A stretch of DNA of 64,000 nt. Origin: Aliirhizobium smilacinae (GTDB lineage: Bacteria > Pseudomonadota > Alphaproteobacteria > Rhizobiales > Rhizobiaceae). Positions 1-64,000 of the stretch are shown one piece after another; position 1 is the first letter of the stretch; every line of letters begins with the position of its first letter. The notes below the pieces were generated by a model. That model was not told the DNA's origin. It made no database searches and saw nothing but the letters and a program-made list of their open reading frames with translations. A program made the position numbers and the translations under genes. The stretch is from NCBI RefSeq assembly GCF_006335145.1, contig NZ_VDMN01000002.1, forward strand, positions 434,001-498,000, given 5' to 3'.

Positions 1-2
1 TT

Positions 3-653
3 GGAGGGCTAAATTCGGCAGACGTGGTAATGCGTTCTGTCAATTTTCAGGATATCGTAACCCTTCAAAAACAGGGGGCCTGGGAGCAGGCGGCAGGCGA
101 ATTGAGCAAGGTGGCAAGAGATCTGGAACAGGCTGGAGCGGACATGATCCTGATCTGCACCAACACGATGCATCTGCTGGCGGACGACGTGCAGCAGTCC
201 GTCGATGTTCCTTTGCTCCATATCGCCGACGTGACCGGGGAAGCCGTGGTGGCTGCCGGCTGCAAGCGTCCACTGCTGCTCGCAACCCGCTACACGATGG
301 AACAGGATTTCTATCGCCGTCGCGTCGAAGAGAAGTTTGGGCTTTCGGTTCTGGTGCCCGATGCGCCCGATCGGCAGGACGTACACGACATCATCTTCGG
401 CGAATTGTGCTGCGGCATCGTCAAGAGCGCCTCGCACCAGCGCTATCTGGATATTGTCGAGAAGGGCAAGGCCGCGGGCGCCGACAGCGTCATCCTCGGT
501 TGCACGGAAATCGGGCTGCTTGTGAGCGCCGCAGATTTCGACATTCCGACATTCGATTCGACCCTGCTGCATGCCGATGCGGCAGTCGATATCTCGCTCG
601 CGCATATTTTCGCGGCACGAGCGGAAACAGGGCTGGCAGCGCCGATACACTAA
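3..653 (+). CDS. Aspartate/glutamate racemase family protein, 5' truncated by the window edge
   Basis: The frame is open to the first bases of the window and reads GGLNSADVVMRS before the first possible internal start. That matches the region just before the H/R-SVdF segment of Asp/Glu racemases, so roughly 30 N-terminal residues lie outside the window. The family interconverts L- and D-amino acids without cofactor, using two cysteines. Both cysteine regions are visible: ICTNTMH, and LGCTEIGLL near the C-terminus. The gene ends 60 bases before a periplasmic binding protein gene on the same strand, so it probably belongs to that transport and catabolic unit. The family is clear. The substrate cannot be told from sequence, and hydantoin-racemase-like relatives are an alternative. 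Confidence 0.85.
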   Translation, partial: GGLNSADVVMRSVNFQDIVTLQKQGAWEQAAGELSKVARDLEQAGADMILICTNTMHLLADDVQQSVDVPLLHIADVTGEAVVAAGCKRPLLLATRYTMEQDFYRRRVEEKFGLSVLVPDAPDRQDVHDIIFGELCCGIVKSASHQRYLDIVEKGKAAGADSVILGCTEIGLLVSAADFDIPTFDSTLLHADAAVDISLAHIFAARAETGLAAPIH

Positions 654-713
654 CTGGGGGTGTGAAGTCTGCAATGCCTAGGGGAACCCGGACAGGATAA
701 TAAGGAGACTGAT

Positions 714-1814
714 ATGCGAGACTTCACACAGACACGCCGTTCGACACTCAAGATGCTGGCCGCTGGGACCGGCATCCTGGCTGCACCGTCGATCATCCGC
801 CCTGCCATGGCGCAGAGCAAGGTGGTCAACATCACGACCTATGACAAGTTCGTGCCACAGTCCTTCATCGACCAGTTCCAGAAGGACACCGGCATCGAGG
901 TGCGTATCCGCCTGACCGATGACCAGGGCAAGCAGTACAATCTTCTGGCAGCCGAAGGGAACGCACCGTCGACCGACATCGTCACCGTCACCGGCCACCG
1001 CCTGTCGCAGTTCATCACCTCCAACCTGCTTGCGCCGCTCGACACCGGCCGCATCGGCAACTGGAACAAGCTTGCACCTGCCTATGCCGGTGCCCCGCAG
1101 CTGTCGATCGACGGCAAGACCTATGGCGTGCCGCTTCTCGCCGGTTTCGAAGGCCTGGTCCGCAACACGGAATACACCAAGGCATCGGACAGCTGGGACA
1201 TCATGTTCGACGAGCAGTACAAGGAGCTGACCTCCTACATCGTCTCCGACTTCCTCTCGATCACCATGAAATATCAGGGCACCGACGGCGACTACGTGAC
1301 CTATGAGGGCAAGGACGCGGAAGCGCTTGCAGCCACCAACAAGGCCCGCGACTACCTGATCAAGAACAAGCCGCAGGTGCGTAAATATTACGACGCCGGC
1401 TCGGAAGTGCAGCAGATGTTCGTCAATGAGGACATCTATGTCGCCCAGGCATGGTCCGGCCCGGCCGCCAAGCTGATCATGGATGGCCACCCGATCGAGC
1501 TTTCCATCCCGAAGGAAGGCACCTACGGCTTCCTCTATTCGTTCAACGTCGTCAACAACGCGCCGAATGCGGATGCCGCCTACAAGTTCCTCGACGCCAT
1601 GCTGTCGTCGCCGGAAATCGGCGCGGCCATGAGCCGCCAGTCGGGCTTTGCCTCGGCATTTGCCGGCGTAGATACGGTGCTGAACGACAAGGAACGCGCC
1701 GCCATGACGCTTCCGGACGAGCAGCTGCAGCGCATCCAGTTCTTCAGTTCCAAGAACCGCAAGATGAAGAACGACATGATCGACAAGGCTTCGGCCGAAG
1801 TGAAGGCCGGCTAA
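714..1814 (+). CDS. ABC transporter substrate-binding protein, polyamine (PotD-like) type, Tat-exported
   Basis: Periplasmic binding protein of 366 aa. It begins with a twin-arginine signal (R8-R9-S-T-L-K, a hydrophobic stretch, and AMA before a likely cleavage at residue 33/34). The mature part has the look of family 1 spermidine/putrescine-type receptors (VVNITTYDKFVPQSF at its start). An AAGGAG ribosome site sits 8 bases before the ATG. Two permeases and an ATPase of the Pot type follow on the same strand, so it delivers the ligand to that importer. A GC-rich hairpin follows the stop codon. The ligand could be a polyamine, an amino acid derivative or another small cation. The catabolic genes behind it do not settle this. 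Confidence 0.85.
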   Translation: MRDFTQTRRSTLKMLAAGTGILAAPSIIRPAMAQSKVVNITTYDKFVPQSFIDQFQKDTGIEVRIRLTDDQGKQYNLLAAEGNAPSTDIVTVTGHRLSQFITSNLLAPLDTGRIGNWNKLAPAYAGAPQLSIDGKTYGVPLLAGFEGLVRNTEYTKASDSWDIMFDEQYKELTSYIVSDFLSITMKYQGTDGDYVTYEGKDAEALAATNKARDYLIKNKPQVRKYYDAGSEVQQMFVNEDIYVAQAWSGPAAKLIMDGHPIELSIPKEGTYGFLYSFNVVNNAPNADAAYKFLDAMLSSPEIGAAMSRQSGFASAFAGVDTVLNDKERAAMTLPDEQLQRIQFFSSKNRKMKNDMIDKASAEVKAG

Positions 1815-1836
1815 GCCGCCCATCCGTAATGCAGAG

Positions 1837-1861
1837 GACCGGTCCCGCAAAAGGGCCGGTC
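1837..1861 (+). terminator. Intercistronic hairpin after the binding-protein gene
   Basis: The arms GACCGG-t-CCC and GGG-CCGGTC enclose the loop GCAAAA, between the binding-protein stop (1814) and the first permease (1905). There is no T-run, so it more likely limits read-through or protects the 3' end of the upstream message than stops transcription fully. This is inference. Confidence 0.5.
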
Positions 1862-1904
1862 GCTCGCAACTGCAGTCAAAAGCAAAAAGACGAATGGGAA
1901 CGAA

Positions 1905-2888
1905 ATGATGGTCGACAGTAGTATGACCGAAACCGCGAAAGTGTCTCCAAGGGCCGGCCCGTCTTATGCCGGATGGATCGGCAAGCTGGTGGCCTCGCCG
2001 CTTTACGCCGCAACGATCGGCCTGATCGCCAACAGCCACAAGACCCGCCTCGTGCTGCTTCTGGCGATCCCGCTGGTCTGGATCGTCACGCTCCATATCG
2101 GCCCGATCTACCAGATGGCCCGTATCAGCATAATGGACAACTATCCGCCGGCACCGGGCGGCCCTGTCTACACGCTCGACAATTACCGGCTGTTTTTCCA
2201 GGAACCGCTCTATTTCATGCCGTTCCTACGCAGCATCATCTTTGCCGTCTGCGTGACTGCCACGACGCTGATCGTGGTTTATCCCGTCGCCTATTATGTC
2301 GCGAAAGTGGTCAAGCCCGAAAACCGGACCCGCGCGCTGCTGCTGCTACTCACGCCCTTCTGGGCCGGCGAGCTGATCCGCACCTTTTCGGTCATCATGT
2401 TCCTCGCCAACCGTGGCGCAGTAAACGTCTTCCTGCGCGAGATCGGTCTCATCGATCGCCCGATTATCCTGCTCTACAATTATTTCTCGCTGAGCTTCGG
2501 CGTGATCTACCTGATCTCGCTGTTCATGCTCCTGCCGCTTTATTCGGCGATCGAAAAGATCCCCTCGTCGCTGGTCGATGCAGCAGCCGATCTCGGCGCG
2601 GGACCATGGCAGCGTTTCCGCAGGGTCATCCTGCCCTTGTCCAAGGACGGCATCATCTCCGGCTGCAGCCTCGTCTATCTCACCTCGATCGGTGTCTTCG
2701 CCGCGCCGCTTCTTCTCGGCGGGCCGAACTCGACGATCTTTCCGGAAATCATCGCCAGCCTGTTCCACGGCTCGAGCGACAAATGGCCGGAAGGTGCCGC
2801 CTTCTCCATCCTGATGCTTGCCGTCTCGCTGTCGACCGTTGGTCTGTTCATGCGTGTCGTCGGCGGCCGTACCGTCAAGCTGATGTGA
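1905..2888 (+). CDS. ABC transporter permease, PotB-like
   Basis: Integral membrane permease of 327 aa with about six to seven hydrophobic segments. It carries the binding-protein-dependent transport signature around residues 225-245 (SSLVDAAADLGAGPWQRF), which contacts the ATPase. The N-terminus is longer than in E. coli PotB, with a polar leader of some 45 residues. ATG codons at 1905 and 1908 and a later one at 1923 are all possible. The gene lies between the binding protein and the second permease, with 11 bases to the latter. It is part of a four-gene polyamine-type importer. Confidence 0.85.
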   Translation: MMVDSSMTETAKVSPRAGPSYAGWIGKLVASPLYAATIGLIANSHKTRLVLLLAIPLVWIVTLHIGPIYQMARISIMDNYPPAPGGPVYTLDNYRLFFQEPLYFMPFLRSIIFAVCVTATTLIVVYPVAYYVAKVVKPENRTRALLLLLTPFWAGELIRTFSVIMFLANRGAVNVFLREIGLIDRPIILLYNYFSLSFGVIYLISLFMLLPLYSAIEKIPSSLVDAAADLGAGPWQRFRRVILPLSKDGIISGCSLVYLTSIGVFAAPLLLGGPNSTIFPEIIASLFHGSSDKWPEGAAFSILMLAVSLSTVGLFMRVVGGRTVKLM

Positions 2889-2899
2889 GGATCTGACCC

Positions 2900-3691
2900 A
2901 TGCGCTCCTATTTTTCCGACTTCCCCAAGACCGCGCTTCAGGCCTCCTACTGGCTGTTCGTGATCTATCTTCTCCTGCCGCTGGCGCTGATGATGGCGAT
3001 CTCCTTCAAGGACGCCAATTTCGTCGCCTTCCCGATCGATAAATGGACCCTCAAATGGTATGCGCAGGTGCTGCAGGACAAGCAGTTCCTAGAAGCCTGC
3101 CTCTATTCGATCTTCATCGCCGTGATGACGACGCTGTTTGCGACGATCATCGGCGTGTGGATCGCACTCCTGATCTCCGCCGAGGGCATCATGGCACGCT
3201 CCGTGATCTTTGCGCTCGCCTGTCTTCCGGCAGTCGTACCCGGCCTGATCAACGCGATCTCTCTGCGTATCTTCATCCGCGTCCTGGATATCCCGACCGG
3301 CACCGGCGCGATCATTCTCGGCCACACCGTGCACGCCGTGCCTTTCGTCGTCATCATGGTGCTGACCCGGCTGCGCTCGATGCCGAACAATCTCGTCGAT
3401 GCCGCCCGTGATCTCGGTGCCGACAGTTTTGTCGCCTTCATGCGCGTAACGCTTCCCTATCTCGTACCGGCGCTCGCAGGCGGCATGGTCTTCTGCGTCT
3501 TGACCAGTATCGACGATTTCGTCCGCACCTTCTTCCTGGGCGGTTACCAGACCACCCTTCCCATGCTGATCTTCGCCAAGGTGCAGGGCGGCATGTCACC
3601 CGAAATCAATGCCATGGCGACCCTTGTGCTGATCGTGACCGCAGCCATCGGGCTTTACGCCGAGCATTTCACCCGCCGTTCGAGGATGTAA
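2900..3691 (+). CDS. ABC transporter permease, PotC-like
   Basis: Second permease of the importer, 263 aa, with six predicted membrane spans and the EAA-type loop NNLVDAARDLGADSFVAF around residues 160-178. Its size and layout are those of PotC. It follows the first permease by 11 bases and precedes the ATPase gene by 3 bases, so the three are co-translated or nearly so. It forms the translocation pore as a heterodimer with the preceding gene product. Confidence 0.87.
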   Translation: MRSYFSDFPKTALQASYWLFVIYLLLPLALMMAISFKDANFVAFPIDKWTLKWYAQVLQDKQFLEACLYSIFIAVMTTLFATIIGVWIALLISAEGIMARSVIFALACLPAVVPGLINAISLRIFIRVLDIPTGTGAIILGHTVHAVPFVVIMVLTRLRSMPNNLVDAARDLGADSFVAFMRVTLPYLVPALAGGMVFCVLTSIDDFVRTFFLGGYQTTLPMLIFAKVQGGMSPEINAMATLVLIVTAAIGLYAEHFTRRSRM

Positions 3692-3694
3692 TCC

Positions 3695-4765
3695 ATGCAG
3701 CCAGTTGTTCATTTCCGTAACGTCAACAAATCTTACGGCTCGTCGCTCGCGGTCGACAATCTCGATCTCGCCATCGAACCCGGCCAGTTTGTCACCCTGC
3801 TCGGCCCCTCAGGCTGCGGCAAATCGACGACGCTGCGCATGCTCGGCGGCTTCGAGACGCCGACGTCCGGCGAGATCTTTCTCGACGGCCAGGAGATCAG
3901 CAAGCTCCCGCCCAACAAGCGCAACGTCAACATCGTGTTTCAGGACTATGCGCTCTTCCCGCATCTCAACGTCCGCCGCAATGTCGCCTTCGGCCTCGAA
4001 CTGAAGGGCATGGCATCCGACGCCATCCACAAGCGCACGATGGAGCTTCTGTCGCTCGTCAAGCTCACCGATTTTGCCGAACGCATGCCGGGCCAGCTTT
4101 CCGGCGGCCAGCGCCAGCGTGTCGCCCTGATGCGGGCGCTTGCACCCAACCCGAACGTCCTGCTGCTCGACGAGCCGCTGTCGGCTCTCGACGCGAAACT
4201 GCGCCAGCAGATGCAGATCGAACTCAAATCGATCCAGAAGACCACCGGCAAAACCTTCATTTTCGTCACCCACGACCAGGAAGAAGCGCTCACCATGTCG
4301 GATGTCGTCGTGGTGATGAATGCCGGCCGCATCGAGCAGATGGGCGATCCCCACACGCTTTACGCAAAACCGCGCAGTCGCTTCGTCGCCAACTTCATCG
4401 GCGAGACGAATTTCATCGAGGGCAGGCTGAAGGCCATCGATGGCGGGCTCGCCGCAATCGAATGGAACGGCAGCGTCGTCCATGCGAACCTCAACGGCCA
4501 AAGCCCGTCTGTCGGCAACACGGTTGCGGCGGCGCTTCGCCCGGAAGCCATTTCGGTTCTGTCGCAAAAGCCGTCAAACACCATTGCCGTTTCCGGCCGC
4601 ATCACGCAGAGCATCTTCAAGGGCGATCATACGTCTCTGACGATCAGCCTGAACAACGGCCAGTCCGTTGTCGCTCAGCTCGACCCAGTAGCGCTTTCGG
4701 CCGTGACCGGCGACGACGTCTGGCTGACATGGCGCGAGAACGACGCCGTGGTGCTGGCCGACTGA
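3695..4765 (+). CDS. ABC transporter ATP-binding protein, PotA-like
   Basis: ATPase of 356 aa. Walker A GPSGCGKST is at residues 38-46, signature LSGGQRQR from residue 135, Walker B VLLLDE at 155-160, and a switch histidine in VTHDQEEA. The C-terminal third is a TOBE-type regulatory domain (TNFIEGRL onward), as in PotA/CysA/UgpC proteins. It energises the importer encoded just upstream. The start is three bases after the previous stop. Confidence 0.92.
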   Translation: MQPVVHFRNVNKSYGSSLAVDNLDLAIEPGQFVTLLGPSGCGKSTTLRMLGGFETPTSGEIFLDGQEISKLPPNKRNVNIVFQDYALFPHLNVRRNVAFGLELKGMASDAIHKRTMELLSLVKLTDFAERMPGQLSGGQRQRVALMRALAPNPNVLLLDEPLSALDAKLRQQMQIELKSIQKTTGKTFIFVTHDQEEALTMSDVVVVMNAGRIEQMGDPHTLYAKPRSRFVANFIGETNFIEGRLKAIDGGLAAIEWNGSVVHANLNGQSPSVGNTVAAALRPEAISVLSQKPSNTIAVSGRITQSIFKGDHTSLTISLNNGQSVVAQLDPVALSAVTGDDVWLTWRENDAVVLAD

Positions 4766-4773
4766 TCATTGCC

Positions 4774-4788
4774 GCCGGCCTTACCGGC
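4774..4788 (+). terminator. Short hairpin after the transporter ATPase gene
   Basis: GCCGG-CCTTA-CCGGC followed by ATTTTG, a few bases after the ATPase stop. The stem is only five pairs, so this is a weak terminator or attenuator at best before the monooxygenase gene. Confidence 0.3.
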
Positions 4789-4852
4789 ATTTTGCCCGGC
4801 CGCCCACGGCGGCAGGGACCGTGGAAGATTTGAACCGAACAGGACCTGACAC

Positions 4853-6334
4853 ATGAGTCCCGAACCGATCCGCAGTTTCAACGATCCCAAGCTTGCCGAA
4901 CTGAACGCCCGCGTTGCGCAGGACCTCGAATACCTGAACTATCCGGTCGCCAACTGGTCGCCGGCTTCGGCCAAGGTTGATGGCAAACCGGTCAGCGACG
5001 TAGTCATCATCGGCGCCGGCATGTGCGGCCTCGTCGGCTGGTTCGCGCTTTCCCGCGTCGGCATCCGCAATGTCAGGATCATCGACAAGGCGCCGAAAGG
5101 CCGCGAAGGCCCGTGGAAAACCTTTGCCCGCATGGAAACCCTGCGTTCGCCGAAAACCCTGCTCGGACCGGCAGCCGGCATGGCGTCGCTCACCTTCCGC
5201 GCCTGGTACACCGCCCTTTTCGGCATCGCCAAGTGGGACGAACTGTACCGGATCCCCCGCCCGATGTGGATGGATTACCTCGACTGGTACCGTGATGTGC
5301 TCTCCATCCCGGTCGAAAACGGCATCCATGTCACCCGCATGGTGCCACGCGAGGACGGGCTACTGGAGCTTGAAATCGCCGGCGGCGCTGAGGAACCCAT
5401 CCTCACCCGCAAGCTGGTCATGGCAACCGGCCGCGATGGTCTGGGTGCCGCCGAAATTCCCGGTTTCGTCGAAGGCATGCAGCGCGGAAAAAGCTGGGCG
5501 CATTCGGCCGACGAGGTCGATTTCACCACTCTCAAGGGCAAGCGCGTCGTCGTCATCGGAGTCGGCGCTTCCGCCGTCGACAATGCCGCAGAAGCGCTGG
5601 AAGCCGGTGCCGGCGAAGTGCGCCTTCTTGCCCGCCGCAAGAAGATGCCGACGGTCAACAAGCTGATGGGCATCGGCTCCTATGGCGTCACCGCCGGCTT
5701 CCCGAAGATCGATCCGAAATGGCGCTGGCGCCTGATGGATTATTCCACCCGTCAGCAGACCCCTGCGCCGCACGGTTCGACCCTGCGGGTCAGCCGTCAC
5801 GCCAACGCTTTCTTCCACTTCGATTGCGGCATTGCTTCGATGAAGGAGGAAGGCAGCGAAGTGGTCATCACCACCACCAACGGCCGCATCTTCCGCACCG
5901 ATTTCGTCATTCTCGGCACCGGCTTTACCGTCGACCCGCTGGCCCGCAGCGAACTTGAACCCTACAAGGCTGAGATCGCCTGCTGGGAGGATCGCATCAC
6001 TCCGCCAATCGGGGAAGAGAACCCCAGCCTTGGCCGTTTCCCCTGGCTGGAAGACGACTTTTCCTTCACCGAAAAGACGCCCGGCACTGCGCCCTGGCTG
6101 AAAAACATCCACTGCTTCAACTACGGCGCAACGATGAGCCTCGGCAAGGTCAGCGGCGATATCCCGGCAATCAGTGAAGGCGCACAATGGCTCGCCCGCG
6201 GCGTTTCCGCCGGCCTGTTCATTCAGGATATCGACTACCACTGGGAAGCCCTGCTCGCCTATGAAAAGCCGGAACTCGACGGTTCCGAATGGGTCGATGC
6301 CGACGCCGATCTCCCCGAACAGAAGACAGCTTGA
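4853..6334 (+). CDS. FAD-dependent NAD(P)-binding monooxygenase
   Basis: Flavoprotein of 493 aa. Residues 51-60 (VIIGAGMCGL) form the FAD-binding Rossmann motif. A second dinucleotide motif, VVVIGVGASAVDNAAEA at about residues 232-248, binds NAD(P)H. Between them GKSWAHSADE resembles the FMO/Baeyer-Villiger fingerprint (G-x3-H-S). Such enzymes insert one oxygen atom into amines, sulfides or ketones. It lies 87 bases after the ABC importer and 8 bases before the DsbA-fold isomerase gene. The likely role is oxidation of the imported compound. Whether it acts on N, S or C is not visible. Confidence 0.8.
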   Translation: MSPEPIRSFNDPKLAELNARVAQDLEYLNYPVANWSPASAKVDGKPVSDVVIIGAGMCGLVGWFALSRVGIRNVRIIDKAPKGREGPWKTFARMETLRSPKTLLGPAAGMASLTFRAWYTALFGIAKWDELYRIPRPMWMDYLDWYRDVLSIPVENGIHVTRMVPREDGLLELEIAGGAEEPILTRKLVMATGRDGLGAAEIPGFVEGMQRGKSWAHSADEVDFTTLKGKRVVVIGVGASAVDNAAEALEAGAGEVRLLARRKKMPTVNKLMGIGSYGVTAGFPKIDPKWRWRLMDYSTRQQTPAPHGSTLRVSRHANAFFHFDCGIASMKEEGSEVVITTTNGRIFRTDFVILGTGFTVDPLARSELEPYKAEIACWEDRITPPIGEENPSLGRFPWLEDDFSFTEKTPGTAPWLKNIHCFNYGATMSLGKVSGDIPAISEGAQWLARGVSAGLFIQDIDYHWEALLAYEKPELDGSEWVDADADLPEQKTA

Positions 6335-6342
6335 GGATAATC

Positions 6343-6933
6343 ATGCGCAAGACAGTCTATTATTACCACGCCCTCAGTTCTCCGTGGGCCTATCTCGGCT
6401 GGCCGCAGTTCAAGGCGCTGATCGAAAAACACGATCTCGACGTCGTGGTACGCCCGACCCGCATCGTCACGGAAAATGGCGGCGTGCCCCTGCGTTCCCG
6501 TCCGCAGCCGCGGCAGGACTATCACGCCGTCGAACTCGATCGCTGGCGCAAGCGGCTCAACATGCCGCTAGTGCTCAAGCCCAAATATTATCCGACCAAC
6601 AACGAGTTTTCCGCCCGCATGGTGATCGCTGCCGACAGGCTCGGCCTGCCGTCACTGGAGTTGAGCCACGCCCTTCTTCATGCTCTGTGGAGCGAGGAAC
6701 TCGACGTGACCCAGCCGGATGTCCGTATCGACGTCGCCAACCGGATCGGCCTCGACGGCGCAAAACTGCAGGCGATGGAAGACCAGCCGGAAATCATGCA
6801 GGCCTGGCTCGACAGCCACGAAGAAGCCGGCAAGCGCGGCGTCTTCGGCACGCCGACCTGGATCTATAAGGACGTGCTCTACTGGGGGCAGGACCGGTTG
6901 AGTTTTCTCGACGAAGCCCTTTCGGAAGAATGA
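6343..6933 (+). CDS. 2-hydroxychromene-2-carboxylate isomerase-like DsbA-fold protein
   Basis: Protein of 196 aa with the DSBA-like thioredoxin fold. The N-terminal active-site segment is HALSSPWAYLG, with serine where disulfide oxidoreductases have CxxC. The C-terminal segment GVFGTPTWIYKDVLYWGQDRL carries the cis-proline loop typical of HCCA isomerases and kappa-class glutathione transferases. The ATG at 6343 fits an alignment beginning MRKTVYYY. An in-frame start at 6289 would run into the monooxygenase gene and is not used. It probably performs a glutathione-dependent isomerisation in the same pathway as its neighbours. Substrate unknown. Confidence 0.78.
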   Translation: MRKTVYYYHALSSPWAYLGWPQFKALIEKHDLDVVVRPTRIVTENGGVPLRSRPQPRQDYHAVELDRWRKRLNMPLVLKPKYYPTNNEFSARMVIAADRLGLPSLELSHALLHALWSEELDVTQPDVRIDVANRIGLDGAKLQAMEDQPEIMQAWLDSHEEAGKRGVFGTPTWIYKDVLYWGQDRLSFLDEALSEE

Positions 6934-6946
6934 GGAATACAATCAT

Positions 6947-7453
6947 ATGACGACCGAAACGACCGTCGATGTGATCGACAAGGTGCTGGGGCTTGGCCCT
7001 TCCTCGCCGCTGCTTGCCCTACGTGAACAGCGCGCCAAGCTGAAGCACCTCACCCAGACCAGCTATGTCGCGGCCCTTCACCCGACCGACCCGCGCAACT
7101 TTTCCTATGCGGAACGCGCCACCCTTGCCGCTCGCATGGCAGCGCTGTGGACCTCGCAGGAACTGCTTGCGCATTATCGGGAACTCGCCACCGCGGAAGG
7201 TGCCACCGGCGATGTCCTCTCCATCGCTGACCCCGCATGGAAGCCGGAAGACGAGGCAAGCCGCCTCACCGTCATACTGCGTCATATCGATCTGGTGACG
7301 AAAAACCCGAAAGCGGCAACGCGCGAAAATATAGAAAAGCTCTATGCCGCAGGTCTCGACGATCGCGATATCGTCACGCTCGCCGGCATCATCGCTTTCG
7401 TCAATTACCAGGTTCTGGTCGTCGCCGGCCTGAAGATGCTGAGGGACAACTGA
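6947..7453 (+). CDS. CMD (carboxymuconolactone decarboxylase)-like domain protein
   Basis: Protein of 168 aa, mostly helical, recognisable as the CMD-domain protein that is regularly paired with an AhpD-like partner (I recall this as the Avi_7170 family). It has no CxxC redox pair. It ends one base before the next gene, which encodes that partner, and starts 13 bases after the isomerase gene. The two are likely a functional pair, perhaps in peroxide or organic-peroxide handling next to a flavin monooxygenase. No activity can be read from the sequence. Confidence 0.65.
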   Translation: MTTETTVDVIDKVLGLGPSSPLLALREQRAKLKHLTQTSYVAALHPTDPRNFSYAERATLAARMAALWTSQELLAHYRELATAEGATGDVLSIADPAWKPEDEASRLTVILRHIDLVTKNPKAATRENIEKLYAAGLDDRDIVTLAGIIAFVNYQVLVVAGLKMLRDN

Positions 7454-7454
7454 C

Positions 7455-8033
7455 ATGTCTGACGCGGTTCACGAATTCACCCTCGATGCACTGGAATGGC
7501 AGCCTTACGTCAAGCCGGTCGATCTGCAGACAGCGACGCCCGAACAGCTGGATGCGCTTAAGGTAACCCCGTCCAATACAAAAGTTTCCGCCTATGTGCT
7601 GGTGCTGGCGCAGGAAACCGAGATGCTGGCCGAGCGCTCACCACTTTTCAACGACATCATGTATAGCGATGGCGGCCTTTCGCGAGGCGGCCGTGAGCTC
7701 GGGGCGCTCGCCGCCTCCTTCGTCAACCACTGCATCTACTGCGCCCAGGTTCACGCCAACCGTTTCATCCAGCTGGAAAAACGGCGGGAAGTGGTGGAGG
7801 AGATCTACCAGAACGGTCTCGACGCCGATCTTGGCGAATACGATCAGGCACTGTTCAATTTCGGCGTCGACCTGACCGCCCATCCGGATAATGTCGGCGT
7901 CTACCAGTTCTACCACTTGCGCGAGACTGGCCTGAGTGATCTTGAAATCCTCGACCTCATTCATTCCGTTGCGATCTTCGGCTGGGCAAACCGGTTGATG
8001 CACACGCTCGGAGAACCGCACCGGAAAGACTAA
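7455..8033 (+). CDS. AhpD-like alkylhydroperoxidase domain protein
   Basis: Protein of 192 aa with the AhpD catalytic motif C93-I-Y-C96-A-Q-V-H100 in the CMD fold. The two cysteines and the histidine of the family are all present. It resembles what I recall as the Avi_7169 family, which co-occurs with the protein encoded just upstream. Expected activity is thiol-dependent reduction of hydroperoxides in the cytoplasm. Its stop codon abuts the GTG start of the exporter gene. Confidence 0.75.
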   Translation: MSDAVHEFTLDALEWQPYVKPVDLQTATPEQLDALKVTPSNTKVSAYVLVLAQETEMLAERSPLFNDIMYSDGGLSRGGRELGALAASFVNHCIYCAQVHANRFIQLEKRREVVEEIYQNGLDADLGEYDQALFNFGVDLTAHPDNVGVYQFYHLRETGLSDLEILDLIHSVAIFGWANRLMHTLGEPHRKD

Positions 8034-9362
8034 GTGGCAACCGCAACGACGGCAGACAGCGTCCCCTCCTTCGATGTCACCCATCGCGAAGTGTTGCGCA
8101 TCGCGATCCCGATGATGGTCGCCCATTTCTCGACCCCGCTCGTCAGCCTTGTGGCGACGGGCGTTATCGGGCAATTGGGGCAGGAGGCGCTGATCGGCGG
8201 CGTGGCGCTTGCCGCCGTCATTTTCGATGTGCTGTTCGTCACCTTCAATTTTTTGCGCGGCGCGACCACCGGTTTCACCGCCCAGGCTTTTGGCGCAGGT
8301 GATCGCCGTTACGAGCAGCGCATGCTGCTCGGCGGCCTGACCATTTCCATGGTCGCCGGCCTCGTCATCCTGCTTCTTCACGTCCCGATCGGCAATCTCG
8401 GCCTCACTGTGCTCGGAGCCGATGGTGCGGTCGCAGACGCGGCAAAAGTCTATTTCTCCTGGCGCGTCTGGTCGGCCCCCTTCGTGCTGTTCAATTTCGT
8501 CGCCTTCGGCTGGATCATCGGCCGGGGCGATGCGCTTACCGCAATGCTTCTGCAGGGATTGTTGAACGGCCTTAATCTTGGCCTCAGCATCTGGTGGGTA
8601 CTCGGTCTCGATGGCGGCGTTGCTGGCCTCGCGATCGCCAGCCTCGTCTCCGAAATCGTCACGGCACTGGCCGGTGCCGCCATCATCCTCTGTCGCACCG
8701 ACAAGTCGAGCTGGAATTTACCGGACGTGAAAAGCCTGCGACGGCTGTTTTCCGTCAATGGCGACATGATGATCCGCTCGTTTGCATTGCTGATCGGGCT
8801 TTCCTTCTTCACCCGCCAGAGCGGTGAACTCGGTATCGATATCCTCGCTGCCAACACGATCCTGTTGCGCTTCTATTTCTTCGGCGTCGCCTTCCTCGAC
8901 GGCATCGCCACAGCGGCCGAACAGCTCGCCGGCCGCGCCGTCGGCGCCAGAAACCGCGCTGCCTTCGACCGGATGATCAAACTCACCACGATCTGGGCGC
9001 TGGTCTTCGGCGCGCTTGTTGCGCTGTCCTTCCTCGCCGGCGGCTGGTGGGTCATAGATCTCGCATCCCCCAATGCAACGGTCGAGCAACTGGCCGAAGC
9101 TTTCCTGCCCTATGCAGCGATCATGCCGCTGGTCGGTGCCATCGCCTTCCAGATGGACGGGGTTTATATCGGCGCGACATGGTCGCGCGAGATGCGCAAT
9201 CTCATGCTTCTGTCGCTGGCAATCTATTTTGCCGCCTGGGCTGTGCTGCAGCCGCTCTTCGGCAATCACGGCCTGTGGATCGCGCTGCTCCTCTTCCAGA
9301 GCGCCCGCAGCGTCGCCTTCCGTCTCATGCTGCCGAAACTGACGGCCAGAACGCTCGGGTAA
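8034..9362 (+). CDS. MATE family efflux transporter
   Basis: Membrane protein of 442 aa with about twelve hydrophobic segments in two similar halves and the DinF/MATE arrangement. Residues 20-70 read HREVLRIAIPMMVAHF and later LGQEALIGGVALA. MATE proteins export cationic compounds in exchange for H+ or Na+. The GTG start follows the previous stop with no gap, indicating translational coupling. It may export a toxic intermediate of the upstream oxidation pathway. It converges on the RpiR gene with only 9 bases between the stops. Confidence 0.85.
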   Translation: MATATTADSVPSFDVTHREVLRIAIPMMVAHFSTPLVSLVATGVIGQLGQEALIGGVALAAVIFDVLFVTFNFLRGATTGFTAQAFGAGDRRYEQRMLLGGLTISMVAGLVILLLHVPIGNLGLTVLGADGAVADAAKVYFSWRVWSAPFVLFNFVAFGWIIGRGDALTAMLLQGLLNGLNLGLSIWWVLGLDGGVAGLAIASLVSEIVTALAGAAIILCRTDKSSWNLPDVKSLRRLFSVNGDMMIRSFALLIGLSFFTRQSGELGIDILAANTILLRFYFFGVAFLDGIATAAEQLAGRAVGARNRAAFDRMIKLTTIWALVFGALVALSFLAGGWWVIDLASPNATVEQLAEAFLPYAAIMPLVGAIAFQMDGVYIGATWSREMRNLMLLSLAIYFAAWAVLQPLFGNHGLWIALLLFQSARSVAFRLMLPKLTARTLG

Positions 9363-9371
9363 AACATTCCG

Positions 9372-10235
9372 TCAGTCGCCGAGCAACTGTCGATCGTCGC
9401 CGTCGCGATTGCGTACCAGCTCTTCCTTGATCGCCCGCAGCGATTTCAACGCTCTTGTGCGGTCGGCATAGGCGACCATGTTGGCAAGGATGTCGATCGC
9501 CGCCAGATAAGCATAGCGTGTCGATGTCGGTCGAAAGATGTTCTTGCCCTCGGGCATCTCGATCGCGATCACCACGTCGGCGGCATTGGCGACCGGCGAA
9601 CCGCTCTGGGTCATCACGATCGTCGGGATCGAGCGCTCCCGCAGCAGGTCAAGGCAATGGACAAGCCCCATGTCGCGGCCGGTAAACGACGAGCCGAAAA
9701 CGACAGTGCCCGGCTGAGCCGCCGCCGAGATCATCAGGTTCATGCCGTGGTCGCTCGATGCATGGACCCTGCAACTGAGGCGAAACAGCCGGTTATGCAG
9801 CTCGTTGACGATCATCGCCGAATTGCCGCTGGCGCCGAAGGCCTGAATAAACTCCGCGGCCCGCAACATCTGCGCTGCTTTTTCGATCGCCCTCAGATCA
9901 AGCTGGCGATGCACCTCGAACAGTGCGTTCTGCGCCTTCGAGACGATATCCTGCGCCACTTCTTCCGCCGTTGCGGTCGGCGCTTCCGGTGTCAGATAAC
10001 GCAGGCCGACATAGGCGAGCTTTGCCAGCTGCACCTTGAAGTCCGAATATCCCTGGCAACCCAGCCGCCGGCAGAAACGGGTGACCGTCGGAGGCGAGAC
10101 GCCGGCCTTTTCCGCCACCTCGATGATCGATGCGTTGACGACGAAATCGACATTTTCCAGCGCGAAATGTGCGAGCTTAGCTTCAAGACCGGAAAGCCGG
10201 CCATCCTGATCGGAAAGGGCGTGAAACAGATCCAT
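9372..10235 (-). CDS. MurR/RpiR family transcriptional regulator
   Basis: Regulator of 287 aa. The N-terminal helix-turn-helix is of the RpiR type (IIEVAEKAGVSPPTVTRFCRRLG, about residues 32-54). The C-terminal SIS domain (FGASGNSAMIVNELHNRL, later FGSSFTGRDMGLV) should bind a phosphosugar-like or acidic ligand. The start at 10235 is chosen because GAGGGG lies 7 bases upstream and the domain begins there. An upstream in-frame start exists but has no such site. It is divergent from the D-threonine-aldolase-family gene. A GTGAAA-N5-TTTCAC palindrome lies in the shared intergenic region. Confidence 0.88.
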   Translation of the reverse strand: MDLFHALSDQDGRLSGLEAKLAHFALENVDFVVNASIIEVAEKAGVSPPTVTRFCRRLGCQGYSDFKVQLAKLAYVGLRYLTPEAPTATAEEVAQDIVSKAQNALFEVHRQLDLRAIEKAAQMLRAAEFIQAFGASGNSAMIVNELHNRLFRLSCRVHASSDHGMNLMISAAAQPGTVVFGSSFTGRDMGLVHCLDLLRERSIPTIVMTQSGSPVANAADVVIAIEMPEGKNIFRPTSTRYAYLAAIDILANMVAYADRTRALKSLRAIKEELVRNRDGDDRQLLGD

Positions 10236-10282
10236 TCGGTTTTCCCCTCGGATTGGCCACATCAGAAAAATGCTTAAGCTCG

Positions 10283-10299
10283 TGAAAATGAATTTCACT
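10283..10299. promoter_or_regulatory. Candidate RpiR operator, copy 1
   Basis: Inverted repeat GTGAAA-ATGAA-TTTCAC in the divergent region between the RpiR gene and the PLP enzyme gene. It shares the core GAAAAT-n-AATT-n-CAC with two direct copies at 11776 and 11848, in front of the MlrC operon. Assignment to this regulator is inference. Confidence 0.5.
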
Positions 10300-10431
10300 G
10301 GCATGCAATTTGATAGCATAATGCCCGCCAGCATCAACGAAACTCGCCTGTTCCACGAAAATAAAAACAACCTTCCCGCGCTTATGCTTCCGTCATCCGG
10401 CAGTGCGCCTTTTCCAACGAGGTCTCCAGAC

Positions 10432-11520
10432 ATGAACTATCCTTGGCCCGAACCCGGCACGCCGCTCGAACAGGTTGCAACCCCGATGCCGGTCATCGAC
10501 GAGGCGCGGCTTGCCGCCAACATCGCCCGCGTTCAGGCCTATTGCGACAGCCATGGCAAGGCGTTTCGCCCGCATATCAAGACCCACAAGATTGCAGCCG
10601 TCGCCCGCCAGCAGGTGGAAGCCGGCGCGGTCGGCCTTAATTGCCAGAAAGTGACCGAGGCGGAAGTCTTCGCTGATGCCGGTTTCGAAGACATCCTGAT
10701 TACCTACAACATTCTGGGTACCGCCAAGCTCGCCCGCCTGAAAGCCCTCAATGCCCGCGTGACAAAACTCGCCGTCGTCGCCGACAGCGAAACCACGATT
10801 GCCGGCCTCGCCGCAACCTTCGACGCCTCCCGTCCGCTGACCGTGCTGATCGAATGTGATACCGGCGCCAAGCGCTGTGGCGTGCAGACACCGGAAGCAG
10901 CTGTTGCGCTTGCCGAAAAGATCGCTGCCGCTCCCGGCCTTCGTTTCGGCGGCATCATGACCTATCCGGCCACCGGTGGCGCCGAACAGGTCGAGGCTTT
11001 CATCGTCCGCACCATGGCGCTGCTTTCGGAAAAGGGTATCGAATGCCCCATGCGCTCCAGCGGCGGTTCGCCGGATCTGTTCTCCGCCCATCTCGTGCCG
11101 TCTGCCACCGAACACCGCGCCGGCACCTATGTCTATAACGACCGCAGCATGGTGCGCGCCGGCCATTGCAGCAATGACGATCTCGCCATGCATATCCTCG
11201 CCACCGTCGTGTCCCGCCCGGCGCCGGATCGCGCCGTGCTGGACAGCGGCTCCAAGGCACTGACCTCCGACCTGCTCGGCTTTACCGATTATGGTGCGAT
11301 TGCCGGTTTCGAGGGCGCCCGCGTCGTCTCGCTTTCGGAAGAACATGCAGTCGTTGATCTGACCGACTGCAAGACGCCCTTCCCCGAAATCGGTTCGATG
11401 GTGAAGGTCGTGCCGAACCATACATGCGTCGTCACCAACCTGTTCGACCGCATGGTCTTCCACCGCGACGGCATCGTTTCGCGGGTTGAAAATGTCGATG
11501 CACGCGGCACCGTCTGGTAG
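10432..11520 (+). CDS. D-threonine aldolase / D-serine dehydratase family PLP enzyme
   Basis: Enzyme of 362 aa with an alanine-racemase-type N-terminal barrel. K50 in FRPHIKTHK is the expected PLP lysine. Near the C-terminus PNHTCVVTN (H330, C332) provides a His-x-Cys metal pair like that of D-serine dehydratases of this fold. The family splits D-threo-beta-hydroxy amino acids or dehydrates D-serine. The start is set at the ATG preceded by ACGAGG. An upstream in-frame ATG at 10270 would place an odd, unconserved leader across the operator region. It is divergent from the RpiR regulator and followed by a strong terminator, so it is monocistronic. Which D-hydroxy amino acid it uses is open. Confidence 0.82.
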   Translation: MNYPWPEPGTPLEQVATPMPVIDEARLAANIARVQAYCDSHGKAFRPHIKTHKIAAVARQQVEAGAVGLNCQKVTEAEVFADAGFEDILITYNILGTAKLARLKALNARVTKLAVVADSETTIAGLAATFDASRPLTVLIECDTGAKRCGVQTPEAAVALAEKIAAAPGLRFGGIMTYPATGGAEQVEAFIVRTMALLSEKGIECPMRSSGGSPDLFSAHLVPSATEHRAGTYVYNDRSMVRAGHCSNDDLAMHILATVVSRPAPDRAVLDSGSKALTSDLLGFTDYGAIAGFEGARVVSLSEEHAVVDLTDCKTPFPEIGSMVKVVPNHTCVVTNLFDRMVFHRDGIVSRVENVDARGTVW

Positions 11521-11601
11521 GGTTGCGGCCTGAAAATTTTTACCGCGAAAGGCCAGCCGCTCACTGCCGCAAGGCGCGGCGGTCACGGAATGATGAAAAT
11601 C

Positions 11602-11628
11602 GGGCGCCTCTCAGGGGCGCCCTTTTTC
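11602..11628 (+). terminator. Rho-independent terminator of the PLP enzyme gene
   Basis: The stem GGGCGCC / GGCGCCC with an intervening TCTCAGG loop is followed directly by TTTTTC. It lies 80 bases after the stop at 11520. This is a classical intrinsic terminator on the + strand. Confidence 0.85.
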
Positions 11629-11747
11629 ATGCGGCGATGACGATTGTTTGCCGCCGGCACGCAGCCGGGACCGGCCGAATGGCTTGATTCCAAAACAGAA
11701 TGCCGTTGCACCGGCCTCGACGTCGGCTGCTACGCCTGGGGAAGGCC

Positions 11748-11771
11748 GTGAAAATTTTCTTCGATTTTCAC
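11748..11771. promoter_or_regulatory. Palindromic candidate operator with 8-bp arms
   Basis: Perfect inverted repeat GTGAAAAT / ATTTTCAC separated by 8 bases. Its half-site GTGAAAAT is the same as the first half of the candidate RpiR operator at 10283. It lies upstream of the MlrC operon, five bases before the first of the two direct repeats. Confidence 0.5.
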
Positions 11772-11775
11772 GCTT

Positions 11776-11792
11776 AAGAAAATAAATTACAC
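11776..11792. promoter_or_regulatory. Direct repeat / candidate RpiR operator, copy 2
   Basis: AAGAAAATAAATTACAC, identical to the copy at 11848 and matching the palindrome at 10283 at 13 of 17 positions. Two identical 17-base copies 72 bases apart in non-coding DNA are unlikely by chance. Confidence 0.5.
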
Positions 11793-11818
11793 AAAATAGT
11801 GCGAAATCTGAAAATCCG

Positions 11819-11846
11819 TTGACTTCGGCAACATTTGACGCATTAT
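11819..11846 (+). promoter_or_regulatory. Possible promoter for the MlrC / dipeptide importer operon
   Basis: TTGACT at 11819 and CATTAT at 11841 with a 16-base spacer resemble a sigma-70 promoter. The -10 box abuts the operator-like repeat at 11848, which would suit repression. The leader to the MlrC start would be about 200 bases. The call rests on sequence resemblance only. Confidence 0.35.
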
Positions 11847-11847
11847 G

Positions 11848-11864
11848 AAGAAAATAAATTACAC
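11848..11864. promoter_or_regulatory. Direct repeat / candidate RpiR operator, copy 3
   Basis: Second identical copy of AAGAAAATAAATTACAC, directly after the candidate -10 box of the MlrC operon. See the copies at 10283 and 11776. Confidence 0.5.
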
Positions 11865-12051
11865 CGAAACGGTGAGCGGGCGAACTTGAGGAAAACGGGA
11901 CATCGGATGAACCGAGAGTGCCTGGACTGTCGCTGACGCGGCGGTCGGGACATGGCAGCTCCGGCAAACTTCACATCAGGGACAATATGGCGACGGTATT
12001 CGGGCGGCTGTAACAGCGGCGCGTTGGCCGGAGTGCATTCGGATAACAGAC

Positions 12052-13533
12052 ATGCGCATCTTCACCGCCTCGCTGGCGACCGAGACGAACACTTTTTCAC
12101 CCGTGCCGACGGATATGAACGCCTTCAAGGCGGCGTTTTATGCCGCGCCGGGCGAACACCCGGATACGCCGACCCTGTGTTCCTCCGTCGTCCCGATCCT
12201 GCGCCGCCGAGGCCGCGAAGAAGGTTTCACCGTCATCGAAGGCACGTCCTGCTGGGCCGAACCCGCCGGCCTCATCCAGCGCCAGACCTATGAAACCTTG
12301 CGCGACCAGATCCTTGCTGAGCTGAAAGCCGCCCTGCCTGTCGATGGCGTGGTCCTCGGCCTGCATGGCGCGATGGCAGCCCAAGGCTATGACGATCCGG
12401 AAGGCGATTTCCTCGCCCGTGTCCGCGACATGGTCGGGCCGGACGTGCTGATCGCTGCCGAATTCGATCCGCACAGCCACCTGACGGCGCTGCGTGTTGC
12501 AAACCTGAACATCATGGCCGCCTTCCTCGAATTCCCCCATACAGATTTCGAACAGCGCGGCGAACACGTCGTTGAACTGGCGCTTCAGGCGTTGCGTGGC
12601 AAGATCAGGCCGGTCATCTCCACCTTCGACTGCCGGATGATCACCATCTTCCCGACCAGCCGCGAACCGATGCGCTCCTTTGTCGACCGCATGCAGGCGC
12701 TGGAAGGCCATGACGGCATCCTGTCGGCCTCGGTCATCCACGGTTTCATGGCCGGCGACGTGCCCGACATGGGCACCCGCATCGTCGTCGTTTCCGACAA
12801 TGACAAGGCAAAGGGTGACGCACTGGCGGCAAAACTCGGCCGCGAGCTTTACAGCCTGCGCAAGACCACTGCCATGCCGATGTTCGATACCGAGGCCGGT
12901 CTCGACAAGGCGATCGCCATCCGCGCCGCGCATCAGCAAAAGCCGGTGACGATTGCCGATGTCTGGGACAATCCCGGCGGCGGCGTGGCGGGCGATGCCA
13001 CCTATATCCTGCGCCGGATGATGGAACGCGGAATGGACGATTTTGCCGTCGCCACCATCTGGGACCCGATTGCCGTCAGCTTTTGCCACGCGGCGGGTGA
13101 AGGTGCGGAACTGGCCTTGCGCGTCGGCGGCAAGTCGAGCCCGGAAGGCGGCGATCCGCTCGACCTGTGCGTCACCGTGCAGAAGGTTTTCGACGCCGGC
13201 TGGCAGAGTTTTCGCAATTCGCGCGTCACGCTCGGCAGCGCCGCTGTCATCCGTCCGGTCGGCACCAATATCGATATCGTGCTGATCACCAGCCGCACCC
13301 AGACCTACGAGCCCGACATCTTCTCCAATCAGGGCATCGATTTCGCCTCGAAGGCCTACATGCTGATCAAGTCGACCAATCATTTTTACGCCGGTTTCCA
13401 GCCGGTCTCCTCCGAGATCGTCTATATCGCCGCGCCGACCTCCTATCCGACCAACCCGGCAACGACGCCCTATCGCAAGGCGAGCTTGAAGCTCTGGCCG
13501 CGTGTGGCCGATCCACTGGGACTGGATGCCTGA
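12052..13533 (+). CDS. MlrC-type M81 family metallopeptidase
   Basis: Protein of 493 aa belonging to the microcystinase C (MlrC, DUF1485 plus MlrC C-terminal) family. It begins with the characteristic ATETNTFSP segment. It contains the probable metal-binding stretches EFDPHSHLT (about residue 140) and PHTDFEQRG (about residue 163), and the family's DNPGGGVAGDATY near residue 307. MlrC itself hydrolyses linearised microcystin, a peptide containing D-residues and unusual residues. Relatives in soil bacteria sit next to peptide transporters, as here. A dipeptide-type importer follows on the same strand. Natural substrate unknown. Confidence 0.88.
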   Translation: MRIFTASLATETNTFSPVPTDMNAFKAAFYAAPGEHPDTPTLCSSVVPILRRRGREEGFTVIEGTSCWAEPAGLIQRQTYETLRDQILAELKAALPVDGVVLGLHGAMAAQGYDDPEGDFLARVRDMVGPDVLIAAEFDPHSHLTALRVANLNIMAAFLEFPHTDFEQRGEHVVELALQALRGKIRPVISTFDCRMITIFPTSREPMRSFVDRMQALEGHDGILSASVIHGFMAGDVPDMGTRIVVVSDNDKAKGDALAAKLGRELYSLRKTTAMPMFDTEAGLDKAIAIRAAHQQKPVTIADVWDNPGGGVAGDATYILRRMMERGMDDFAVATIWDPIAVSFCHAAGEGAELALRVGGKSSPEGGDPLDLCVTVQKVFDAGWQSFRNSRVTLGSAAVIRPVGTNIDIVLITSRTQTYEPDIFSNQGIDFASKAYMLIKSTNHFYAGFQPVSSEIVYIAAPTSYPTNPATTPYRKASLKLWPRVADPLGLDA

Positions 13534-13599
13534 ATTCTCGACCGGACAGGAAAGCCGGCCGAAATCTTTGACCGAACCGAACGCAACAAGGGGATGACC

Positions 13600-15117
13600 A
13601 TGAAAAAGAGTGCACTTGTTCTGATGACGCTGGCGGCCTTGGCCGGCACCAGCAGCCTGGCTCTGGCCCAGGCAAGCGACGGTATTCTGACTGTCGCCAC
13701 GATCGGCGAACCGCCGACGCTCGACGTCATGCAGACGGCGACCGACATCGTGCTGACCATCGACCAGCACATTTTCGAAACGCTCTACACCTATGACGCC
13801 GAATGGAAGTCCGTACCGCTGCTTGCAGCCGGAATGCCGAAGATTTCCGAAGACGGCCTGACCTATACGATCCCGCTGCGCGAAGGTGTCACGTTCCATG
13901 ACGGCAGCGCCTTCGATGCCAAGGATGTCACCGCCTCGCTGAAGCGCTGGATGGCAGTCAATTCCAAGGGCAAGCAGGTCGCCGGCATCGTCGAAAGCCT
14001 GACGGAAGATGGCGATCATGCCGTCGTCTTCAAGCTGAAGTCGCGTTATGCGCCGCTGCTTGCCACGCTGTCGCAGGCCTCGGTCATCCTGCCGTCGGAA
14101 AAGATCGCCGACACGCTGACCGAATTCGTCGGCACCGGCCCTTACGCCCTGAAGGAGCGCAAGCCCGACCAATATACCCAGCTCGTCCGTTTCGACGGCT
14201 ACAAGTCGCCGGAAGGCACGCCGAGCAACTATGCCGGCAAGCGCGAGGCGATCGCTAAGGAAATCCGTTTCGTTCCGGTTCCCGATGCAAATACCCGCGT
14301 TGAAGGCCTGATTTCCGGCCAGTTCGATTATGCGGACTCCCTTCCGGTCAGCGCATTCGAGCGCGTCGAAAAGAGCGGCAATGCCAAGCCCGTCATCTTC
14401 CGCGATGCCGGCTGGGCTTCGATGAACATGAACATGAAGGAAGGCCTGCTCGTTAAGAAGGAGCTGCGTCAGGCGGTTCAGGTTGCGCTCAACCCGAACG
14501 ACATGATGATGGCCGCCTTCTCTGACGACCGCTTCTTCAGCGTCGATGCCTCGATCTTCCCGGAAGGTTCCTTCTGGCACACCGAAGCAGGTGTCGCCCG
14601 TTACGGCGACGGCAACCCGGAAGAAGCTGCAAAGCTCTTGAAGGATGGCGGTTACGACGGAACCCCGATCCGCCTTCTGACCAGCCGCCAGTACGAATTC
14701 CACTACAAGATCGGCGAAGTCGCCAAGGCCTATCTCGAAGCCGCCGGGTTCAAAGTCGATCTGCAGGTGGTCGACTGGGCAACGCTCACCACCCGCCGCG
14801 CGGATTCGAAGGCATGGGATATCTTCATCACCCATTCCAACTTCCCGGGTGACCCGACGACGATCAACACGATCACCGACACCTATCCGGGCTGGTACGT
14901 TTCCGATCAGAAGGCAAAGGCTGTCGCCACCTATATGGACGCCACCACCGATGATGCCAAGAAGGCAGCATGGGATGGCATCCAGACGGTCATCTATGAT
15001 GATGCACCGCTCTACAAGGTTGGCAACTTCAATGCCGTTTCCGGCGTTGCCAACGGCGTTTCCGGTTACGAGCCGACCTACTGGCCGCATTTCTGGAATG
15101 TCAGCCCGAAGAAGTAA
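13600..15117 (+). CDS. ABC transporter substrate-binding protein, family 5 (peptide type)
   Basis: Periplasmic receptor of 505 aa of the DppA/OppA/NikA family. The Sec signal peptide is MKKSALVLMTLAALAG... ending at ALA-Q. The family signature appears near residues 70-110 (YTIPLREGVTFHDGSAFDAKDV). The start is placed at 13600 because AAGGGG lies six bases before it. The ATG at 13594 overlaps the ribosome site. It follows the MlrC gene by 66 bases and precedes the permeases. A hairpin stands between it and the first permease. The ligand is probably a short or modified peptide. Confidence 0.88.
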   Translation: MKKSALVLMTLAALAGTSSLALAQASDGILTVATIGEPPTLDVMQTATDIVLTIDQHIFETLYTYDAEWKSVPLLAAGMPKISEDGLTYTIPLREGVTFHDGSAFDAKDVTASLKRWMAVNSKGKQVAGIVESLTEDGDHAVVFKLKSRYAPLLATLSQASVILPSEKIADTLTEFVGTGPYALKERKPDQYTQLVRFDGYKSPEGTPSNYAGKREAIAKEIRFVPVPDANTRVEGLISGQFDYADSLPVSAFERVEKSGNAKPVIFRDAGWASMNMNMKEGLLVKKELRQAVQVALNPNDMMMAAFSDDRFFSVDASIFPEGSFWHTEAGVARYGDGNPEEAAKLLKDGGYDGTPIRLLTSRQYEFHYKIGEVAKAYLEAAGFKVDLQVVDWATLTTRRADSKAWDIFITHSNFPGDPTTINTITDTYPGWYVSDQKAKAVATYMDATTDDAKKAAWDGIQTVIYDDAPLYKVGNFNAVSGVANGVSGYEPTYWPHFWNVSPKK

Positions 15118-15181
15118 GGCCAGAGCAGTTCCAGCAAAAGCGGGAACCCGTGTTGCTGGAATTGCGATGAAACGAAAGAGA

Positions 15182-15222
15182 TAGAGCAGTTTCGTGTTTC
15201 GAGGAAAGACGGAACTGCTCTA
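15182..15222 (+). terminator. Long intercistronic hairpin between binding-protein and permease genes
   Basis: The arms TAGAGCAGTTTCGT (15182-15195) and ACGGAACTGCTCTA (15209-15222) pair with one G-T/mismatch position across a 13-base loop. The 60 bases before it contain AGAGCAGTTCCAGCAA, a second copy of the arm, so the interval looks like a dispersed rhizobial intergenic repeat. Four A residues follow rather than T. It probably stabilises the upstream message or reduces read-through. Confidence 0.6.
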
Positions 15223-15241
15223 AAAAGACTGGGAACCGACT

Positions 15242-16192
15242 ATGGCAAGGATCGCACAAGCGCTGCTGAAACGGCTGGGGGGCATGGCAATCGTGCTCGC
15301 CCTCGTCGTGACGGTGGTCTTCATCATCGTTCGCGTCACGCCCGGCGATCCTGCCGCCGTCATGCTGGGTTCGGATGCGACCCCGGCTGATATCGCGCAA
15401 TTGCGCGAGAAGATGGGGCTCGATGCTCCGCTCCTCATGCAATATGGCCAGTTCGTTCTGGGCATATTGCAGGGTGATCTCGGCCAGTCGATCTTTTTGA
15501 ACCAGCCGGTCACGACGGCTCTCGCCGCACGTGCCGAACCCACCTTCTTCCTCACCCTCTTCTCCATCCTGATCGCAGTCGGTATTGCGCTGCCGGTCGG
15601 CATCCTGTCGGCCGTCAAACGCGGCACGATCTTCGACCAGATCGTCGTGACCCTCACCATGGTCGCCGCCAGTGTCCCGAGCTTCTGGCTCGGCCTGATC
15701 CTGATCCAGGTCTTTGCCGTCGGCCAGGGCTGGTTCCCGGCCTCCGGTTACGGCGGCCCGGAAACGCCTTTCTTCGAACGCCTGCACCATCTCGTTCTGC
15801 CGGCCGTCGCACTCGGCGTCGTCAATTCTGCACTGATCACCCGCTTCACCCGCGCCGCCATGCTCGATGTTCTGGGCGACGATTACGTCCGCACCGCCCG
15901 CGCCAAGGGCGCCGGCGAAGGCCGGGTCATCCTCAAGCATGCCCTGAAGAACGCGATGATCCCGATCATCACCGTTATCGGGCTGTCGGTCGCCATGCTG
16001 GTGGCCGGTGCCGTTGTCACCGAAACCGTCTTCGGCCTGCCGGGCGTTGGCAATCTTGTCGTCTCGGCGGTGTTGCGCCGCGATTATCCAGTCATCCAGG
16101 GCGCGCTGCTCGTCGTTGCCGCCATCTATGTCCTCATCAACTTCATCGTCGACATGCTTTATATTCTCGTTGATCCCAGGGTGCGCCTATGA
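15242..16192 (+). CDS. ABC transporter permease, DppB-like
   Basis: Permease of 316 aa with six membrane spans. The DppB family N-terminus is followed by RVTPGDPAAVMLG. The cytoplasmic EAA loop is near residues 215-235 (DDYVRTARAKGAGEGRVI). It overlaps the next permease by 4 bases (ATGA), which implies translational coupling. It forms half of the pore of the importer served by the preceding receptor. Confidence 0.9.
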   Translation: MARIAQALLKRLGGMAIVLALVVTVVFIIVRVTPGDPAAVMLGSDATPADIAQLREKMGLDAPLLMQYGQFVLGILQGDLGQSIFLNQPVTTALAARAEPTFFLTLFSILIAVGIALPVGILSAVKRGTIFDQIVVTLTMVAASVPSFWLGLILIQVFAVGQGWFPASGYGGPETPFFERLHHLVLPAVALGVVNSALITRFTRAAMLDVLGDDYVRTARAKGAGEGRVILKHALKNAMIPIITVIGLSVAMLVAGAVVTETVFGLPGVGNLVVSAVLRRDYPVIQGALLVVAAIYVLINFIVDMLYILVDPRVRL

Positions 16193-17052
16193 CCACGATG
16201 GCCTCCCTCTCCATGCCCTTCGCATCCGGCCTGCGCCGCCTGTTCGGCAACCGCGCCATGCTGTTCGGGGCGATCATCCTGGTCATCGTCGTGGCTGCGG
16301 CGCTGCTCGCGCCCTGGGTAGCGCCCTATGCGCCGAACAAGCTGTCGATCATCAACAAGCTGAAGCCGCCGTCGATAACGAACTTCTTCGGCACCGACGA
16401 ATTCGGCCGCGATATCTTCTCCCGCGCCATCTTCGCCGGCCGCATCTCGCTGCTCGTCAGCCTCGGCGTCGTGTTCATCTCGACCGTGCTCGGCGTCATC
16501 CTCGGTGTCGCCGCCGGCTTCTTCCGTCGCCTCGATGCGCCGATCTCGCGCCTTCTCGATGCGATGATGTCCTTCCCGGACATCCTGCTCGCCATCGCAC
16601 TGGTCGCGGCCCTCGGACCGTCGCTGACAACCGTCATCCTCGCGCTCGGCATCACCTACGCCCCGCGTCTGGCCCGTATCGTCCGCGGCTCGACGCTGGT
16701 CCTGCGTGAGCTCCCCTATATCGAGGCCGCCGTCGCCATGGGCCTGCCGACCTGGCAGATCCTTGCCCGCCACGTGCTGCTCAACCTCGCCTCCCCGATC
16801 CTCGTGCAGGCCACTTTCGTTTTCGCCTCGGCGATGCTCGCCGAAGCAAGCCTCTCCTTCCTCGGCGTCGGCGTTTCCACCGACATGCCGACCTGGGGTA
16901 CGATGCTGGCATCCGGCCGCGAATACATGAACAACGCTCCGTGGCTGATGGTGTTTCCGGGGCTGGCCATCGTCTTCTCGGTTCTCTCCCTGCAATTGCT
17001 GGGCGACGGCCTGCGCGATCTCGTCGATCCGCGCCTCGCCAAGGAAAGCTGA
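16189..17052 (+). CDS. ABC transporter permease, DppC-like
   Basis: Permease of 287 aa with the N-terminal DppC segment (FFGTDEFGRDIFSR at about residues 64-77) and an EAA loop around residues 180-200 (LPYIEAAVAMGLPTWQI). It starts within the last codon of the previous gene and ends two bases before the fused ATPase gene. It is the partner subunit of the DppB-like permease. Confidence 0.9.
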   Translation: MTTMASLSMPFASGLRRLFGNRAMLFGAIILVIVVAAALLAPWVAPYAPNKLSIINKLKPPSITNFFGTDEFGRDIFSRAIFAGRISLLVSLGVVFISTVLGVILGVAAGFFRRLDAPISRLLDAMMSFPDILLAIALVAALGPSLTTVILALGITYAPRLARIVRGSTLVLRELPYIEAAVAMGLPTWQILARHVLLNLASPILVQATFVFASAMLAEASLSFLGVGVSTDMPTWGTMLASGREYMNNAPWLMVFPGLAIVFSVLSLQLLGDGLRDLVDPRLAKES

Positions 17053-17054
17053 TC

Positions 17055-18860
<1,806 letters not shown>

Positions 18861-18862
18861 AA

Positions 18863-18898
18863 CAATGCCGGCAAAAGCGTAAAGCGTTGTCGGCATTG
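18863..18898 (+). terminator. Hairpin after the dipeptide importer ATPase gene
   Basis: The arms CAATGCCGGC and GTCGGCATTG pair with one mismatch. They lie directly after the ATPase stop and before the RidA gene. There is no T-run, so termination efficiency is doubtful. Confidence 0.4.
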
Positions 18899-18949
18899 CA
18901 AGAACGGACAAACCCTGCCCCTACCCCACTGGAATAGAAAGACCACCCC

Positions 18950-19345
18950 ATGACCAGCAAGAAACTCATCCGTTACGATGTCGCCGATGCCCAGGCCGGC
19001 GGCCAGCGCCGCCCCTTCGCCAAGGCCGTCCGCGCCGGTGATTTCGTCTACGTTTCGGGCCAGGTCCCGACCGTGGACGGCGAAGTCGTCGTCGGTAATA
19101 TCGTTGCCCAGACCGAACAGGTGATCGCCAACATCAAGTCGGTTCTGGCGCTAGCCGATTGCACGCTGGAACATGTGGTCAAGGTCAATGTCTGGCTCGA
19201 CGACGCCCGCGATTTTTCGAGCTTCAACGCCGTCTTCCAGAAACACTTCATCGACCACCCCCCGGCCCGCTCCACCGTCGAATCCCCAATGATGGTCGAC
19301 GTCAAGGTCGAGATGGACGTGATCGCGTATAAGCCGCTGGATTGA
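18950..19345 (+). CDS. RidA family enamine/imine deaminase
   Basis: Protein of 131 aa of the YjgF/YER057c/UK114 family, which hydrolyses reactive 2-aminoacrylate-type enamines released by PLP enzymes. The family segments are SGQVPTVDGEVV and the substrate-binding arginine in PPARSTVE near residue 105. It closes the MlrC/dipeptide importer operon, 89 bases after the ATPase. A deaminase of enamines suits a region that also encodes a D-serine/D-threonine-type PLP enzyme, whose products include such intermediates. Confidence 0.88.
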   Translation: MTSKKLIRYDVADAQAGGQRRPFAKAVRAGDFVYVSGQVPTVDGEVVVGNIVAQTEQVIANIKSVLALADCTLEHVVKVNVWLDDARDFSSFNAVFQKHFIDHPPARSTVESPMMVDVKVEMDVIAYKPLD

Positions 19346-19354
19346 AACGAAAAA

Positions 19355-19375
19355 ACCGGCAGTAAGTCTGCCGGT
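19355..19375 (-). terminator. Terminator hairpin, T-run on the - strand
   Basis: The arms ACCGGCAG and CTGCCGGT enclose a 5-base loop. On the - strand the stem is followed by TTTTTTCG, so it best fits leftward transcription coming from the DapA-like operon. It may also end the RidA transcript, whose stop lies 10 bases away. Confidence 0.6.
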
Positions 19376-19445
19376 CAAATTACTGATTAGGCTTACGGTT
19401 CAGCACGCTCAGATCTGCGTTGACCACCATCGGCAATTGAATCCT

Positions 19446-19562
19446 CCCTCATTCCTGTGCTTGTCACAGGAATCCAGTAGCCCAAGTCCTTGGGCGGAGA
19501 GAGTCTTTTCACGGCGCAGACGCGCCGTGGCTGGATTCCTGTGACAAGCACAGGAATGAGGG
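19446..19562. repeat. Cruciform-type intergenic repeat with 32-bp perfect inverted arms
   Basis: The arm at 19446-19477 is the exact reverse complement of 19531-19562. Each arm also contains its own small palindrome (CCTGTG...CACAGG). The 53-base centre holds two further inverted repeats, CCCAAG/CTTGGG and ACGGCGC/GCGCCGT. This nested design is typical of dispersed palindromic repeats in alphaproteobacterial genomes. It stands between the ends of two convergent operons and may act as a bidirectional terminator. Confidence 0.85.
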
Positions 19563-19650
19563 TAATCAGGGCTCCGTGCTCGGAAAACAGCCTTGTCAGC
19601 GTTATGACCGGCGCAATTCAGCCAGTTTCATATCAAGTCGAATGATCGCA

Positions 19651-19686
19651 CCTTCAACCCGGAAATCAGCATTTCCGGGTTGAAGG
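19651..19686 (-). terminator. Hairpin just after the DapA-like gene
   Basis: Perfect 16-bp arms CCTTCAACCCGGAAAT / ATTTCCGGGTTGAAGG with the loop CAGC, 14 bases past the DapA-like stop. There is no clear T-run on the - strand, so it may act as a 3'-end stabiliser together with the downstream terminator at 19355. Confidence 0.6.
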
Positions 19687-19699
19687 CTGTCTGGACCAA

Positions 19700-20626
19700 T
19701 TACAGCGCCGCCCGCTTGTCGTGCCTCGCCACCCGCGCCAGCAGATAATCCACCTCGGCCTTGGCGGTTGCCGTCAGCATCTGTCCCGGCTTGCGCTGCG
19801 CATCGGACGCTATCACGCCGCGGCGCTTCAATATGTGCTTGCGCACCGCCAATCCCACACCGAGCTGCTGCTCATAGCGGATCAGCGGCAGGTGTGCGTC
19901 GAACAGGTCATGCGCCTCGTCGCGCTTTCCTTCAGCAAACAGCGACACAAGCTCGCTCAGCATGTCGGGGAAACCATAACCGGTCATCGCACCATCGGCG
20001 CCGCGTTCCGGTTCGAAATCGAGGAACATGCCGCCATTGCCGCAGAGAATCGAGAATTCGCGCAGTTCGCCGGATTTCTGCATGGCGCGCAGTTTCGAGA
20101 TCTTCTCCAGACCCGGCCAGTCTTCGTGCTTCAGCATCAGGCAGGACGGATGGTTGGTGATGATCTTGGCGACCACGCTGGTGGCGATCACCGTGTTGAG
20201 CGTCAGCGGATAGTCCTGCAGCACCCATGGCACGTCCTCGCCAACCGCTTCCACGGCACCGGCGAAATAGTTGATCGTCTGCTCGTCGGTCTTCGCCCCT
20301 TGTCCCGGTGCGATCATCACGCCGGCAGCACCCATATCCATCGAGCTGCGGGCAAGCGAACGCATCGCGGCAAAACCCGGTGCCGACACACCGACAATGA
20401 CCGGAACCTTGGCACGCTCCACGACACGCTTGATGATCGCCCGGCTTTCATCCGCTTCCAGCTTCGGCGCTTCGCCCATGATGCCGAGAATGGTGATGCC
20501 GGTGCAGCCGCTCTCTTCGTAGAAATCCGTCAGGCGGTCGACCGAGTTGAAATCGATCGCGCCATCGTCGTGAAACGGCGTGGCGGCGATCGCATAAACG
20601 CCCTTGGATGCAATGCTGAATGTCAT
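19700..20626 (-). CDS. Dihydrodipicolinate synthase/N-acetylneuraminate lyase family aldolase (DapA-like)
   Basis: Protein of 308 aa with a TIM-barrel aldolase sequence. It opens with GVYAIAATPFHDDGAIDF, has the Schiff-base lysine region LMLKHEDWPG near residue 166, and has a tyrosine in QDYPLT near residue 140. Members condense or cleave pyruvate with an aldehyde or imine. Being the last gene of a transport and hydrolysis operon, it is more likely a catabolic aldolase or lyase than a lysine biosynthesis enzyme. It is 63 bases from the SDR gene upstream. Confidence 0.82.
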   Translation of the reverse strand: MTFSIASKGVYAIAATPFHDDGAIDFNSVDRLTDFYEESGCTGITILGIMGEAPKLEADESRAIIKRVVERAKVPVIVGVSAPGFAAMRSLARSSMDMGAAGVMIAPGQGAKTDEQTINYFAGAVEAVGEDVPWVLQDYPLTLNTVIATSVVAKIITNHPSCLMLKHEDWPGLEKISKLRAMQKSGELREFSILCGNGGMFLDFEPERGADGAMTGYGFPDMLSELVSLFAEGKRDEAHDLFDAHLPLIRYEQQLGVGLAVRKHILKRRGVIASDAQRKPGQMLTATAKAEVDYLLARVARHDKRAAL

Positions 20627-20689
20627 GTCGTTCTCCCGGATGCAGATGCTTGCCCGGTCGGGGCCGCAGCTTTTGCTCTTAGTTTCTAA

Positions 20690-21475
20690 TCAGATGTTGG
20701 CGAGAAGGCCACCGTCGATGCGGATCACCGAGCCGGTGATATAGGATGCGCGCGGGCTCGCGAGGAAGGTGACCATATCGCCATATTCCTGCGGATCGCC
20801 GTAACGGCCGACCGGAATGGAGCCGGTGCTTTCCTTGGTCACATCAGCCACCGGACGCTCCTCGCGCTTGGCCTTCTGCTCATCGAGAAACACGATTCGG
20901 CCCGTGGCGATGCGGCCGGGCAGCACGACATTGGCAGTAATCCCGTCGCGGCCCACTTCCCGCGCCAGCGTCTTCGACCAGCCAACCAGCGCCATCCGCA
21001 GGCTGTTGGAAATCCCGAGATTGGCGATTGGGGCGACGACACCTGAAGATGTCGAGGTGATGATACGGCCAAAACCGCGCTCGCGCATCGAAGGCAAAAC
21101 GGCATCCGTCACGGCGATCACCGAGCGGACCATGCTGTCGAAATATTTCGACCAGATCTCCGGCGCCTGTCCTGAAGCCGGCGTCGGCGGCGGGCCACCG
21201 GTATTGTTGACCAGCACATCCACCGGCCCGAAGGTCGAGGCGATCAGCGCCAGCCGCTCCTCGATCACCGTCAGATCGCCGATATCCCATTGCAGCTCGA
21301 AAGCCTGGTGGCCCGACGCCTCGATCGCCTGCGCCGTCTTTTCGGCTGCGGCAAGATCGATGTCGGCAACGACGACATTGGCCTTTTCCGCTGCCAGCGA
21401 GCGGGCGATTGCGCCGCCCAGTCCACCGCCTGCGCCGAATACCAGCGCGGTCTTTCCGCTCAATTGAAGATCCAT
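20690..21475 (-). CDS. Short-chain dehydrogenase/reductase
   Basis: Protein of 261 aa of the SDR superfamily. The cofactor motif GAGGGLGGAIA is at residues 14-24 and NNTGG near residue 90. An unusual catalytic stretch follows: TSTSSGVVAPIANLGISNSLR has serines, but the usual YxxxK tyrosine position reads ISNSLR. The absent YxxxK suggests the divergent SDR branch that lacks the tyrosine, or altered chemistry. The start at 21475 is preceded by AGAGCAGG. It lies between the M24 gene and the DapA-like gene in a probable operon. Confidence 0.8.
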   Translation of the reverse strand: MDLQLSGKTALVFGAGGGLGGAIARSLAAEKANVVVADIDLAAAEKTAQAIEASGHQAFELQWDIGDLTVIEERLALIASTFGPVDVLVNNTGGPPPTPASGQAPEIWSKYFDSMVRSVIAVTDAVLPSMRERGFGRIITSTSSGVVAPIANLGISNSLRMALVGWSKTLAREVGRDGITANVVLPGRIATGRIVFLDEQKAKREERPVADVTKESTGSIPVGRYGDPQEYGDMVTFLASPRASYITGSVIRIDGGLLANI

Positions 21476-21515
21476 GAATGCCTGCTCTTGTCTGTCTTGA
21501 TTGTCAGTGCCGCGC

Positions 21516-22724
21516 TCAGCAGCAGTAAAGCTCGACCGGAAGGTCGCTGAACACTTCCGGCGCGCCATCGGTGATCGCAAAGGTCTGTCCGACACCGGCC
21601 GTCAGGCCCGTGGTCGCGTCGGGGATCATGATATGGACGAAAAACACCATGCCCGGCGTCATGATCAGCGGATTGCCGGAATAGATCATCGGCGGCACAT
21701 CCATCCAGGTCGGCTTGAAGGTGCAGCCCAGCGCATAACCGCAGGCAGCATAGCGCGCCTTGGCAAAACCGGCATCATCCAGCACGCGGCGATGGATATC
21801 GTCGAGCGTGCCAAGTTCCGCCCCTGCCCTTGCCGCATCCTTGATCTGGTCGAGCGCGTCTTTTGCCACGCTCAGCATGCCGAGCTGGCGCGGGTCCGGC
21901 TTGCCGGTCACCAGCGTATGCTCGACCACGACATGGTAGCGGCAATGGGACCCGGCGAGCTCGACGAGAATCTGGTCCTGTTCCTCGATCAACCGGGGTC
22001 CGCCGATCCCGCGGCCGTAAAGCGCACGCGATCCCGAATTGACGAGAGGCCCACCGGATGGAATGTCGCCACCGCCGGCAAGCATGGAGGTCAATGCCGC
22101 GCCGGACAGCACTGTATCGGGAATTCCGGGTTTGGTAACATCGATCGCGGCGCGAACAGCCGCATCCGCCAGCTTGCCCGCCATGCGCACATGCTCCAGT
22201 TCGGCCGCCGATTTCACCAGCCGCCCGGTGCGGATGATATCCGACGCATCCTCGGTGACGCAAAAACCGTCGAGCGCCTTGTCGACCATGCGGGCATTGG
22301 CGCCGGTCAGGCCATAGGTCGCATATTCGACGCCGATTTTTTTGCCGGCAAGGCCCTTCTCGGCCATGATCGCACGCAGGTCGTTAGCCGGGTTGGCATC
22401 CTCGGCGTTCAGCCAGACACGGACATCGTCGTAGAGCGAAGCGACATTCGCTTGCCGCAGATCAGGCGTGCGGGTCAGAAGCACGGTGTCGCTGCCATCA
22501 TCGGCCAGCACGAGGCCGGCCTGGAAAAACACGTAACCGGCCGTGTCATAACTCGTCAGCCAGTAATGGCTTTCCTGCGAAAACACGATAAGCGCATCGA
22601 TGCCGCGCTCGCGCATCCGGAGACGTGTCGCCGCCAGACGGGTCTCGAATTCGGCCTGTTTGAACTTCAGAAGAACCTGGCGACCGCCACGCGTCGTGCC
22701 GGCAAATTCCTGGGGGACATACAT
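21516..22724 (-). CDS. M24 creatinase/prolidase-fold protein without canonical metal ligands (copy 1)
   Basis: Protein of 402 aa with a creatinase N-terminal domain (VFSQESHYWLTSYDT) and a C-terminal pita-bread domain. The metal site of prolidases (D, D, H, E, E) is absent. The first Asp motif reads DQILVELAGSHCRYH, the GHGIG histidine is Y (GYALGCTF), and the TIEPG and RIED glutamates read VHIMIP and GVGQT. A Glu followed by x-T (VVVEHTLV) sits where metal-free creatinase has a comparable Glu. It is therefore likely a metal-independent amidino- or amide-hydrolase, or non-catalytic. ATGs at 22724 and 22730 are both possible. It is a close paralogue of the gene at 27850. Confidence 0.8.
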   Translation of the reverse strand: MYVPQEFAGTTRGGRQVLLKFKQAEFETRLAATRLRMRERGIDALIVFSQESHYWLTSYDTAGYVFFQAGLVLADDGSDTVLLTRTPDLRQANVASLYDDVRVWLNAEDANPANDLRAIMAEKGLAGKKIGVEYATYGLTGANARMVDKALDGFCVTEDASDIIRTGRLVKSAAELEHVRMAGKLADAAVRAAIDVTKPGIPDTVLSGAALTSMLAGGGDIPSGGPLVNSGSRALYGRGIGGPRLIEEQDQILVELAGSHCRYHVVVEHTLVTGKPDPRQLGMLSVAKDALDQIKDAARAGAELGTLDDIHRRVLDDAGFAKARYAACGYALGCTFKPTWMDVPPMIYSGNPLIMTPGMVFFVHIMIPDATTGLTAGVGQTFAITDGAPEVFSDLPVELYCC

Positions 22725-22771
22725 GGTCATGCGATCTCGCGAGTGATGAAAAGGGTGGCGCCCACGATCCC

Positions 22772-24442
22772 TCAAGCCTCCGCAGGCGTATGAACCGGCA
22801 CCGCATCCAGCAGCGCCTTGGTATAGGGATCGCGATCGGCGGAACGGGCATCCGGCCGGTCGAAGAAATCGACCAGCTTGCCGTGATGCATGACGGCAAT
22901 GCGATGGGCGAGCTGGCGGATCAGGTTCAGGTCATGGGTGATGAACACGCAGGCAGCCCCCGTGTCCTTCTGCAGCTTGACCAGCAGTTCAGCCACCGCC
23001 GCCTGGACCGAAACGTCGAGCGCCGCCGTCACCTCGTCGCAGATGACCAGTTCCGGCTCAGCCGCAAAGGCGCGGGCAATCGCCACACGCTGCTTCTCGC
23101 CGCCGGAAAGCTGGTGCGGATAACGATCGGCGTATTCGGCCGGAAGCCGTACCATCTCCAGAAGCTCGGCAATCCGCGCCTTGATTTTTTCACGCGGCAC
23201 GACGCCGTAGAGTTTCAGCGGCCGGGCGATAATCGTACCGATCTTCTGGCGCGGGTTGAGCGAGGCATCGGGATGCTGGAAAACGATCTGCACGCGGCGT
23301 CGATAGGCCCGGTCGATCGCCCTTCGGCTGCCCACCGTCTTGCCATCGAATTCAAGCTTGCCCTGAAAATCCTGCAGGCCGGCCAGAACCTTGGCGATGG
23401 TCGATTTGCCCGAGCCGCTTTCGCCGACAACGCCGAGCAGCTCACCCTTGCGAACCTCGAAATTGACGTCCTTCGCACCCCAGAAGCCGATCTTGTCCGC
23501 ATCGTCTGGCCAGAACATCTTCTGGATCTTCGAAGGCGCACCGTAATGCACGCCGATGCCGTCGAGTTTGACAAGCGTCTGCGGCACGGCCGGCGCATCG
23601 ACGCCGATCCAGCGATCCGGGTTGGGCACCGCGCCGATCAGCTGTTTCGTATAAGGGGCCGAAGGTTTTTGGAACACGTCGCCGACCAGGCCGCGCTCGA
23701 CGATCACGCCCTTATGCAGCACCGAAACTTCATCCACCACGCGGGAGACGAGCCCGAGATCGTGCGAGATGTAGAGTGCGGAAACATTCGTTTCGTCGCG
23801 CAGCTGGTTGAACAAATCAAGGATCTGCCGTGCGGTCAGGATGTCGAGTGCCGTTGTCGGCTCGTCGAAGATGATCAGTTCCGGCTCGCAGGCAAAGGCG
23901 GTGGCGATCACCACACGCTGCTTTTCGCCGCCCGATGCCTCGTGTGGAAAACGCTTCAGCATTTCCTTCGGGCGGGTGATGCCGGTGCGGGCAAGCGCAG
24001 CCTCAGCCTCCACCCAGGCCTGCGCTTTGGTCAGGCCGCGATGGCGCATCAGCACTTCGGCGATCTGTTCGCCGAGCCTTATCGTCGGGTTGAGCGAGGT
24101 CGAGGGATCCTGAAACACCATCGACATGCGACTGCCGCGAATGTCCAGCATCTGATACGGAGTATAGTCGAGCAGTTCCTCGCCGGCGAGGCGAATGGCA
24201 CCGCCCGTCTCAACGGCATTCGGCGGCAGGTAACGCATCACCGACCACGCCATTGACGACTTGCCGGAACCGCTCTCGCCAACGAGGCCGACCGTCTTGC
24301 CCTTGGGGATCGTCAGGTCGATATTCTTCAGCGCCGAGACCATCCCGTTGGCGGTCTTGTAGGACAGCGAATAGTTGATGATCGAAAGGGCCGGCTTTTC
24401 CGCGGCTGCAGTCACGGTCTGGCTCATCGTCTGAACTGTCAT
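22772..24442 (-). CDS. Fused DppD-DppF-type peptide ABC ATPase (second system)
   Basis: Protein of 556 aa with two ATPase domains. Domain 1 has GESGSGKSSMAW near residue 56, ASGGEKQR and [12 protein letters not shown]. Domain 2 begins near residue 300 with GESGSGKSTIAK, LSGGEKQR and LVICDEVTAALD. It energises the importer encoded by the two permease genes upstream. Its first codon overlaps the end of the DppC-like gene by 4 bases. It is distinct in sequence from the fused ATPase at 17055, so the two systems are not a recent duplication. Confidence 0.9.
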   Translation of the reverse strand: MTVQTMSQTVTAAAEKPALSIINYSLSYKTANGMVSALKNIDLTIPKGKTVGLVGESGSGKSSMAWSVMRYLPPNAVETGGAIRLAGEELLDYTPYQMLDIRGSRMSMVFQDPSTSLNPTIRLGEQIAEVLMRHRGLTKAQAWVEAEAALARTGITRPKEMLKRFPHEASGGEKQRVVIATAFACEPELIIFDEPTTALDILTARQILDLFNQLRDETNVSALYISHDLGLVSRVVDEVSVLHKGVIVERGLVGDVFQKPSAPYTKQLIGAVPNPDRWIGVDAPAVPQTLVKLDGIGVHYGAPSKIQKMFWPDDADKIGFWGAKDVNFEVRKGELLGVVGESGSGKSTIAKVLAGLQDFQGKLEFDGKTVGSRRAIDRAYRRRVQIVFQHPDASLNPRQKIGTIIARPLKLYGVVPREKIKARIAELLEMVRLPAEYADRYPHQLSGGEKQRVAIARAFAAEPELVICDEVTAALDVSVQAAVAELLVKLQKDTGAACVFITHDLNLIRQLAHRIAVMHHGKLVDFFDRPDARSADRDPYTKALLDAVPVHTPAEA

Positions 24443-25260
24443 CCGTGGCTCCTCTTGGGGTCGAGGGCGTCACGCAGGGCGTCGCCGAAAAGGTTGAAAC
24501 CGAGGGCGGCAATGGCGATCGAAAGGCCGGGGATCGCAACGCACCACGGATTGCGGAACATGAACTGGCGCGCTTCCGCCACCATCAGCCCCCATTCGGT
24601 GCTCGGCGGCTGTGCGCCGAGACCAAGGAAGCCGAGCGTCGCGCCGATCATGATGGCGAAAGAAACGCGGATCGTCGCTTCCACGACGATCGGGCTCAAC
24701 GCATTGGGCAGCACTTCGCAGGTGACGATATAGACGCCGGATTCACCGCGGGCGACCGCCGCCCGCACATAGTCGCGGGTGCGGACGGAGAGAACGGCGC
24801 TGCGCGAAATGCGGGCCATGCCGGGAGCAAAGGCGATCGAAACGGCCAGCATCGCATGTTCCATGCCGCCGCCCAGAATGGTGACGATCAGCAGCGTGAA
24901 CAGCAGGTCCGGCACGGCCAGAAGCCCGTCGAGAATGCGCATGATGGTCGAATCGACCCAGCCGCCGGTAACACCGGCGACAACCCCGATGATCGAGCCG
25001 ATACCGACGCCGAGCAGCGTCGCGCCGACACCAAAGGCAACTGTCGAAGGTGCTCCGGTCAATATGCGAGACAGCAGGTCGCGGCCGAACTGGTCGGTGC
25101 CGAACAGATGCATCATCGACGGTCCCTGAAGCCGGTTCAGCGGATCGAAGGCTTGCGGATCGTAAGGGGCGATCATCGGGCCGAAGATCGCGGCAAAACA
25201 GACGATCGCCAGCAATACCGTGCCGACGATGGCCGTGGGTGTGGAGAAGAAATTACGCAT
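24439..25260 (-). CDS. ABC transporter permease, DppC-like (second system)
   Basis: Permease of 273 aa. The segment HLFGTDQFGRDLLSRIL near residue 50 is diagnostic of the DppC family, and the EAA loop is TRDYVRAAVARGESG. The start at 25260 overlaps the end of the DppB-like gene by 8 bases. An upstream in-frame start would extend further into that gene with no family resemblance. It pairs with the preceding permease. Confidence 0.88.
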   Translation of the reverse strand: MRNFFSTPTAIVGTVLLAIVCFAAIFGPMIAPYDPQAFDPLNRLQGPSMMHLFGTDQFGRDLLSRILTGAPSTVAFGVGATLLGVGIGSIIGVVAGVTGGWVDSTIMRILDGLLAVPDLLFTLLIVTILGGGMEHAMLAVSIAFAPGMARISRSAVLSVRTRDYVRAAVARGESGVYIVTCEVLPNALSPIVVEATIRVSFAIMIGATLGFLGLGAQPPSTEWGLMVAEARQFMFRNPWCVAIPGLSIAIAALGFNLFGDALRDALDPKRSHG

Positions 25261-26203
25261 AACGCACCCTCGGGTCGAGCAGGGCAATGACGATGTCCGA
25301 CAGAAGGTTGGACAAGGCATAAACGGCCGCGAGAAGCAGGGTCACGGCCTGGATGACGGGCAGGTCGCGGTTTTCCAGCGCGTAGATCAGCAGGCGTCCG
25401 AGACCCGGCCAGGCAAAGATTTCCTCGACAACGATGATACCGCCGAGCAGGTAGCCGATATCGAGCGAGATGACCGCGACGGCCGGCGCCAGCGAGTTGG
25501 GCAGCGCATGCCGGCGGATCACCCGTCTTTCGGTCAGGCCTTTGAGACGTGCGGCGCGGATATAGTCGGAAGACAGCACTTCCGACATTTCGGAACGGAC
25601 CTGCCGGGCGATATGGGCCATCAGCACGAGGCCAAGGGTTGCCGCGGGAAGAACGACATGGGCGCCGAAGCCTGCGAGATTTTCCCATGGAGCAACAAAG
25701 CCGCCGGCCGGGAAAAGCCCGTGGTTCGGTGCCGCGAAGAACACCAGCAACAGCGTTGCGGTGACGAATTCCGGCAGGCAGGTGCCGAGATAGCTGAACA
25801 GGCCGAGCGCCAGATCCATCGCGGTACCCCGCTTGATCGCGGCAAGCGCGCCGAGCGGAATGGCGGTGATGGTGACGACGACGAGCGCGGTCAGCGCCAG
25901 CATTGCGGAGTTCGCGAATGCCTCGCCGACGACCTGGGTCACCGGCAGAGACAGACGCAGGGATGTCCCAAGATCGCCGTGCAGAATGCCGGCGACCCAG
26001 GTCAGATATTGCGTGTACCAGGGCTGATCCAGATGCAGCTGCTTTTCGAGTGCGGCAACCGCGTCCGGGGTGGCATATTCACCCAGGATCATGATCGCTG
26101 CATTGCCCGGCAGCATCGTCGTGATGGCAAACACGGCGAAGGTTACGATCGCCAGCACAAGAAAGACGGCCAGCAAGCGGCGGATGAGATAAGCCCTGGT
26201 CAT
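25253..26203 (-). CDS. ABC transporter permease, DppB-like (second system)
   Basis: Permease of 316 aa with six membrane spans. The DppB-family N-terminus (RRLLAVFLVLAIVTFAVFA) is followed by TMLPGNAAIMILG. The EAA loop SSDYIRAARLKGLTERRVI is near residue 215. It starts only four bases after the receptor stop. That is unlike the other importers here, which all have structured DNA at this position. Confidence 0.9.
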   Translation of the reverse strand: MTRAYLIRRLLAVFLVLAIVTFAVFAITTMLPGNAAIMILGEYATPDAVAALEKQLHLDQPWYTQYLTWVAGILHGDLGTSLRLSLPVTQVVGEAFANSAMLALTALVVVTITAIPLGALAAIKRGTAMDLALGLFSYLGTCLPEFVTATLLLVFFAAPNHGLFPAGGFVAPWENLAGFGAHVVLPAATLGLVLMAHIARQVRSEMSEVLSSDYIRAARLKGLTERRVIRRHALPNSLAPAVAVISLDIGYLLGGIIVVEEIFAWPGLGRLLIYALENRDLPVIQAVTLLLAAVYALSNLLSDIVIALLDPRVRYA

Positions 26204-26207
26204 CCGG

Positions 26208-27770
26208 TCAGGCCTTATTCAGCCAGACGTTTTCGGCATAGTAGTAGCGGGACAGAGGCGCGATCGTCCAGTCTTCCGCACCCTTGCCGCTGGCGGTCAG
26301 GATGTCTTCGAAAATCGGCACGATATAGGGCGTCTCGTCCAGCTGCAGCTGCTGTGCCTTGGCGTAAAGCTCCTTGCGCTTGGCCGGATCGACCGTGGCG
26401 CGGGCATCGGCGATGAGCTTGTCGAAATCCTTGTTCTTCCAGGCCGTATCCTCGTAGGAGGCATTGGAGGTGAGCAGCAGGTTGAAGGTTGCGTCTTCGG
26501 TGGCCTGCATGCCCCAATAGCCCATGTAGAACTGACCCTTCATCCACACATTGGCGAGATAGGTGTCGTGCGGCATGGTTTCGACTTCGATGTCGAAGCC
26601 GGCGGGCAGCGCCATCTGCTTCAGCGCGATGGCCACCTGCGCACGGATTGCCGGGCGGTTGGAGGCGACGAGCTTGATCTTGATGCCGTCGGGATAACCG
26701 GCTTCCGCAAGCAGCTTCTTGGCGCCTGCCGGATCGTAGGCGATCTCAGGCGTTTCGATCGCATAGGGGAATTCCGGCGACACGAGGTTGTCGTAGGCCG
26801 GGCGGCCGAGACCTTCGAGCACGAGATCAACCAGCGTCGGACGATCGACCGACATGGCGAGCGCCTTGCGCACCCGCACGTCGTCGAAGGGTTTTTGGTC
26901 CTGGCGCATGGTGATGTTGACGAAACGGCCCGACGGAATGCGCTGCGCCGTGATGCCGGTCGCATCGGCGATGCGCTGGAAATCCGCCTGCTGGACGACC
27001 AGCATGACGTCGACCGCGCCGGACAGGAAGTTGGCGCTTTCGGCGGCAAGATCGGGGAACAGCATCATGTCGATGCCGTCGAGATAAGGCTTGCCCTTGA
27101 TGAAATAGTTCTCGTTCTTGACGAGGCGCACCATGCGGGCGCTGTCATAGGTTTCGAGCTTGAACGGGCCGGTGCCGTTGGCGGTCGTGTCCAGCTTTTC
27201 GCGCGGGCCGGACAGGGCGACCTTGGAGACGATGCGGGCATTGGCATGTGCCGTCGAGATCGGCAGGTCGGCAAACGGCGTCTTCAGCGTGAACTTGACG
27301 GTCGTTGCGTCAACGGCCTCGATCTTCTCGATCATGTTGAGGACGGAACGGGCGGCGGCCGGAATGTCGGGGTTGAGGATCGCCTGGTAAGTGGCGACGA
27401 CGTCATCGGCGGTGCACGGCGTGCCGTCGTGGAAGACGATGCCCTTGCGCAGGTAGAAGGTGAAGGTCTTGGCGTCTTCACTGCCTTCCCAGCGCTCGGC
27501 GAGATCGGCCATCGGCTTGTTGTCGGGACCCATGCGGGTCAGGCCCGAATAGAGCATGTCGACGACCGGATATTCGGCGGGGCCCGAGCAGTTCAGCACG
27601 TTCAGCGTTGCGATACGCGTCGAGTGGCTGATCTTCAGCGTGCCGCCGGCCTTCGGCGTGTCGGCAGCCAGTGCTTCGGACATGTCGATGCCGGGAATGA
27701 GTGCGGTTGCCGCAAGGCCGCCGGCGAGACCCATCATCACACTGCGGCGGGAAATCATGAAACTTGTCAT
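26208..27770 (-). CDS. ABC transporter substrate-binding protein, family 5 (peptide type), Tat-exported
   Basis: Receptor of 520 aa with a twin-arginine leader (S-R8-R9-S-V-M-M, then a hydrophobic stretch ending ALAAD). The family-5 signature is near residues 105-125 (LRKGIVFHDGTPCTADDV). Tat export suggests folding before translocation. It lies between the two M24-coding parts of the operon: one M24 gene 80 bases upstream and the permeases directly downstream. The ligand is likely a peptide-like or amidine-like compound handled by the M24 proteins. Confidence 0.88.
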   Translation of the reverse strand: MTSFMISRRSVMMGLAGGLAATALIPGIDMSEALAADTPKAGGTLKISHSTRIATLNVLNCSGPAEYPVVDMLYSGLTRMGPDNKPMADLAERWEGSEDAKTFTFYLRKGIVFHDGTPCTADDVVATYQAILNPDIPAAARSVLNMIEKIEAVDATTVKFTLKTPFADLPISTAHANARIVSKVALSGPREKLDTTANGTGPFKLETYDSARMVRLVKNENYFIKGKPYLDGIDMMLFPDLAAESANFLSGAVDVMLVVQQADFQRIADATGITAQRIPSGRFVNITMRQDQKPFDDVRVRKALAMSVDRPTLVDLVLEGLGRPAYDNLVSPEFPYAIETPEIAYDPAGAKKLLAEAGYPDGIKIKLVASNRPAIRAQVAIALKQMALPAGFDIEVETMPHDTYLANVWMKGQFYMGYWGMQATEDATFNLLLTSNASYEDTAWKNKDFDKLIADARATVDPAKRKELYAKAQQLQLDETPYIVPIFEDILTASGKGAEDWTIAPLSRYYYAENVWLNKA

Positions 27771-27849
27771 ATTGTGCCCTCTGATTTGTTTTTGACAGAA
27801 GCCGGGCGGCAGTATTTTTATGGTTGTCCCGGCTTTATTCCTTGGCCCG

Positions 27850-29028
27850 TCAGCTGATCACGGTCAGCTCGTCGGGCAATCCGGTCAGTACCTCCGGCGC
27901 CCCGTCGGTGACGAGCAGCGTGTGGCCCACGCCCATCGCAAGCCCGGTATCGGCATCGCCGTTCATCACATGATAGAACAGCGTCATGCCCGGCTGGCAG
28001 AGCGTCGGGTTGCCGGAATAGATCATCGGCGGCACGTCCATACTGGTCGGCGCGAATGTGCAGCCCACCGAATAACCGGTCGCGCCGTAACGGGCACGCT
28101 TATAGCCGCCCTTGTCTAGACCGTCGGCATAAACGTCGAAGATCTCGCCGAGCGTCGTGCCGGGACGTGCGATCTCCGTCATCCTGCGCAGCGTCTCCAT
28201 GCCGACATCGTACATCTTGCGATGCGCATCGGAGACTTTTCCGAACAGGATCGTCCATTCGGTCTTCACGTTGTAACGGCGATAGGCAACCGGATATTCG
28301 ACGAGGATCTGGTCCTGTTCTTCCAGCCGGCGCGGATCGGAAACACCGCGGCCATAGACTGCACGCGGGCCGGAATTGAACAGCGGCGCATTCGGCGGCA
28401 TGTCCGCGCCCTGGCCGAGGATCGAGGTGAGATACGTAGCCTTCAGGTCGCTGTCGAGAATGCCCGGACGGGCAGCTGCGATCACGGCATTCAGCGAGTC
28501 ATCCAGAATACGGGCCGCCTTGCGGGTATATTCGATTTCGGCCGGAGACTTGCAGACGCGCAGCCAGCGGATCAGGTGCCGGTCGTCTTCCAGTTCGCAC
28601 CAGTTGCCGATCGTCTGCTGCGTGCGATAGAGGTTCCAGCCTGTCAGGCCGTGGGTGTTCAGCTCGATTGCGATCTTTTTCCCGCCAAGACCCAGTTCTT
28701 CAAGAATGACCTTCAGATCTGCAGCCGGATTGGCGTCCTCGGCATCCCACCAGATGCGGATGTCCTCGATGATGCTCGTCTGTTTCGCCTGCACCAGATC
28801 CGGGCGGCGGGTCAGAAGTACCGGCTGGCGACCATCCGTCGGCACGACCAGGCACTGGTAATAGACGAAGCCACCGGTGTCGTAGCCGGTCAGCCAGTAC
28901 ATGCTTTCCTGGGCAAACACGAGCATGGCATCGACGCCGCGCGCCGCGAGTTCGGCCCGAAGCCGGTCCTGTCGCTGCAGATGCTCCTCCTTGGAAAAGG
29001 GGAGGTTCGGTTGCGGCATGGCACTCAC
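27850..29028 (-). CDS. M24 creatinase/prolidase-fold protein without canonical metal ligands (copy 2)
   Basis: Protein of 392 aa, colinear with the M24 protein at 21516 (shared YWLTGYDTGGF, DVPPMIYSGNP, GYSVGCTF). The metal ligands are lost in the same way: DQILVEYPVAYRRYN for the Asp motif, Y for the GHGIG His, and FYHVMNGD and GVGHT for the two Glu motifs. The Glu-x-T triplet (VKTEWTIL) is kept. A GTG start at 29028 is supported by AAAGGA seven bases upstream. The next ATG is 29019. It is probably the first gene of an eight-gene - strand operon running to 19700. It is divergent from a GntR regulator with a TGGTATACCA site between them. Confidence 0.8.
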   Translation of the reverse strand: MSAMPQPNLPFSKEEHLQRQDRLRAELAARGVDAMLVFAQESMYWLTGYDTGGFVYYQCLVVPTDGRQPVLLTRRPDLVQAKQTSIIEDIRIWWDAEDANPAADLKVILEELGLGGKKIAIELNTHGLTGWNLYRTQQTIGNWCELEDDRHLIRWLRVCKSPAEIEYTRKAARILDDSLNAVIAAARPGILDSDLKATYLTSILGQGADMPPNAPLFNSGPRAVYGRGVSDPRRLEEQDQILVEYPVAYRRYNVKTEWTILFGKVSDAHRKMYDVGMETLRRMTEIARPGTTLGEIFDVYADGLDKGGYKRARYGATGYSVGCTFAPTSMDVPPMIYSGNPTLCQPGMTLFYHVMNGDADTGLAMGVGHTLLVTDGAPEVLTGLPDELTVIS

Positions 29029-29083
29029 GAATGTGTCCTTTCGGCAAGATCGTCAAAGCTCGTTGTTGCTTCACCCTACGGTT

Positions 29084-29093
29084 TGGTATACCA
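29084..29093. promoter_or_regulatory. Candidate GntR operator, site 1
   Basis: TGGTATACCA is a perfect 10-bp palindrome, preceded by T, in the 220-base divergent region between the M24 gene and the GntR gene. The same core occurs at 34986 between pxpA and the amidotransferase gene. FCD-type GntR regulators commonly bind TGGTnnACCA-like sites. Confidence 0.6.
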
Positions 29094-29248
29094 CTCGTCA
29101 ACCAGCGGAATACAAAAATTGCGAGACAAGCGAAATCGATTGCGGAAGATAGACACCCATTGGGCGTAGAATCTGGTGACAACTGCCAAAGCGTGTGGCA
29201 CCAGACAGATATTTGACGCGGTCTCCGCAAGGGAGGGACTGGATATTT

Positions 29249-29908
29249 ATGCTGATTGAAACCGATAAGCGGCTGGCGCTGCAGGCCTACGAACAGATAT
29301 TGAACCTGATCCTTACCGGAGTTGCGCAGCCGGGCACGATGGTGACCGAACGCCGTCTGGCGGAAATCCTCAACATGTCGCGCACGCCGATTCGCGATGC
29401 GCTGCTGATGCTCGAAAGCGAAGGCCTGCTGATCCGTCAGGGCAGCCGTGGCCTGCAGGTCAAGCAGATGCGCGTCGAAGATTATATGGATGCGCTGCAG
29501 ATCCGCCAGCTTCTGGAACCCGAAGCCGCCCGTCTTGCCGCCGGTCGCATGTCTGCCGCCGCTCTCGACGAACTCGAAGCAGACCTGAAAACTCTGCTCG
29601 GAAAACCGGAAGACGGCGAAGGCAAGCCGGATCGCGGCTCCGTCCGCGATGTCGACGACCGGCTTCACGGCGGCATCGGCGATTGCGCCGGCAATCCGCA
29701 ACTGGCGCAGATCATCCGCACGCTGCGTCGCCAGACCCAGATTTTCGACCTGAGAAGCATGCCGGAACGGTTCGAGGCGACCTGCCGCGAACATCTGGAT
29801 ATCGTCGGCGCACTGCGTGAGGGCCGCGGCGATGACGCTGCTAAGCTGATGCGCCAGCATCTCGATCACGTCAAAGACAGCATTATCGGGAGACTGACCC
29901 GCACATGA
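29249..29908 (+). CDS. GntR family (FadR/FCD subfamily) transcriptional regulator
   Basis: Regulator of 219 aa. The winged helix at residues 10-75 contains the GntR signature (VTERRLAEILNMSRTPIRDALLMLESEGLL). It is followed by an all-helical FCD ligand domain with the D-x3-H (DDRLHGGI) and C-terminal H-x3-H pattern (MRQHLDHV) that usually bind a metal and a carboxylic acid. The start at 29249 has GGGAGGG upstream. It overlaps the next gene (ATGA) and heads the M20-hydroxyacid dehydrogenase-pxpBC unit. Confidence 0.88.
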   Translation: MLIETDKRLALQAYEQILNLILTGVAQPGTMVTERRLAEILNMSRTPIRDALLMLESEGLLIRQGSRGLQVKQMRVEDYMDALQIRQLLEPEAARLAAGRMSAAALDELEADLKTLLGKPEDGEGKPDRGSVRDVDDRLHGGIGDCAGNPQLAQIIRTLRRQTQIFDLRSMPERFEATCREHLDIVGALREGRGDDAAKLMRQHLDHVKDSIIGRLTRT

Positions 29909-31218
29909 CAGTATTGGCAAAAGGCGTGCAGGCTGCAGAGCCCGTGCTCAGCAATTCTGCCCCGGTCGATATCGCGCTTGCCGAACGGCTGTTCGACGAG
30001 CTGAGACGCCGGACCGGCACCAATCGCGGCATCACCCGCACCTCCTACGGTCTCGGCGAGCAGATTGCCCATGACATGGTGCGCCGCGAGGCACGCAAGT
30101 TAGGCCTCGAAGTCAAGACCGATCCCGGCTGCAATCTCTACATGACGATGAAGGGCCGCGACGAAGGTCCGGGCATCTTCATCGGCTCGCATCTCGATTC
30201 CGTGCCGATGGGCGGCAATTTCGATGGCGCCGCCGGCGTACTGCTCGGCCTGTCGGTCATCTCCGGTTATGTCCGCGCCGGCATCCGTCCCCCGCGCGAT
30301 ATAACCGTCATGGCGATCCGCGCCGAGGAAAGCACCTGGTTCGGCGCGTCCTATATCGGCAGCCGCGCCGCACTCGGACGTCTCACAGGAAGCGAACTCG
30401 ACAAGGTCAAGCGTTCCTCCGACCAGATCTCGCTTGGCGCCGCCATCGATGCCGCCGGCGGCGACACGGAATTCCTTCGCTCGGGCAAATCCTGGCTCGA
30501 CCCGAAAAATATCGCCATGTTCATCGAGGCGCATATTGAGCAGGGTCCGGTTCTGGTCGAAAAGCAGATCCCGATCGGCATCGTCACCGGCATTCGCGGT
30601 TCCTTCCGTTATCGCGAAGCCAAATGCATCGGCGTTTATGCCCATTCGGGCGCCACGCCGCGCGAATATCGCAGCGATGCCGTACGGGCAGCCTCGGCTC
30701 TGGTCGTCGAACTCGACAAGGCCTGGGATGAGCTGCAGGCAGAGGGCGCAGATCTCGTCGTCACTTTCGGCCAGTTTTCGACCGACGCTTCGGAAGCAGC
30801 ATTCAGCAAGATCGCCGGCAAGCTCTCATTCGCGCTCGATGTCCGCAGCCAAGAACCGGAAACGCTTTCAAAGATGCAAGCCATCGTCTCCGATGCCGTC
30901 ACCCGCATCGAGGCGGAACATCGCGTCAAATTCGAACTCGGCCGTTTGACCGACAGCAAAGCGGCGAAGATGGACGACGCTATTGTCGCCTCGCTCGCCG
31001 GATTGGCAAAGGAGCACGGTATCGAGGCTCAGACCATGGCCTGCGGTGCGGGCCATGATGCGGCTGTGTTTGCCGATGCCGGCGTGCCGACCGGCATGGT
31101 CTTCATCCGCAATGCCAATGGCAGCCACAATCCAGACGAGCAGATGGAGATTGCCGATTTCGCCGAGGCAGCGAGGCTTGTTTCCGCGCTCTGCCTCGAC
31201 CCGCCACTGAAAGCCTGA
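29905..31218 (+). CDS. M20 family Zn-dependent amidohydrolase (hydantoinase/carbamoylase, HyuC-AmaB-like)
   Basis: Enzyme of 437 aa of the N-carbamoyl-L-amino-acid hydrolase / ureidoglycolate-type M20 family. The dimetal ligands are visible: H in GSHLDSVPMGG, D in GGNFDG, the tandem Glu in RAEEST, H in EAHIEQGP, and the late H in SHNPDEQ. The catalytic GAGHDAAV motif is present. It removes carbamoyl, formyl or related groups from ring-opened amino acid derivatives. It starts within the GntR stop codon. Together with the oxoprolinase subunits it points to turnover of cyclic amide or ureido compounds. Confidence 0.88.
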   Translation: MTVLAKGVQAAEPVLSNSAPVDIALAERLFDELRRRTGTNRGITRTSYGLGEQIAHDMVRREARKLGLEVKTDPGCNLYMTMKGRDEGPGIFIGSHLDSVPMGGNFDGAAGVLLGLSVISGYVRAGIRPPRDITVMAIRAEESTWFGASYIGSRAALGRLTGSELDKVKRSSDQISLGAAIDAAGGDTEFLRSGKSWLDPKNIAMFIEAHIEQGPVLVEKQIPIGIVTGIRGSFRYREAKCIGVYAHSGATPREYRSDAVRAASALVVELDKAWDELQAEGADLVVTFGQFSTDASEAAFSKIAGKLSFALDVRSQEPETLSKMQAIVSDAVTRIEAEHRVKFELGRLTDSKAAKMDDAIVASLAGLAKEHGIEAQTMACGAGHDAAVFADAGVPTGMVFIRNANGSHNPDEQMEIADFAEAARLVSALCLDPPLKA

Positions 31219-31220
31219 TC

Positions 31221-32174
31221 ATGTCCGATATTCGTTGTGACTGCCTCATCGTCCAGCCGATTGCCAAAAGCGCCATCCGCATGCTGGAGGAGACCGGGCT
31301 CGTCGTCCACACTTCGGCATCCACCGCCTTTGCCGATCTCGAACCCTATCTTGCCGTCGCAACCGCGGTCATCACCCGCAATCACGGCCTGTCCGCCCGC
31401 GAAATCGAGGCGGCCCCCAATCTTAAGGTCGTCGGCGTTCACGGCACCGGAACCGACAAGGTGCACAAGCCGTCGCTTGCCGCGCGCGGCATCCCGCTGC
31501 ACAACACGCCGGGCGCCAATGCCCAGTCGGTTGCCGAACTGGTGATAGGCCTGGCGCTTGCCTGCTCGCGTTCGCTGATCGCCGCCGACAACGCCTCGCG
31601 CACCGGCGACACGCTCTTCCGCCAGCATCACCGCACCTTCGAACTCTCCGGCCGCCGCCTCGGCCTGTTCGGCTACGGCCATATCGCAAAGCTCGTTGCG
31701 CGTTTAGGCCAGGCTTTCGGCATGGAAGTCGCCACCGTGTCGCGCTTCACACCTGCCGAAGAACTTCAGCAGCAGGGCATCACGCTCCTGCCGGACCTCG
31801 ACAGCCTCTGCGAATGGTCGGACATCGTCTCGCTACACGGCATCCCTGAGGTGGAACCGCTTTTCGATGCTCGCCGCCTGTCGCTGATCGGCAAAAACGG
31901 CATCCTGATCAACACCGCCCGCGGCGCGCTGATCGATGAAGATGCGCTCGCCATCGCGCTGAAGAACGGGATCATTGCCGGTGCCGGGCTCGACGTGCTG
32001 GTGACCGAGCCGATTATTTCCGGTCATCCCCTACTCGACTGCCCGAACCTCGTGTTAACTCCCCATATCGGCGGTTCGACGGACGAAGCGCTGGAAAAGA
32101 CAGGTTTCCAGGTCGCCAGCAAGGTGCTGGCCGAACTGGCGGCGATCGATCGGGTTCCGGCCACCGGCACCTGA
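31221..32174 (+). CDS. D-isomer-specific 2-hydroxyacid dehydrogenase
   Basis: Protein of 317 aa with an NAD-binding motif GLFGYGHIAKLVA (about residue 150), where the usual last glycine of GxGxxG is alanine. The catalytic residues are all present: Arg in INTARGALID, Glu in VTEP and His in TPHIGGST. It reduces 2-keto acids to D-2-hydroxyacids or the reverse. It starts two bases after the amidohydrolase stop. It probably deals with the keto or hydroxy acid released from the degraded substrate. Confidence 0.85.
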   Translation: MSDIRCDCLIVQPIAKSAIRMLEETGLVVHTSASTAFADLEPYLAVATAVITRNHGLSAREIEAAPNLKVVGVHGTGTDKVHKPSLAARGIPLHNTPGANAQSVAELVIGLALACSRSLIAADNASRTGDTLFRQHHRTFELSGRRLGLFGYGHIAKLVARLGQAFGMEVATVSRFTPAEELQQQGITLLPDLDSLCEWSDIVSLHGIPEVEPLFDARRLSLIGKNGILINTARGALIDEDALAIALKNGIIAGAGLDVLVTEPIISGHPLLDCPNLVLTPHIGGSTDEALEKTGFQVASKVLAELAAIDRVPATGT

Positions 32175-32197
32175 TCGCCACATGGTAGATTGAAGAC

Positions 32198-32971
32198 ATG
32201 CCCGTCACGCCCCGCCCCGGCCCCAGATCAGGCCCAGAAACGATCAACGAGATTTCCTATCCGCGCATCCTTCGCTGCGGCGATCGCGCCATCGGCATCG
32301 AGTTTTCCGATACGGTCAGCGAGGCCGCCAATCTCAAGGTCCTGTCGCTCGATGCGTCGCTTGCCGCCGAGCCGATCGACGGCATTCTGGAGACGATCCC
32401 GACCTATCGCTCGCTGACCGTGATCTACGACCCGAAGACCGTGCGTGGTGCTTCTCTCGGCGAGCAGCTGCTGCAACGCGCGGCACAAGACGCTGCCGCA
32501 CCGGACACCGGCCGCCTGCTCGAATTCCCGGTGTTTTACGGCGGTGAACATCAGGCCGATTTCGATGAAATCGCCGAGCTGAAGAACACCACCGCAGCCG
32601 ATGTGATCGCCCTGCATTCCTCGGCCGAATACCGGGTCTACATGATCGGCTTCGCACCGGGTTTCGCCTACCTCGGCGGCTTGCCGGAAATTCTGCACAC
32701 CCCACGGCTTGCCGTGCCGCGCCAGCGGATCGAGGCCGGTGCGATCGGCATCGGCGGCCGCCAGTCGAGCATCAATTCCGTGCCCGGCCCCAGCGGCTGG
32801 CGTTTTATCGGCCGCACCCCGTTCAAGCTCTTCGATCCCGCCCGCACCGAAGCTTTCCTGCTGAAAGCCGGCGACCGGATCACCTTCCGCAGCATCGACA
32901 TCGATGAAGCACGTGAGCTGGATGAAAAAGTCGCAGCCGGTACCGCGGAACTGAAGGAGATCGCCCGATGA
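32198..32971 (+). CDS. pxpB: 5-oxoprolinase subunit PxpB (allophanate hydrolase subunit 1 family)
   Basis: Protein of 257 aa with the family hallmarks MIGFAPGFAYLGGLPE, the PR-x-A-V-P-R-QRIEAGAIGIGG segment and GWRFIGRTP. With PxpA and PxpC it forms the ATP-dependent bacterial 5-oxoprolinase that opens pyroglutamate to glutamate. It overlaps pxpC by 4 bases. PxpBC-like pairs are also used in other carboxyl-transfer or lactam-opening enzymes, so the substrate could be a pyroglutamate analogue. The N-terminus has about 20 extra proline-rich residues. Confidence 0.88.
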   Translation: MPVTPRPGPRSGPETINEISYPRILRCGDRAIGIEFSDTVSEAANLKVLSLDASLAAEPIDGILETIPTYRSLTVIYDPKTVRGASLGEQLLQRAAQDAAAPDTGRLLEFPVFYGGEHQADFDEIAELKNTTAADVIALHSSAEYRVYMIGFAPGFAYLGGLPEILHTPRLAVPRQRIEAGAIGIGGRQSSINSVPGPSGWRFIGRTPFKLFDPARTEAFLLKAGDRITFRSIDIDEARELDEKVAAGTAELKEIAR

Positions 32972-33912
32972 AAGCTCTCCTTTCCATTCATCGTTCCGGC
33001 CCCCTGATGTCGGTTCAGGACGGCGGCCGTTACGGTTTTCGCGCCCGCGGTGTCTCCACCTCAGGGGCAATGGACCGTGACGCCCACGCCATCGCCAACG
33101 CTCTGGTCAGCAACGAGCCGGGCGCGGCCGCCATCGAATTCGCCCTGATCGGCGGCGCGTTTACGGCAGACCGCGACGTGCTTGTCGCTGTCACCGGTGG
33201 ACGCTGCGCGATTGATATCGCCGGCAAGGCGGTTGCGACCTGGGAGAGCCATCTTCTCAAGGCAGGCGAAACGCTGACGATCGGCGCTCTGCGCGGCGCC
33301 GTCTGGGGTTATCTCGCCATCTCCGGCGGCATCACCATTCCAGAAGTGCTCGGCAGCCGCTCGACCCATTTGAGAACCGCGGTCGGTGGCTTGGATGGCA
33401 GGGTAATTGCCTCAGGCGATATATTGCCCCTCGGCGAGACCGGAAAACTCAAGTCCCGCATGCTGGGCACGCCTTATCTGCGCGGAAACGCGCCTATCGC
33501 GGTCATTCCCGGCCCGCAGGACGACTATTTCGACGAGAGCGCCTGGAAAACATTCCTGCGCCAGCCCTACCGAACCACCACATCGCGCGACCGGATGGCG
33601 ATGGTGCTCGACGGTCCTGCCCTCAGCGCATTGAAGGGTCACGATATCGTCTCGGATGCCACCGTCGTCGGCTCCATCCAGGTGCCGGGTTCGGGCAAGC
33701 CCATCGTGCTCACCGCCGATGGCCAGACGACCGGCGGTTACCCGAAGATCGCCACCATCGTGTCATTCGATCTCGCGCGCCTGGCACAACTGCCGGCGGG
33801 TCAGGATTTCATGTTCCGGGCAATCTCCGCCGATATGGCCGAAGAACAGGCAATCCATGCACAGGATCGCCTCTCGGCCGTGATCGGCGGCCTCAAGAAG
33901 AAAAAGGGCTGA
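32968..33912 (+). CDS. pxpC: 5-oxoprolinase subunit PxpC (biotin-dependent carboxyltransferase / allophanate hydrolase subunit 2 family)
   Basis: Protein of 314 aa. It opens with LSVQDGGRYGFRARGV-like residues (SVQDGGRYGFRARGVSTSG) and contains VIPGPQDDYF near residue 180 and TADGQTTGGYPKIATI near residue 250, all typical of PxpC. It is coupled to pxpB by an ATGA overlap and is the last gene of this + strand unit. It converges on the inverted pxpA with a palindromic repeat between them. Confidence 0.88.
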   Translation: MKALLSIHRSGPLMSVQDGGRYGFRARGVSTSGAMDRDAHAIANALVSNEPGAAAIEFALIGGAFTADRDVLVAVTGGRCAIDIAGKAVATWESHLLKAGETLTIGALRGAVWGYLAISGGITIPEVLGSRSTHLRTAVGGLDGRVIASGDILPLGETGKLKSRMLGTPYLRGNAPIAVIPGPQDDYFDESAWKTFLRQPYRTTTSRDRMAMVLDGPALSALKGHDIVSDATVVGSIQVPGSGKPIVLTADGQTTGGYPKIATIVSFDLARLAQLPAGQDFMFRAISADMAEEQAIHAQDRLSAVIGGLKKKKG

Positions 33913-33955
33913 CCACCCTCGGAAGCTTGGGAACGAACAACCCACCAAACGACGC

Positions 33956-34059
33956 CGTCATGCTCGGGCTTGTCCCGAGGATCTAACCACGGTGCCAAAG
34001 CAGTAGTGTTGCGGTCGTTGATACGGCAGCAGATGCTCGGGACAAGCCCGAGCATGACG
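33956..34059. repeat. Palindromic intergenic repeat with 24-bp perfect arms
   Basis: The arm at 33956-33979 is the exact reverse complement of 34036-34059, and each arm holds CTCGGG-cttgt-CCCGAG. It lies between the convergent ends of pxpC and pxpA. This type of element is widespread in rhizobial intergenic DNA (my recollection). It could end transcription in both directions. Confidence 0.8.
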
Positions 34060-34140
34060 AAGGAGAGGTTTCGGCCCTTATCAGCAGCCTTGAGAAAGGG
34101 GCAGCCCGCCCTTCACTGCCCTCTTCAATCAACCAAACCG

Positions 34141-34899
34141 CTACATCGAAGACCCAATCACCCATCCGGCCTTTTCCAGCGCCGCGCGCAACTGCCTTGC
34201 CATCGTCACGGCACCGGGCGTATCGCCATGCACGCAGACCGACCCGATCGGCACTTCCAGCCGCTTGCCGGATGTCGATGTCAGGCATCCTTCCGAAACC
34301 ATCTCGATCACCCTTTTCACCAGAAGCTCGGGATCGTGGATCACCGACCCCGGTTCGGAACGTGGCGAGAGGTTGAATGTGTCCGCATAGGTGCGGTCGG
34401 CATAGATCTCGTTGATCGGCGTCAGCCCGAGTTTTTCTGCAGCCCGCGCCGTTGCCGTTCCCGGCATTACCATGAAGGCAAGTTTCGGATCGACGGCCTT
34501 GATGGCCCGGCCGACCGCAAGCGCCATATCATCGTCATCGGCACAGACATTGCCGAGCGCGCCATGGGTCTTCACATGCGTCATTGGATGGCTTTCCAGC
34601 GCCGCGACCGCAGCCAGTGCGCCGACCTGATAGGCAACCAGCGTTTCGATCTCGGAAATACTCAACCCCGGCAAACGCCGACGGCCGAAACCAATCAGGT
34701 CCATATAGCCGGGATGCGCGCCGAAGGCGACGCCGCGTTCCTTCGCCAGCCGCACCGTGGCGCGCATGATGTCTGGATCGCCGGCATGGAAACCGCAGGC
34801 GATATTAGCGGTGCTGACGATATCGAGCATCGCCGCGTCATCGCCCATCGTCCAGGGACCGTAGCCCTCGCCAAGGTCGGAGTTGAGATCGATACGCAT
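34141..34899 (-). CDS. pxpA: 5-oxoprolinase subunit PxpA (LamB/YcsF family)
   Basis: Protein of 252 aa. It begins with RIDLNSDLGEGYGPW and includes NIACGFHAGDPDIM and GAHPGYMDLIGFGRR, the defining segments of the YcsF/PxpA family. It supplies the active site for 5-oxoproline hydrolysis together with PxpB and PxpC. It is normally in one operon with them. Here it is inverted, converging on pxpC and divergent from an amidotransferase gene. The GntR-like palindrome at 34977 lies in its upstream region, which would keep it under the same control. Confidence 0.9.
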   Translation of the reverse strand: MRIDLNSDLGEGYGPWTMGDDAAMLDIVSTANIACGFHAGDPDIMRATVRLAKERGVAFGAHPGYMDLIGFGRRRLPGLSISEIETLVAYQVGALAAVAALESHPMTHVKTHGALGNVCADDDDMALAVGRAIKAVDPKLAFMVMPGTATARAAEKLGLTPINEIYADRTYADTFNLSPRSEPGSVIHDPELLVKRVIEMVSEGCLTSTSGKRLEVPIGSVCVHGDTPGAVTMARQLRAALEKAGWVIGSSM

Positions 34900-34976
34900 T
34901 GCTTCCCCTTTTTGTACCTCTTGTCAGATGCATAGCAAAGCAGCCGCAAAATGCCACGGTTTCCCGATTGCACCAT

Positions 34977-35004
34977 GAAGACCATTGGTATACCACTGGT
35001 CTTC
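34977..35004. promoter_or_regulatory. Candidate GntR operator, site 2 (extended palindrome)
   Basis: The core TGGTATACCA (34986-34995) is flanked by perfect outer arms GAAGACCA (34977-34984) and TGGTCTTC (34997-35004), so 26 of 28 positions are symmetric. It lies between the divergent starts of pxpA (34899) and the amidotransferase (35028). The core is identical to site 1 at 29084 beside the GntR gene. Confidence 0.65.
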
Positions 35005-35027
35005 TGATTTTAAAAACGAGGAATGAC

Positions 35028-35729
35028 ATGGCGGGACGGCTTCTTTATCTCGGCAATGGACGCAAGTTTCAGTCCATCGCAAAACTCGACGACCGGTTCG
35101 AGGCCTGGGGTCTGCAAGTCGATCGTTACTGGGCTTATGACGGCCAGTTTCCCGAAACGATGAAGGGTTATGACGGAATCTTTTTATCCGGCAGCCCGCA
35201 TGGCGCCTATGAAGACGTCCCCTTCATCCTGAGCGAACATGACCTGATCCGCGAAGCCGCAGAGCTTGAAATCCCCATGCTCGGCATCTGCTTCGGCAGC
35301 CAGATCCTCGCATCCGCACTTTGCGGCCGTGACCAGGTGTTCCGCCGCACTTCCTGCGAAATCGCCTACAAGGACCTGCCGCTGACCGAGGCCGCCCGCA
35401 CCGACAAGCTCTGCCGTGATCTGGTCGACAGCGCCTACATGTTCGTCTGGCACAATGACGAGGTAAAGGCCGCGCACCCGGACATGACCGTGCTCGCCTA
35501 TTCCGACGACTGCCCGAACCATATCTGGCGCTACAAGGACAAGGATATCTGGGGCATCCAGGGACATCCGGAAGTCACCAAGGCGCAGGCCGTCATCTGG
35601 TTCGAGGAAAACCGCGAGCGGATGACACTCGACGGCGCCGATATCGACGATCTCAAGGCGCAGGCCCATGAGGCCGCCGAGGCCAAGACCATGCTGACCC
35701 GCTTTGCGGAACTGGTCCAGAACGCCTGA
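35028..35729 (+). CDS. Class I (type 1) glutamine amidotransferase-like protein
   Basis: Protein of 233 aa with the triad of class I amidotransferases: nucleophile Cys in MLGICFGSQILA (about residue 88), and His and Glu in IQGHPEVT near residue 180. It resembles stand-alone GMP-synthase-type glutaminase domains with no synthetase partner encoded nearby. It may hydrolyse gamma-glutamyl compounds, which would feed pyroglutamate or glutamate metabolism. The start at 35028 is preceded by ACGAGGA and lies 24 bases after the palindrome. It is followed by the third M24 gene 29 bases later. Confidence 0.85.
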   Translation: MAGRLLYLGNGRKFQSIAKLDDRFEAWGLQVDRYWAYDGQFPETMKGYDGIFLSGSPHGAYEDVPFILSEHDLIREAAELEIPMLGICFGSQILASALCGRDQVFRRTSCEIAYKDLPLTEAARTDKLCRDLVDSAYMFVWHNDEVKAAHPDMTVLAYSDDCPNHIWRYKDKDIWGIQGHPEVTKAQAVIWFEENRERMTLDGADIDDLKAQAHEAAEAKTMLTRFAELVQNA

Positions 35730-35758
35730 TTTCAAATAGATCCTATCGAGGAACAACG

Positions 35759-36889
35759 ATGGTAACGCCCGCCTACTGGTTCGAACGCCAGGAATTCCAG
35801 TCCCGCCTTTCCCGCGTCCAGGCCGAGCTGAAGAAGAAGCAGCTCGATGGTCTCGTGGCCTTCCTGCCGGAAACCGTCACCTGGCTCACCGGCTATTTCA
35901 CCCGTGCCTATGGCACTCTGCAATTCGCCATCATTCCGGCCGAAGGCGAGCCGACCCTGTTCTGCCGCGATGTCGAGGAATATTATCTCGACAGCACCTG
36001 CGTCTTTTCCGACCGGGTAATGTGGACCGACAGCGACGACCGCATGGCGGTTGCCGTAGGTGCCATTGAAAGCCGTATCGGCAAGACCGCCAAGCTCGGC
36101 ATCGAGCTGTCCGCCTGGCCGCTTTCGGCCGGCCGTTACGAATACCTGAAATCGGCGCTTCCCGGCATCGTCTGGCAGGACGAGAGCCTGATGACGCCGC
36201 AGATGCGCCTCATCAAGTCGCCCGCCGAAATCGCCTATCAGCGCCGCGCCGCAAAGGCTGCCGAAGCCGGCATGCAGGCCGCGATCGACAGTGCCGCGGT
36301 CGGCGTTACCGAGCGCGAAATGGCCGCCGAAGTCTGCGCCGCAATGATCCGCGCCGGTTCCGACCTGCCGGGTCCGGGCGTCATGTCATCGGGCGAACGC
36401 GCCTTCCACCTGCATGGTGGATATTCCGACCGTGTGCTGGAAGCCGGCGACATCGTCCAGATCGAGACGACGCCGAATGTAAAACACTACCACGCCCGCT
36501 TCATGCGCCCGATCCGGGTCGGGCCGGTGCAGGATGACGATTACAAGGTGGTGGAACAGCTGATCGCCATTCAGGATGCGGCCATAAGTGAAGTGAAACC
36601 GGGTGTTTCGGTGCGCGTGCCGGATGCGATCTACCGCGACGGCGTGCTTTCGGCGGGCCTGCGCGAAACCTACACGAACAAGACCTTCTATTCCGTCGGC
36701 TTGCTGCTGCAGCCGAATGGCGGTGAGCCGCTGGAATCGGCGGAAAACAGCACCTGGACCTTCGAACCCGGCCAGACCTTCCACACCTATGTGCTGGCCC
36801 GCGGTTTCGGCATGTCGGAGACGATCACCATCACCGAAACCGGCTACGAAAAACTGACCAATTTCCCGCGCCAGCTCTTCGTCAAGTAA
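35759..36889 (+). CDS. M24 creatinase/prolidase-fold protein without canonical metal ligands (copy 3)
   Basis: Protein of 376 aa with the creatinase N-terminal domain (LPETVTWLTGYFTRAYG) and a C-terminal M24 domain. The metal motifs are again missing: GDIVQIETTPNVKHYHARF for the Asp motif, FYSVGLLL in place of GHGIG, FHTYVL for the TIEPG Glu, and GMSET for RIED. Unlike the other two copies it also lacks the Glu-x-T triplet. It is more distant from copies 1 and 2 than they are from each other. It is likely co-transcribed with the amidotransferase gene. Confidence 0.8.
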   Translation: MVTPAYWFERQEFQSRLSRVQAELKKKQLDGLVAFLPETVTWLTGYFTRAYGTLQFAIIPAEGEPTLFCRDVEEYYLDSTCVFSDRVMWTDSDDRMAVAVGAIESRIGKTAKLGIELSAWPLSAGRYEYLKSALPGIVWQDESLMTPQMRLIKSPAEIAYQRRAAKAAEAGMQAAIDSAAVGVTEREMAAEVCAAMIRAGSDLPGPGVMSSGERAFHLHGGYSDRVLEAGDIVQIETTPNVKHYHARFMRPIRVGPVQDDDYKVVEQLIAIQDAAISEVKPGVSVRVPDAIYRDGVLSAGLRETYTNKTFYSVGLLLQPNGGEPLESAENSTWTFEPGQTFHTYVLARGFGMSETITITETGYEKLTNFPRQLFVK

Positions 36890-36895
36890 GCCCCG

Positions 36896-37066
36896 TTAAC
36901 CCGGAGCGCCCTGCGGCGGCGTTCCGGTCAGGCTGAAATAGGCATAGATCGCCGCAAAAGCGGCGATCACCACCAGAATGGTGAGAACACGCTTCGCCCA
37001 AGGCGGCGTCTGGCGCGGCGGCTTCGGCTGTTTCGGCCGCTGGAACTTGATGACATTGTCGCTCAT
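36896..37066 (-). CDS. Small single-span membrane protein, 56 aa
   Basis: The reading frame gives MSDNVIKFQRPKQPKPPRQT, then a short basic stretch and one hydrophobic segment of about 18 residues (VLTILVVIAAFAAIYAYF), ending TGTPPQGAPG. A proline/lysine-rich cytoplasmic head plus one membrane span is a pattern I recognise from small conserved rhizobial proteins of unknown function. It fills the space between the M24 gene, whose stop is six bases away on the other strand, and the LacI upstream region. The function is unknown. Confidence 0.7.
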   Translation of the reverse strand: MSDNVIKFQRPKQPKPPRQTPPWAKRVLTILVVIAAFAAIYAYFSLTGTPPQGAPG

Positions 37067-37244
37067 ATCAGCGTTCTAGCCGAGCCTTTGGCGAAAGCCA
37101 ACGGACAACAGCGCTGTCTGCGTTCAAGAATTTTATCTATCACCTCATGCGCTGACAATGCCCCGGATTTCCTGATCTTTTCAGCGATCGGCAGGCCTCA
37201 AAGGACGCTCTTCGACCTTGGGAAGAAACCCGTCGAAAAAGAAT

Positions 37245-37258
37245 CCAAAACGTTTCGG
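37245..37258. promoter_or_regulatory. LacI-type operator, copy 1
   Basis: CCAAAACGTTTCGG, one mismatch from a perfect palindrome, 54 bases before the LacI start. Its centre is 22 bases (two helix turns) from the perfect copy at 37267. Confidence 0.7.
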
Positions 37259-37266
37259 CTTGACTC

Positions 37267-37280
37267 CCAAAACGTTTTGG
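37267..37280. promoter_or_regulatory. LacI-type operator, copy 2
   Basis: CCAAAACGTTTTGG, a perfect 14-bp palindrome with the central CG typical of LacI/GalR operators, 31 bases before the TTG start of the LacI gene. It is probably the autoregulatory operator for the whole downstream operon. Confidence 0.75.
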
Positions 37281-37311
37281 ATGATTTTTCTGCCGTCTGG
37301 GAGGACTTGCA

Positions 37312-38322
37312 TTGGCCAATCTCAAGCAACTTGCCCAATCCTTGGGTCTGTCGATCACAACAGTTTCGCGAGCGCTGGACGGCTATTCCGACGTCTCGGC
37401 CGCGACACGTCAGCGCGTGCAGGAAGCCGCCGACAAGGCCGGTTATCGCCCGAACGCGTCCGCCCGCCGCCTGCGCAAACAACGCGCCGAACTTGTGGCC
37501 GTCACCCTGCCGAGCGAACCCGGCCATATTGGTCCGCTGCATTTCCTCGACATGCTCTCCGGCTGTGCCGAACATCTGGCCGGTGCCGGCCTCAACCTCG
37601 TCATCGCGCCCGTGCCGCATGGTGAAAGCGAGCTCGACATGTGCCGTCGTTTCGTCGATGGCCGCAGGGTCGATGCCATGCTGCTCGTCCGTACCAAACG
37701 CCATGATGAACGCGTCGAATTCCTGCAGTCGCGCGGTTTTCCGTTTGTCACCAATGGCCGCACGGAATCGGCGATCCAGCACCCCTATATCGATGGCGAC
37801 GGTTTTTCCGGCTTTCATGCCGCGACGCTGCGGTTTCACCGTGACGGCCACCGCCGCATCGCTCATGTCGGCGGCCCGCAGGAATATTTCTTCGCCCATG
37901 CCCGCCGTCAGGGCTGGGAGGCGGCGATGCGCGAATGCGGGCTTGCCACCGATCTCGACCTGCAGCAGGCGCCGACCGAACAGGGCGGCTACGAAGCTGC
38001 CCTCGCGCTTCTCGCGCGGTCGGACCGGCCGACCGCGATCGTCTGCGCCACCGACGAGATGGCGATCGGCGTTCTGCGCGCGCTCCGCGAGGTCGATGGA
38101 GGCCTGTCGATCAGCGTCATCGGCCATGACGACCTGCCAATCGGCGCCTTCACCAGCCCGGCGCTATCGACCATGCGCATGACCGGCGGCAATCTCGGCC
38201 GCAGCTTCGCCTCGCTTCTGCTGCGCACCATTGCCGGCGAACCCGCCGAAACCCTGCAGGAATTGCATGCGATCGAATTCGTCGATCGCGACAGCCACCG
38301 CCTGCCGCCGGTTGCGGCCTGA
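37312..38322 (+). CDS. LacI family transcriptional regulator
   Basis: Regulator of 336 aa. The helix-turn-helix and hinge occupy residues 1-60 (LKQLAQSLGLSITTVSRALDG, then NASARRLRKQRA). The periplasmic-binding-protein-like ligand domain follows. The start is a TTG with GGGAGGA six bases upstream. No ATG or GTG gives the conserved N-terminus. Two operator palindromes precede it. The sugar importer and a glycoside hydrolase follow on the same strand with 43 bases to the receptor gene, so it probably represses the entire operon including itself. Confidence 0.9.
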   Translation: MANLKQLAQSLGLSITTVSRALDGYSDVSAATRQRVQEAADKAGYRPNASARRLRKQRAELVAVTLPSEPGHIGPLHFLDMLSGCAEHLAGAGLNLVIAPVPHGESELDMCRRFVDGRRVDAMLLVRTKRHDERVEFLQSRGFPFVTNGRTESAIQHPYIDGDGFSGFHAATLRFHRDGHRRIAHVGGPQEYFFAHARRQGWEAAMRECGLATDLDLQQAPTEQGGYEAALALLARSDRPTAIVCATDEMAIGVLRALREVDGGLSISVIGHDDLPIGAFTSPALSTMRMTGGNLGRSFASLLLRTIAGEPAETLQELHAIEFVDRDSHRLPPVAA

Positions 38323-38365
38323 CACCTCGAATTTCGTCGACCAGAGAAAATACGGAGGAAAAACA

Positions 38366-39643
38366 ATGAAACGTCTATTGTCCATCGCCATCCTGGCATC
38401 CACCGCCATCGGTTTCGCCGGCCAGGCGCAATCGCAAACAGTCTTCCTGTCCACCCAGCTTCGCCCGATCGAAGAGGCGACGGCAGTGCGCGAGGAACTG
38501 TTGAGCGGTCTCGAAAAGCCGGTCGACTACGTGGTTGAGGAGCCGCCGCAGTTTGCCGTGCGCATGGAAGCCGAGCGTCAGGCCGGCAAGCACACGATCA
38601 GCCTCGTCGGCGCATTGCATGGCGAACTGTCGCCGCTTGCAGACAAGCAGATGCTCGAGCCGCTCGATGATCTGGCCAAGAAGCTGGCCGACGCGGGCAT
38701 GCCGCAGTCGCTGATCGATCTCGGCAAACTCGGCAAGGCCGAGCAGCAATATATCCCGTGGATGCAGGCAACCTATGTGATGGCCGCGACCAAGGACGCG
38801 CTGCAATACCTGCCTGAAGGCGCCGACATCAACAAGCTCACCTATGATCAGCTGATCGAGTGGGGCAAGAAGATGAAGGAAGAAACCGGCGCGCCGCAGA
38901 TCGGCTTTCCGGCCGGCCCGAAAGGCCTGATGCCGCGTTATTTCCAGGGCTATTTCTACCCGTCCTTTACCGGCGGCGTGGTCCGCACCTTCAGAAACGC
39001 CGATGCCGCTGCCGGCTGGGAAAAGCTGAAGGAGCTTTGGACCGTCGTCAGCCCCAACTCGACCAATTACGATTTCATGCAGGAGCCGCTCGCTTCCGGT
39101 GAAGTCATGGTCGCATGGGATCACGTCGCGCGTCTGAAAAACGCCATTTCCGGTTCGCCCGACAATTACGTCGTCTTCCCGGCACCGGCCGGTCCGAAGG
39201 GTCGCGGCTACATGCCGGTCGTCGCCGGCCTCGCCATCCCGAAAGGCGCACCGGACGCGGCGAACGCCACCGCCGTCATCGAACATCTCGCCACCCAGGA
39301 CGTGCAGCTGCAGACGGCATCGCTCGTCGGCTTCTTCCCGACATTGAACGTAAAGCTGCCGGACGATCTCGATCCGGGCGTGGCCCTTCTCGCCGGTGCC
39401 GTCACTGCCACCCAGAGCGCGCCGGATGCGGTCATCTCGCTCCTGCCGGTCGGTCTCGGCGACAAGGGCGGCGAGTTCAACAAGGTCTATATGGATGCCT
39501 TCCAGCGGATCATCCTGCAGAACCAACCGGTCGCCGAGGTGCTGAAATTGCAGGGCGAAACCATGACCAAGCTGATGGCCGACACCAAGGCCCCCTGCTG
39601 GGCCCCCGACGCCAAAAGCGACGGTGCATGCCCGGTCGAGTGA
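38366..39643 (+). CDS. ABC transporter substrate-binding protein, family 1 (sugar type)
   Basis: Periplasmic receptor of 425 aa with a Sec signal peptide (MKRLLSIAILASTAIGFAGQAQSQ). The body is typical of family 1 carbohydrate receptors (PRYFQGYFYPSFTGG, SGEVMVAWDHVARL). ACGGAGGAAA precedes the ATG. It belongs to the LacI-controlled operon. The hydrolase at its end suggests the ligand is a glycosylated compatible solute. An intergenic repeat follows the stop codon. Confidence 0.85.
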   Translation: MKRLLSIAILASTAIGFAGQAQSQTVFLSTQLRPIEEATAVREELLSGLEKPVDYVVEEPPQFAVRMEAERQAGKHTISLVGALHGELSPLADKQMLEPLDDLAKKLADAGMPQSLIDLGKLGKAEQQYIPWMQATYVMAATKDALQYLPEGADINKLTYDQLIEWGKKMKEETGAPQIGFPAGPKGLMPRYFQGYFYPSFTGGVVRTFRNADAAAGWEKLKELWTVVSPNSTNYDFMQEPLASGEVMVAWDHVARLKNAISGSPDNYVVFPAPAGPKGRGYMPVVAGLAIPKGAPDAANATAVIEHLATQDVQLQTASLVGFFPTLNVKLPDDLDPGVALLAGAVTATQSAPDAVISLLPVGLGDKGGEFNKVYMDAFQRIILQNQPVAEVLKLQGETMTKLMADTKAPCWAPDAKSDGACPVE

Positions 39644-39683
39644 GGTTCTTAGGGCTGCCTTCGCTTCGGCCAACGTGATCCTA

Positions 39684-39823
39684 GGCTGCCCCTCACCCTA
39701 ACCCTCTCCCCGCAAACGGGGAGAGGGGACGTGCCCCGCAGCGATGTGGAGCAAGAGAGTGCGGCATTCGTCCTTCTCCCCGCTTGCGGGGAAAAGGTGC
39801 CGGCAGGCGGATGAGGGGCAGCC
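39684..39823. repeat. Intergenic palindromic repeat between receptor and permease genes
   Basis: The outer arms GGCTGCCCCTCA (39684-39695) and TGAGGGGCAGCC (39812-39823) enclose two inner hairpins, CTCTCCCCGC-aaa-CGGGGAGAG and TCTCCCCGC-tt-GCGGGGA. The whole 140 bases fill the 220-base gap. It is a dispersed-repeat type of element, probably lowering read-through into the permeases or stabilising the receptor message. Confidence 0.75.
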
Positions 39824-39863
39824 ACGGCCCCTACTGCAAAAATCAAAAACCAAAGGGTAACCG

Positions 39864-40715
39864 ATGACCCAAAACCGAAGCTGGATCCCCTACGCGCTGA
39901 TCCTTCCCTCCGTCGTCTTTCTAGGACTGCTGTTCGTCGTGCCGCTGGTACAGACACTGTGGCTGGCCGTCTCCGATAACGGCACGCCGTCGCTCGCCAA
40001 CATGACGACGATGGTGACCGATCTCAATTTCGGCCGCTCCGTCCTGAACACGTTCCTGCTGACGCTCGCCGTCGTGCCCATCCAGATCGTCATGGCGCTG
40101 ACCATGGGTTCGATGGTCGCCAAGATGAACGGCGGCCGCGAGACGATCCTGTGGATCTGGACCATCCCGCTCGGCATTTCCGATCTCGCCGCCGGCATGG
40201 TCTGGCTGTCGATCCTGCAGAATACCGGTTATCTCAATTCCGTTCTGTTCGGCCTCGGCATCATCGAACGCCAGACCGCATGGCTCACCTACCAGACGCC
40301 GGTGGCGCTGTTCATCGGCATTGCCATCGCAGAAATCTGGCGCGGCACCGCGATCGTCATGATCATCATCGTCGCCGGCCTCAACCAGGTACCGAAAGAG
40401 TTCAAGGAAGCCGCCGAAATCTTCGGTGCCAGCCCTTGGACCCGCTTCACGCGCATCACCCTGCCGCTGATCCGCCCTGCCCTGCAGTCGGCGCTGATCC
40501 TGCGCACCGTCCTGGCCTTCGAGGTCTTCGCGGTGGTCTACGCGCTCGGTGGACGCAATTTCCCGGTCCTCGTCGGCGAGGCCTATAACTGGCAGAACCA
40601 GAACCAGAATTACGGCGTCGCCGCCGCCTACGCGGTGCTGATCATGGTCATCTCGCTCGCCGCCACCCTCGTCTATCTCAAGGCCGTCAAGGTCGATCCG
40701 GAGCGCCTGCCATGA
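39864..40715 (+). CDS. ABC transporter permease, sugar type (MalF-like)
   Basis: Permease of 283 aa with six membrane spans and the EAA loop PKEFKEAAEIFGASPWTRF near residues 180-198. It follows the intergenic repeat and overlaps the second permease by 4 bases (ATGA). It is one half of the pore of the LacI-controlled importer. Confidence 0.88.
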   Translation: MTQNRSWIPYALILPSVVFLGLLFVVPLVQTLWLAVSDNGTPSLANMTTMVTDLNFGRSVLNTFLLTLAVVPIQIVMALTMGSMVAKMNGGRETILWIWTIPLGISDLAAGMVWLSILQNTGYLNSVLFGLGIIERQTAWLTYQTPVALFIGIAIAEIWRGTAIVMIIIVAGLNQVPKEFKEAAEIFGASPWTRFTRITLPLIRPALQSALILRTVLAFEVFAVVYALGGRNFPVLVGEAYNWQNQNQNYGVAAAYAVLIMVISLAATLVYLKAVKVDPERLP

Positions 40716-41554
40716 GCAAAGCTGTGAATACATCCGGTTACGCCGGCTTCATCTCGGCCCGACGGCTCCTGTTCTGGAGCGGCATCGTCGCGCTTTGCGC
40801 CTGGGTTCTGGTGCCGATCTATCTGGTGGCGCTCGGGGCGCTCGGCGGCCGCACCGGCGCCTATCAGTGGCCGAAAAACTTTCTGCCCACCGATATCTCG
40901 CTGCAGCCCTTCATCCTGTTCCTGAAAACAGAAGGCGTCTTCCAGTCGTTTCTCAATTCGCTGGGAGCCGCCGGCATCACGGTGGCGCTGTCGATCGCGC
41001 TCGGCGCACCGGCGGGTTACGCGCTGGCCCGCTACAATTTCCGCGGAAAGGACAGTTACCGGCTTCTGGTGCTTCTCACCCGCGCCTTCCCGCTCGCCAT
41101 TCTGGCCCTGCCGCTGACGGTCTCCTATATCCGGCTCGGCCTCTACGACACGGTCCTCGGTGTCGGCCTTATCCACACCGTTTTGGCGCTGCCCTTTGCG
41201 GCGCTGGTCACGCAAGGGATCTTTCTCGGCGTCCCGCGCGAGCTGGAAGAAGCTGCCTGGGTGTTCGGCTGCACCCGCATCCAGGCCTTTTTCAAGGTCG
41301 TCGCACCGCTTGCCCTGCCGGGTCTGGTGGCAACAGCGGTCTTTGCCTTCGTCATCTCATGGAATGAGGTCTTTGCAGCCTCGGTCCTCACCGTGCGGCA
41401 TCGCACGCTGACGGCCTATCTGCTCACCGTGCTGTCGGAAAGCCCGATGCACTACCGCTTTGCCGGCGGCCTCATGCTCATCCTTCCCTCGGTTGTCTTC
41501 ATCTTCGCAGTCAGGCGCTACCTGTTTGCGATCTGGGGCGTCTCTTCAAAGTAA
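40712..41554 (+). CDS. ABC transporter permease, sugar type (MalG-like)
   Basis: Permease of 280 aa with six spans, an extended first periplasmic loop and the EAA loop PRELEEAAWVFGCTRIQAF around residue 178. It is coupled to the preceding permease by an overlapping start. The ATPase gene follows after 11 bases. Confidence 0.88.
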   Translation: MSKAVNTSGYAGFISARRLLFWSGIVALCAWVLVPIYLVALGALGGRTGAYQWPKNFLPTDISLQPFILFLKTEGVFQSFLNSLGAAGITVALSIALGAPAGYALARYNFRGKDSYRLLVLLTRAFPLAILALPLTVSYIRLGLYDTVLGVGLIHTVLALPFAALVTQGIFLGVPRELEEAAWVFGCTRIQAFFKVVAPLALPGLVATAVFAFVISWNEVFAASVLTVRHRTLTAYLLTVLSESPMHYRFAGGLMLILPSVVFIFAVRRYLFAIWGVSSK

Positions 41555-41565
41555 CGGATAAACTC

Positions 41566-42618
41566 ATGGCCAACATTGTCATCGACAACATCAAGAAGAG
41601 TTTTGGTGCCTTCCAGGCGCTCAAAGGCGTCTCGCTGACGATCAATGACGGCGAGTTCGTCTCGCTGCTCGGACCGTCGGGATGCGGCAAGACCACGCTT
41701 CTGCGCATCATCGCCGGCCTGGAAACATCGACGTCCGGTGACGTCCGCATCGGCGAAAAATCGGTCATCGGCCTGCTGCCGAAGGATCGCGGCCTTGCCA
41801 TGGTGTTCCAGAACTACGCCGTCTTCCCGCATATGACGGTCTACGAAAACGTCGCCTTCGGCCTTCGCATGCAGAAGGCCGATGACGCACGCGTCAAGAA
41901 ACAGGTCGAAAAGGCCGCCGGTCTTCTCCATATCGAACCCTATCTCGACCGTTATCCCAACAAGCTCTCCGGCGGCCAGCGCCAGCGTGTCGCCGTTGCC
42001 CGCGCGCTTGCGGTCGAACCCGGCGTGCTTCTGATGGACGAACCGCTTTCCAATCTCGATGCGCTGTTGCGTCTGGAAATGCGCACGGAACTGAAAACCG
42101 TGCTGCAGGAGGCCGGCACCACCACCATCTACGTCACCCACGACCAGACGGAAGCCATGGGACTGTCGGATCGGATCGCCGTCGTGCATGACGGCCGTAT
42201 CGAACAGGTCGGAACGCCGGTCGAGGTCTATAACCACCCCGCCACACGCTTCGTCGGCGGCTTTATCGGCAATCCGCCGATGAATTTCATCACCATGCCG
42301 GTGACGGGCGGTCAGGTGACTGCCGGCGCGCAGCAGTTTGCGGTACCCGCCCAGGGTGGCGAGATCGTACTCGGCCTGCGTGGCGAAACCGTCGAGCGGG
42401 CACCGACCGGACAGGGACTGGACATGCAGGTCCGCGTCGCCGAACCGATGGGCTCGCATCTGCTTCTGACCGGCAGCATTCTCGGCCAGCCAGCCCGCGT
42501 CATCCTTCCCGCCACCGAAACCGTGAAAAACGGCGAGACCGTTGGCCTCACGCTCGATCCCAAGCGCCTGACATGGCTGTCGCCCGAAAGCGGCGTTTCC
42601 TATCCGGCAGCGGCCTAA
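41566..42618 (+). CDS. ABC transporter ATP-binding protein, MalK/UgpC-like
   Basis: ATPase of 350 aa with Walker A GPSGCGKTT near residue 38, signature LSGGQRQRVAVARAL near residue 135, Walker B VLLMDEPLSNLD and a switch His in VTHDQTEA. A C-terminal TOBE-type domain follows. It drives the sugar importer of this operon. The hydrolase gene starts 20 bases after its stop. Confidence 0.92.
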   Translation: MANIVIDNIKKSFGAFQALKGVSLTINDGEFVSLLGPSGCGKTTLLRIIAGLETSTSGDVRIGEKSVIGLLPKDRGLAMVFQNYAVFPHMTVYENVAFGLRMQKADDARVKKQVEKAAGLLHIEPYLDRYPNKLSGGQRQRVAVARALAVEPGVLLMDEPLSNLDALLRLEMRTELKTVLQEAGTTTIYVTHDQTEAMGLSDRIAVVHDGRIEQVGTPVEVYNHPATRFVGGFIGNPPMNFITMPVTGGQVTAGAQQFAVPAQGGEIVLGLRGETVERAPTGQGLDMQVRVAEPMGSHLLLTGSILGQPARVILPATETVKNGETVGLTLDPKRLTWLSPESGVSYPAAA

Positions 42619-42638
42619 TACTTTTGGAGTTTTCGACA

Positions 42639-43907
42639 ATGACCAAACATTTCGACGAGGCCTATCGCATCCTCGCCGCCAACGATCGCGGCGGTTATAC
42701 CGTGCCGACCGATCGGCTTTATCCGTTCCAATGGAACTGGGATTCCGCCTTCGTCGCCATGGGTTTCGCCACCTTCGACATCGACCGCGCTTATCGCGAG
42801 CTTGAGCGGCTGACCGAAGGCCAGTGGGCCGATGGCATGATCCCGCATATCGTCTTCCACCAGCCTAGCGACACCTATTTCCCCGGTCCCGACGTCTGGC
42901 GCACGAGCCATACGATCCCGACTTCCGGCATCACCCAGCCACCGGTCTTCGGCATGGCGCTGCGCGCCGTCCACGAAGCAGCCGAAAAAGCTGGTACCAA
43001 GAATGCAAAGGCCCGCACCCTCGCCCTCTTCCAGGCCGGCCTGAAATGGCATCGCTGGTGGTACAAGGCCCGCGACCCAGACGGTACCGGCCTCGTCGCC
43101 CTGCTGCATCCGTGGGAAAGCGGCAGCGACAATTCTCCCGCCTGGGATATCGCCCTTGCCCGCGTCCCGACCACGACCGACACAGCCGTGGTGCGCAAGG
43201 ATACCGGCCATGTCGATGCCGCCATGCGCCCGCGTGACGAGGATTACCGTCGGTTCATCCATCTAGTCGATACCTATGCCGCCTGTGGCTGGGATCCGGT
43301 CAAACAATGGGAAAAGACCCCGTTCAAGGTCGCCGAAGTCCAGACGACCGGCATCCTGCTCAAGGCCGGTGAAGACCTCGAACATATCGCGAAATCCCTG
43401 GGTCTCGAAGCCGAGGCACAGGAACTCGCAAACTATAATGATCTGACCCATAAGGCGCTTCTCGCTCAATGGCGTCCCGAACTATCGCGTTTCGTATCCC
43501 GCGATCTGATCTCCGGCGAGGATATCGAAGCACCGACGCAGGCCGGATTTATCCCCCTTCTCGGTCTAGATCTCGGCGGTGGCATGGTCGATGCCGCAGT
43601 GGCCGAAATGAAGCTCTGGTCGAACGACATGAAGGTCGCTTTTCCGACGACGAAACCCTTCGTCGAAAGCTGGGAACCGAAGCGCTACTGGCGCGGCCCG
43701 GCATGGGCGATCATCAACTGGCTGCTGATCGACGGCCTGAACCGCAACAGCCAGCCGGAAATGGCCGAGGCGCTGCGGCTCTCGACGGTCAATGCGATCG
43801 AAAAAGAAGGTTTTGCCGAATATTTCGACCCGACCACCGGCGAAGGCTGTGGCGGTCTCGGCTTTTCGTGGACGGCGGCGGCCTATCTCTGGCTGTCGAG
43901 AGACTGA
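42639..43907 (+). CDS. GH63-like glycoside hydrolase, probable glucosylglycerate/mannosylglycerate hydrolase
   Basis: Protein of 422 aa with an (alpha/alpha)6 barrel of the MGH1-like/GH63 type. The segments FQWNWDSAFVAMGF near residue 28, QPPVFGMALRAVH, LLHPWESGSDNSP near residue 168, and YWRGPAWAIINWLL with FSWTAAAYLWL near the end are characteristic. Asp in WNWDSAF and Glu near the C-terminus are the expected acid/base candidates. Known relatives hydrolyse alpha-glucosylglycerate or mannosylglycerate, both compatible solutes. There is no signal peptide, so it acts on the imported substrate in the cytoplasm. The start at 42639 has GGAG upstream. Confidence 0.8.
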   Translation: MTKHFDEAYRILAANDRGGYTVPTDRLYPFQWNWDSAFVAMGFATFDIDRAYRELERLTEGQWADGMIPHIVFHQPSDTYFPGPDVWRTSHTIPTSGITQPPVFGMALRAVHEAAEKAGTKNAKARTLALFQAGLKWHRWWYKARDPDGTGLVALLHPWESGSDNSPAWDIALARVPTTTDTAVVRKDTGHVDAAMRPRDEDYRRFIHLVDTYAACGWDPVKQWEKTPFKVAEVQTTGILLKAGEDLEHIAKSLGLEAEAQELANYNDLTHKALLAQWRPELSRFVSRDLISGEDIEAPTQAGFIPLLGLDLGGGMVDAAVAEMKLWSNDMKVAFPTTKPFVESWEPKRYWRGPAWAIINWLLIDGLNRNSQPEMAEALRLSTVNAIEKEGFAEYFDPTTGEGCGGLGFSWTAAAYLWLSRD

Positions 43908-43974
43908 ACCGGCAGGCGACAGAGGACTTTGCGAGACGACCCCTCTCCTCTTCGCGTAGAAATCCGACAAATGA

Positions 43975-44000
43975 AAAGGGCGGCCCGAGAGCCGCCCTTT
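43975..44000. terminator. Bidirectional rho-independent terminator
   Basis: The arms AAAGGGCGGC and GCCGCCCTTT enclose a 6-base loop between the convergent hydrolase (+) and four-cysteine protein (-) genes. The A-run and T-run at either foot allow use in both directions. Confidence 0.85.
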
Positions 44001-44023
44001 CTGATTCCCGATAACCGGCGCCT

Positions 44024-44224
44024 TCAGGCAGCCTTGCTTTCGCTGTCGAACTGGCCGCACCAGTCGTTGGCGGAAACCACAGGCCAGAAGCCGCGGGCAT
44101 CAGCCGCCGGCTGAGTGACCGGCGGGTTGAAACGACAGAGACCAGCATCTGCCGGAGCCGAACCAGCGTTTACGACGTGATCTTCATAGAACGAGCAAAC
44201 TTTGCAGGCTGTTTCTGTGGACAT
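44024..44224 (-). CDS. Small four-cysteine protein, 66 aa
   Basis: The reading frame gives [17 protein letters not shown] with C7 and C10, then C30 in GLCRFNPPV and C56 in NDWCGQFD. The spacing C-x2-C-x19-C-x25-C suggests a single zinc or iron-sulfur site. The start at 44224 has AAGGAG seven bases upstream. A longer frame starts 21 bases earlier without a ribosome site. An Irr-box-like palindrome lies about 60 bases upstream, hinting at iron control. I recognise the pattern from small conserved alphaproteobacterial proteins. Function unknown. Confidence 0.75.
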
Positions 44225-44683
44225 GGTAAGTCTCCTTCTTTGCAATGCCAGCCCTCAAAACCTGAGAACTGAACTCATAAATCTTAGAATGATTCTAAAA
44301 GAAGGAACGAGACTTGGCAACTGTCCAACGTCACGAGGAAAGCGGTTTTTGTCATTTTCGCCTGTGGCATTTGATCGCCGATCCGCAATCCGCCGGTACC
44401 GACTCACTCTGATTCTCTCGACACCGATTCTCCCTCGCAAGGGTCAGATCCGATGTTCCAGCCGCCTGCCATGTACCCGGCGAGTGACGCAGCAAGCGAA
44501 GGGCGAATCTTGAGAAAATCAGAAAAAATGTTATTTTTCATATAGATGGTATTATCTTCGCAGAATCTGATTCTCTTGGATTAAGACCCGATTCACCAGA
44601 AATTCCTTGTCACTTTCAGGGAATCGCAGATACTGGCGGCAGTTTCCCAGAAACATGAGTTTTGTCGCCAGAACGGTTCCAAC
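44225..44683. other. Non-coding interval upstream of repA
   Basis: 459 bases between the four-cysteine protein gene and repA. It contains the Irr-box-like palindrome at 44283 and an AT-rich stretch at about 44510-44580 with a possible -10 (TATTAT at 44550) for repA. I find no match to the repABC centromere consensus here, and no gene. Confidence 0.6.
44283..44299. promoter_or_regulatory. Irr-box (ICE)-like palindrome
   Basis: CTTAGAATGATTCTAAA contains the perfect palindrome TTAGAAT-g-ATTCTAA and matches the iron control element consensus TTTAGAAnnnTTCTAAA (from memory) at all but the first base. It sits 59 bases before the start of the four-cysteine protein gene on the - strand. Confidence 0.55.
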
Positions 44684-45880
44684 ATGAACGCGCATTCTAA
44701 ACTGCCATCCTTCGAGTTCGACGAGAAGATCCTGCATCAGGGTGCAGAGATCTCGCGTCGCCTCGACCAGTTGCGGATGGAGAAGTTTCCCCCGAATGCG
44801 AAGAAAACACTGCGTCTGTTTTCCATGGCGGAAGTGGCGCATTATCTTGGCGTCAGCCCAAACAATCTGAAGCGCCTCCATCTCGAAGGCAAGGGGCCTA
44901 TCCCGAAGACCTCGACCGGCGGCCGACGTCTTTATACCGGCGAGCAGATGCGCGAGCTGCGCTTTTTCCTCGACAAGACCGGCAAATCCGACGCCAAGAA
45001 ATACGTTCCGCATCGCAAGCCCGGTGACAAGCTGCAGGTGCTTGCGGTCGTCAATTTCAAGGGCGGTTCCGGCAAGACGACGACGGCGGCCCATCTCGCC
45101 CAGCATCTGGCGCTGACCGGCCACCGCGTTCTCGCGATCGATCTCGATCCCCAGGCATCTTTGTCTGCCCTGCACGGTTTTCAGCCGGAGCTGGACAGGA
45201 ACCCGTCGCTTTATGACGCGATCCGTTATGACGACGAGAAAAAGCCGATTGCCGATATCATCCAGCAAACGAATTTTCCGGATCTGGACATCATTCCGGC
45301 CAATCTGGAACTGCAGGAATACGAATACGACACGCCGCTCTCGATGCAGACTTCCATCGAGGGCAAGCGCTTCTTCACCCGTCTGGGCAAGGCGCTGCAG
45401 GATGTCGAGGGTCGTTACGACGTCGTCATCGTCGACTGCCCTCCGCAGCTCGGATACCTGACGCTGACGGCACTGACGGCCGCAACCTCGGTGCTGATTA
45501 CCGTCCATCCGCAGATGCTCGATCTGATGTCGATGAGCCAGTTCCTGCTGATGCTCGGCAACATCACCAAGACGATCAAACGTGCCGGCGCCAATGTCCA
45601 GATGGACTGGCTGCGCTATCTCATCACTCGCTATGAGCCGACCGACATTCCGCAGGCGCAGATGCTTGGTTTCATGCACTCGATGCTGGCCGAGGAAATC
45701 CTCAAAAATCCGATGGTGAAGTCGACGGCGATTTCCGATGCCGGTCTCACTAAGCAGACACTCTATGAAGTCGAGCGCGCCAATTTCACCCGCGAAACCT
45801 ATGACCGCGCCATAGACTGCATGGACAGCGTCAATTTCGAGATCCAGGGGCTCATCCACAGCGCCTGGGGGAGGATGTGA
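44684..45880 (+). CDS. repA: Plasmid partitioning protein RepA (ParA family ATPase)
   Basis: Protein of 398 aa. An N-terminal DNA-binding region (FSMAEVAHYLGVSPNNLKRLHLEG, about residues 45-70) precedes a deviant Walker A motif FKGGSGKTTTA near residue 125, as in ParA proteins. DLDPQAS and VIVDCPP follow. RepA segregates the replicon with RepB and represses the repABC promoter. It is the first gene of the repABC operon. RepB starts 51 bases after its stop. Confidence 0.95.
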   Translation: MNAHSKLPSFEFDEKILHQGAEISRRLDQLRMEKFPPNAKKTLRLFSMAEVAHYLGVSPNNLKRLHLEGKGPIPKTSTGGRRLYTGEQMRELRFFLDKTGKSDAKKYVPHRKPGDKLQVLAVVNFKGGSGKTTTAAHLAQHLALTGHRVLAIDLDPQASLSALHGFQPELDRNPSLYDAIRYDDEKKPIADIIQQTNFPDLDIIPANLELQEYEYDTPLSMQTSIEGKRFFTRLGKALQDVEGRYDVVIVDCPPQLGYLTLTALTAATSVLITVHPQMLDLMSMSQFLLMLGNITKTIKRAGANVQMDWLRYLITRYEPTDIPQAQMLGFMHSMLAEEILKNPMVKSTAISDAGLTKQTLYEVERANFTRETYDRAIDCMDSVNFEIQGLIHSAWGRM

Positions 45881-45931
45881 TGCTGTTTAAGAACACCACC
45901 GGCGGCATAACGAGAATTGAGGAGAATTCTC

Positions 45932-46912
45932 ATGGCGCGTAAAAACCCGTTTGCCAATCTGATGAACGACGACCGGCCGGATAGCGGCGTGGCGCCTGAC
46001 TATACGGTCAAGGGCGCCTCGCGCTCGATCATCACGACGATCGACGAACTTGCCGAGCGTGCCGACAAGATGCTCGAAGGCGAAACCGTCGTCGAGCTTT
46101 CGCCGGAGGTCATCGAGGAATCCTTCATCCGCGACCGTCTGGAAGAGGACCCGCAGGATTTCGACGATCTCGTTTCGGCAATCCGCGAACACGGACAGAC
46201 CAGCCCGATCCTTGTGCGTCCCCACCCGCGTCATGACAGCCGCTATATGGTGGTTTTCGGTCATCGCCGGCTGAAGGCCGCAGCCGTGCTCGGCCGCAAT
46301 GTCCGCGCCGTGGTCAAGCCGATCTCCGACCGCGAACATGTCATTGCCCAGGGGCAGGAAAATTCCGCTCGCGCCGATCTCTCCTTCATCGAAAAGGCTA
46401 CCTTTGCCCGTCGGCTTTCAGAGTTACATTACGACAATGACAGCACGATTGTGATGACCGCCTTATCTGTGGATAAGGCGACGCTGTCGAAGATGATGTC
46501 GGTGGCCAACATGCCCCGCGACATTCTGGAAGCGATCGGCGGCGCAAAGCTGCCCGGACGCGACCGCTGGTACGAACTAAAGCTGCTTCTGGAACGTCCG
46601 GCCAATCTCGCAACATTGCGCGAAGTTCTGGCCGCGACCGACCTTGCGGGCCTCAACGGCGATGCCCGTTTTGCCTTCGTTATCGACGCACTCACCCGCA
46701 AAAAAACTGCAGGTTATGCGAGATCCCCGAAGACGTCGAAATGGGTACCAAAGGACAAGAGCGTTGCGAAGGCCCTCTCGGCCGAGATTCGCAATGACGG
46801 CAAGAACTACACTTTGGCGCTGAAGGCCAGGGACGCCGTGGGGTTTGGCGAATTCATCGCCGACAGCCTCGACGATCTTTATGCCGAATACCGTCGATTG
46901 ATGAAGGAATAG
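45932..46912 (+). CDS. repB: Plasmid partitioning protein RepB (ParB family)
   Basis: Protein of 326 aa with a ParB/Srx-type domain (RPHPRHDSRYMVVFGHRRLKAA, near residues 92-113, then GQENSARADLSFIEKA) and a helix-turn-helix (VDKATLSKMMSVA). It binds parS-type palindromes and loads RepA. The start at 45932 has GAGGAG upstream, overlapping the small palindrome GAGAATTCTC. An ATG 15 bases earlier lacks a ribosome site. Confidence 0.94.
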   Translation: MARKNPFANLMNDDRPDSGVAPDYTVKGASRSIITTIDELAERADKMLEGETVVELSPEVIEESFIRDRLEEDPQDFDDLVSAIREHGQTSPILVRPHPRHDSRYMVVFGHRRLKAAAVLGRNVRAVVKPISDREHVIAQGQENSARADLSFIEKATFARRLSELHYDNDSTIVMTALSVDKATLSKMMSVANMPRDILEAIGGAKLPGRDRWYELKLLLERPANLATLREVLAATDLAGLNGDARFAFVIDALTRKKTAGYARSPKTSKWVPKDKSVAKALSAEIRNDGKNYTLALKARDAVGFGEFIADSLDDLYAEYRRLMKE

Positions 46913-46926
46913 GAACCGACCAAAAG

Positions 46927-46978
46927 AAAAAAGCCCCCAAAACGTTTCCGTCGTGGAAGCTTCTCTCTGATTAAGCAC
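46927..46978 (-). ncRNA. Antisense counter-transcribed RNA of repABC (incA/ctRNA)
   Basis: On the - strand in the repB-repC gap a promoter (47006-47011 TTGACT, 46983-46988 GATTCT) is followed by about 50 bases ending in a terminator. There GCTTCCA pairs with TGGGGGC (two G-U pairs), followed by TTTTTT. The length, position and orientation are those of the small antisense RNAs that control RepC synthesis and incompatibility in repABC replicons. The exact 5' end is inferred from the promoter spacing. Confidence 0.85.
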
Positions 46979-46982
46979 CTGC

Positions 46983-47011
46983 AGAATCGCATTTCCACGA
47001 ATCACAGTCAA
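46983..47011 (-). promoter_or_regulatory. Promoter of the repABC antisense RNA
   Basis: On the - strand TTGACT and GATTCT are separated by exactly 17 bases. Transcription would start near 46976 and run leftward into the terminator at about 46927. Confidence 0.75.
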
Positions 47012-47072
47012 GAGTTTTTGGCATCGTTTTGATGAGCGGACTTCTTTTGCCTGAAGAAAGGTGAAGTGGAAG

Positions 47073-48290
47073 ATGCGAACTGGACTTGTGACGACGCCTT
47101 TCGGGCGGCGGCCGATGACGCTTGCCTTGGTAAAAGGCCAGCTTCAATCGTCCGACGACAGGATAGGGCGTCCCGTCGAGAAATGGAAAGTGTTTCGCGA
47201 CATCTCCGAAGCGCGGCAGTTGCTTGGTCTTCATGACCGTGCGCTTGCCGTCCTCGACGCATTGCTGACCTTCTATCCGAGCAACGAACTGACGGCCGGC
47301 GCCAAGCTTGTCGTCTTTCCGTCGAATGCGCAGCTTTCGGTTCGCGCCCATGGCATTGCCGGTACGACCTTGCGTCGCCATCTCGCCGCCCTGGTCGAAG
47401 CCGGTCTCATCCATCGCCGCGATAGCCCCAACGGCAAACGGTATGCCCATCGCGGCATCGGTGGCCAGATCGACGACGCTTACGGCTTCAGCCTTGAGCC
47501 GCTGCTTTTGCGTGCCGGTGAACTCGCCGGTCTTGCACAACAGGTCGCTGCCGAGAAGATCCGCTTCAAGCGTGCCAAGGAAGCCTTGACCCTTTGCCGT
47601 CGCGACATCCGCAAGCTCCTCACCGCAGCAGTGGAAGAAGGTGCTGATGGTGACTGGTGCATGATGGAAGACCTCTATCACGCGCTGATTGCCCGCCTGC
47701 CCCGTTCACCCAATCGGAAAATCGTCGAAACCATACTCGTCGAAATGGGCAATTTGCGTGAGCAGATCGTCAATTGTTTGGAAATGCAGATAAAAACTGA
47801 AAAAACAGACACCAATGACATCCAGAATGGATGCCACATACAGAATTCAGATCCTGAATCCATCTATGAACTTGAACCGCGCTTTGAGAAAGAGCTGGGG
47901 GCAAAAGTCGAGCCAACCAAAATCACCCAGCGCGAAACGCCGAAAGCTTTTCCGCTCGGTCTGGTGTTACGAGCCTGCCCGCAGATACTGGATTATGCCA
48001 GTGGTGGGGGAATTGGCCATTGGCGCGACTTCATCGGAACGGCAATCCTGGTTCGGTCCGTGCTCGGCGTCAGCCCATCGGCCTATCAGCAAGCCTGCGA
48101 AGTCATGGGACCTGAAAATGCCGCTGTGGCAGTTGCCTGCATTCTCGAGCGTGCGGGACATATCAACTCGCCCGGCGGTTATCTTCGGGATCTGACCACA
48201 AAGGCAGAGCGGGGCGAATTCTCGCTTGGAAGAATGCTGATGGCGCTGGTGCGTGCCAATGCAGGAGAGACGACAATGCAGGCCGGATAA
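47073..48290 (+). CDS. repC: Replication initiator RepC
   Basis: Initiator protein of 405 aa. It opens with the conserved VTTPFGRRPMTLALVKGQ and contains helix-turn-helix segments (GIAGTTLRRHLAALVEAGLI near residue 95). RepC is limiting for replication, and the origin usually lies within its own gene. The start at 47073 matches the family N-terminus. A GTG at 47061 is an alternative. Its expression should be held down by the antisense RNA in its leader. A parS-like sequence with one deviation follows 15 bases after the stop. Confidence 0.94.
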   Translation: MRTGLVTTPFGRRPMTLALVKGQLQSSDDRIGRPVEKWKVFRDISEARQLLGLHDRALAVLDALLTFYPSNELTAGAKLVVFPSNAQLSVRAHGIAGTTLRRHLAALVEAGLIHRRDSPNGKRYAHRGIGGQIDDAYGFSLEPLLLRAGELAGLAQQVAAEKIRFKRAKEALTLCRRDIRKLLTAAVEEGADGDWCMMEDLYHALIARLPRSPNRKIVETILVEMGNLREQIVNCLEMQIKTEKTDTNDIQNGCHIQNSDPESIYELEPRFEKELGAKVEPTKITQRETPKAFPLGLVLRACPQILDYASGGGIGHWRDFIGTAILVRSVLGVSPSAYQQACEVMGPENAAVAVACILERAGHINSPGGYLRDLTTKAERGEFSLGRMLMALVRANAGETTMQAG

Positions 48291-48305
48291 TCAGCAGGAC
48301 CTGCT

Positions 48306-48321
48306 GTTGACGGCAGTCAAA
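48306..48321. promoter_or_regulatory. Degenerate parS-like palindrome next to repC
   Basis: GTTGACGGCAGTCAAA fits the rhizobial repABC centromere consensus GTTNNCNGCNGNNAAC (from memory) except for the final base. It shares both half-sites with the perfect sites at 59727 and 59947. Location just downstream of repC is usual for such sites. Confidence 0.5.
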
Positions 48322-48567
48322 ACATCGATTTTATTCAAATATTTCCGCTAGATAGCTGAAGTATGGGGTTTTGCTGACTTCTGATTTCGTCAGGGATGGA
48401 AAACGCATCGGCAAAAGCGGAAATCAATGGGCACGAGCATAGGCCATGCCTGAGATTGTGCGACGGAAACAAAAAGCACACTGCTTATGTTGCTTATCGA
48501 CGCAAAACGGCAGTTCCGGAAAGTATGTCGAGGGCCATGAGAGCGACCCTTAACATGTCTTGAAGGA

Positions 48568-49860
48568 TCAGATAATTCCGCCGCTGCCACCAGTTACGGC
48601 CGGGCGTTCCCCGGCAACCTTCTGCCGATAACCGCTCTTGCGATAGGCGGCAATCGGATCGATTGCACCACCAGCACGGCGACGGGCTTCGGCAAGGATC
48701 GGCTCGACATCGGTACGGTAGGCGCGCTTGAGTGTGTCGGTTGCCATCAGGGCGTCGTTATCGTCCTGAAAACCGTCAAGCGCTTTCCGATCGACGATCA
48801 GCGCCTGGGCATAGGCGCGACGAATTTCGTTGGCGCTGGAGATCAGGCTCTCGATCGGGTCGGTGACGTTATGCGATTGGTCGATCATATGGGCCGGATG
48901 GAACTCCGATTTCCCGCGGTTGTCGGCATCGACCAGTTCGTTAAAGACGAGGAAGAGGCGGTAGGGATCGATCGATCCGGCATCGAGGTCGTCGTCACCA
49001 TATTTGGAATCGTTGAAGTGGAAGCCGCCGAGTTTTCCGAACTGGATCAGCCGGGCCACGATCATTTCGATGTTGGTATTGGGTGCGTGGTGGCCGAGAT
49101 CGACGAGGCAGAAAGCCTTGTCACCCAAAGTCTGGGCGATCAGGAGGTTGCTGCCCCAGTCCTGCACGACGGTGGAATAGAAGGCCGGCTCGTACATCTT
49201 GTGTTCGGAAAACAGCCGCCAGTCGTCCGGCAAGGCCTTGTAGATATCCGCCATTGACGAAAGATAGCGTTCGAACTGGCGAGTGAAATTGCTTTGGCCG
49301 GGGAAATTGGAGCCGTCGCCGATCCAGACCGTCAGGGCCTTGGAGCCGATGGCATTGCCGATATCGATACATTCGATGTTGTGCTCGACCGCCTGTGCGC
49401 GGGTCGCCGCATCGGTGTGGCTCAGCGAACCATATTTATAGGAATGCGCCTGGCCGGGTGCATCGGAAAAGGTGTTGGAGTTCATCGCGTCGAAGCCAAG
49501 GCCGAGCGCATCCCCTCTGGCCTTCAGGTCCTTCGGGTCGGTCTTGTCCCACGGGATATGCAACGATACGGTCGGTGTTGCTCGGGTCAACTCATTGATA
49601 ACCGAGCAGTCTTCCAACTTGTCGAATATGCCGCGCGGCTCGCCCTGCCCTGGAAAACGGGCAAAACGCGTGCCGCCGGTCCCGACACCCCAGGATGGGA
49701 CGGCGACAAAAAATTCCGAGACCTTTTTTGTGATAGCTTCGATATCCACGCCACGACGGGACAGATTTTCGCCGAGCGCGGCATAGTCGGAATTGAGCGC
49801 TACCTCGTTGTTTTTGTTGTGTTCGCCGATCACTTCGGGCGAAATCATCGCATCCGTCAT
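48568..49860 (-). CDS. rhaI: L-rhamnose isomerase, rhizobial type
   Basis: Isomerase of 430 aa with the TIM-barrel metal-site segments LFSEHKMYEPAFY near residue 220, CLVDLGHHAPNTNIE near residue 253, and FHFNDSKYGDDDLD near residue 284. It converts L-rhamnose to L-rhamnulose. A very strong ribosome site (GGAGGAGGAA) precedes the ATG. In the rhizobial loci I recall, rhaI is co-transcribed behind rhaD. Here a small gene on the other strand and a terminator hairpin lie between them, so rhaI may have its own promoter within 49861-49937. Confidence 0.93.
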   Translation of the reverse strand: MTDAMISPEVIGEHNKNNEVALNSDYAALGENLSRRGVDIEAITKKVSEFFVAVPSWGVGTGGTRFARFPGQGEPRGIFDKLEDCSVINELTRATPTVSLHIPWDKTDPKDLKARGDALGLGFDAMNSNTFSDAPGQAHSYKYGSLSHTDAATRAQAVEHNIECIDIGNAIGSKALTVWIGDGSNFPGQSNFTRQFERYLSSMADIYKALPDDWRLFSEHKMYEPAFYSTVVQDWGSNLLIAQTLGDKAFCLVDLGHHAPNTNIEMIVARLIQFGKLGGFHFNDSKYGDDDLDAGSIDPYRLFLVFNELVDADNRGKSEFHPAHMIDQSHNVTDPIESLISSANEIRRAYAQALIVDRKALDGFQDDNDALMATDTLKRAYRTDVEPILAEARRRAGGAIDPIAAYRKSGYRQKVAGERPAVTGGSGGII

Positions 49861-49937
49861 TATTTCCTCCTCCGCTAAGCGAACGAACCGCCGCTTCCTG
49901 CGTTGTTACGTGCTGTTCTTTTCAAGACGAGGTTTTT

Positions 49938-50096
49938 ATGGACGTCATTCGCATCCTTCTCGCCATCATCCTGCCGCCTGTCGGCGTGTTTCTTCAGGTC
50001 GGTATCGGCCTGCAGTTCTGGCTGAATATCCTGCTGACACTCTGCGGCTATATTCCCGGGATCATCCACGCAATCTGGGTCATTCTCCGCAAGTAA
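49938..50096 (+). CDS. YqaE/Pmp3 family small membrane protein, 52 aa
   Basis: The frame reads MDVIRILLAIILPPVGVFLQ, continues GIGLQFWLNILLTLCGYIPG and ends IIHAIWVILRK. This is the complete two-span Pmp3/YqaE proteolipid signature (LPPVGVFL, then LCGYIPGIIHA). Family members are linked to membrane potential and to salt or cold stress. It has an ACGAGG ribosome site, is divergent from rhaI and convergent with rhaD, and is followed by a strong bidirectional hairpin. It seems unrelated to rhamnose use. Confidence 0.9.
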   Translation: MDVIRILLAIILPPVGVFLQVGIGLQFWLNILLTLCGYIPGIIHAIWVILRK

Positions 50097-50103
50097 TGGA
50101 AAT

Positions 50104-50134
50104 CAGCCACCGGGGTCGTAAGCCCCGGTGGCTG
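50104..50134. terminator. Strong hairpin terminator between the Pmp3 gene and rhaD
   Basis: Perfect 12-bp arms CAGCCACCGGGG / CCCCGGTGGCTG with a 7-base loop, between two convergent genes. It should end the Pmp3 transcript and hinder rhaD transcription from reaching rhaI. Confidence 0.75.
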
Positions 50135-50144
50135 GAAAATATCG

Positions 50145-52241
50145 TCAGCGCGTAAAACTCTGGGCGTTGCCGGCATCGACATTGATGATGTTGCCGGTCG
50201 ATTTTGCCGAGAGGTCGGAGGCGAGGAAGTAGATCGCCTCCGCAATGTCTTCCGGGAAGACGTTGAGCTTCAGCATCGAACGCTTGCGGTAATGTTCCTC
50301 CAGCTCGCTCACGTCGATCTTGGAAGACGTTGCCCGCTGTTCGCGCCATTCGCCGCTCCAGATTTTAGAGCCGCGAAGTACTGCATCCGGATTGACCGTG
50401 TTGACGCGGATACCGGCATCTGCCCCTTCCAGGGCAAGGCAACGGGCGAGATGGATCTCGGCGGCCTTTGCCGTGCAATAGGCCGAAGCGTTGGGTGACG
50501 ACGCAAGTCCGTTCTTGGAAGCGACGAAAACGACATTGCCGCCGATCTTCTGGCGTCGGAACAGGCGGAAGGCTTCTCGGGAGACGAGGAAATAGCCGGT
50601 GGCGAGAATGTCGATATTCTTGTTCCACATGGCAAGCGTGGTGTCTTCCACCGGAGCCGAAGAGGCGATACCAGCATTAGACACGAGAATATCGACGCCG
50701 CCGAATTCTATGGACGCTTCGACAAAGGCGTGTGCGACCGCATCTTCCGCGGTGACATCCAGCTTCACGGCACGTACCGCATCAGCGCCAAAACGCTTGG
50801 CGAAATCGCCATGGGCTTCATCGAGAGCGTTCTGATCGATGTCAGCCAGAACCACGCAGGCCCCCTCGCCGATCAGGCGGGTTGCGGTGGCGCGACCGAT
50901 GCCGCCGGCGCCGCCGGTGACGAAGGCCACCTGGCCGGCAAGGCTTTTAGGCTTCGGCATGCGCTGCAGCTTTGCTTCTTCCAGCAGCCAGTATTCAATA
51001 TCGAAGGCTTCCTGTGCCGGCAGGCCCTGATATTCCGAGACGGTCGAAGCACCGCGCATGACGTTGATGGCGTTGACATAAAACTCGCCGGCGATGCGGG
51101 CGGTTGCCTTGTCCTTGGCGAAGGAGAGCATGCCGACGCCGGGAACCAGGAAGATGACCGGGTTGGGGTCACGCATCTTTGGCGAGTTGTCGTGTTTGCA
51201 GGTCTCGTAATAACGGCTGTAATCGGCCCGGTAATCTTCCAGCGCCTTGTCCAGACCGGCAACCACGGCATCCGCATCCGGTTTGGCTGGATCGAAATCG
51301 ACGATCAGCGGGCGGATTTTGGTGCGAAGAAAATGGTCGGGGCAGGAGGTGCCGAGTGCACCGAGCGGTGCAAGGTTCTTCGAGTTGACGAATTCGAGCA
51401 CGGCATCCTGATCGTCGAAATGGCCGAGCTTACGTTCCGCCTTGCCGATACGGCCACGGATTTCCGGCATCAGTTTCGCGGCAATGGCGCGGCGTTCTTC
51501 AGCGCCGAGGCTTTTTGTAACGGCGCCGCCGAAGATCGTCTTGCCTTCGGTTTCCCTGGCAAACCACTCGATCGCCTTGTTGATGATCTCGAGCGTCAGC
51601 AGATAGCAATCCTTGGCGTCTTCGGCCCAGGTGAACAGGCCGTGGCTTTCGAGAACCACACCCTTGGCGGTCGGATTGGCTTTCACGAAGGCTTCAAGAT
51701 CCAGTCCGAGCTGGAAACCGGGGCGGCGCCAGGGCAGCCAGCCTATATCGCTGCCGAAGATTTTCTGGGTGAGTTCGCGGGAATTCTTCGAAGCGGCGAT
51801 GGCGATGATCGCATCCGGATGCATGTGGTCCACATGCGTGAAAGGAACGAAGCCATGCAGCGGCGTATCGATGGAAGCGGCGCGCGGATTGAGGTTGAAG
51901 GTGCAATGGGGCAGGAAGCCGACCATGCGGTCTTCGTCTTCTACACCCTTATAAATACCCTTAAGCGCTTCCAGCTTGTCCATGTAGAGGGTGGAGAAAC
52001 CATCGAGCTTGATGGTGCCGACATCGCCGCCGGAACCCTTGACCCACATGACCTTGACCTTTTGGCCGGTCAGCGGATCGGTTTCCATCACCTTGGCGGA
52101 CGTGTTGCCGCCGCCGTAATTGGTGATGCGCTTGTCGCTGCCCAGAAGATTGGAGCGATAAAGCAGCTTGCCCGGTTCATCCAGCTTGGCAGCGTAAGCA
52201 TCATCCCAGCGGTTATCGAGAAGGCGGATTTGGCCCGACAT
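50145..52241 (-). CDS. rhaD: Bifunctional rhamnulose-1-phosphate aldolase / short-chain dehydrogenase
   Basis: Fusion protein of 698 aa. The N-terminal 400 residues are a class II aldolase/adducin-type domain (GGGNTSAKVM near residue 44, THVDHMHPDAIIA near residue 132, SHGLFTW). The C-terminal 260 residues are an SDR with TGGAGGIGRATA near residue 440 and SNAG. The fusion would split rhamnulose-1-phosphate to dihydroxyacetone phosphate and lactaldehyde and oxidise the latter. GGGAGGAC precedes the start. It is divergent from rhaR with 198 bases between. Confidence 0.93.
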   Translation of the reverse strand: MSGQIRLLDNRWDDAYAAKLDEPGKLLYRSNLLGSDKRITNYGGGNTSAKVMETDPLTGQKVKVMWVKGSGGDVGTIKLDGFSTLYMDKLEALKGIYKGVEDEDRMVGFLPHCTFNLNPRAASIDTPLHGFVPFTHVDHMHPDAIIAIAASKNSRELTQKIFGSDIGWLPWRRPGFQLGLDLEAFVKANPTAKGVVLESHGLFTWAEDAKDCYLLTLEIINKAIEWFARETEGKTIFGGAVTKSLGAEERRAIAAKLMPEIRGRIGKAERKLGHFDDQDAVLEFVNSKNLAPLGALGTSCPDHFLRTKIRPLIVDFDPAKPDADAVVAGLDKALEDYRADYSRYYETCKHDNSPKMRDPNPVIFLVPGVGMLSFAKDKATARIAGEFYVNAINVMRGASTVSEYQGLPAQEAFDIEYWLLEEAKLQRMPKPKSLAGQVAFVTGGAGGIGRATATRLIGEGACVVLADIDQNALDEAHGDFAKRFGADAVRAVKLDVTAEDAVAHAFVEASIEFGGVDILVSNAGIASSAPVEDTTLAMWNKNIDILATGYFLVSREAFRLFRRQKIGGNVVFVASKNGLASSPNASAYCTAKAAEIHLARCLALEGADAGIRVNTVNPDAVLRGSKIWSGEWREQRATSSKIDVSELEEHYRKRSMLKLNVFPEDIAEAIYFLASDLSAKSTGNIINVDAGNAQSFTR

Positions 52242-52338
52242 GTCGTCCTCCCTGACGGTATTTTGTCACGGCGCTGGTCCTCCTGCGCCGTTCGTGCGAC
52301 AGGATATCGCGCGATGTTTCGTCGCTTGTCAATCGTAA

Positions 52339-52384
52339 TTGATCAAATTCAATCATGTTGCGCTGCGGTAAAATCAAACTTGAT
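52339..52384. promoter_or_regulatory. Candidate RhaR operator region
   Basis: Within the rhaD-rhaR divergent interval, TTGATCAA (52339-52346) and ATCAA-ac-TTGAT (52373-52384) are inverted repeats of the same half-site TTGAT. Further TTGA/TCAA copies lie around them. DeoR-family repressors commonly use such repeated short half-sites. The assignment is inference. Confidence 0.45.
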
Positions 52385-52439
52385 CGTTTATGATTGACAA
52401 CTTTTAGAAACTGATAATAGTTGGCGTTAGGAGGAGACC

Positions 52440-53258
52440 ATGCACGAACGCGAACGACATCGCATAATCTTGAGCGCGATCCAGGAAAAGCCTGTGATCA
52501 CGGTGCAGGATATTGCCGATTTGACGGATGCGTCCGAGGCGACGATCCGCCGTGATATCGCGTCTCTGCATGTTCAAGGCAAGCTGCGCCGGGTGCGCGG
52601 CGGGGCGGAGGCGATGCATCCGCCGCAGATCGGTCAGCTGGCGGCGCGCTCGTTCCGCGTGTCGGAATCGGTCAATATCGATAAGAAACGCTCAATTGCA
52701 CACCAGGCCGTCGATCTTTGCGACGAAGGTGAATCGATCATCATCAATGGTGGAACGACGACGTTCCAGATGGTGCATTACATGGCTGCGCGGCGCATGC
52801 AGGTGATGACCAATTCGTTTGCGATCGCCGAGCATCTGGTCAAGCATTCGAAGAACAATGTGACCGTGCCGGGCGGCACGATCTATCGCGAACAGAGCCT
52901 GATCCTGTCGCCCTTCGACAATGACGCGATCCGCAATTTTTATGCCCGCCGCATCTTTATCGGCGCGCAAGGGATCGGTCCGCTCGGGATCATGGAGCCG
53001 GATGCGCTAGTGATCCAGAGCGAGCAGAAGCTGATGAGCCAGGCCGAGGAGTTGGTTGTTCTGGTCGATTCATCGAAATTCCAGCGGCGGTCGAGCATGA
53101 TCCTGTGTCCGCTAGAGCGCGTCACCACGATCGTTACCGATGATGGCATTTCGGAGGATGCGAAACGCATGGTGGAGGATGCCGGGGTCCGGTTGATCAT
53201 CGCCGGTGTCGGAAACGTTTCGCAGACAGGTGAGGAAGATACCCCATCGGTCGCATAG
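52440..53258 (+). CDS. rhaR: DeoR family regulator of rhamnose catabolism
   Basis: Regulator of 272 aa. The N-terminal helix-turn-helix is of the DeoR type (VQDIADLTDASEATIRRDIASL, about residues 22-43, then LRRVRGGAEA). A DeoR sensor domain with INGGTTTFQM follows. GGAGGAG precedes the ATG. As first gene of the rhaRSTPQUK unit and divergent from rhaD, it most likely represses both units in the absence of rhamnose or an intermediate. Confidence 0.92.
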   Translation: MHERERHRIILSAIQEKPVITVQDIADLTDASEATIRRDIASLHVQGKLRRVRGGAEAMHPPQIGQLAARSFRVSESVNIDKKRSIAHQAVDLCDEGESIIINGGTTTFQMVHYMAARRMQVMTNSFAIAEHLVKHSKNNVTVPGGTIYREQSLILSPFDNDAIRNFYARRIFIGAQGIGPLGIMEPDALVIQSEQKLMSQAEELVVLVDSSKFQRRSSMILCPLERVTTIVTDDGISEDAKRMVEDAGVRLIIAGVGNVSQTGEEDTPSVA

Positions 53259-53312
53259 TGCGCCCGGCGGGAGGAAATGGACATAAGTTCAATCTTTGGG
53301 AGGAGAATTGGC

Positions 53313-54320
53313 ATGAAACTTTCTTCGAAACTGGCGAAGAAGCTCGCACTCGGCGCGGCATTGGCCGTCGTCATGATGTCGTCGGCGGCAAGTGCCGCAG
53401 ACATGAAGATCGCCCTGGTGGTGAAATCGCTCGGCAACGGCTTCTTCGAAGCCGCCAACAAGGGCGCGCAGGAAGCCGCCAAGGAACTCGGCGGCGTCGA
53501 GATCATCTATACCGGCCCGACCTCGACGACGGCGGAAGGCCAGATCGAAGTGATCAACTCGCTGATCGCTCAAGGGGTCGATGCGATCGCCATTTCCGCC
53601 AACGACCCGGATGCGGTCGTGCCGGCACTGAAAAAGGCGGCGCAGCGCGGTATCAAGGTGATCTCCTGGGATAGTGGCGTAGCACCCGAAGGCCGTATCC
53701 TGCAGCTCAACCCGTCTTCCAGCGAGCTGATCGGCAAGATGTGCCTGCAGCTGGCAGCCGACCATCTTGAAGGCGGCAAGGGTGATTTCGCCATTCTGTC
53801 TGCTACCACCACCTCGACTAACCAGAATATCTGGATCGGCGAGATGAAGAAGCAGCTGAAGGATTTTGCCGGCCTCAACCTCGTCACCACGGTTTACGGC
53901 GACGACCTTGCCGACAAGTCCTATCGTGAAGCGCAGGGTCTTCTGACCTCGCAGCCGAACGTCAAGGTCATCGTCGCACCGACCACGGTCGGCGTGCTGG
54001 CGGCGTCGCAGGCGGTCAAGGATGCGGGCAAGATCGGCCAGGTCTATGTGACCGGCCTTGGCCTTCCTTCCGAAATGGCGGGCGCCATCAAGTCCGGTGC
54101 CACCAAGGAATTCGCCATCTGGAACCCGATCGATCTCGGTTATTCCGCCGCCCAGATCTCCTATCATCTTGTAAAGGGTGATGCCGACGGCAAGCCGGGT
54201 TCGGAGATCACGGCCGGCCGTATGGGCAAGATCAAGATCGGCGACAATGGCGAGGCCGCCATGGCTGATCCGTTCATCTACGACGCCAAGAATATCGACG
54301 AGTTCTCGAAGATCTTCTGA
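53313..54320 (+). CDS. rhaS: Rhamnose ABC transporter substrate-binding protein
   Basis: Periplasmic receptor of 335 aa. The Sec leader is MKLSSKLAKKLALGAALAVV, ending SAASA-A. A mature ribose-binding-type domain follows (IALVVKSLGNGFFEAANKGAQ). The start at 53313 has GGGAGGAG nine bases upstream. The earlier in-frame ATG at 53277 would put charged residues before the leader. A hairpin follows its stop before rhaT. Confidence 0.92.
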   Translation: MKLSSKLAKKLALGAALAVVMMSSAASAADMKIALVVKSLGNGFFEAANKGAQEAAKELGGVEIIYTGPTSTTAEGQIEVINSLIAQGVDAIAISANDPDAVVPALKKAAQRGIKVISWDSGVAPEGRILQLNPSSSELIGKMCLQLAADHLEGGKGDFAILSATTTSTNQNIWIGEMKKQLKDFAGLNLVTTVYGDDLADKSYREAQGLLTSQPNVKVIVAPTTVGVLAASQAVKDAGKIGQVYVTGLGLPSEMAGAIKSGATKEFAIWNPIDLGYSAAQISYHLVKGDADGKPGSEITAGRMGKIKIGDNGEAAMADPFIYDAKNIDEFSKIF

Positions 54321-54338
54321 TCCCTCCCGGGACTTCAA

Positions 54339-54371
54339 GGTCCGGCGCCGCCAGGTTTATGGCGCCGGACC
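54339..54371 (+). terminator. Intercistronic hairpin between rhaS and rhaT
   Basis: Perfect 11-bp GC-rich arms GGTCCGGCGCC (54339-54349) and GGCGCCGGACC (54361-54371) with an 11-base loop. There is no T-run. It probably protects the 3' end of the receptor message and lowers expression of the membrane part. Confidence 0.65.
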
Positions 54372-54386
54372 GGCGATGATTTCCAA

Positions 54387-55952
<1,566 letters not shown>

Positions 55953-55962
55953 GGAAGCCGTG

Positions 55963-56952
55963 ATGAAGAAACTCTTGAAACACCGCGAACTGCTTCTGGT
56001 CGGCATTATCGCCATCATGGTGGCGGGGTTTGCCACCCGTGCGCCCGGTTTTGCCACGCCCGGAAATCTCGCCAATATTTTTAACGACACCTCGATCTTG
56101 ATCATTCTGGCGCTTGGCCAGATGACGGTGATCCTGACCAAGTCGATCGATCTTTCGGTTGCCGCCAATCTCGCCTTTACCGGCATGGCGGTGGCGATGA
56201 TGGATGCGACCTATCCAGGCATGCCGCTGGCGCTGCTGGTCATTCTGGCTGTCGGCATCGGCGCCGTGCTCGGGGCGATCAATGGTACGCTTGTCTGGTG
56301 GTTGAGGATTCCGCCGATCGTCGTGACGCTCGGCACGCTCACCATCTATCGCGGCATGGCTTTCGTCCTGTCCGGCGGCGCCTGGGTCAATTCACACCAG
56401 ATGACGCCTGGGTTCCTGAACTTCCCTCGCCTGCCCGTCCTGGGGATGCCGCTTCTGTCCTGGATGGCGATTGGCATCGTGCTTCTGATGTGGGTGGTGC
56501 TGACGCGAACCCAGTTCGGGCGCGCGACTTATGCTTCCGGTGGTAACCCGACGGCTGCGGTTTATGCCGGTATCGATACCGGCCGGACCAAGTTTCTGGC
56601 TTTCACCCTTTCTGGTGCGCTTGCAGGACTTGCCGGTTATCTCTGGGTGTCGCGTTATGCGGTCGCCTATGTCGATGTCGCCGCCGGTTTCGAACTCGAT
56701 ACGGTGGCAGCCTGTGTGATCGGCGGCATTTCCATCGCAGGCGGGATCGGCTCCGTCGCCGGTGCCGTGCTCGGGGCGCTGTTCCTCGGCGTCATCAAGA
56801 ACGCGCTGCCGGTCATCGGCATTTCGCCTTTCGCGCAGATGGCGATTTCCGGCATCGTTATCGTGCTTGCCGTCGTCTTCAACGCCCGTGCCGAACGCAG
56901 GGCCGGGCGCATCATCCTGCGCGATCGTGGCGCCAAGGAGGTTTCCGCATGA
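55963..56952 (+). CDS. rhaP: Rhamnose ABC transporter permease
   Basis: Permease of 329 aa of the RbsC family with eight to ten hydrophobic segments. It includes KSIDLSVAANLAFTGM near residue 65 and the C-terminal GGISIAGGIGSVAGAVLGA. The start at 55963 is preceded by GAGGAAG. An ATG at 55945 lies inside the end of rhaT without a ribosome site. It pairs with RhaQ. Confidence 0.9.
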   Translation: MKKLLKHRELLLVGIIAIMVAGFATRAPGFATPGNLANIFNDTSILIILALGQMTVILTKSIDLSVAANLAFTGMAVAMMDATYPGMPLALLVILAVGIGAVLGAINGTLVWWLRIPPIVVTLGTLTIYRGMAFVLSGGAWVNSHQMTPGFLNFPRLPVLGMPLLSWMAIGIVLLMWVVLTRTQFGRATYASGGNPTAAVYAGIDTGRTKFLAFTLSGALAGLAGYLWVSRYAVAYVDVAAGFELDTVAACVIGGISIAGGIGSVAGAVLGALFLGVIKNALPVIGISPFAQMAISGIVIVLAVVFNARAERRAGRIILRDRGAKEVSA

Positions 56953-57962
56953 GCGACATCGTGACTGAAACCAGAACCCGTTCCGCCATTCCCGACCGGC
57001 TTGGCACGCCGGTGAGCCGTCTGCTCGGTAGCTGGGAGGTGCTTCTGTTCGGCGTGGCAATCGCAATCTTCATCGCCAATTCCTTCGCCTCACCCTACTT
57101 CCTCAATGCTTGGAACCTGTCGGACGCAACGTTCAATTTCACCGAAAAGGCGATGATCGCCTTTGCCATGGCGATGCTGATCATTGTCGGGGAGATCGAC
57201 CTTTCGGTTGCGGCGATCATTGCGCTCGCTTCCACTGCCATGGGGGCGGCGGCCCAGATGGGGATCGGGACGCCCGGTCTGGTGGCGATCGGCCTTGCTG
57301 TCGGGCTTGTCTGCGGGGCGATCAACGGGACGTTGGTTTCGGTGCTGAAACTGCCCTCGATCGTTGTCACCATCGGTACGATGAGCCTGTTTCGCGGCAT
57401 TTCCTATATCACTCTCGGCGACAAGGCCTACGGCAAGTATCCGGCCGATTTCGCCTACTTCGGGCAGGGTTATGTCGTCTGGGTCTTCTCGTTCGAATTC
57501 GTGCTGTTCATCGCGCTGGCCGTCATCTTCGGCATCATCCTGCATGCCACCAATTTCGGCCGGCAGGTCTATGTTATCGGCAATAACGAGTTTGCTGCAC
57601 GCTTCTCCGGCATTCCGGTCGAGCGGGTGAAATTCAAGCTTTTCCTGCTGACCGGTCTGATGTCCGGCATTGCCGCCGTCTGCCTCACCTCGCGGCTCGG
57701 CTCTACCCGACCCTCGATCGCTCAAGGGTGGGAGCTGGAGGTCGTCACCATGGTGGTTCTCGGCGGCGTCTCCATTCTTGGGGGCGCGGGCACGATTGCC
57801 GGCGTTGTTATCGCGGCCTTCGTCATGGGGCTCGTTACCTTCGGGCTTGGGCTTCTCAACGTGCCGGGCATCGTCATGTCGATCTTTGTCGGCCTGCTTC
57901 TGATCATCACCATCGCGCTGCCCATCGTGGTGCGCCGCATCAAGTTCATGAGCACGAAATGA
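56949..57962 (+). CDS. rhaQ: Rhamnose ABC transporter permease
   Basis: Second permease, 337 aa, with the RbsC-family segments [15 protein letters not shown] near residue 80 and [17 protein letters not shown] near residue 270. It overlaps rhaP by 4 bases at its start and rhaU by 4 bases at its end, so the three are translationally coupled. It completes the rhamnose pore. Confidence 0.9.
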
Positions 57963-58279
57963 TTTTGGAAAAATACGCATTCAAGATGAAACTGAACCCC
58001 GGCATGGAGGCGGAATATCGCAAGCGCCATGATGAGATCTGGCCGGAACTGAGTGCGCTTTTGCGCGAAGCGGGGGTGCGGGATTATTCCATCCATCTCG
58101 ACCGCGAGACCAACACGCTCTTCGGCGTGTTGTCCCGCCCGGTGGATCACTCGATGGCGAGCCTGCCTGAACACCTGGTGATGAAGCGGTGGTGGGCGCA
58201 TATGGCCGATATTATGGAAACCAATCCGGACAATTCGCCGGTTCAAAGCGATCTGGTCACGGTGTTCCATCTGCCATGA
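57959..58279 (+). CDS. rhaU: L-rhamnose mutarotase
   Basis: Protein of 106 aa with the RhaM/RhaU sequence: [27 protein letters not shown] at the start, [16 protein letters not shown] in the middle, and [11 protein letters not shown]. It interconverts the anomers of L-rhamnose, supplying the form used by the kinase or isomerase. The ATG at 57959 overlaps the rhaQ stop. Longer frames from upstream would run through rhaQ. Its 3' end overlaps rhaK by 4 bases. Confidence 0.93.
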
Positions 58280-59646
58280 GCAATTTCGAACGGATCGCCG
58301 TCCTCGATATCGGCAAGACCAATGCGAAAGTCGTGATTTTCGATGCCGCAAGTGGCGCGGAGATCGAGACGCGGCGCATGCCCAACCGGGTTCTGTCAGG
58401 GCCGCCCTACCCCCATTACGACGTCGAAGCGCTCTGGTCTTTTTTGATCGAGAGCCTTGCCGCCTTTGCCACGCAGCCCGGTTTCGATGCCATCTCGATC
58501 ACCACGCATGGCGCCGCCGCCGCACTGATCGATGCCGATGGGCAACTGGCATTGCCGGTGCTGGATTACGAGCATCTGTATCCCGAGGAGATCCAGCGGG
58601 CCTATGACGCGGTGCGTCCGGGGTTTGCCGAGACATTTTCCCCTCGCCTGTCCGGCGGGCTTAATCTCGGTGCGCAGATCCACTACCAGAAGACAGCGTT
58701 TCCCGAAGAGTTTTCGCGAGTGCGGACGATCCTGACCTATCCGCAATATTGGGCTTACAAACTGAGCGGTATCGCGGCCAACGAGGTGACGTCGCTCGGT
58801 TGCCATACGGATCTCTGGAGGCCGGATGAGGGAGCCTATTCCGCGCTCGTTGATGTGCTGGGGGTGCGTGAGCCGATGGCTCCGGTGCATTCGGCCTTTG
58901 ATCGCGTCGGGTCCGTTTTGCCTGAAATTGCTTCAGAGATTTCGCTGTCCCGGCCTGTCCCGGTCTTTTGCGGTATCCATGATTCCAACGCTTCCCTTTT
59001 GCCGTATCTCGCCGGACGGGAGGCTCCATTTGCCGTCGTCTCGACGGGGACATGGGTGATCAATTTCGCTGTTGGCGGGGATATCGATCGGCTGGACAAG
59101 GCACGCGATACGCTGGCGAATGTCGATGCCTATGGACGTATCGTGCCGTCGGCCCGCTTTATGGGCGGGCGTGAGTTCGAAGTGCTGACGGGGGAATTGG
59201 GTGTTCTGGACCAGGAGCGGGCGAGGGCCGCTTTGCCAGGTGTGTTCGAAAAGCGGCTGATGCTGTTGCCGAATATCGTACCGGGGTCGGGTCCGTTCCC
59301 GGGGCGGCAGAGGGAATGGGCGAACGACGAAGGCGTCTCGGCTGACGAGCGGTGGGCAGCGGCCTGCCTGTATTTCGCGCTGATGACGGAGACCTGCCTT
59401 GGTCTTGCGGGTGCAAAAGGCATGATCCTCGTTGAAGGACCTTTTGCGCTTAATCCGCTTTATCTGAGCTTGTTGTCCGGTCTGACGGAGCGGGATGTCG
59501 TGGCGGTTCCGGGATCGACGGGGACGAGCCAAGGGGCGGCTTTGCTGGCCGGCGTGGAGCCTGCCGCGCGCAAGGGTGCGACAGCCGTTGCCATCGATCA
59601 TCACAGTTTAGCGGAATATCGGGCTGATTGGCTTGGTCGCACCTGA
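58276..59646 (+). CDS. rhaK: Rhamnose-pathway FGGY family sugar kinase
   Basis: Kinase of 456 aa of the FGGY type. The phosphate-1 motif is [14 protein letters not shown] near residue 10, HDSNASL is near residue 237, and the adenosine motif region is [11 protein letters not shown] near residue 255. A late [14 protein letters not shown] follows. It phosphorylates the rhamnose-derived ketose. Work on R. leguminosarum (from memory) also ties RhaK to transporter function. The start overlaps rhaU (ATGA), and it is the last gene of the rhaRSTPQUK unit. Confidence 0.92.
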
Positions 59647-59726
59647 CAGCTAAGCGGATGTTTCGATGCCGGCAATCGAGCGGCCATCCTTTGGCGGCGA
59701 GCGCTATTCTCCGAGACAGCTTGAGC

Positions 59727-59742
59727 GTTGACAGCTGTCAAC
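59727..59742. promoter_or_regulatory. parS/centromere-like palindrome, perfect copy 1
   Basis: GTTGACAGCTGTCAAC is a perfect 16-bp palindrome fitting the rhizobial repABC centromere consensus GTTNNCNGCNGNNAAC (from memory). An identical copy lies 220 bases downstream. RepB encoded at 45932 is the probable ligand. Confidence 0.7.
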
Positions 59743-59946
59743 AGCTACGCAACAGCCTGATCCCCGTGTGATGGACGGGATGTCTCTAGCTGTGACCGCG
59801 AGTTGGTCTCGGCCAGGGCGCTTGTAGCAGATGCGGCTGCATGGTTCTTCGGCGAGGAGAGGGAGGGGCGCTTCGGCCGATACGACATGTGGACCTTGGA
59901 GCGGAGTTCGAGCGATAGGCTTGTTCTCGCATGGAAGCGTGAAGCT

Positions 59947-59962
59947 GTTGACAGCTGTCAAC
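59947..59962. promoter_or_regulatory. parS/centromere-like palindrome, perfect copy 2
   Basis: Second GTTGACAGCTGTCAAC. Flanking AGCT on both sides extends the symmetry to 24 bp (59943-59966). Same orientation-free site as at 59727. Confidence 0.7.
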
Positions 59963-60594
59963 AGCTCCTTCGGGTCCTGAAACGATCGACCCGTGATAAC
60001 CGCGTTTGCTAGTTTCCAGGGGCCTCTTCGAGGACTATAATACGAATCACGAAATCCCCCTCAGCCTGATCTTTTTCACCGATTATGGTTAACTATGCGG
60101 TAGCGAAACTAAACCGCTACTTAAGTTTCTTTTCCGTCTTCGTGCCTAGTTTTTTCAATGAATTAACCCAGGCCTGTTTTTGAGTGAGCGTGACCTTTTC
60201 AGGTCGGCGAGACGTTCATCCCGATTGTCAGGCTACGAAACGGCCAACCGCGGGCAGCCCGCGTTTCCCGGACGCCTCAAGAAATCTGCCAGAACAGTCT
60301 GCAGGCTTCATAGGGAGCAAAAACCAGATGCGAGCTTAGAGAGGCCAGTTGAAGCAAAAGGCCAAAGCTTCCCAGCATAGTGCCGGCCGTTCGGTGTTCT
60401 GCCCGGTAGGAATAGAGGAAAATGTGATAGCTGCACGCTTTCAGGAGTCGGTTTTTACCGATGAAAACTTGTCTTCTTTGAAATTGCTCACGTTTTTCTT
60501 GTCTCCGCGCCAATACTATTGAGGGATAGAGGATTCACGCGAACATGAACCTGTATTAGCATCGGTTCTGCGAGATGATTCGCAGTAAACGCTG

Positions 60595-60837
60595 ATGATT
60601 AGCGAGGCTACATTGAACGCGCAAAGTCATGTACTGGATCATGGCAGTTCAATCGAACATTGGGCCATGAATCGCGCGCACCAGATCGTGGTGCATCAAG
60701 GCATGCGGCTCGTCGAGGCTGCCCAGAGCCTGGACCGAAAACAAACCAGCGCCAATACCTACGCTCTTCGCAAGGCGATCATGGATTGCCTGATCGAAGC
60801 GATGAAGGATGGCCCTCATCCGACGGCCGCTGAATAA
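60595..60837 (+). CDS. Hypothetical protein, 80 aa
   Basis: A short frame reading MISEATLNAQSHVLDHGSS, then a predicted helical stretch (HQIVVHQGMRLVEAAQSLD and TYALRKAIMDCLIEAMK). It is preceded by no clear ribosome site (GCAGTAAACGCTG). The amphipathic composition resembles a real small soluble protein more than noise. I do not recognise a family. Confidence 0.45.
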   Translation: MISEATLNAQSHVLDHGSSIEHWAMNRAHQIVVHQGMRLVEAAQSLDRKQTSANTYALRKAIMDCLIEAMKDGPHPTAAE

Positions 60838-60947
60838 GGCATCACTGAAAATTGAGGTCCGAGCCATGTCCGGGCCAGGGTAGGGGATCGCCTCTAGAGC
60901 ATCCTGTGTTACAGTCCGGCATTCGACACTGCAGTGAATGGATTGCC

Positions 60948-61724
60948 ATGCTCACAACACTTGCATTGTTAATGACCCTGTCCGCGACCAATACCTTGAT
61001 GGCGCAAGGCGGGCAGGAAGTGGATGTCGAACTCGTGCTCGCGGTCGATACATCCCGATCGATGGACACCGAAGAAGCCCGCATCCAGCGCGAAGGTTAC
61101 GTGTCGGCGCTGAAGCACAAAGAGTTCATCGACGCGGTCAAGACCGGGCTGACGGGCCGCATCGCCATCAGTTATTTCGAGTGGGCCGGTGATGTCGTTC
61201 CGGGTTCGGTGATAGACTGGCAGATCATCGAGAATGAACAGGATGCCATTGCCTTTGCCGACAAGGTAGAGGCACGGCCGGTCGAGATGCAGCGCCGCAC
61301 GTCGATTTCGGCTGCAATCGTGCAGGGCGCGACCATGCTGATCTCCAATTCCTATCATGGCTTTCGACAGGTGATCGATGTGTCGGGTGACGGGCCGAAC
61401 AATTCGGGCAATCCTGTTGTGCCTGCACGCGACAAGGCTGTCGAGGCCGGCATTGTCATCAACGGCCTGGCGATCATGCTGAGACCGTCGGGAACACCGG
61501 GCGGGCTCGATCAATATTACAGCGACTGTGTTGCGGGCGGGCCGGGCTCGTTCGTTCTGCCGGTTCATGACATCGACGATTTCGGTGTCGCGGTCCGTCG
61601 CAAACTGGTGATGGAAGTCAGTGGCATCGAACCGCAGCCATTGGTTCGCCGTATTGCCGACAAACCGCCCAGAAGCGATTGCCTGGTTGGTGAAAAGCAG
61701 TGGCAGGATATGTTCGACCGCTGA
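60948..61724 (+). CDS. DUF1194 family, VWA-like secreted protein
   Basis: Protein of 258 aa with a short N-terminal hydrophobic leader (MLTTLALLMTLSA, then LMAQGG). The von Willebrand A-type domain has the MIDAS motif D-T-S-R-S (in LVLAVDTSRSMDTEE) near residue 34 and VIDVSGDGPNNSG near residue 147, as in the DUF1194 family. It is probably periplasmic. Two cysteines near 195 and 245 could form a disulfide. The start codon choice is uncertain, since the ribosome site is weak and an upstream in-frame ATG at 60852 exists. Function unknown. Confidence 0.75.
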   Translation: MLTTLALLMTLSATNTLMAQGGQEVDVELVLAVDTSRSMDTEEARIQREGYVSALKHKEFIDAVKTGLTGRIAISYFEWAGDVVPGSVIDWQIIENEQDAIAFADKVEARPVEMQRRTSISAAIVQGATMLISNSYHGFRQVIDVSGDGPNNSGNPVVPARDKAVEAGIVINGLAIMLRPSGTPGGLDQYYSDCVAGGPGSFVLPVHDIDDFGVAVRRKLVMEVSGIEPQPLVRRIADKPPRSDCLVGEKQWQDMFDR

Positions 61725-62016
61725 GACAGATCTGGTGTCAACTATCGCGGAGGCGCTGTCTAATGTCTTCGCTGTCGGTCAGATCGGGAAAGCCGGATGG
61801 GCTGAAATCGATGGCTTCCGTAAATCGGGTCCGTTAAGAATGCGCTCGGCCGTTGTTGACCGGGCAAGGCTGACGCCGAAGGACTACATTTACCGAAATG
61901 CGGTATCTTGTCACACGGGCTCGGTTGACGTACTCCAAATCCGAAGGCCTCGGGCCGCATAAATCGTTCGGTGGCGCTGCGTTTCAGCGCCAAAAGCTAA
62001 TGACGTTGGGACTGTG
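61725..62016. other. Non-coding interval upstream of acnB
   Basis: 292 bases in which I see no gene, palindrome or clear promoter. The last bases carry a weak TTGGGA ribosome-like site before the acnB start. Confidence 0.5.
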
Positions 62017-64000
62017 ATGAACCTGTATTCCGATTACCTGGCTGAAATTAAAAGCAGAGAAACCCAAGGGCTTGCCCCCAAGCCGATCGATGATGGCGCG
62101 CTCGTCGCAGAAATCATCACCCTGATCAGGGATACCGGAAACGAACACCGGAAAGACGCCCTGAAGTTCTTCATTTACAACACCCTGCCCGGCACCACGA
62201 GCGCCGCGGGTATCAAGGCAGCTTTCCTCAAGCAGATCATCCTGGGCGAAACACTCGTCCCCGAGATCACACCGACCTTTGCCCTCGAATTGCTGTCGCA
62301 TATGAAAGGCGGCCCTTCGATCGGAGTGCTGCTCGACATCACGCTCGGCAATGACGCGGAGATCGCCAAACAGGCGGGCGAAGTTCTGAAGACGCAGGTC
62401 TTCCTTTATGACGCCGACATGTTCCGGCTGCGCGATGCCTACAAGGCGGGCAATCTTATCGCCAAGGATGTTCTCGAAAGCTACGCCAAGGCCGAGTTCT
62501 TCACCAAGCTTCCGGATGTCGAGGACGAGATCAAGGTCGTGACCTTCATCGCTGCCGAAGGCGATATCTCGACCGACCTTCTGTCGCCGGGCAACCAGGC
62601 GCATTCGCGCTCCGACCGCGAACTGCATGGTCAGTGTATGATCACGCCGGAAGCGCAGGCGGAAATCGTCGCGCTTCAGAAGCAGCATCCGGACAAGCGG
62701 GTGATGATGATTGCCGAAAAGGGCACGATGGGCGTTGGCTCGTCGCGTATGTCCGGCGTCAACAACGTTGCGCTGTGGACCGGCAAGCAGTCCAGCCCCT
62801 ATGTGCCCTTCGTCAACTTCGCGCCGGTCGTTGCCGGCACGAACGGTATTTCGCCGATCTTCGCGACCACCGTCGACGTGACGGGCGGCATCGGCGTCAA
62901 CCTGAAGAACTGGGTCAAGAAGCTCGACGAGAACGGCAAGCCGATCCTCAATAATGAAGGCAACCCGATCCTCGAGCAGAAATATTCGGTCGCGACCGGT
63001 ACGGTTCTGAAGATCGACGCCAAGAACAAGAAGCTCCGCGACGAGAACGGCGAAGAGCTGGTCGATGTCGCCTCCGCCTTCACGCCGCAGAAGATGGAGT
63101 TCATGAAGGCGGGCTCGTCCTACGCCATCGTCTTCGGCAAGAAGCTCCAGACATTTGCCGCCCAGACGCTGGGCGTAGAAGCCACCCCGGTCTTTGCTCC
63201 GAACAAGGAACTCTCGGTCGAAGGCCAGGGCCTGACTGCGGTCGAAAAGATCTTCAACCGCAATGCCGTCGGCTTGACGCCGGGCAAGGTTCTGCATGCC
63301 GGTTCCGACGTTCGCGTCACCGTCAACATCGTCGGTTCGCAGGACACGACCGGCCTGATGACGGCACAGGAACTGGAAGCGATGGCGGCAACCGTCATTT
63401 CGCCGCTGGTCGATGGCGCCTATCAGTCGGGCTGCCACACAGCATCCGTCTGGGACAAGAAGGCTCAGGTCAATATTCCGAAGCTGATGTCCTTCATGAA
63501 CAATTTCGGCGTCATCACCGCGCGTGACCCGAAGGGCGTCTATCATTCGATGACGGACGTGATCCACAAGGTGCTGAACGACATCACCGTGGACGACTGG
63601 GCGATCATCATCGGCGGCGACAGCCATACGCGCATGTCCAAGGGCGTCGCCTTCGGCGCGGATTCGGGCACCGTGGCGCTGGCGCTTGCCACCGGCGAAG
63701 CGACCATGCCGATCCCGCAGTCGGTCAAGGTCACCTTCAAGGGCACGATGCAGCCCTATATGGACTTCCGCGACGTGGTGCATGCCACCCAGGCGCAGAT
63801 GCTCAAGCAGCATGGCGATAACGTCTTCCAGGGCCGTATCATCGAAGTGCATATCGGCACGCTGCTCGCCGACCAGGCCTTCACGTTTACCGACTGGACG
63901 GCCGAGATGAAGGCCAAGGCGTCGATCTGCATTTCCGAGGACGAGACGCTGATCGAGTCTTTGGAAATCGCCAAGTCGCGTATCCAGATCATGATCAACA
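62017..64000 (+). CDS. acnB: Aconitate hydratase B / 2-methylisocitrate dehydratase, 3' truncated by the window edge
   Basis: The frame starts NLYSDYLAEIKSRETQGLAP and stays open for 661 codons to the window end. Recognisable AcnB segments are the HEAT-like N-terminal domain (DALKFFIYNTLPGTT), ISTDLLSPGNQAHSRSDRELHG near residue 185, KGTMGVGSSRMSGVNNVALW near residue 238, and IIGGDSHTRMSKGVAFGADSGTVALALATGE near residue 530. It isomerises citrate to isocitrate. The [4Fe-4S] cysteines lie in the C-terminal part beyond the window. It carries the insertion of about 60 residues (ENGKPILNNEGNPI onward) seen in longer AcnB proteins. GTG at 62014 is an alternative start. Confidence 0.93.
   Translation, partial: MNLYSDYLAEIKSRETQGLAPKPIDDGALVAEIITLIRDTGNEHRKDALKFFIYNTLPGTTSAAGIKAAFLKQIILGETLVPEITPTFALELLSHMKGGPSIGVLLDITLGNDAEIAKQAGEVLKTQVFLYDADMFRLRDAYKAGNLIAKDVLESYAKAEFFTKLPDVEDEIKVVTFIAAEGDISTDLLSPGNQAHSRSDRELHGQCMITPEAQAEIVALQKQHPDKRVMMIAEKGTMGVGSSRMSGVNNVALWTGKQSSPYVPFVNFAPVVAGTNGISPIFATTVDVTGGIGVNLKNWVKKLDENGKPILNNEGNPILEQKYSVATGTVLKIDAKNKKLRDENGEELVDVASAFTPQKMEFMKAGSSYAIVFGKKLQTFAAQTLGVEATPVFAPNKELSVEGQGLTAVEKIFNRNAVGLTPGKVLHAGSDVRVTVNIVGSQDTTGLMTAQELEAMAATVISPLVDGAYQSGCHTASVWDKKAQVNIPKLMSFMNNFGVITARDPKGVYHSMTDVIHKVLNDITVDDWAIIIGGDSHTRMSKGVAFGADSGTVALALATGEATMPIPQSVKVTFKGTMQPYMDFRDVVHATQAQMLKQHGDNVFQGRIIEVHIGTLLADQAFTFTDWTAEMKAKASICISEDETLIESLEIAKSRIQIMIN

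Follow-up and report, generated by a model that had tools for sequence, protein, structure and literature searches.

A conserved palindrome at two promoters as the predicted operator of a FadR-subfamily GntR regulator in an M24-ABC transporter cluster of Aliirhizobium smilacinae

Which genes of a rhizobial uptake and breakdown cluster answer to the local GntR regulator, when the same 10-bp palindrome is found at two places of the locus? The question was addressed in a window of 64 kb, the whole stretch of Aliirhizobium smilacinae DNA that was analysed. The initial annotation had placed all transcription units of the locus under one regulator, counting three units in its title and four in its text. 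From the comparison of related loci, a narrower regulon is well supported: a single operator type, linked to this GntR gene, appears to be common to the M24a-ABC operon and the amidotransferase-M24c unit. The GntR unit is a plausible member as well, and the assignment of pxpA was not upheld.

The minus-strand operon begins with M24a, a creatinase/ectoine-hydrolase-like M24 protein identified by profile search (27850-29028), and continues with genes for an ABC transporter substrate-binding protein (SBP_bac_5, 26208-27770), an ABC permease (25253-26203), an OppC-type ABC permease (24439-25320), an ABC ATPase with two nucleotide-binding domains (22772-24442), the creatinase/ectoine-hydrolase-like M24b (21516-22775, the listed TTG start perhaps being too early), a short-chain dehydrogenase (20690-21475, its start being taken as an ATG within the listed frame) and a DHDPS-family aldolase (19700-20626). 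On the plus strand, the GntR gene is followed by those for an M20/carbamoylase-family amidohydrolase (29905-31218), a D-2-hydroxyacid dehydrogenase (2HADH, 31221-32174), PxpB (32198-32971) and a PxpC-like protein (32968-33912; below the cut-off of NF045499 and above that of TIGR00724). The pxpA gene (34141-34899, minus strand) is convergent with pxpBC, and a class-I glutamine amidotransferase-like gene (35028-35729) and the creatinase/ectoine-hydrolase-like M24c (35759-36889) lie on the plus strand.

Profile searches showed that the protein encoded at 29249-29908 on the plus strand belongs to the FadR (FCD) subfamily of the GntR superfamily, with an N-terminal GntR HTH domain (PF00392, 57.7 bits, cut-off 27) and a C-terminal FCD domain (PF07729, 89.4 bits, cut-off 24.3). 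None of the 16 listed NCBIfam regulator families, PhnR, NanR, UxuR, ExuR, LldR and GlcC among their names, reached its curated cut-off: the best score was 92.2 bits versus 271.5 (phnR_burk), while NanR gave 58.4 versus 260 and the Uxu regulator 34.1 versus 442. A D-x3-H, H, H pattern was found in the 24 rows compared (by eye in L031 and L032), and its residues in the window protein, D136, H140, H182 and H204, are presumably the metal ligands (Asp and three His) of a VanR-type FCD domain. The recognition helix MSRTPxRDALLMLE is constant over 20 rows save for one I/L/V position. The palindrome TGGTATACCA is conserved and fits the TKGT/ACMA palindromic operator consensus of the FadR subfamily in the excerpted text of PMC4494728, and is treated here as a predicted site.

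Exact copies of TGGTATACCA occupy 29084-29093 (site 1) and 34986-34995 (site 2), in agreement with the earlier report of two copies 5.9 kb apart, and no third match with up to one mismatch exists in the 64-kb window. Dinucleotide shuffling gave a mean of 0.17 such matches (sd 0.40), and only 1 of 100 shuffles contained two. On the scale of the genome (6,006,051 bases) the motif is less distinctive: four exact copies were counted versus one for the reversed control, and five of YGGTATACCR versus 14 for its own; these counts indicate a motif without genome-wide enrichment. Two of the four exact copies are the pair 5.9 kb apart, both intergenic. The bare 10-mer is likewise unspecific across the family, being present in 124 of 297 genomes, with a GntR relative at E≤1e-50 in 6 of the 297. 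Such frequencies, together with four genomic copies being no more than chance could yield, would suit a chance repeat of a palindromic 10-mer; however, this explanation has a negligible probability in view of conservation in place (20/20 and 15/16 loci), the constant spacing from promoter elements and from the start of the amidotransferase gene, and the rank of the operator columns as the best-conserved windows. In one intergenic alignment they formed the top 10-column window, scoring 0.987 versus a mean of 0.705 and a maximum of 0.960 (205 windows, 15 rows); in the other, the values were 0.975, 0.750 and 0.958 (118 windows, 12 rows). Conservation upstream of orthologues had been set beforehand as the test on which the proposal could fail, and both sites were found to be kept.

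Site 1 (29084-29093, no strand) was retained in all 20 loci of the same arrangement, exactly in 15 and with one mismatch in five, and GGTATACC at this operator was retained in 20/20 as well. In each locus it occupies a constant position within the 17-bp spacer of a conserved TTGAC(G/T)-N17-TAnnnT element that is directed towards the M24/ABC-transporter operon. The predicted -35 of the window is TTGACG (29096-29101, minus strand; TTGAC at a fixed position in 20/20 loci), and the predicted -10, 17 bp away, is TAGGGT (29073-29078, minus strand; TAnnnT in 20/20). The promoter blocks of the 20 loci comprise 18 distinct sequences, that of the window included. These elements are our own consensus readings and hence predicted only; the -10 has only three positions in common with the sigma-70 consensus, and a generic promoter scan with a threshold of 9/12 matches listed no promoter at either site. 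The description of site 1 as lying beside the GntR gene needs amending, since, within the divergent region, its distance is about 60 bp to the M24a start and about 160 bp to that of GntR. On the plus strand, a TTGC (29066-29069) precedes the TATACC of operator 1 by 17 nt and is possibly the -35 of a promoter in the GntR direction, or else the start region of the M24a transcript; across the 20 loci, a TTGC or TTGA is found exactly 17 nt before TATACC in 14, at 18 nt in four and not at all in two. Site 1 keeps a constant position relative to the M24a promoter elements, whereas its distance to the GntR start drifts from 111.5 to 237.5 bp; autoregulation of the GntR-M20-2HADH-pxpBC unit through this site is for this reason plausible only, and we lean slightly towards it. 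Upstream of the GntR gene, a conserved block, TGACAA...TGGCACC, was also considered as a sigma-54 site or second operator and was rejected, since by eye it lacked the spacing of the sigma-54 consensus.

At site 2 the core (34986-34995, no strand) is exact in 12 loci and has one mismatch in three. Here the palindrome extends further. The 28-base near-perfect palindrome noted in the initial annotation indeed spans 34977-35004 (no strand), with one mismatched pair among 14, its outermost arms being kept only partly in relatives. Alignment of orthologues delimits an extended conserved operator (34981-35000, no strand), in which half-site boxes flank the core on the outside: ACCA-n-TGGTATACCA-n-TGGT. 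Counted from the centre in 15 orthologues, pairs 1-4 of the dyad hold in all 15, pair 5 in 12, pair 6 in five and pair 7 in seven; pairs 8, 9, 10 and 14 hold in 15, 14, 12 and 13, and pairs 11, 12 and 13 in 8, 10 and 8. The conserved part is therefore about 20 bp long (ACC-N2-YGGTATACCR-N2-GG), with looser outer arms, for which covariation in the orthologues is too weak to serve as proof. The distance to the amidotransferase start is 36.5-38.5 bp in 13/13 full-cassette loci (37.5 bp from the centre in the window). A TTGC (34968-34971, plus strand) located 17 nt before the TATACC of operator 2 in 13 of 15 loci is a candidate -35 of the amidotransferase promoter, which would place the operator over the -10.

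The long dyad symmetry just before a start codon could also suggest an RNA hairpin in the amidotransferase leader in place of a protein operator, and pair 13 does show weak compensating changes (8/15 paired versus 4.7 expected, reached in 2% of shuffles). Pairs 10-12, however, are without covariation beyond chance, the identical core recurs without arms inside the promoter spacer at site 1, and site 2 is tied to the presence of the GntR gene, making a hairpin highly improbable. That tie was seen in 100 genomes of relatives: the extended pattern ACCNNYGGTATACCRNNGG occurs in 12 of 14 genomes with this GntR and in 0 of 86 without it (Fisher 9e-14, with the caveat that the genomes lack independence and for the most part coincide with the named loci). 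In all ten inspected loci from this survey, the window included, site 2 lies between pxpA and the amidotransferase gene. Two GntR relatives in other gene contexts, L026 (51%) and L030 (47%), have no site within one mismatch.

The same genome encodes a GntR paralogue (L001), 49% identical over 170 aa, which keeps the recognition helix NMSRTPLRDALLMLE of the local protein and has its own TTGGTATACCAA site upstream of its M24-ABC gene run; the UxuR site is close to TTGGTATACCAA too. With the same helix and an own site, the paralogue could share the window sites or bind them itself, so that these would be real GntR operators under shared or cross-wired control. Since the extended site 2 tracks the local GntR gene, we regard such cross-control as rather unlikely and retain the local protein as the probable regulator.

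The initial annotation had further proposed that pxpA could be inverted and stay co-regulated. Site 2 does lie between neighbouring pxpA and amidotransferase genes in 14 of 15 loci, as would suit one regulator over all four units, acting on pxpA as an upstream repressor or activator or by bridging both sites. Yet across 14 loci its distance to pxpA varies between 77.5 and 152.5 bp, with about 60 extra bases in L004; L027 has site 2 and no pxpA in the stretch, and in L029 the amidotransferase gene adjoins pxpA without site 2. The drifting distance, the insert and these two exceptions thus leave pxpA control unsupported: direct action of GntR on pxpA seems doubtful, and control of all four units equally so.

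From these data a mechanism may be proposed, in which GntR very probably switches the uptake and breakdown cluster, in rhizobia and some relatives, through one short DNA tag that recurs at two promoters. The protein would be a local FadR-subfamily, VanR-like repressor that binds the 10-bp core at both promoters. Operator 1 fills the predicted -35/-10 spacer of M24a-ABC, a layout seen in the sequences, and the bound repressor would exclude RNA polymerase; operator 2, with its core and outer TGGT/ACCA boxes about 37 bp before the amidotransferase start, would serve to repress amidotransferase-M24c. By analogy with the family, a small carboxylate derived from the imported substrate may bind the FCD domain, release the repressor and turn both units on. 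We consider this scheme of two operators and carboxylate release quite likely as a reading of the sequences. The effector is more likely a compound of the shared core (M24 proteins, transporter and M20) than 5-oxoproline, because in L010, L014, L015 and L027 the cluster, the only part compared, retains the GntR gene and core but lacks the pxp genes; in L010 a more distant set of pxp genes is present within 10 kb.

The predicted operator and its layout agree with those of FCD-type GntR repressors already described, among them Atu1419 of Agrobacterium fabrum, whose host family is presumably Rhizobiaceae, as here. According to excerpts of PMC7797058, Atu1419 is likewise an FCD GntR (VanR type) with a 10-bp palindromic operator centred on GTATAC (ATGTATACAT), one site in a -35/-10 spacer and others over -10 boxes; within a single catabolic locus, its sites lie both in the divergent region and at another transcription unit. 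It differs in its outer bases (AT/AT versus TG/CA here), in that the spacer site belongs to the regulator's own promoter instead of that of M24a-ABC, and in a site separation of 190 bp versus 5.9 kb; it is tetrameric, with a folate proposed as effector (PMC7797058). The UxuR, HypR, PrpR, MdcY and HpxS operators of the FadR subfamily, with 2-nt spacing, form a class that shares the TKGT/ACMA boxes and GT-N2-AC centre, a divergon whose single site is closer to the structural operon, and additional weak half-sites lying 7-12 nt from the centre (PMC4494728, excerpts); the genes are different. NanR of E. coli is also a GntR-type repressor of several operons with GGTATA half-site letters, but it uses an N-terminal extension of 32 residues to bind three direct repeats (PMC8012715, excerpts); in the present case the site is palindromic and little of the protein precedes its HTH. 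PxpR of Corynebacterium glutamicum is, similarly, a GntR repressor divergent from a 5-oxoprolinase operon; however, its operator is agattgttcaacaatct and its ligand 5-oxoproline (PMC13274462, excerpts), whereas the conserved palindrome of both intergenic regions here is TGGTATACCA and the pxp genes are optional.

The control circuit is thus well supported but conventional, with no departure from known GntR biology. No description of this cluster or regulator was found among the open-access matches listed (titles and abstract openings), no title on bacterial gene regulation among those listed for TGGTATACCA, and no open-access paper for 5-oxoprolinase, Xaa-Pro and GntR in Rhizobi. An unnamed GntR regulator gains a conserved, testable predicted operator and a defined regulon, and the recognition of the 5-oxoprolinase genes as an optional part leaves fewer candidates for the substrate and the inducer.

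Comparison of loci that have or lack the pxp cassette also provides a natural example of the way in which control may return to an operon that has been split. Where the amidotransferase-M24 pair directly follows GntR-M20 (3/3 loci), site 2 is absent and the pair would ride on site 1; where it is split off by the 2HADH-pxpBC/pxpA cassette or a gap, it carries its own operator (15/16), at a fixed distance in the cassette loci. In a speculative and rather unlikely extension, operator 2 would be a regulatory patch for the split-off pair, and a multimeric GntR could bridge the 5.9 kb, closing off the intervening pxp genes. The GntR tree is largely unresolved inside the ortholog group, and gain versus loss of the cassette is therefore undecidable from it.

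A pattern variant with the left outer box one base nearer the core gave two matches in 297 genomes (G114 and G078), with no cluster genes in their 3-kb stretches; it misses the site of the window itself and is given no weight here. Two other copies in the A. smilacinae genome were inspected and left out of the regulon: C10 (L002) is a 20-bp perfect palindrome flanked on one side by three tested frames, two of them lacking a Pfam match, and C4 (L062), with one mismatch, lies within a reading frame.

In the window, gene calls with Pfam and NCBIfam profiles gave a GntR-FCD regulator (GntR, 29249-29908, + strand), followed in a + strand series by an M20/carbamoylase-like hydrolase (M20), together with a D-2-hydroxyacid dehydrogenase (2HADH), pxpB and a pxpC-like gene on the + strand, a convergent pxpA on the - strand, and an amidotransferase and an M24 gene (M24c) on the + strand. 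An M24 gene (M24a), a peptide-type ABC transporter, a second M24, a short-chain dehydrogenase and a DHDPS-family gene lie on the - strand. The regulator scored above the cut-off with none of the 16 NCBIfam families listed.

The initial annotation placed one 10-mer, TGGTATACCA, both in the divergent region beside GntR and between pxpA and the amidotransferase gene, and exact copies are found at 29084-29093 (site 1) and 34986-34995 (site 2), the only matches in a window scan allowing at most one mismatch. The 28-bp palindrome around site 2 was likewise borne out (34977-35004, one mismatched pair); its outer boxes, ACC and GG, 8-10 bp from the centre, agree with PMC4494728, which describes additional weak half-sites at 7-12 nt from the centre in the regulator family. 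The 6.0-Mb genome holds four exact copies of TGGTATACCA versus one of its reversed control, and five of YGGTATACCR versus 14, hence the motif shows no genome-wide enrichment; the notable point is that two copies lie no more than 5.9 kb apart, each intergenic. Another genomic copy belongs to a perfect 20-bp palindrome, GCTATTGGTATACCAATAGC (L002:8103-8122), in a stretch where no target gene was recognised, with LysR and tripartite-transporter-like genes on one side.

Orthologous loci came from a GntR protein search (14 loci in named genomes), a plasmid search (three further records), and family and class surveys (GntR in 5/297 and 1/385 genomes, the window's own not counted). The M24a/GntR/M20 arrangement is common to 20 loci (the window, L003-L016, L024, L025 and L027-L029), which include near-duplicates: the site-1 promoter block amounts to 18 distinct sequences, the window's included. 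Four remoter relatives (47-51% GntR identity, other gene orders) were set apart. L031 carries an exact site ahead of its 2HADH-M20-GntR genes, and in L032 a site with one mismatch separates M20 from GntR; L026 and L030 have no site within one mismatch. One extra one-mismatch match each in L027 and L031 was left out of the counts. M24a, M20 and M24c of L061, and M24a of L015, match in two pieces, as if frameshifted or misassembled.

Conservation upstream of orthologues, which the initial annotation proposed to look for, extends for site 1 to all 20 loci (15 exact, five with one mismatch). The - strand reads TTGAC(G/T), 17 bp, TAnnnT in 20/20, with GGTATACC at a constant offset; from this pattern, site 1 is a predicted operator in the spacer of the predicted M24a-ABC promoter. 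Because it falls between -35 and -10, a regulator bound there should block that promoter. Site 1 lies 56.5-61.5 bp from the M24a start in 13/20 loci (up to 94.5 in the rest) and 111.5-237.5 bp from the GntR start, distances uncertain by a few bases as starts are mostly tblastn match edges. On the + strand, TTGC/TTGA precedes TATACC of site 1 by exactly 17 nt in 14/20 loci and by 18 nt in four, and is absent in two; it may be part of a promoter in the GntR direction, or mark the M24a transcript start. We infer, with moderate confidence, that GntR regulates its own gene. When the window was aligned with L003-L016 (15 rows), the site-1 columns averaged 0.987 identity versus 0.960 for the best of 205 other 10-column windows (mean 0.705), further invariant letters being the promoter -35 and the neighbouring GGAATAC block. 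The latter (29107-29113, a short way upstream of the M24a -35) does not vary among the 15 loci and is retained in part by further relatives. Another conserved block, TGACAA ... TGGCACC (about 29174-29204), is found in the interval from site 1 to the GntR start, with its TG.CAA and TG.C..C letters invariant in the same loci.

The amidotransferase-M24c pair stands apart from M20 in 16 loci, 13 with the full 2HADH-pxpBC/pxpA cassette, two (L028, L029) with 2HADH and pxpA, and one (L027) with some 480 bp in between. In L028 and L029, where pxpA is again convergent, the cassette itself is rearranged, since pxpB (in L028 also pxpC) is found on the other strand at a different place in the stretch. 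Site 2 is conserved upstream of this separate amidotransferase in 15/16 loci (12 exact, three with one mismatch), being absent from L029. In L010, L014 and L015, where the pair comes no more than about 160 bp after M20, the gap holds no site even when three mismatches are tolerated outside GT and AC; the L025 stretch has neither amidotransferase nor second site. From the site-2 centre to the amidotransferase start there are 36.5-38.5 bp in 13/13 full-cassette loci (37.5 in 11), 36.5 in L028 and 68.5 in L027, whereas the distance to pxpA ranges over 77.5-152.5 bp across 14 loci and L027 has the site without pxpA. Site 2 is therefore assigned, as a predicted operator, to the amidotransferase operon and not to pxpA. 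The suggestion that pxpA is inverted yet co-regulated thus stands for the inversion, common to 13/13 full-cassette loci, where pxpA opposes pxpBC and the amidotransferase; the co-regulation, with control of pxpA by GntR, is doubtful. In the alignment of the window with the 11 cassette-bearing loci of L003-L016 (12 rows), site-2 columns averaged 0.975 identity versus 0.958 for the best of 118 other windows (mean 0.750). In L004, alone of these 12, about 60 additional bases (approximately L004:15480-15539), which may be a dispersed repeat, lie in the stretch from operator 2 to pxpA.

The bare 10-mer is unspecific, occurring in 124/297 family genomes. Across 100 relative genomes, the extended pattern ACCNNYGGTATACCRNNGG was found in 12 and its reversed control in eight, one match each, so single chance matches of such a pattern are possible. 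A GntR of at least 74% identity is present in 14 (a fifteenth, G691, has a relative of only 41%), and ACCNNYGGTATACCRNNGG in 12 of these 14 versus 0 of the 86 others, with a Fisher value of 9e-14 that overstates the independence of the genomes. In the two exceptions, G726 and G719, the amidotransferase directly follows M20 and the stretch lacks a pxp cassette. All ten retrieved ACCNNYGGTATACCRNNGG loci (the window's own included; 12 in all) sit between pxpA and the amidotransferase; the other two have GntR on the same contig, about 5 kb off. As the site-1 blocks of the 13 other GntR-bearing genomes are those of the named loci, this search adds no new conservation evidence; its contribution is the absence of ACCNNYGGTATACCRNNGG in the 86.

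Of the proposed linkage of three to four units to GntR by one 10-mer, the M24a-ABC and amidotransferase sites are conserved, but the pxpA part is not supported, given its varying distance and L027. These data argue strongly for one GntR regulon with two predicted operators, in which bound GntR would occlude the promoter and a carboxylate ligand would, we infer, release it. Published work offers parallels: Atu1419 binds ATGTATACAT at a divergent region and a second unit of one catabolic locus, one in a spacer and others over -10 boxes (PMC7797058); UxuR, HypR and similar regulators share the GT-N2-AC spacing of the window operators (PMC4494728); and PxpR, a GntR protein that represses 5-oxoprolinase genes, has 5-oxoproline as its ligand and an operator unlike ours (PMC13274462). 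Given these parallels, the regulon would be of an already known GntR type.

The genome encodes a second GntR, 49% identical over 170 aa and with the same recognition helix, as the last gene of an M24-ABC transporter run (L001:2613-8700). TTGGTATACCAA lies upstream of this run, provided that M24 starts near the tblastn match edge and not at the earlier TTG of the listed frame, and cross-talk between the paralogue and the window GntR is possible. The alignment ends at about query residue 168 and does not extend into the C-terminal part of the paralogue.
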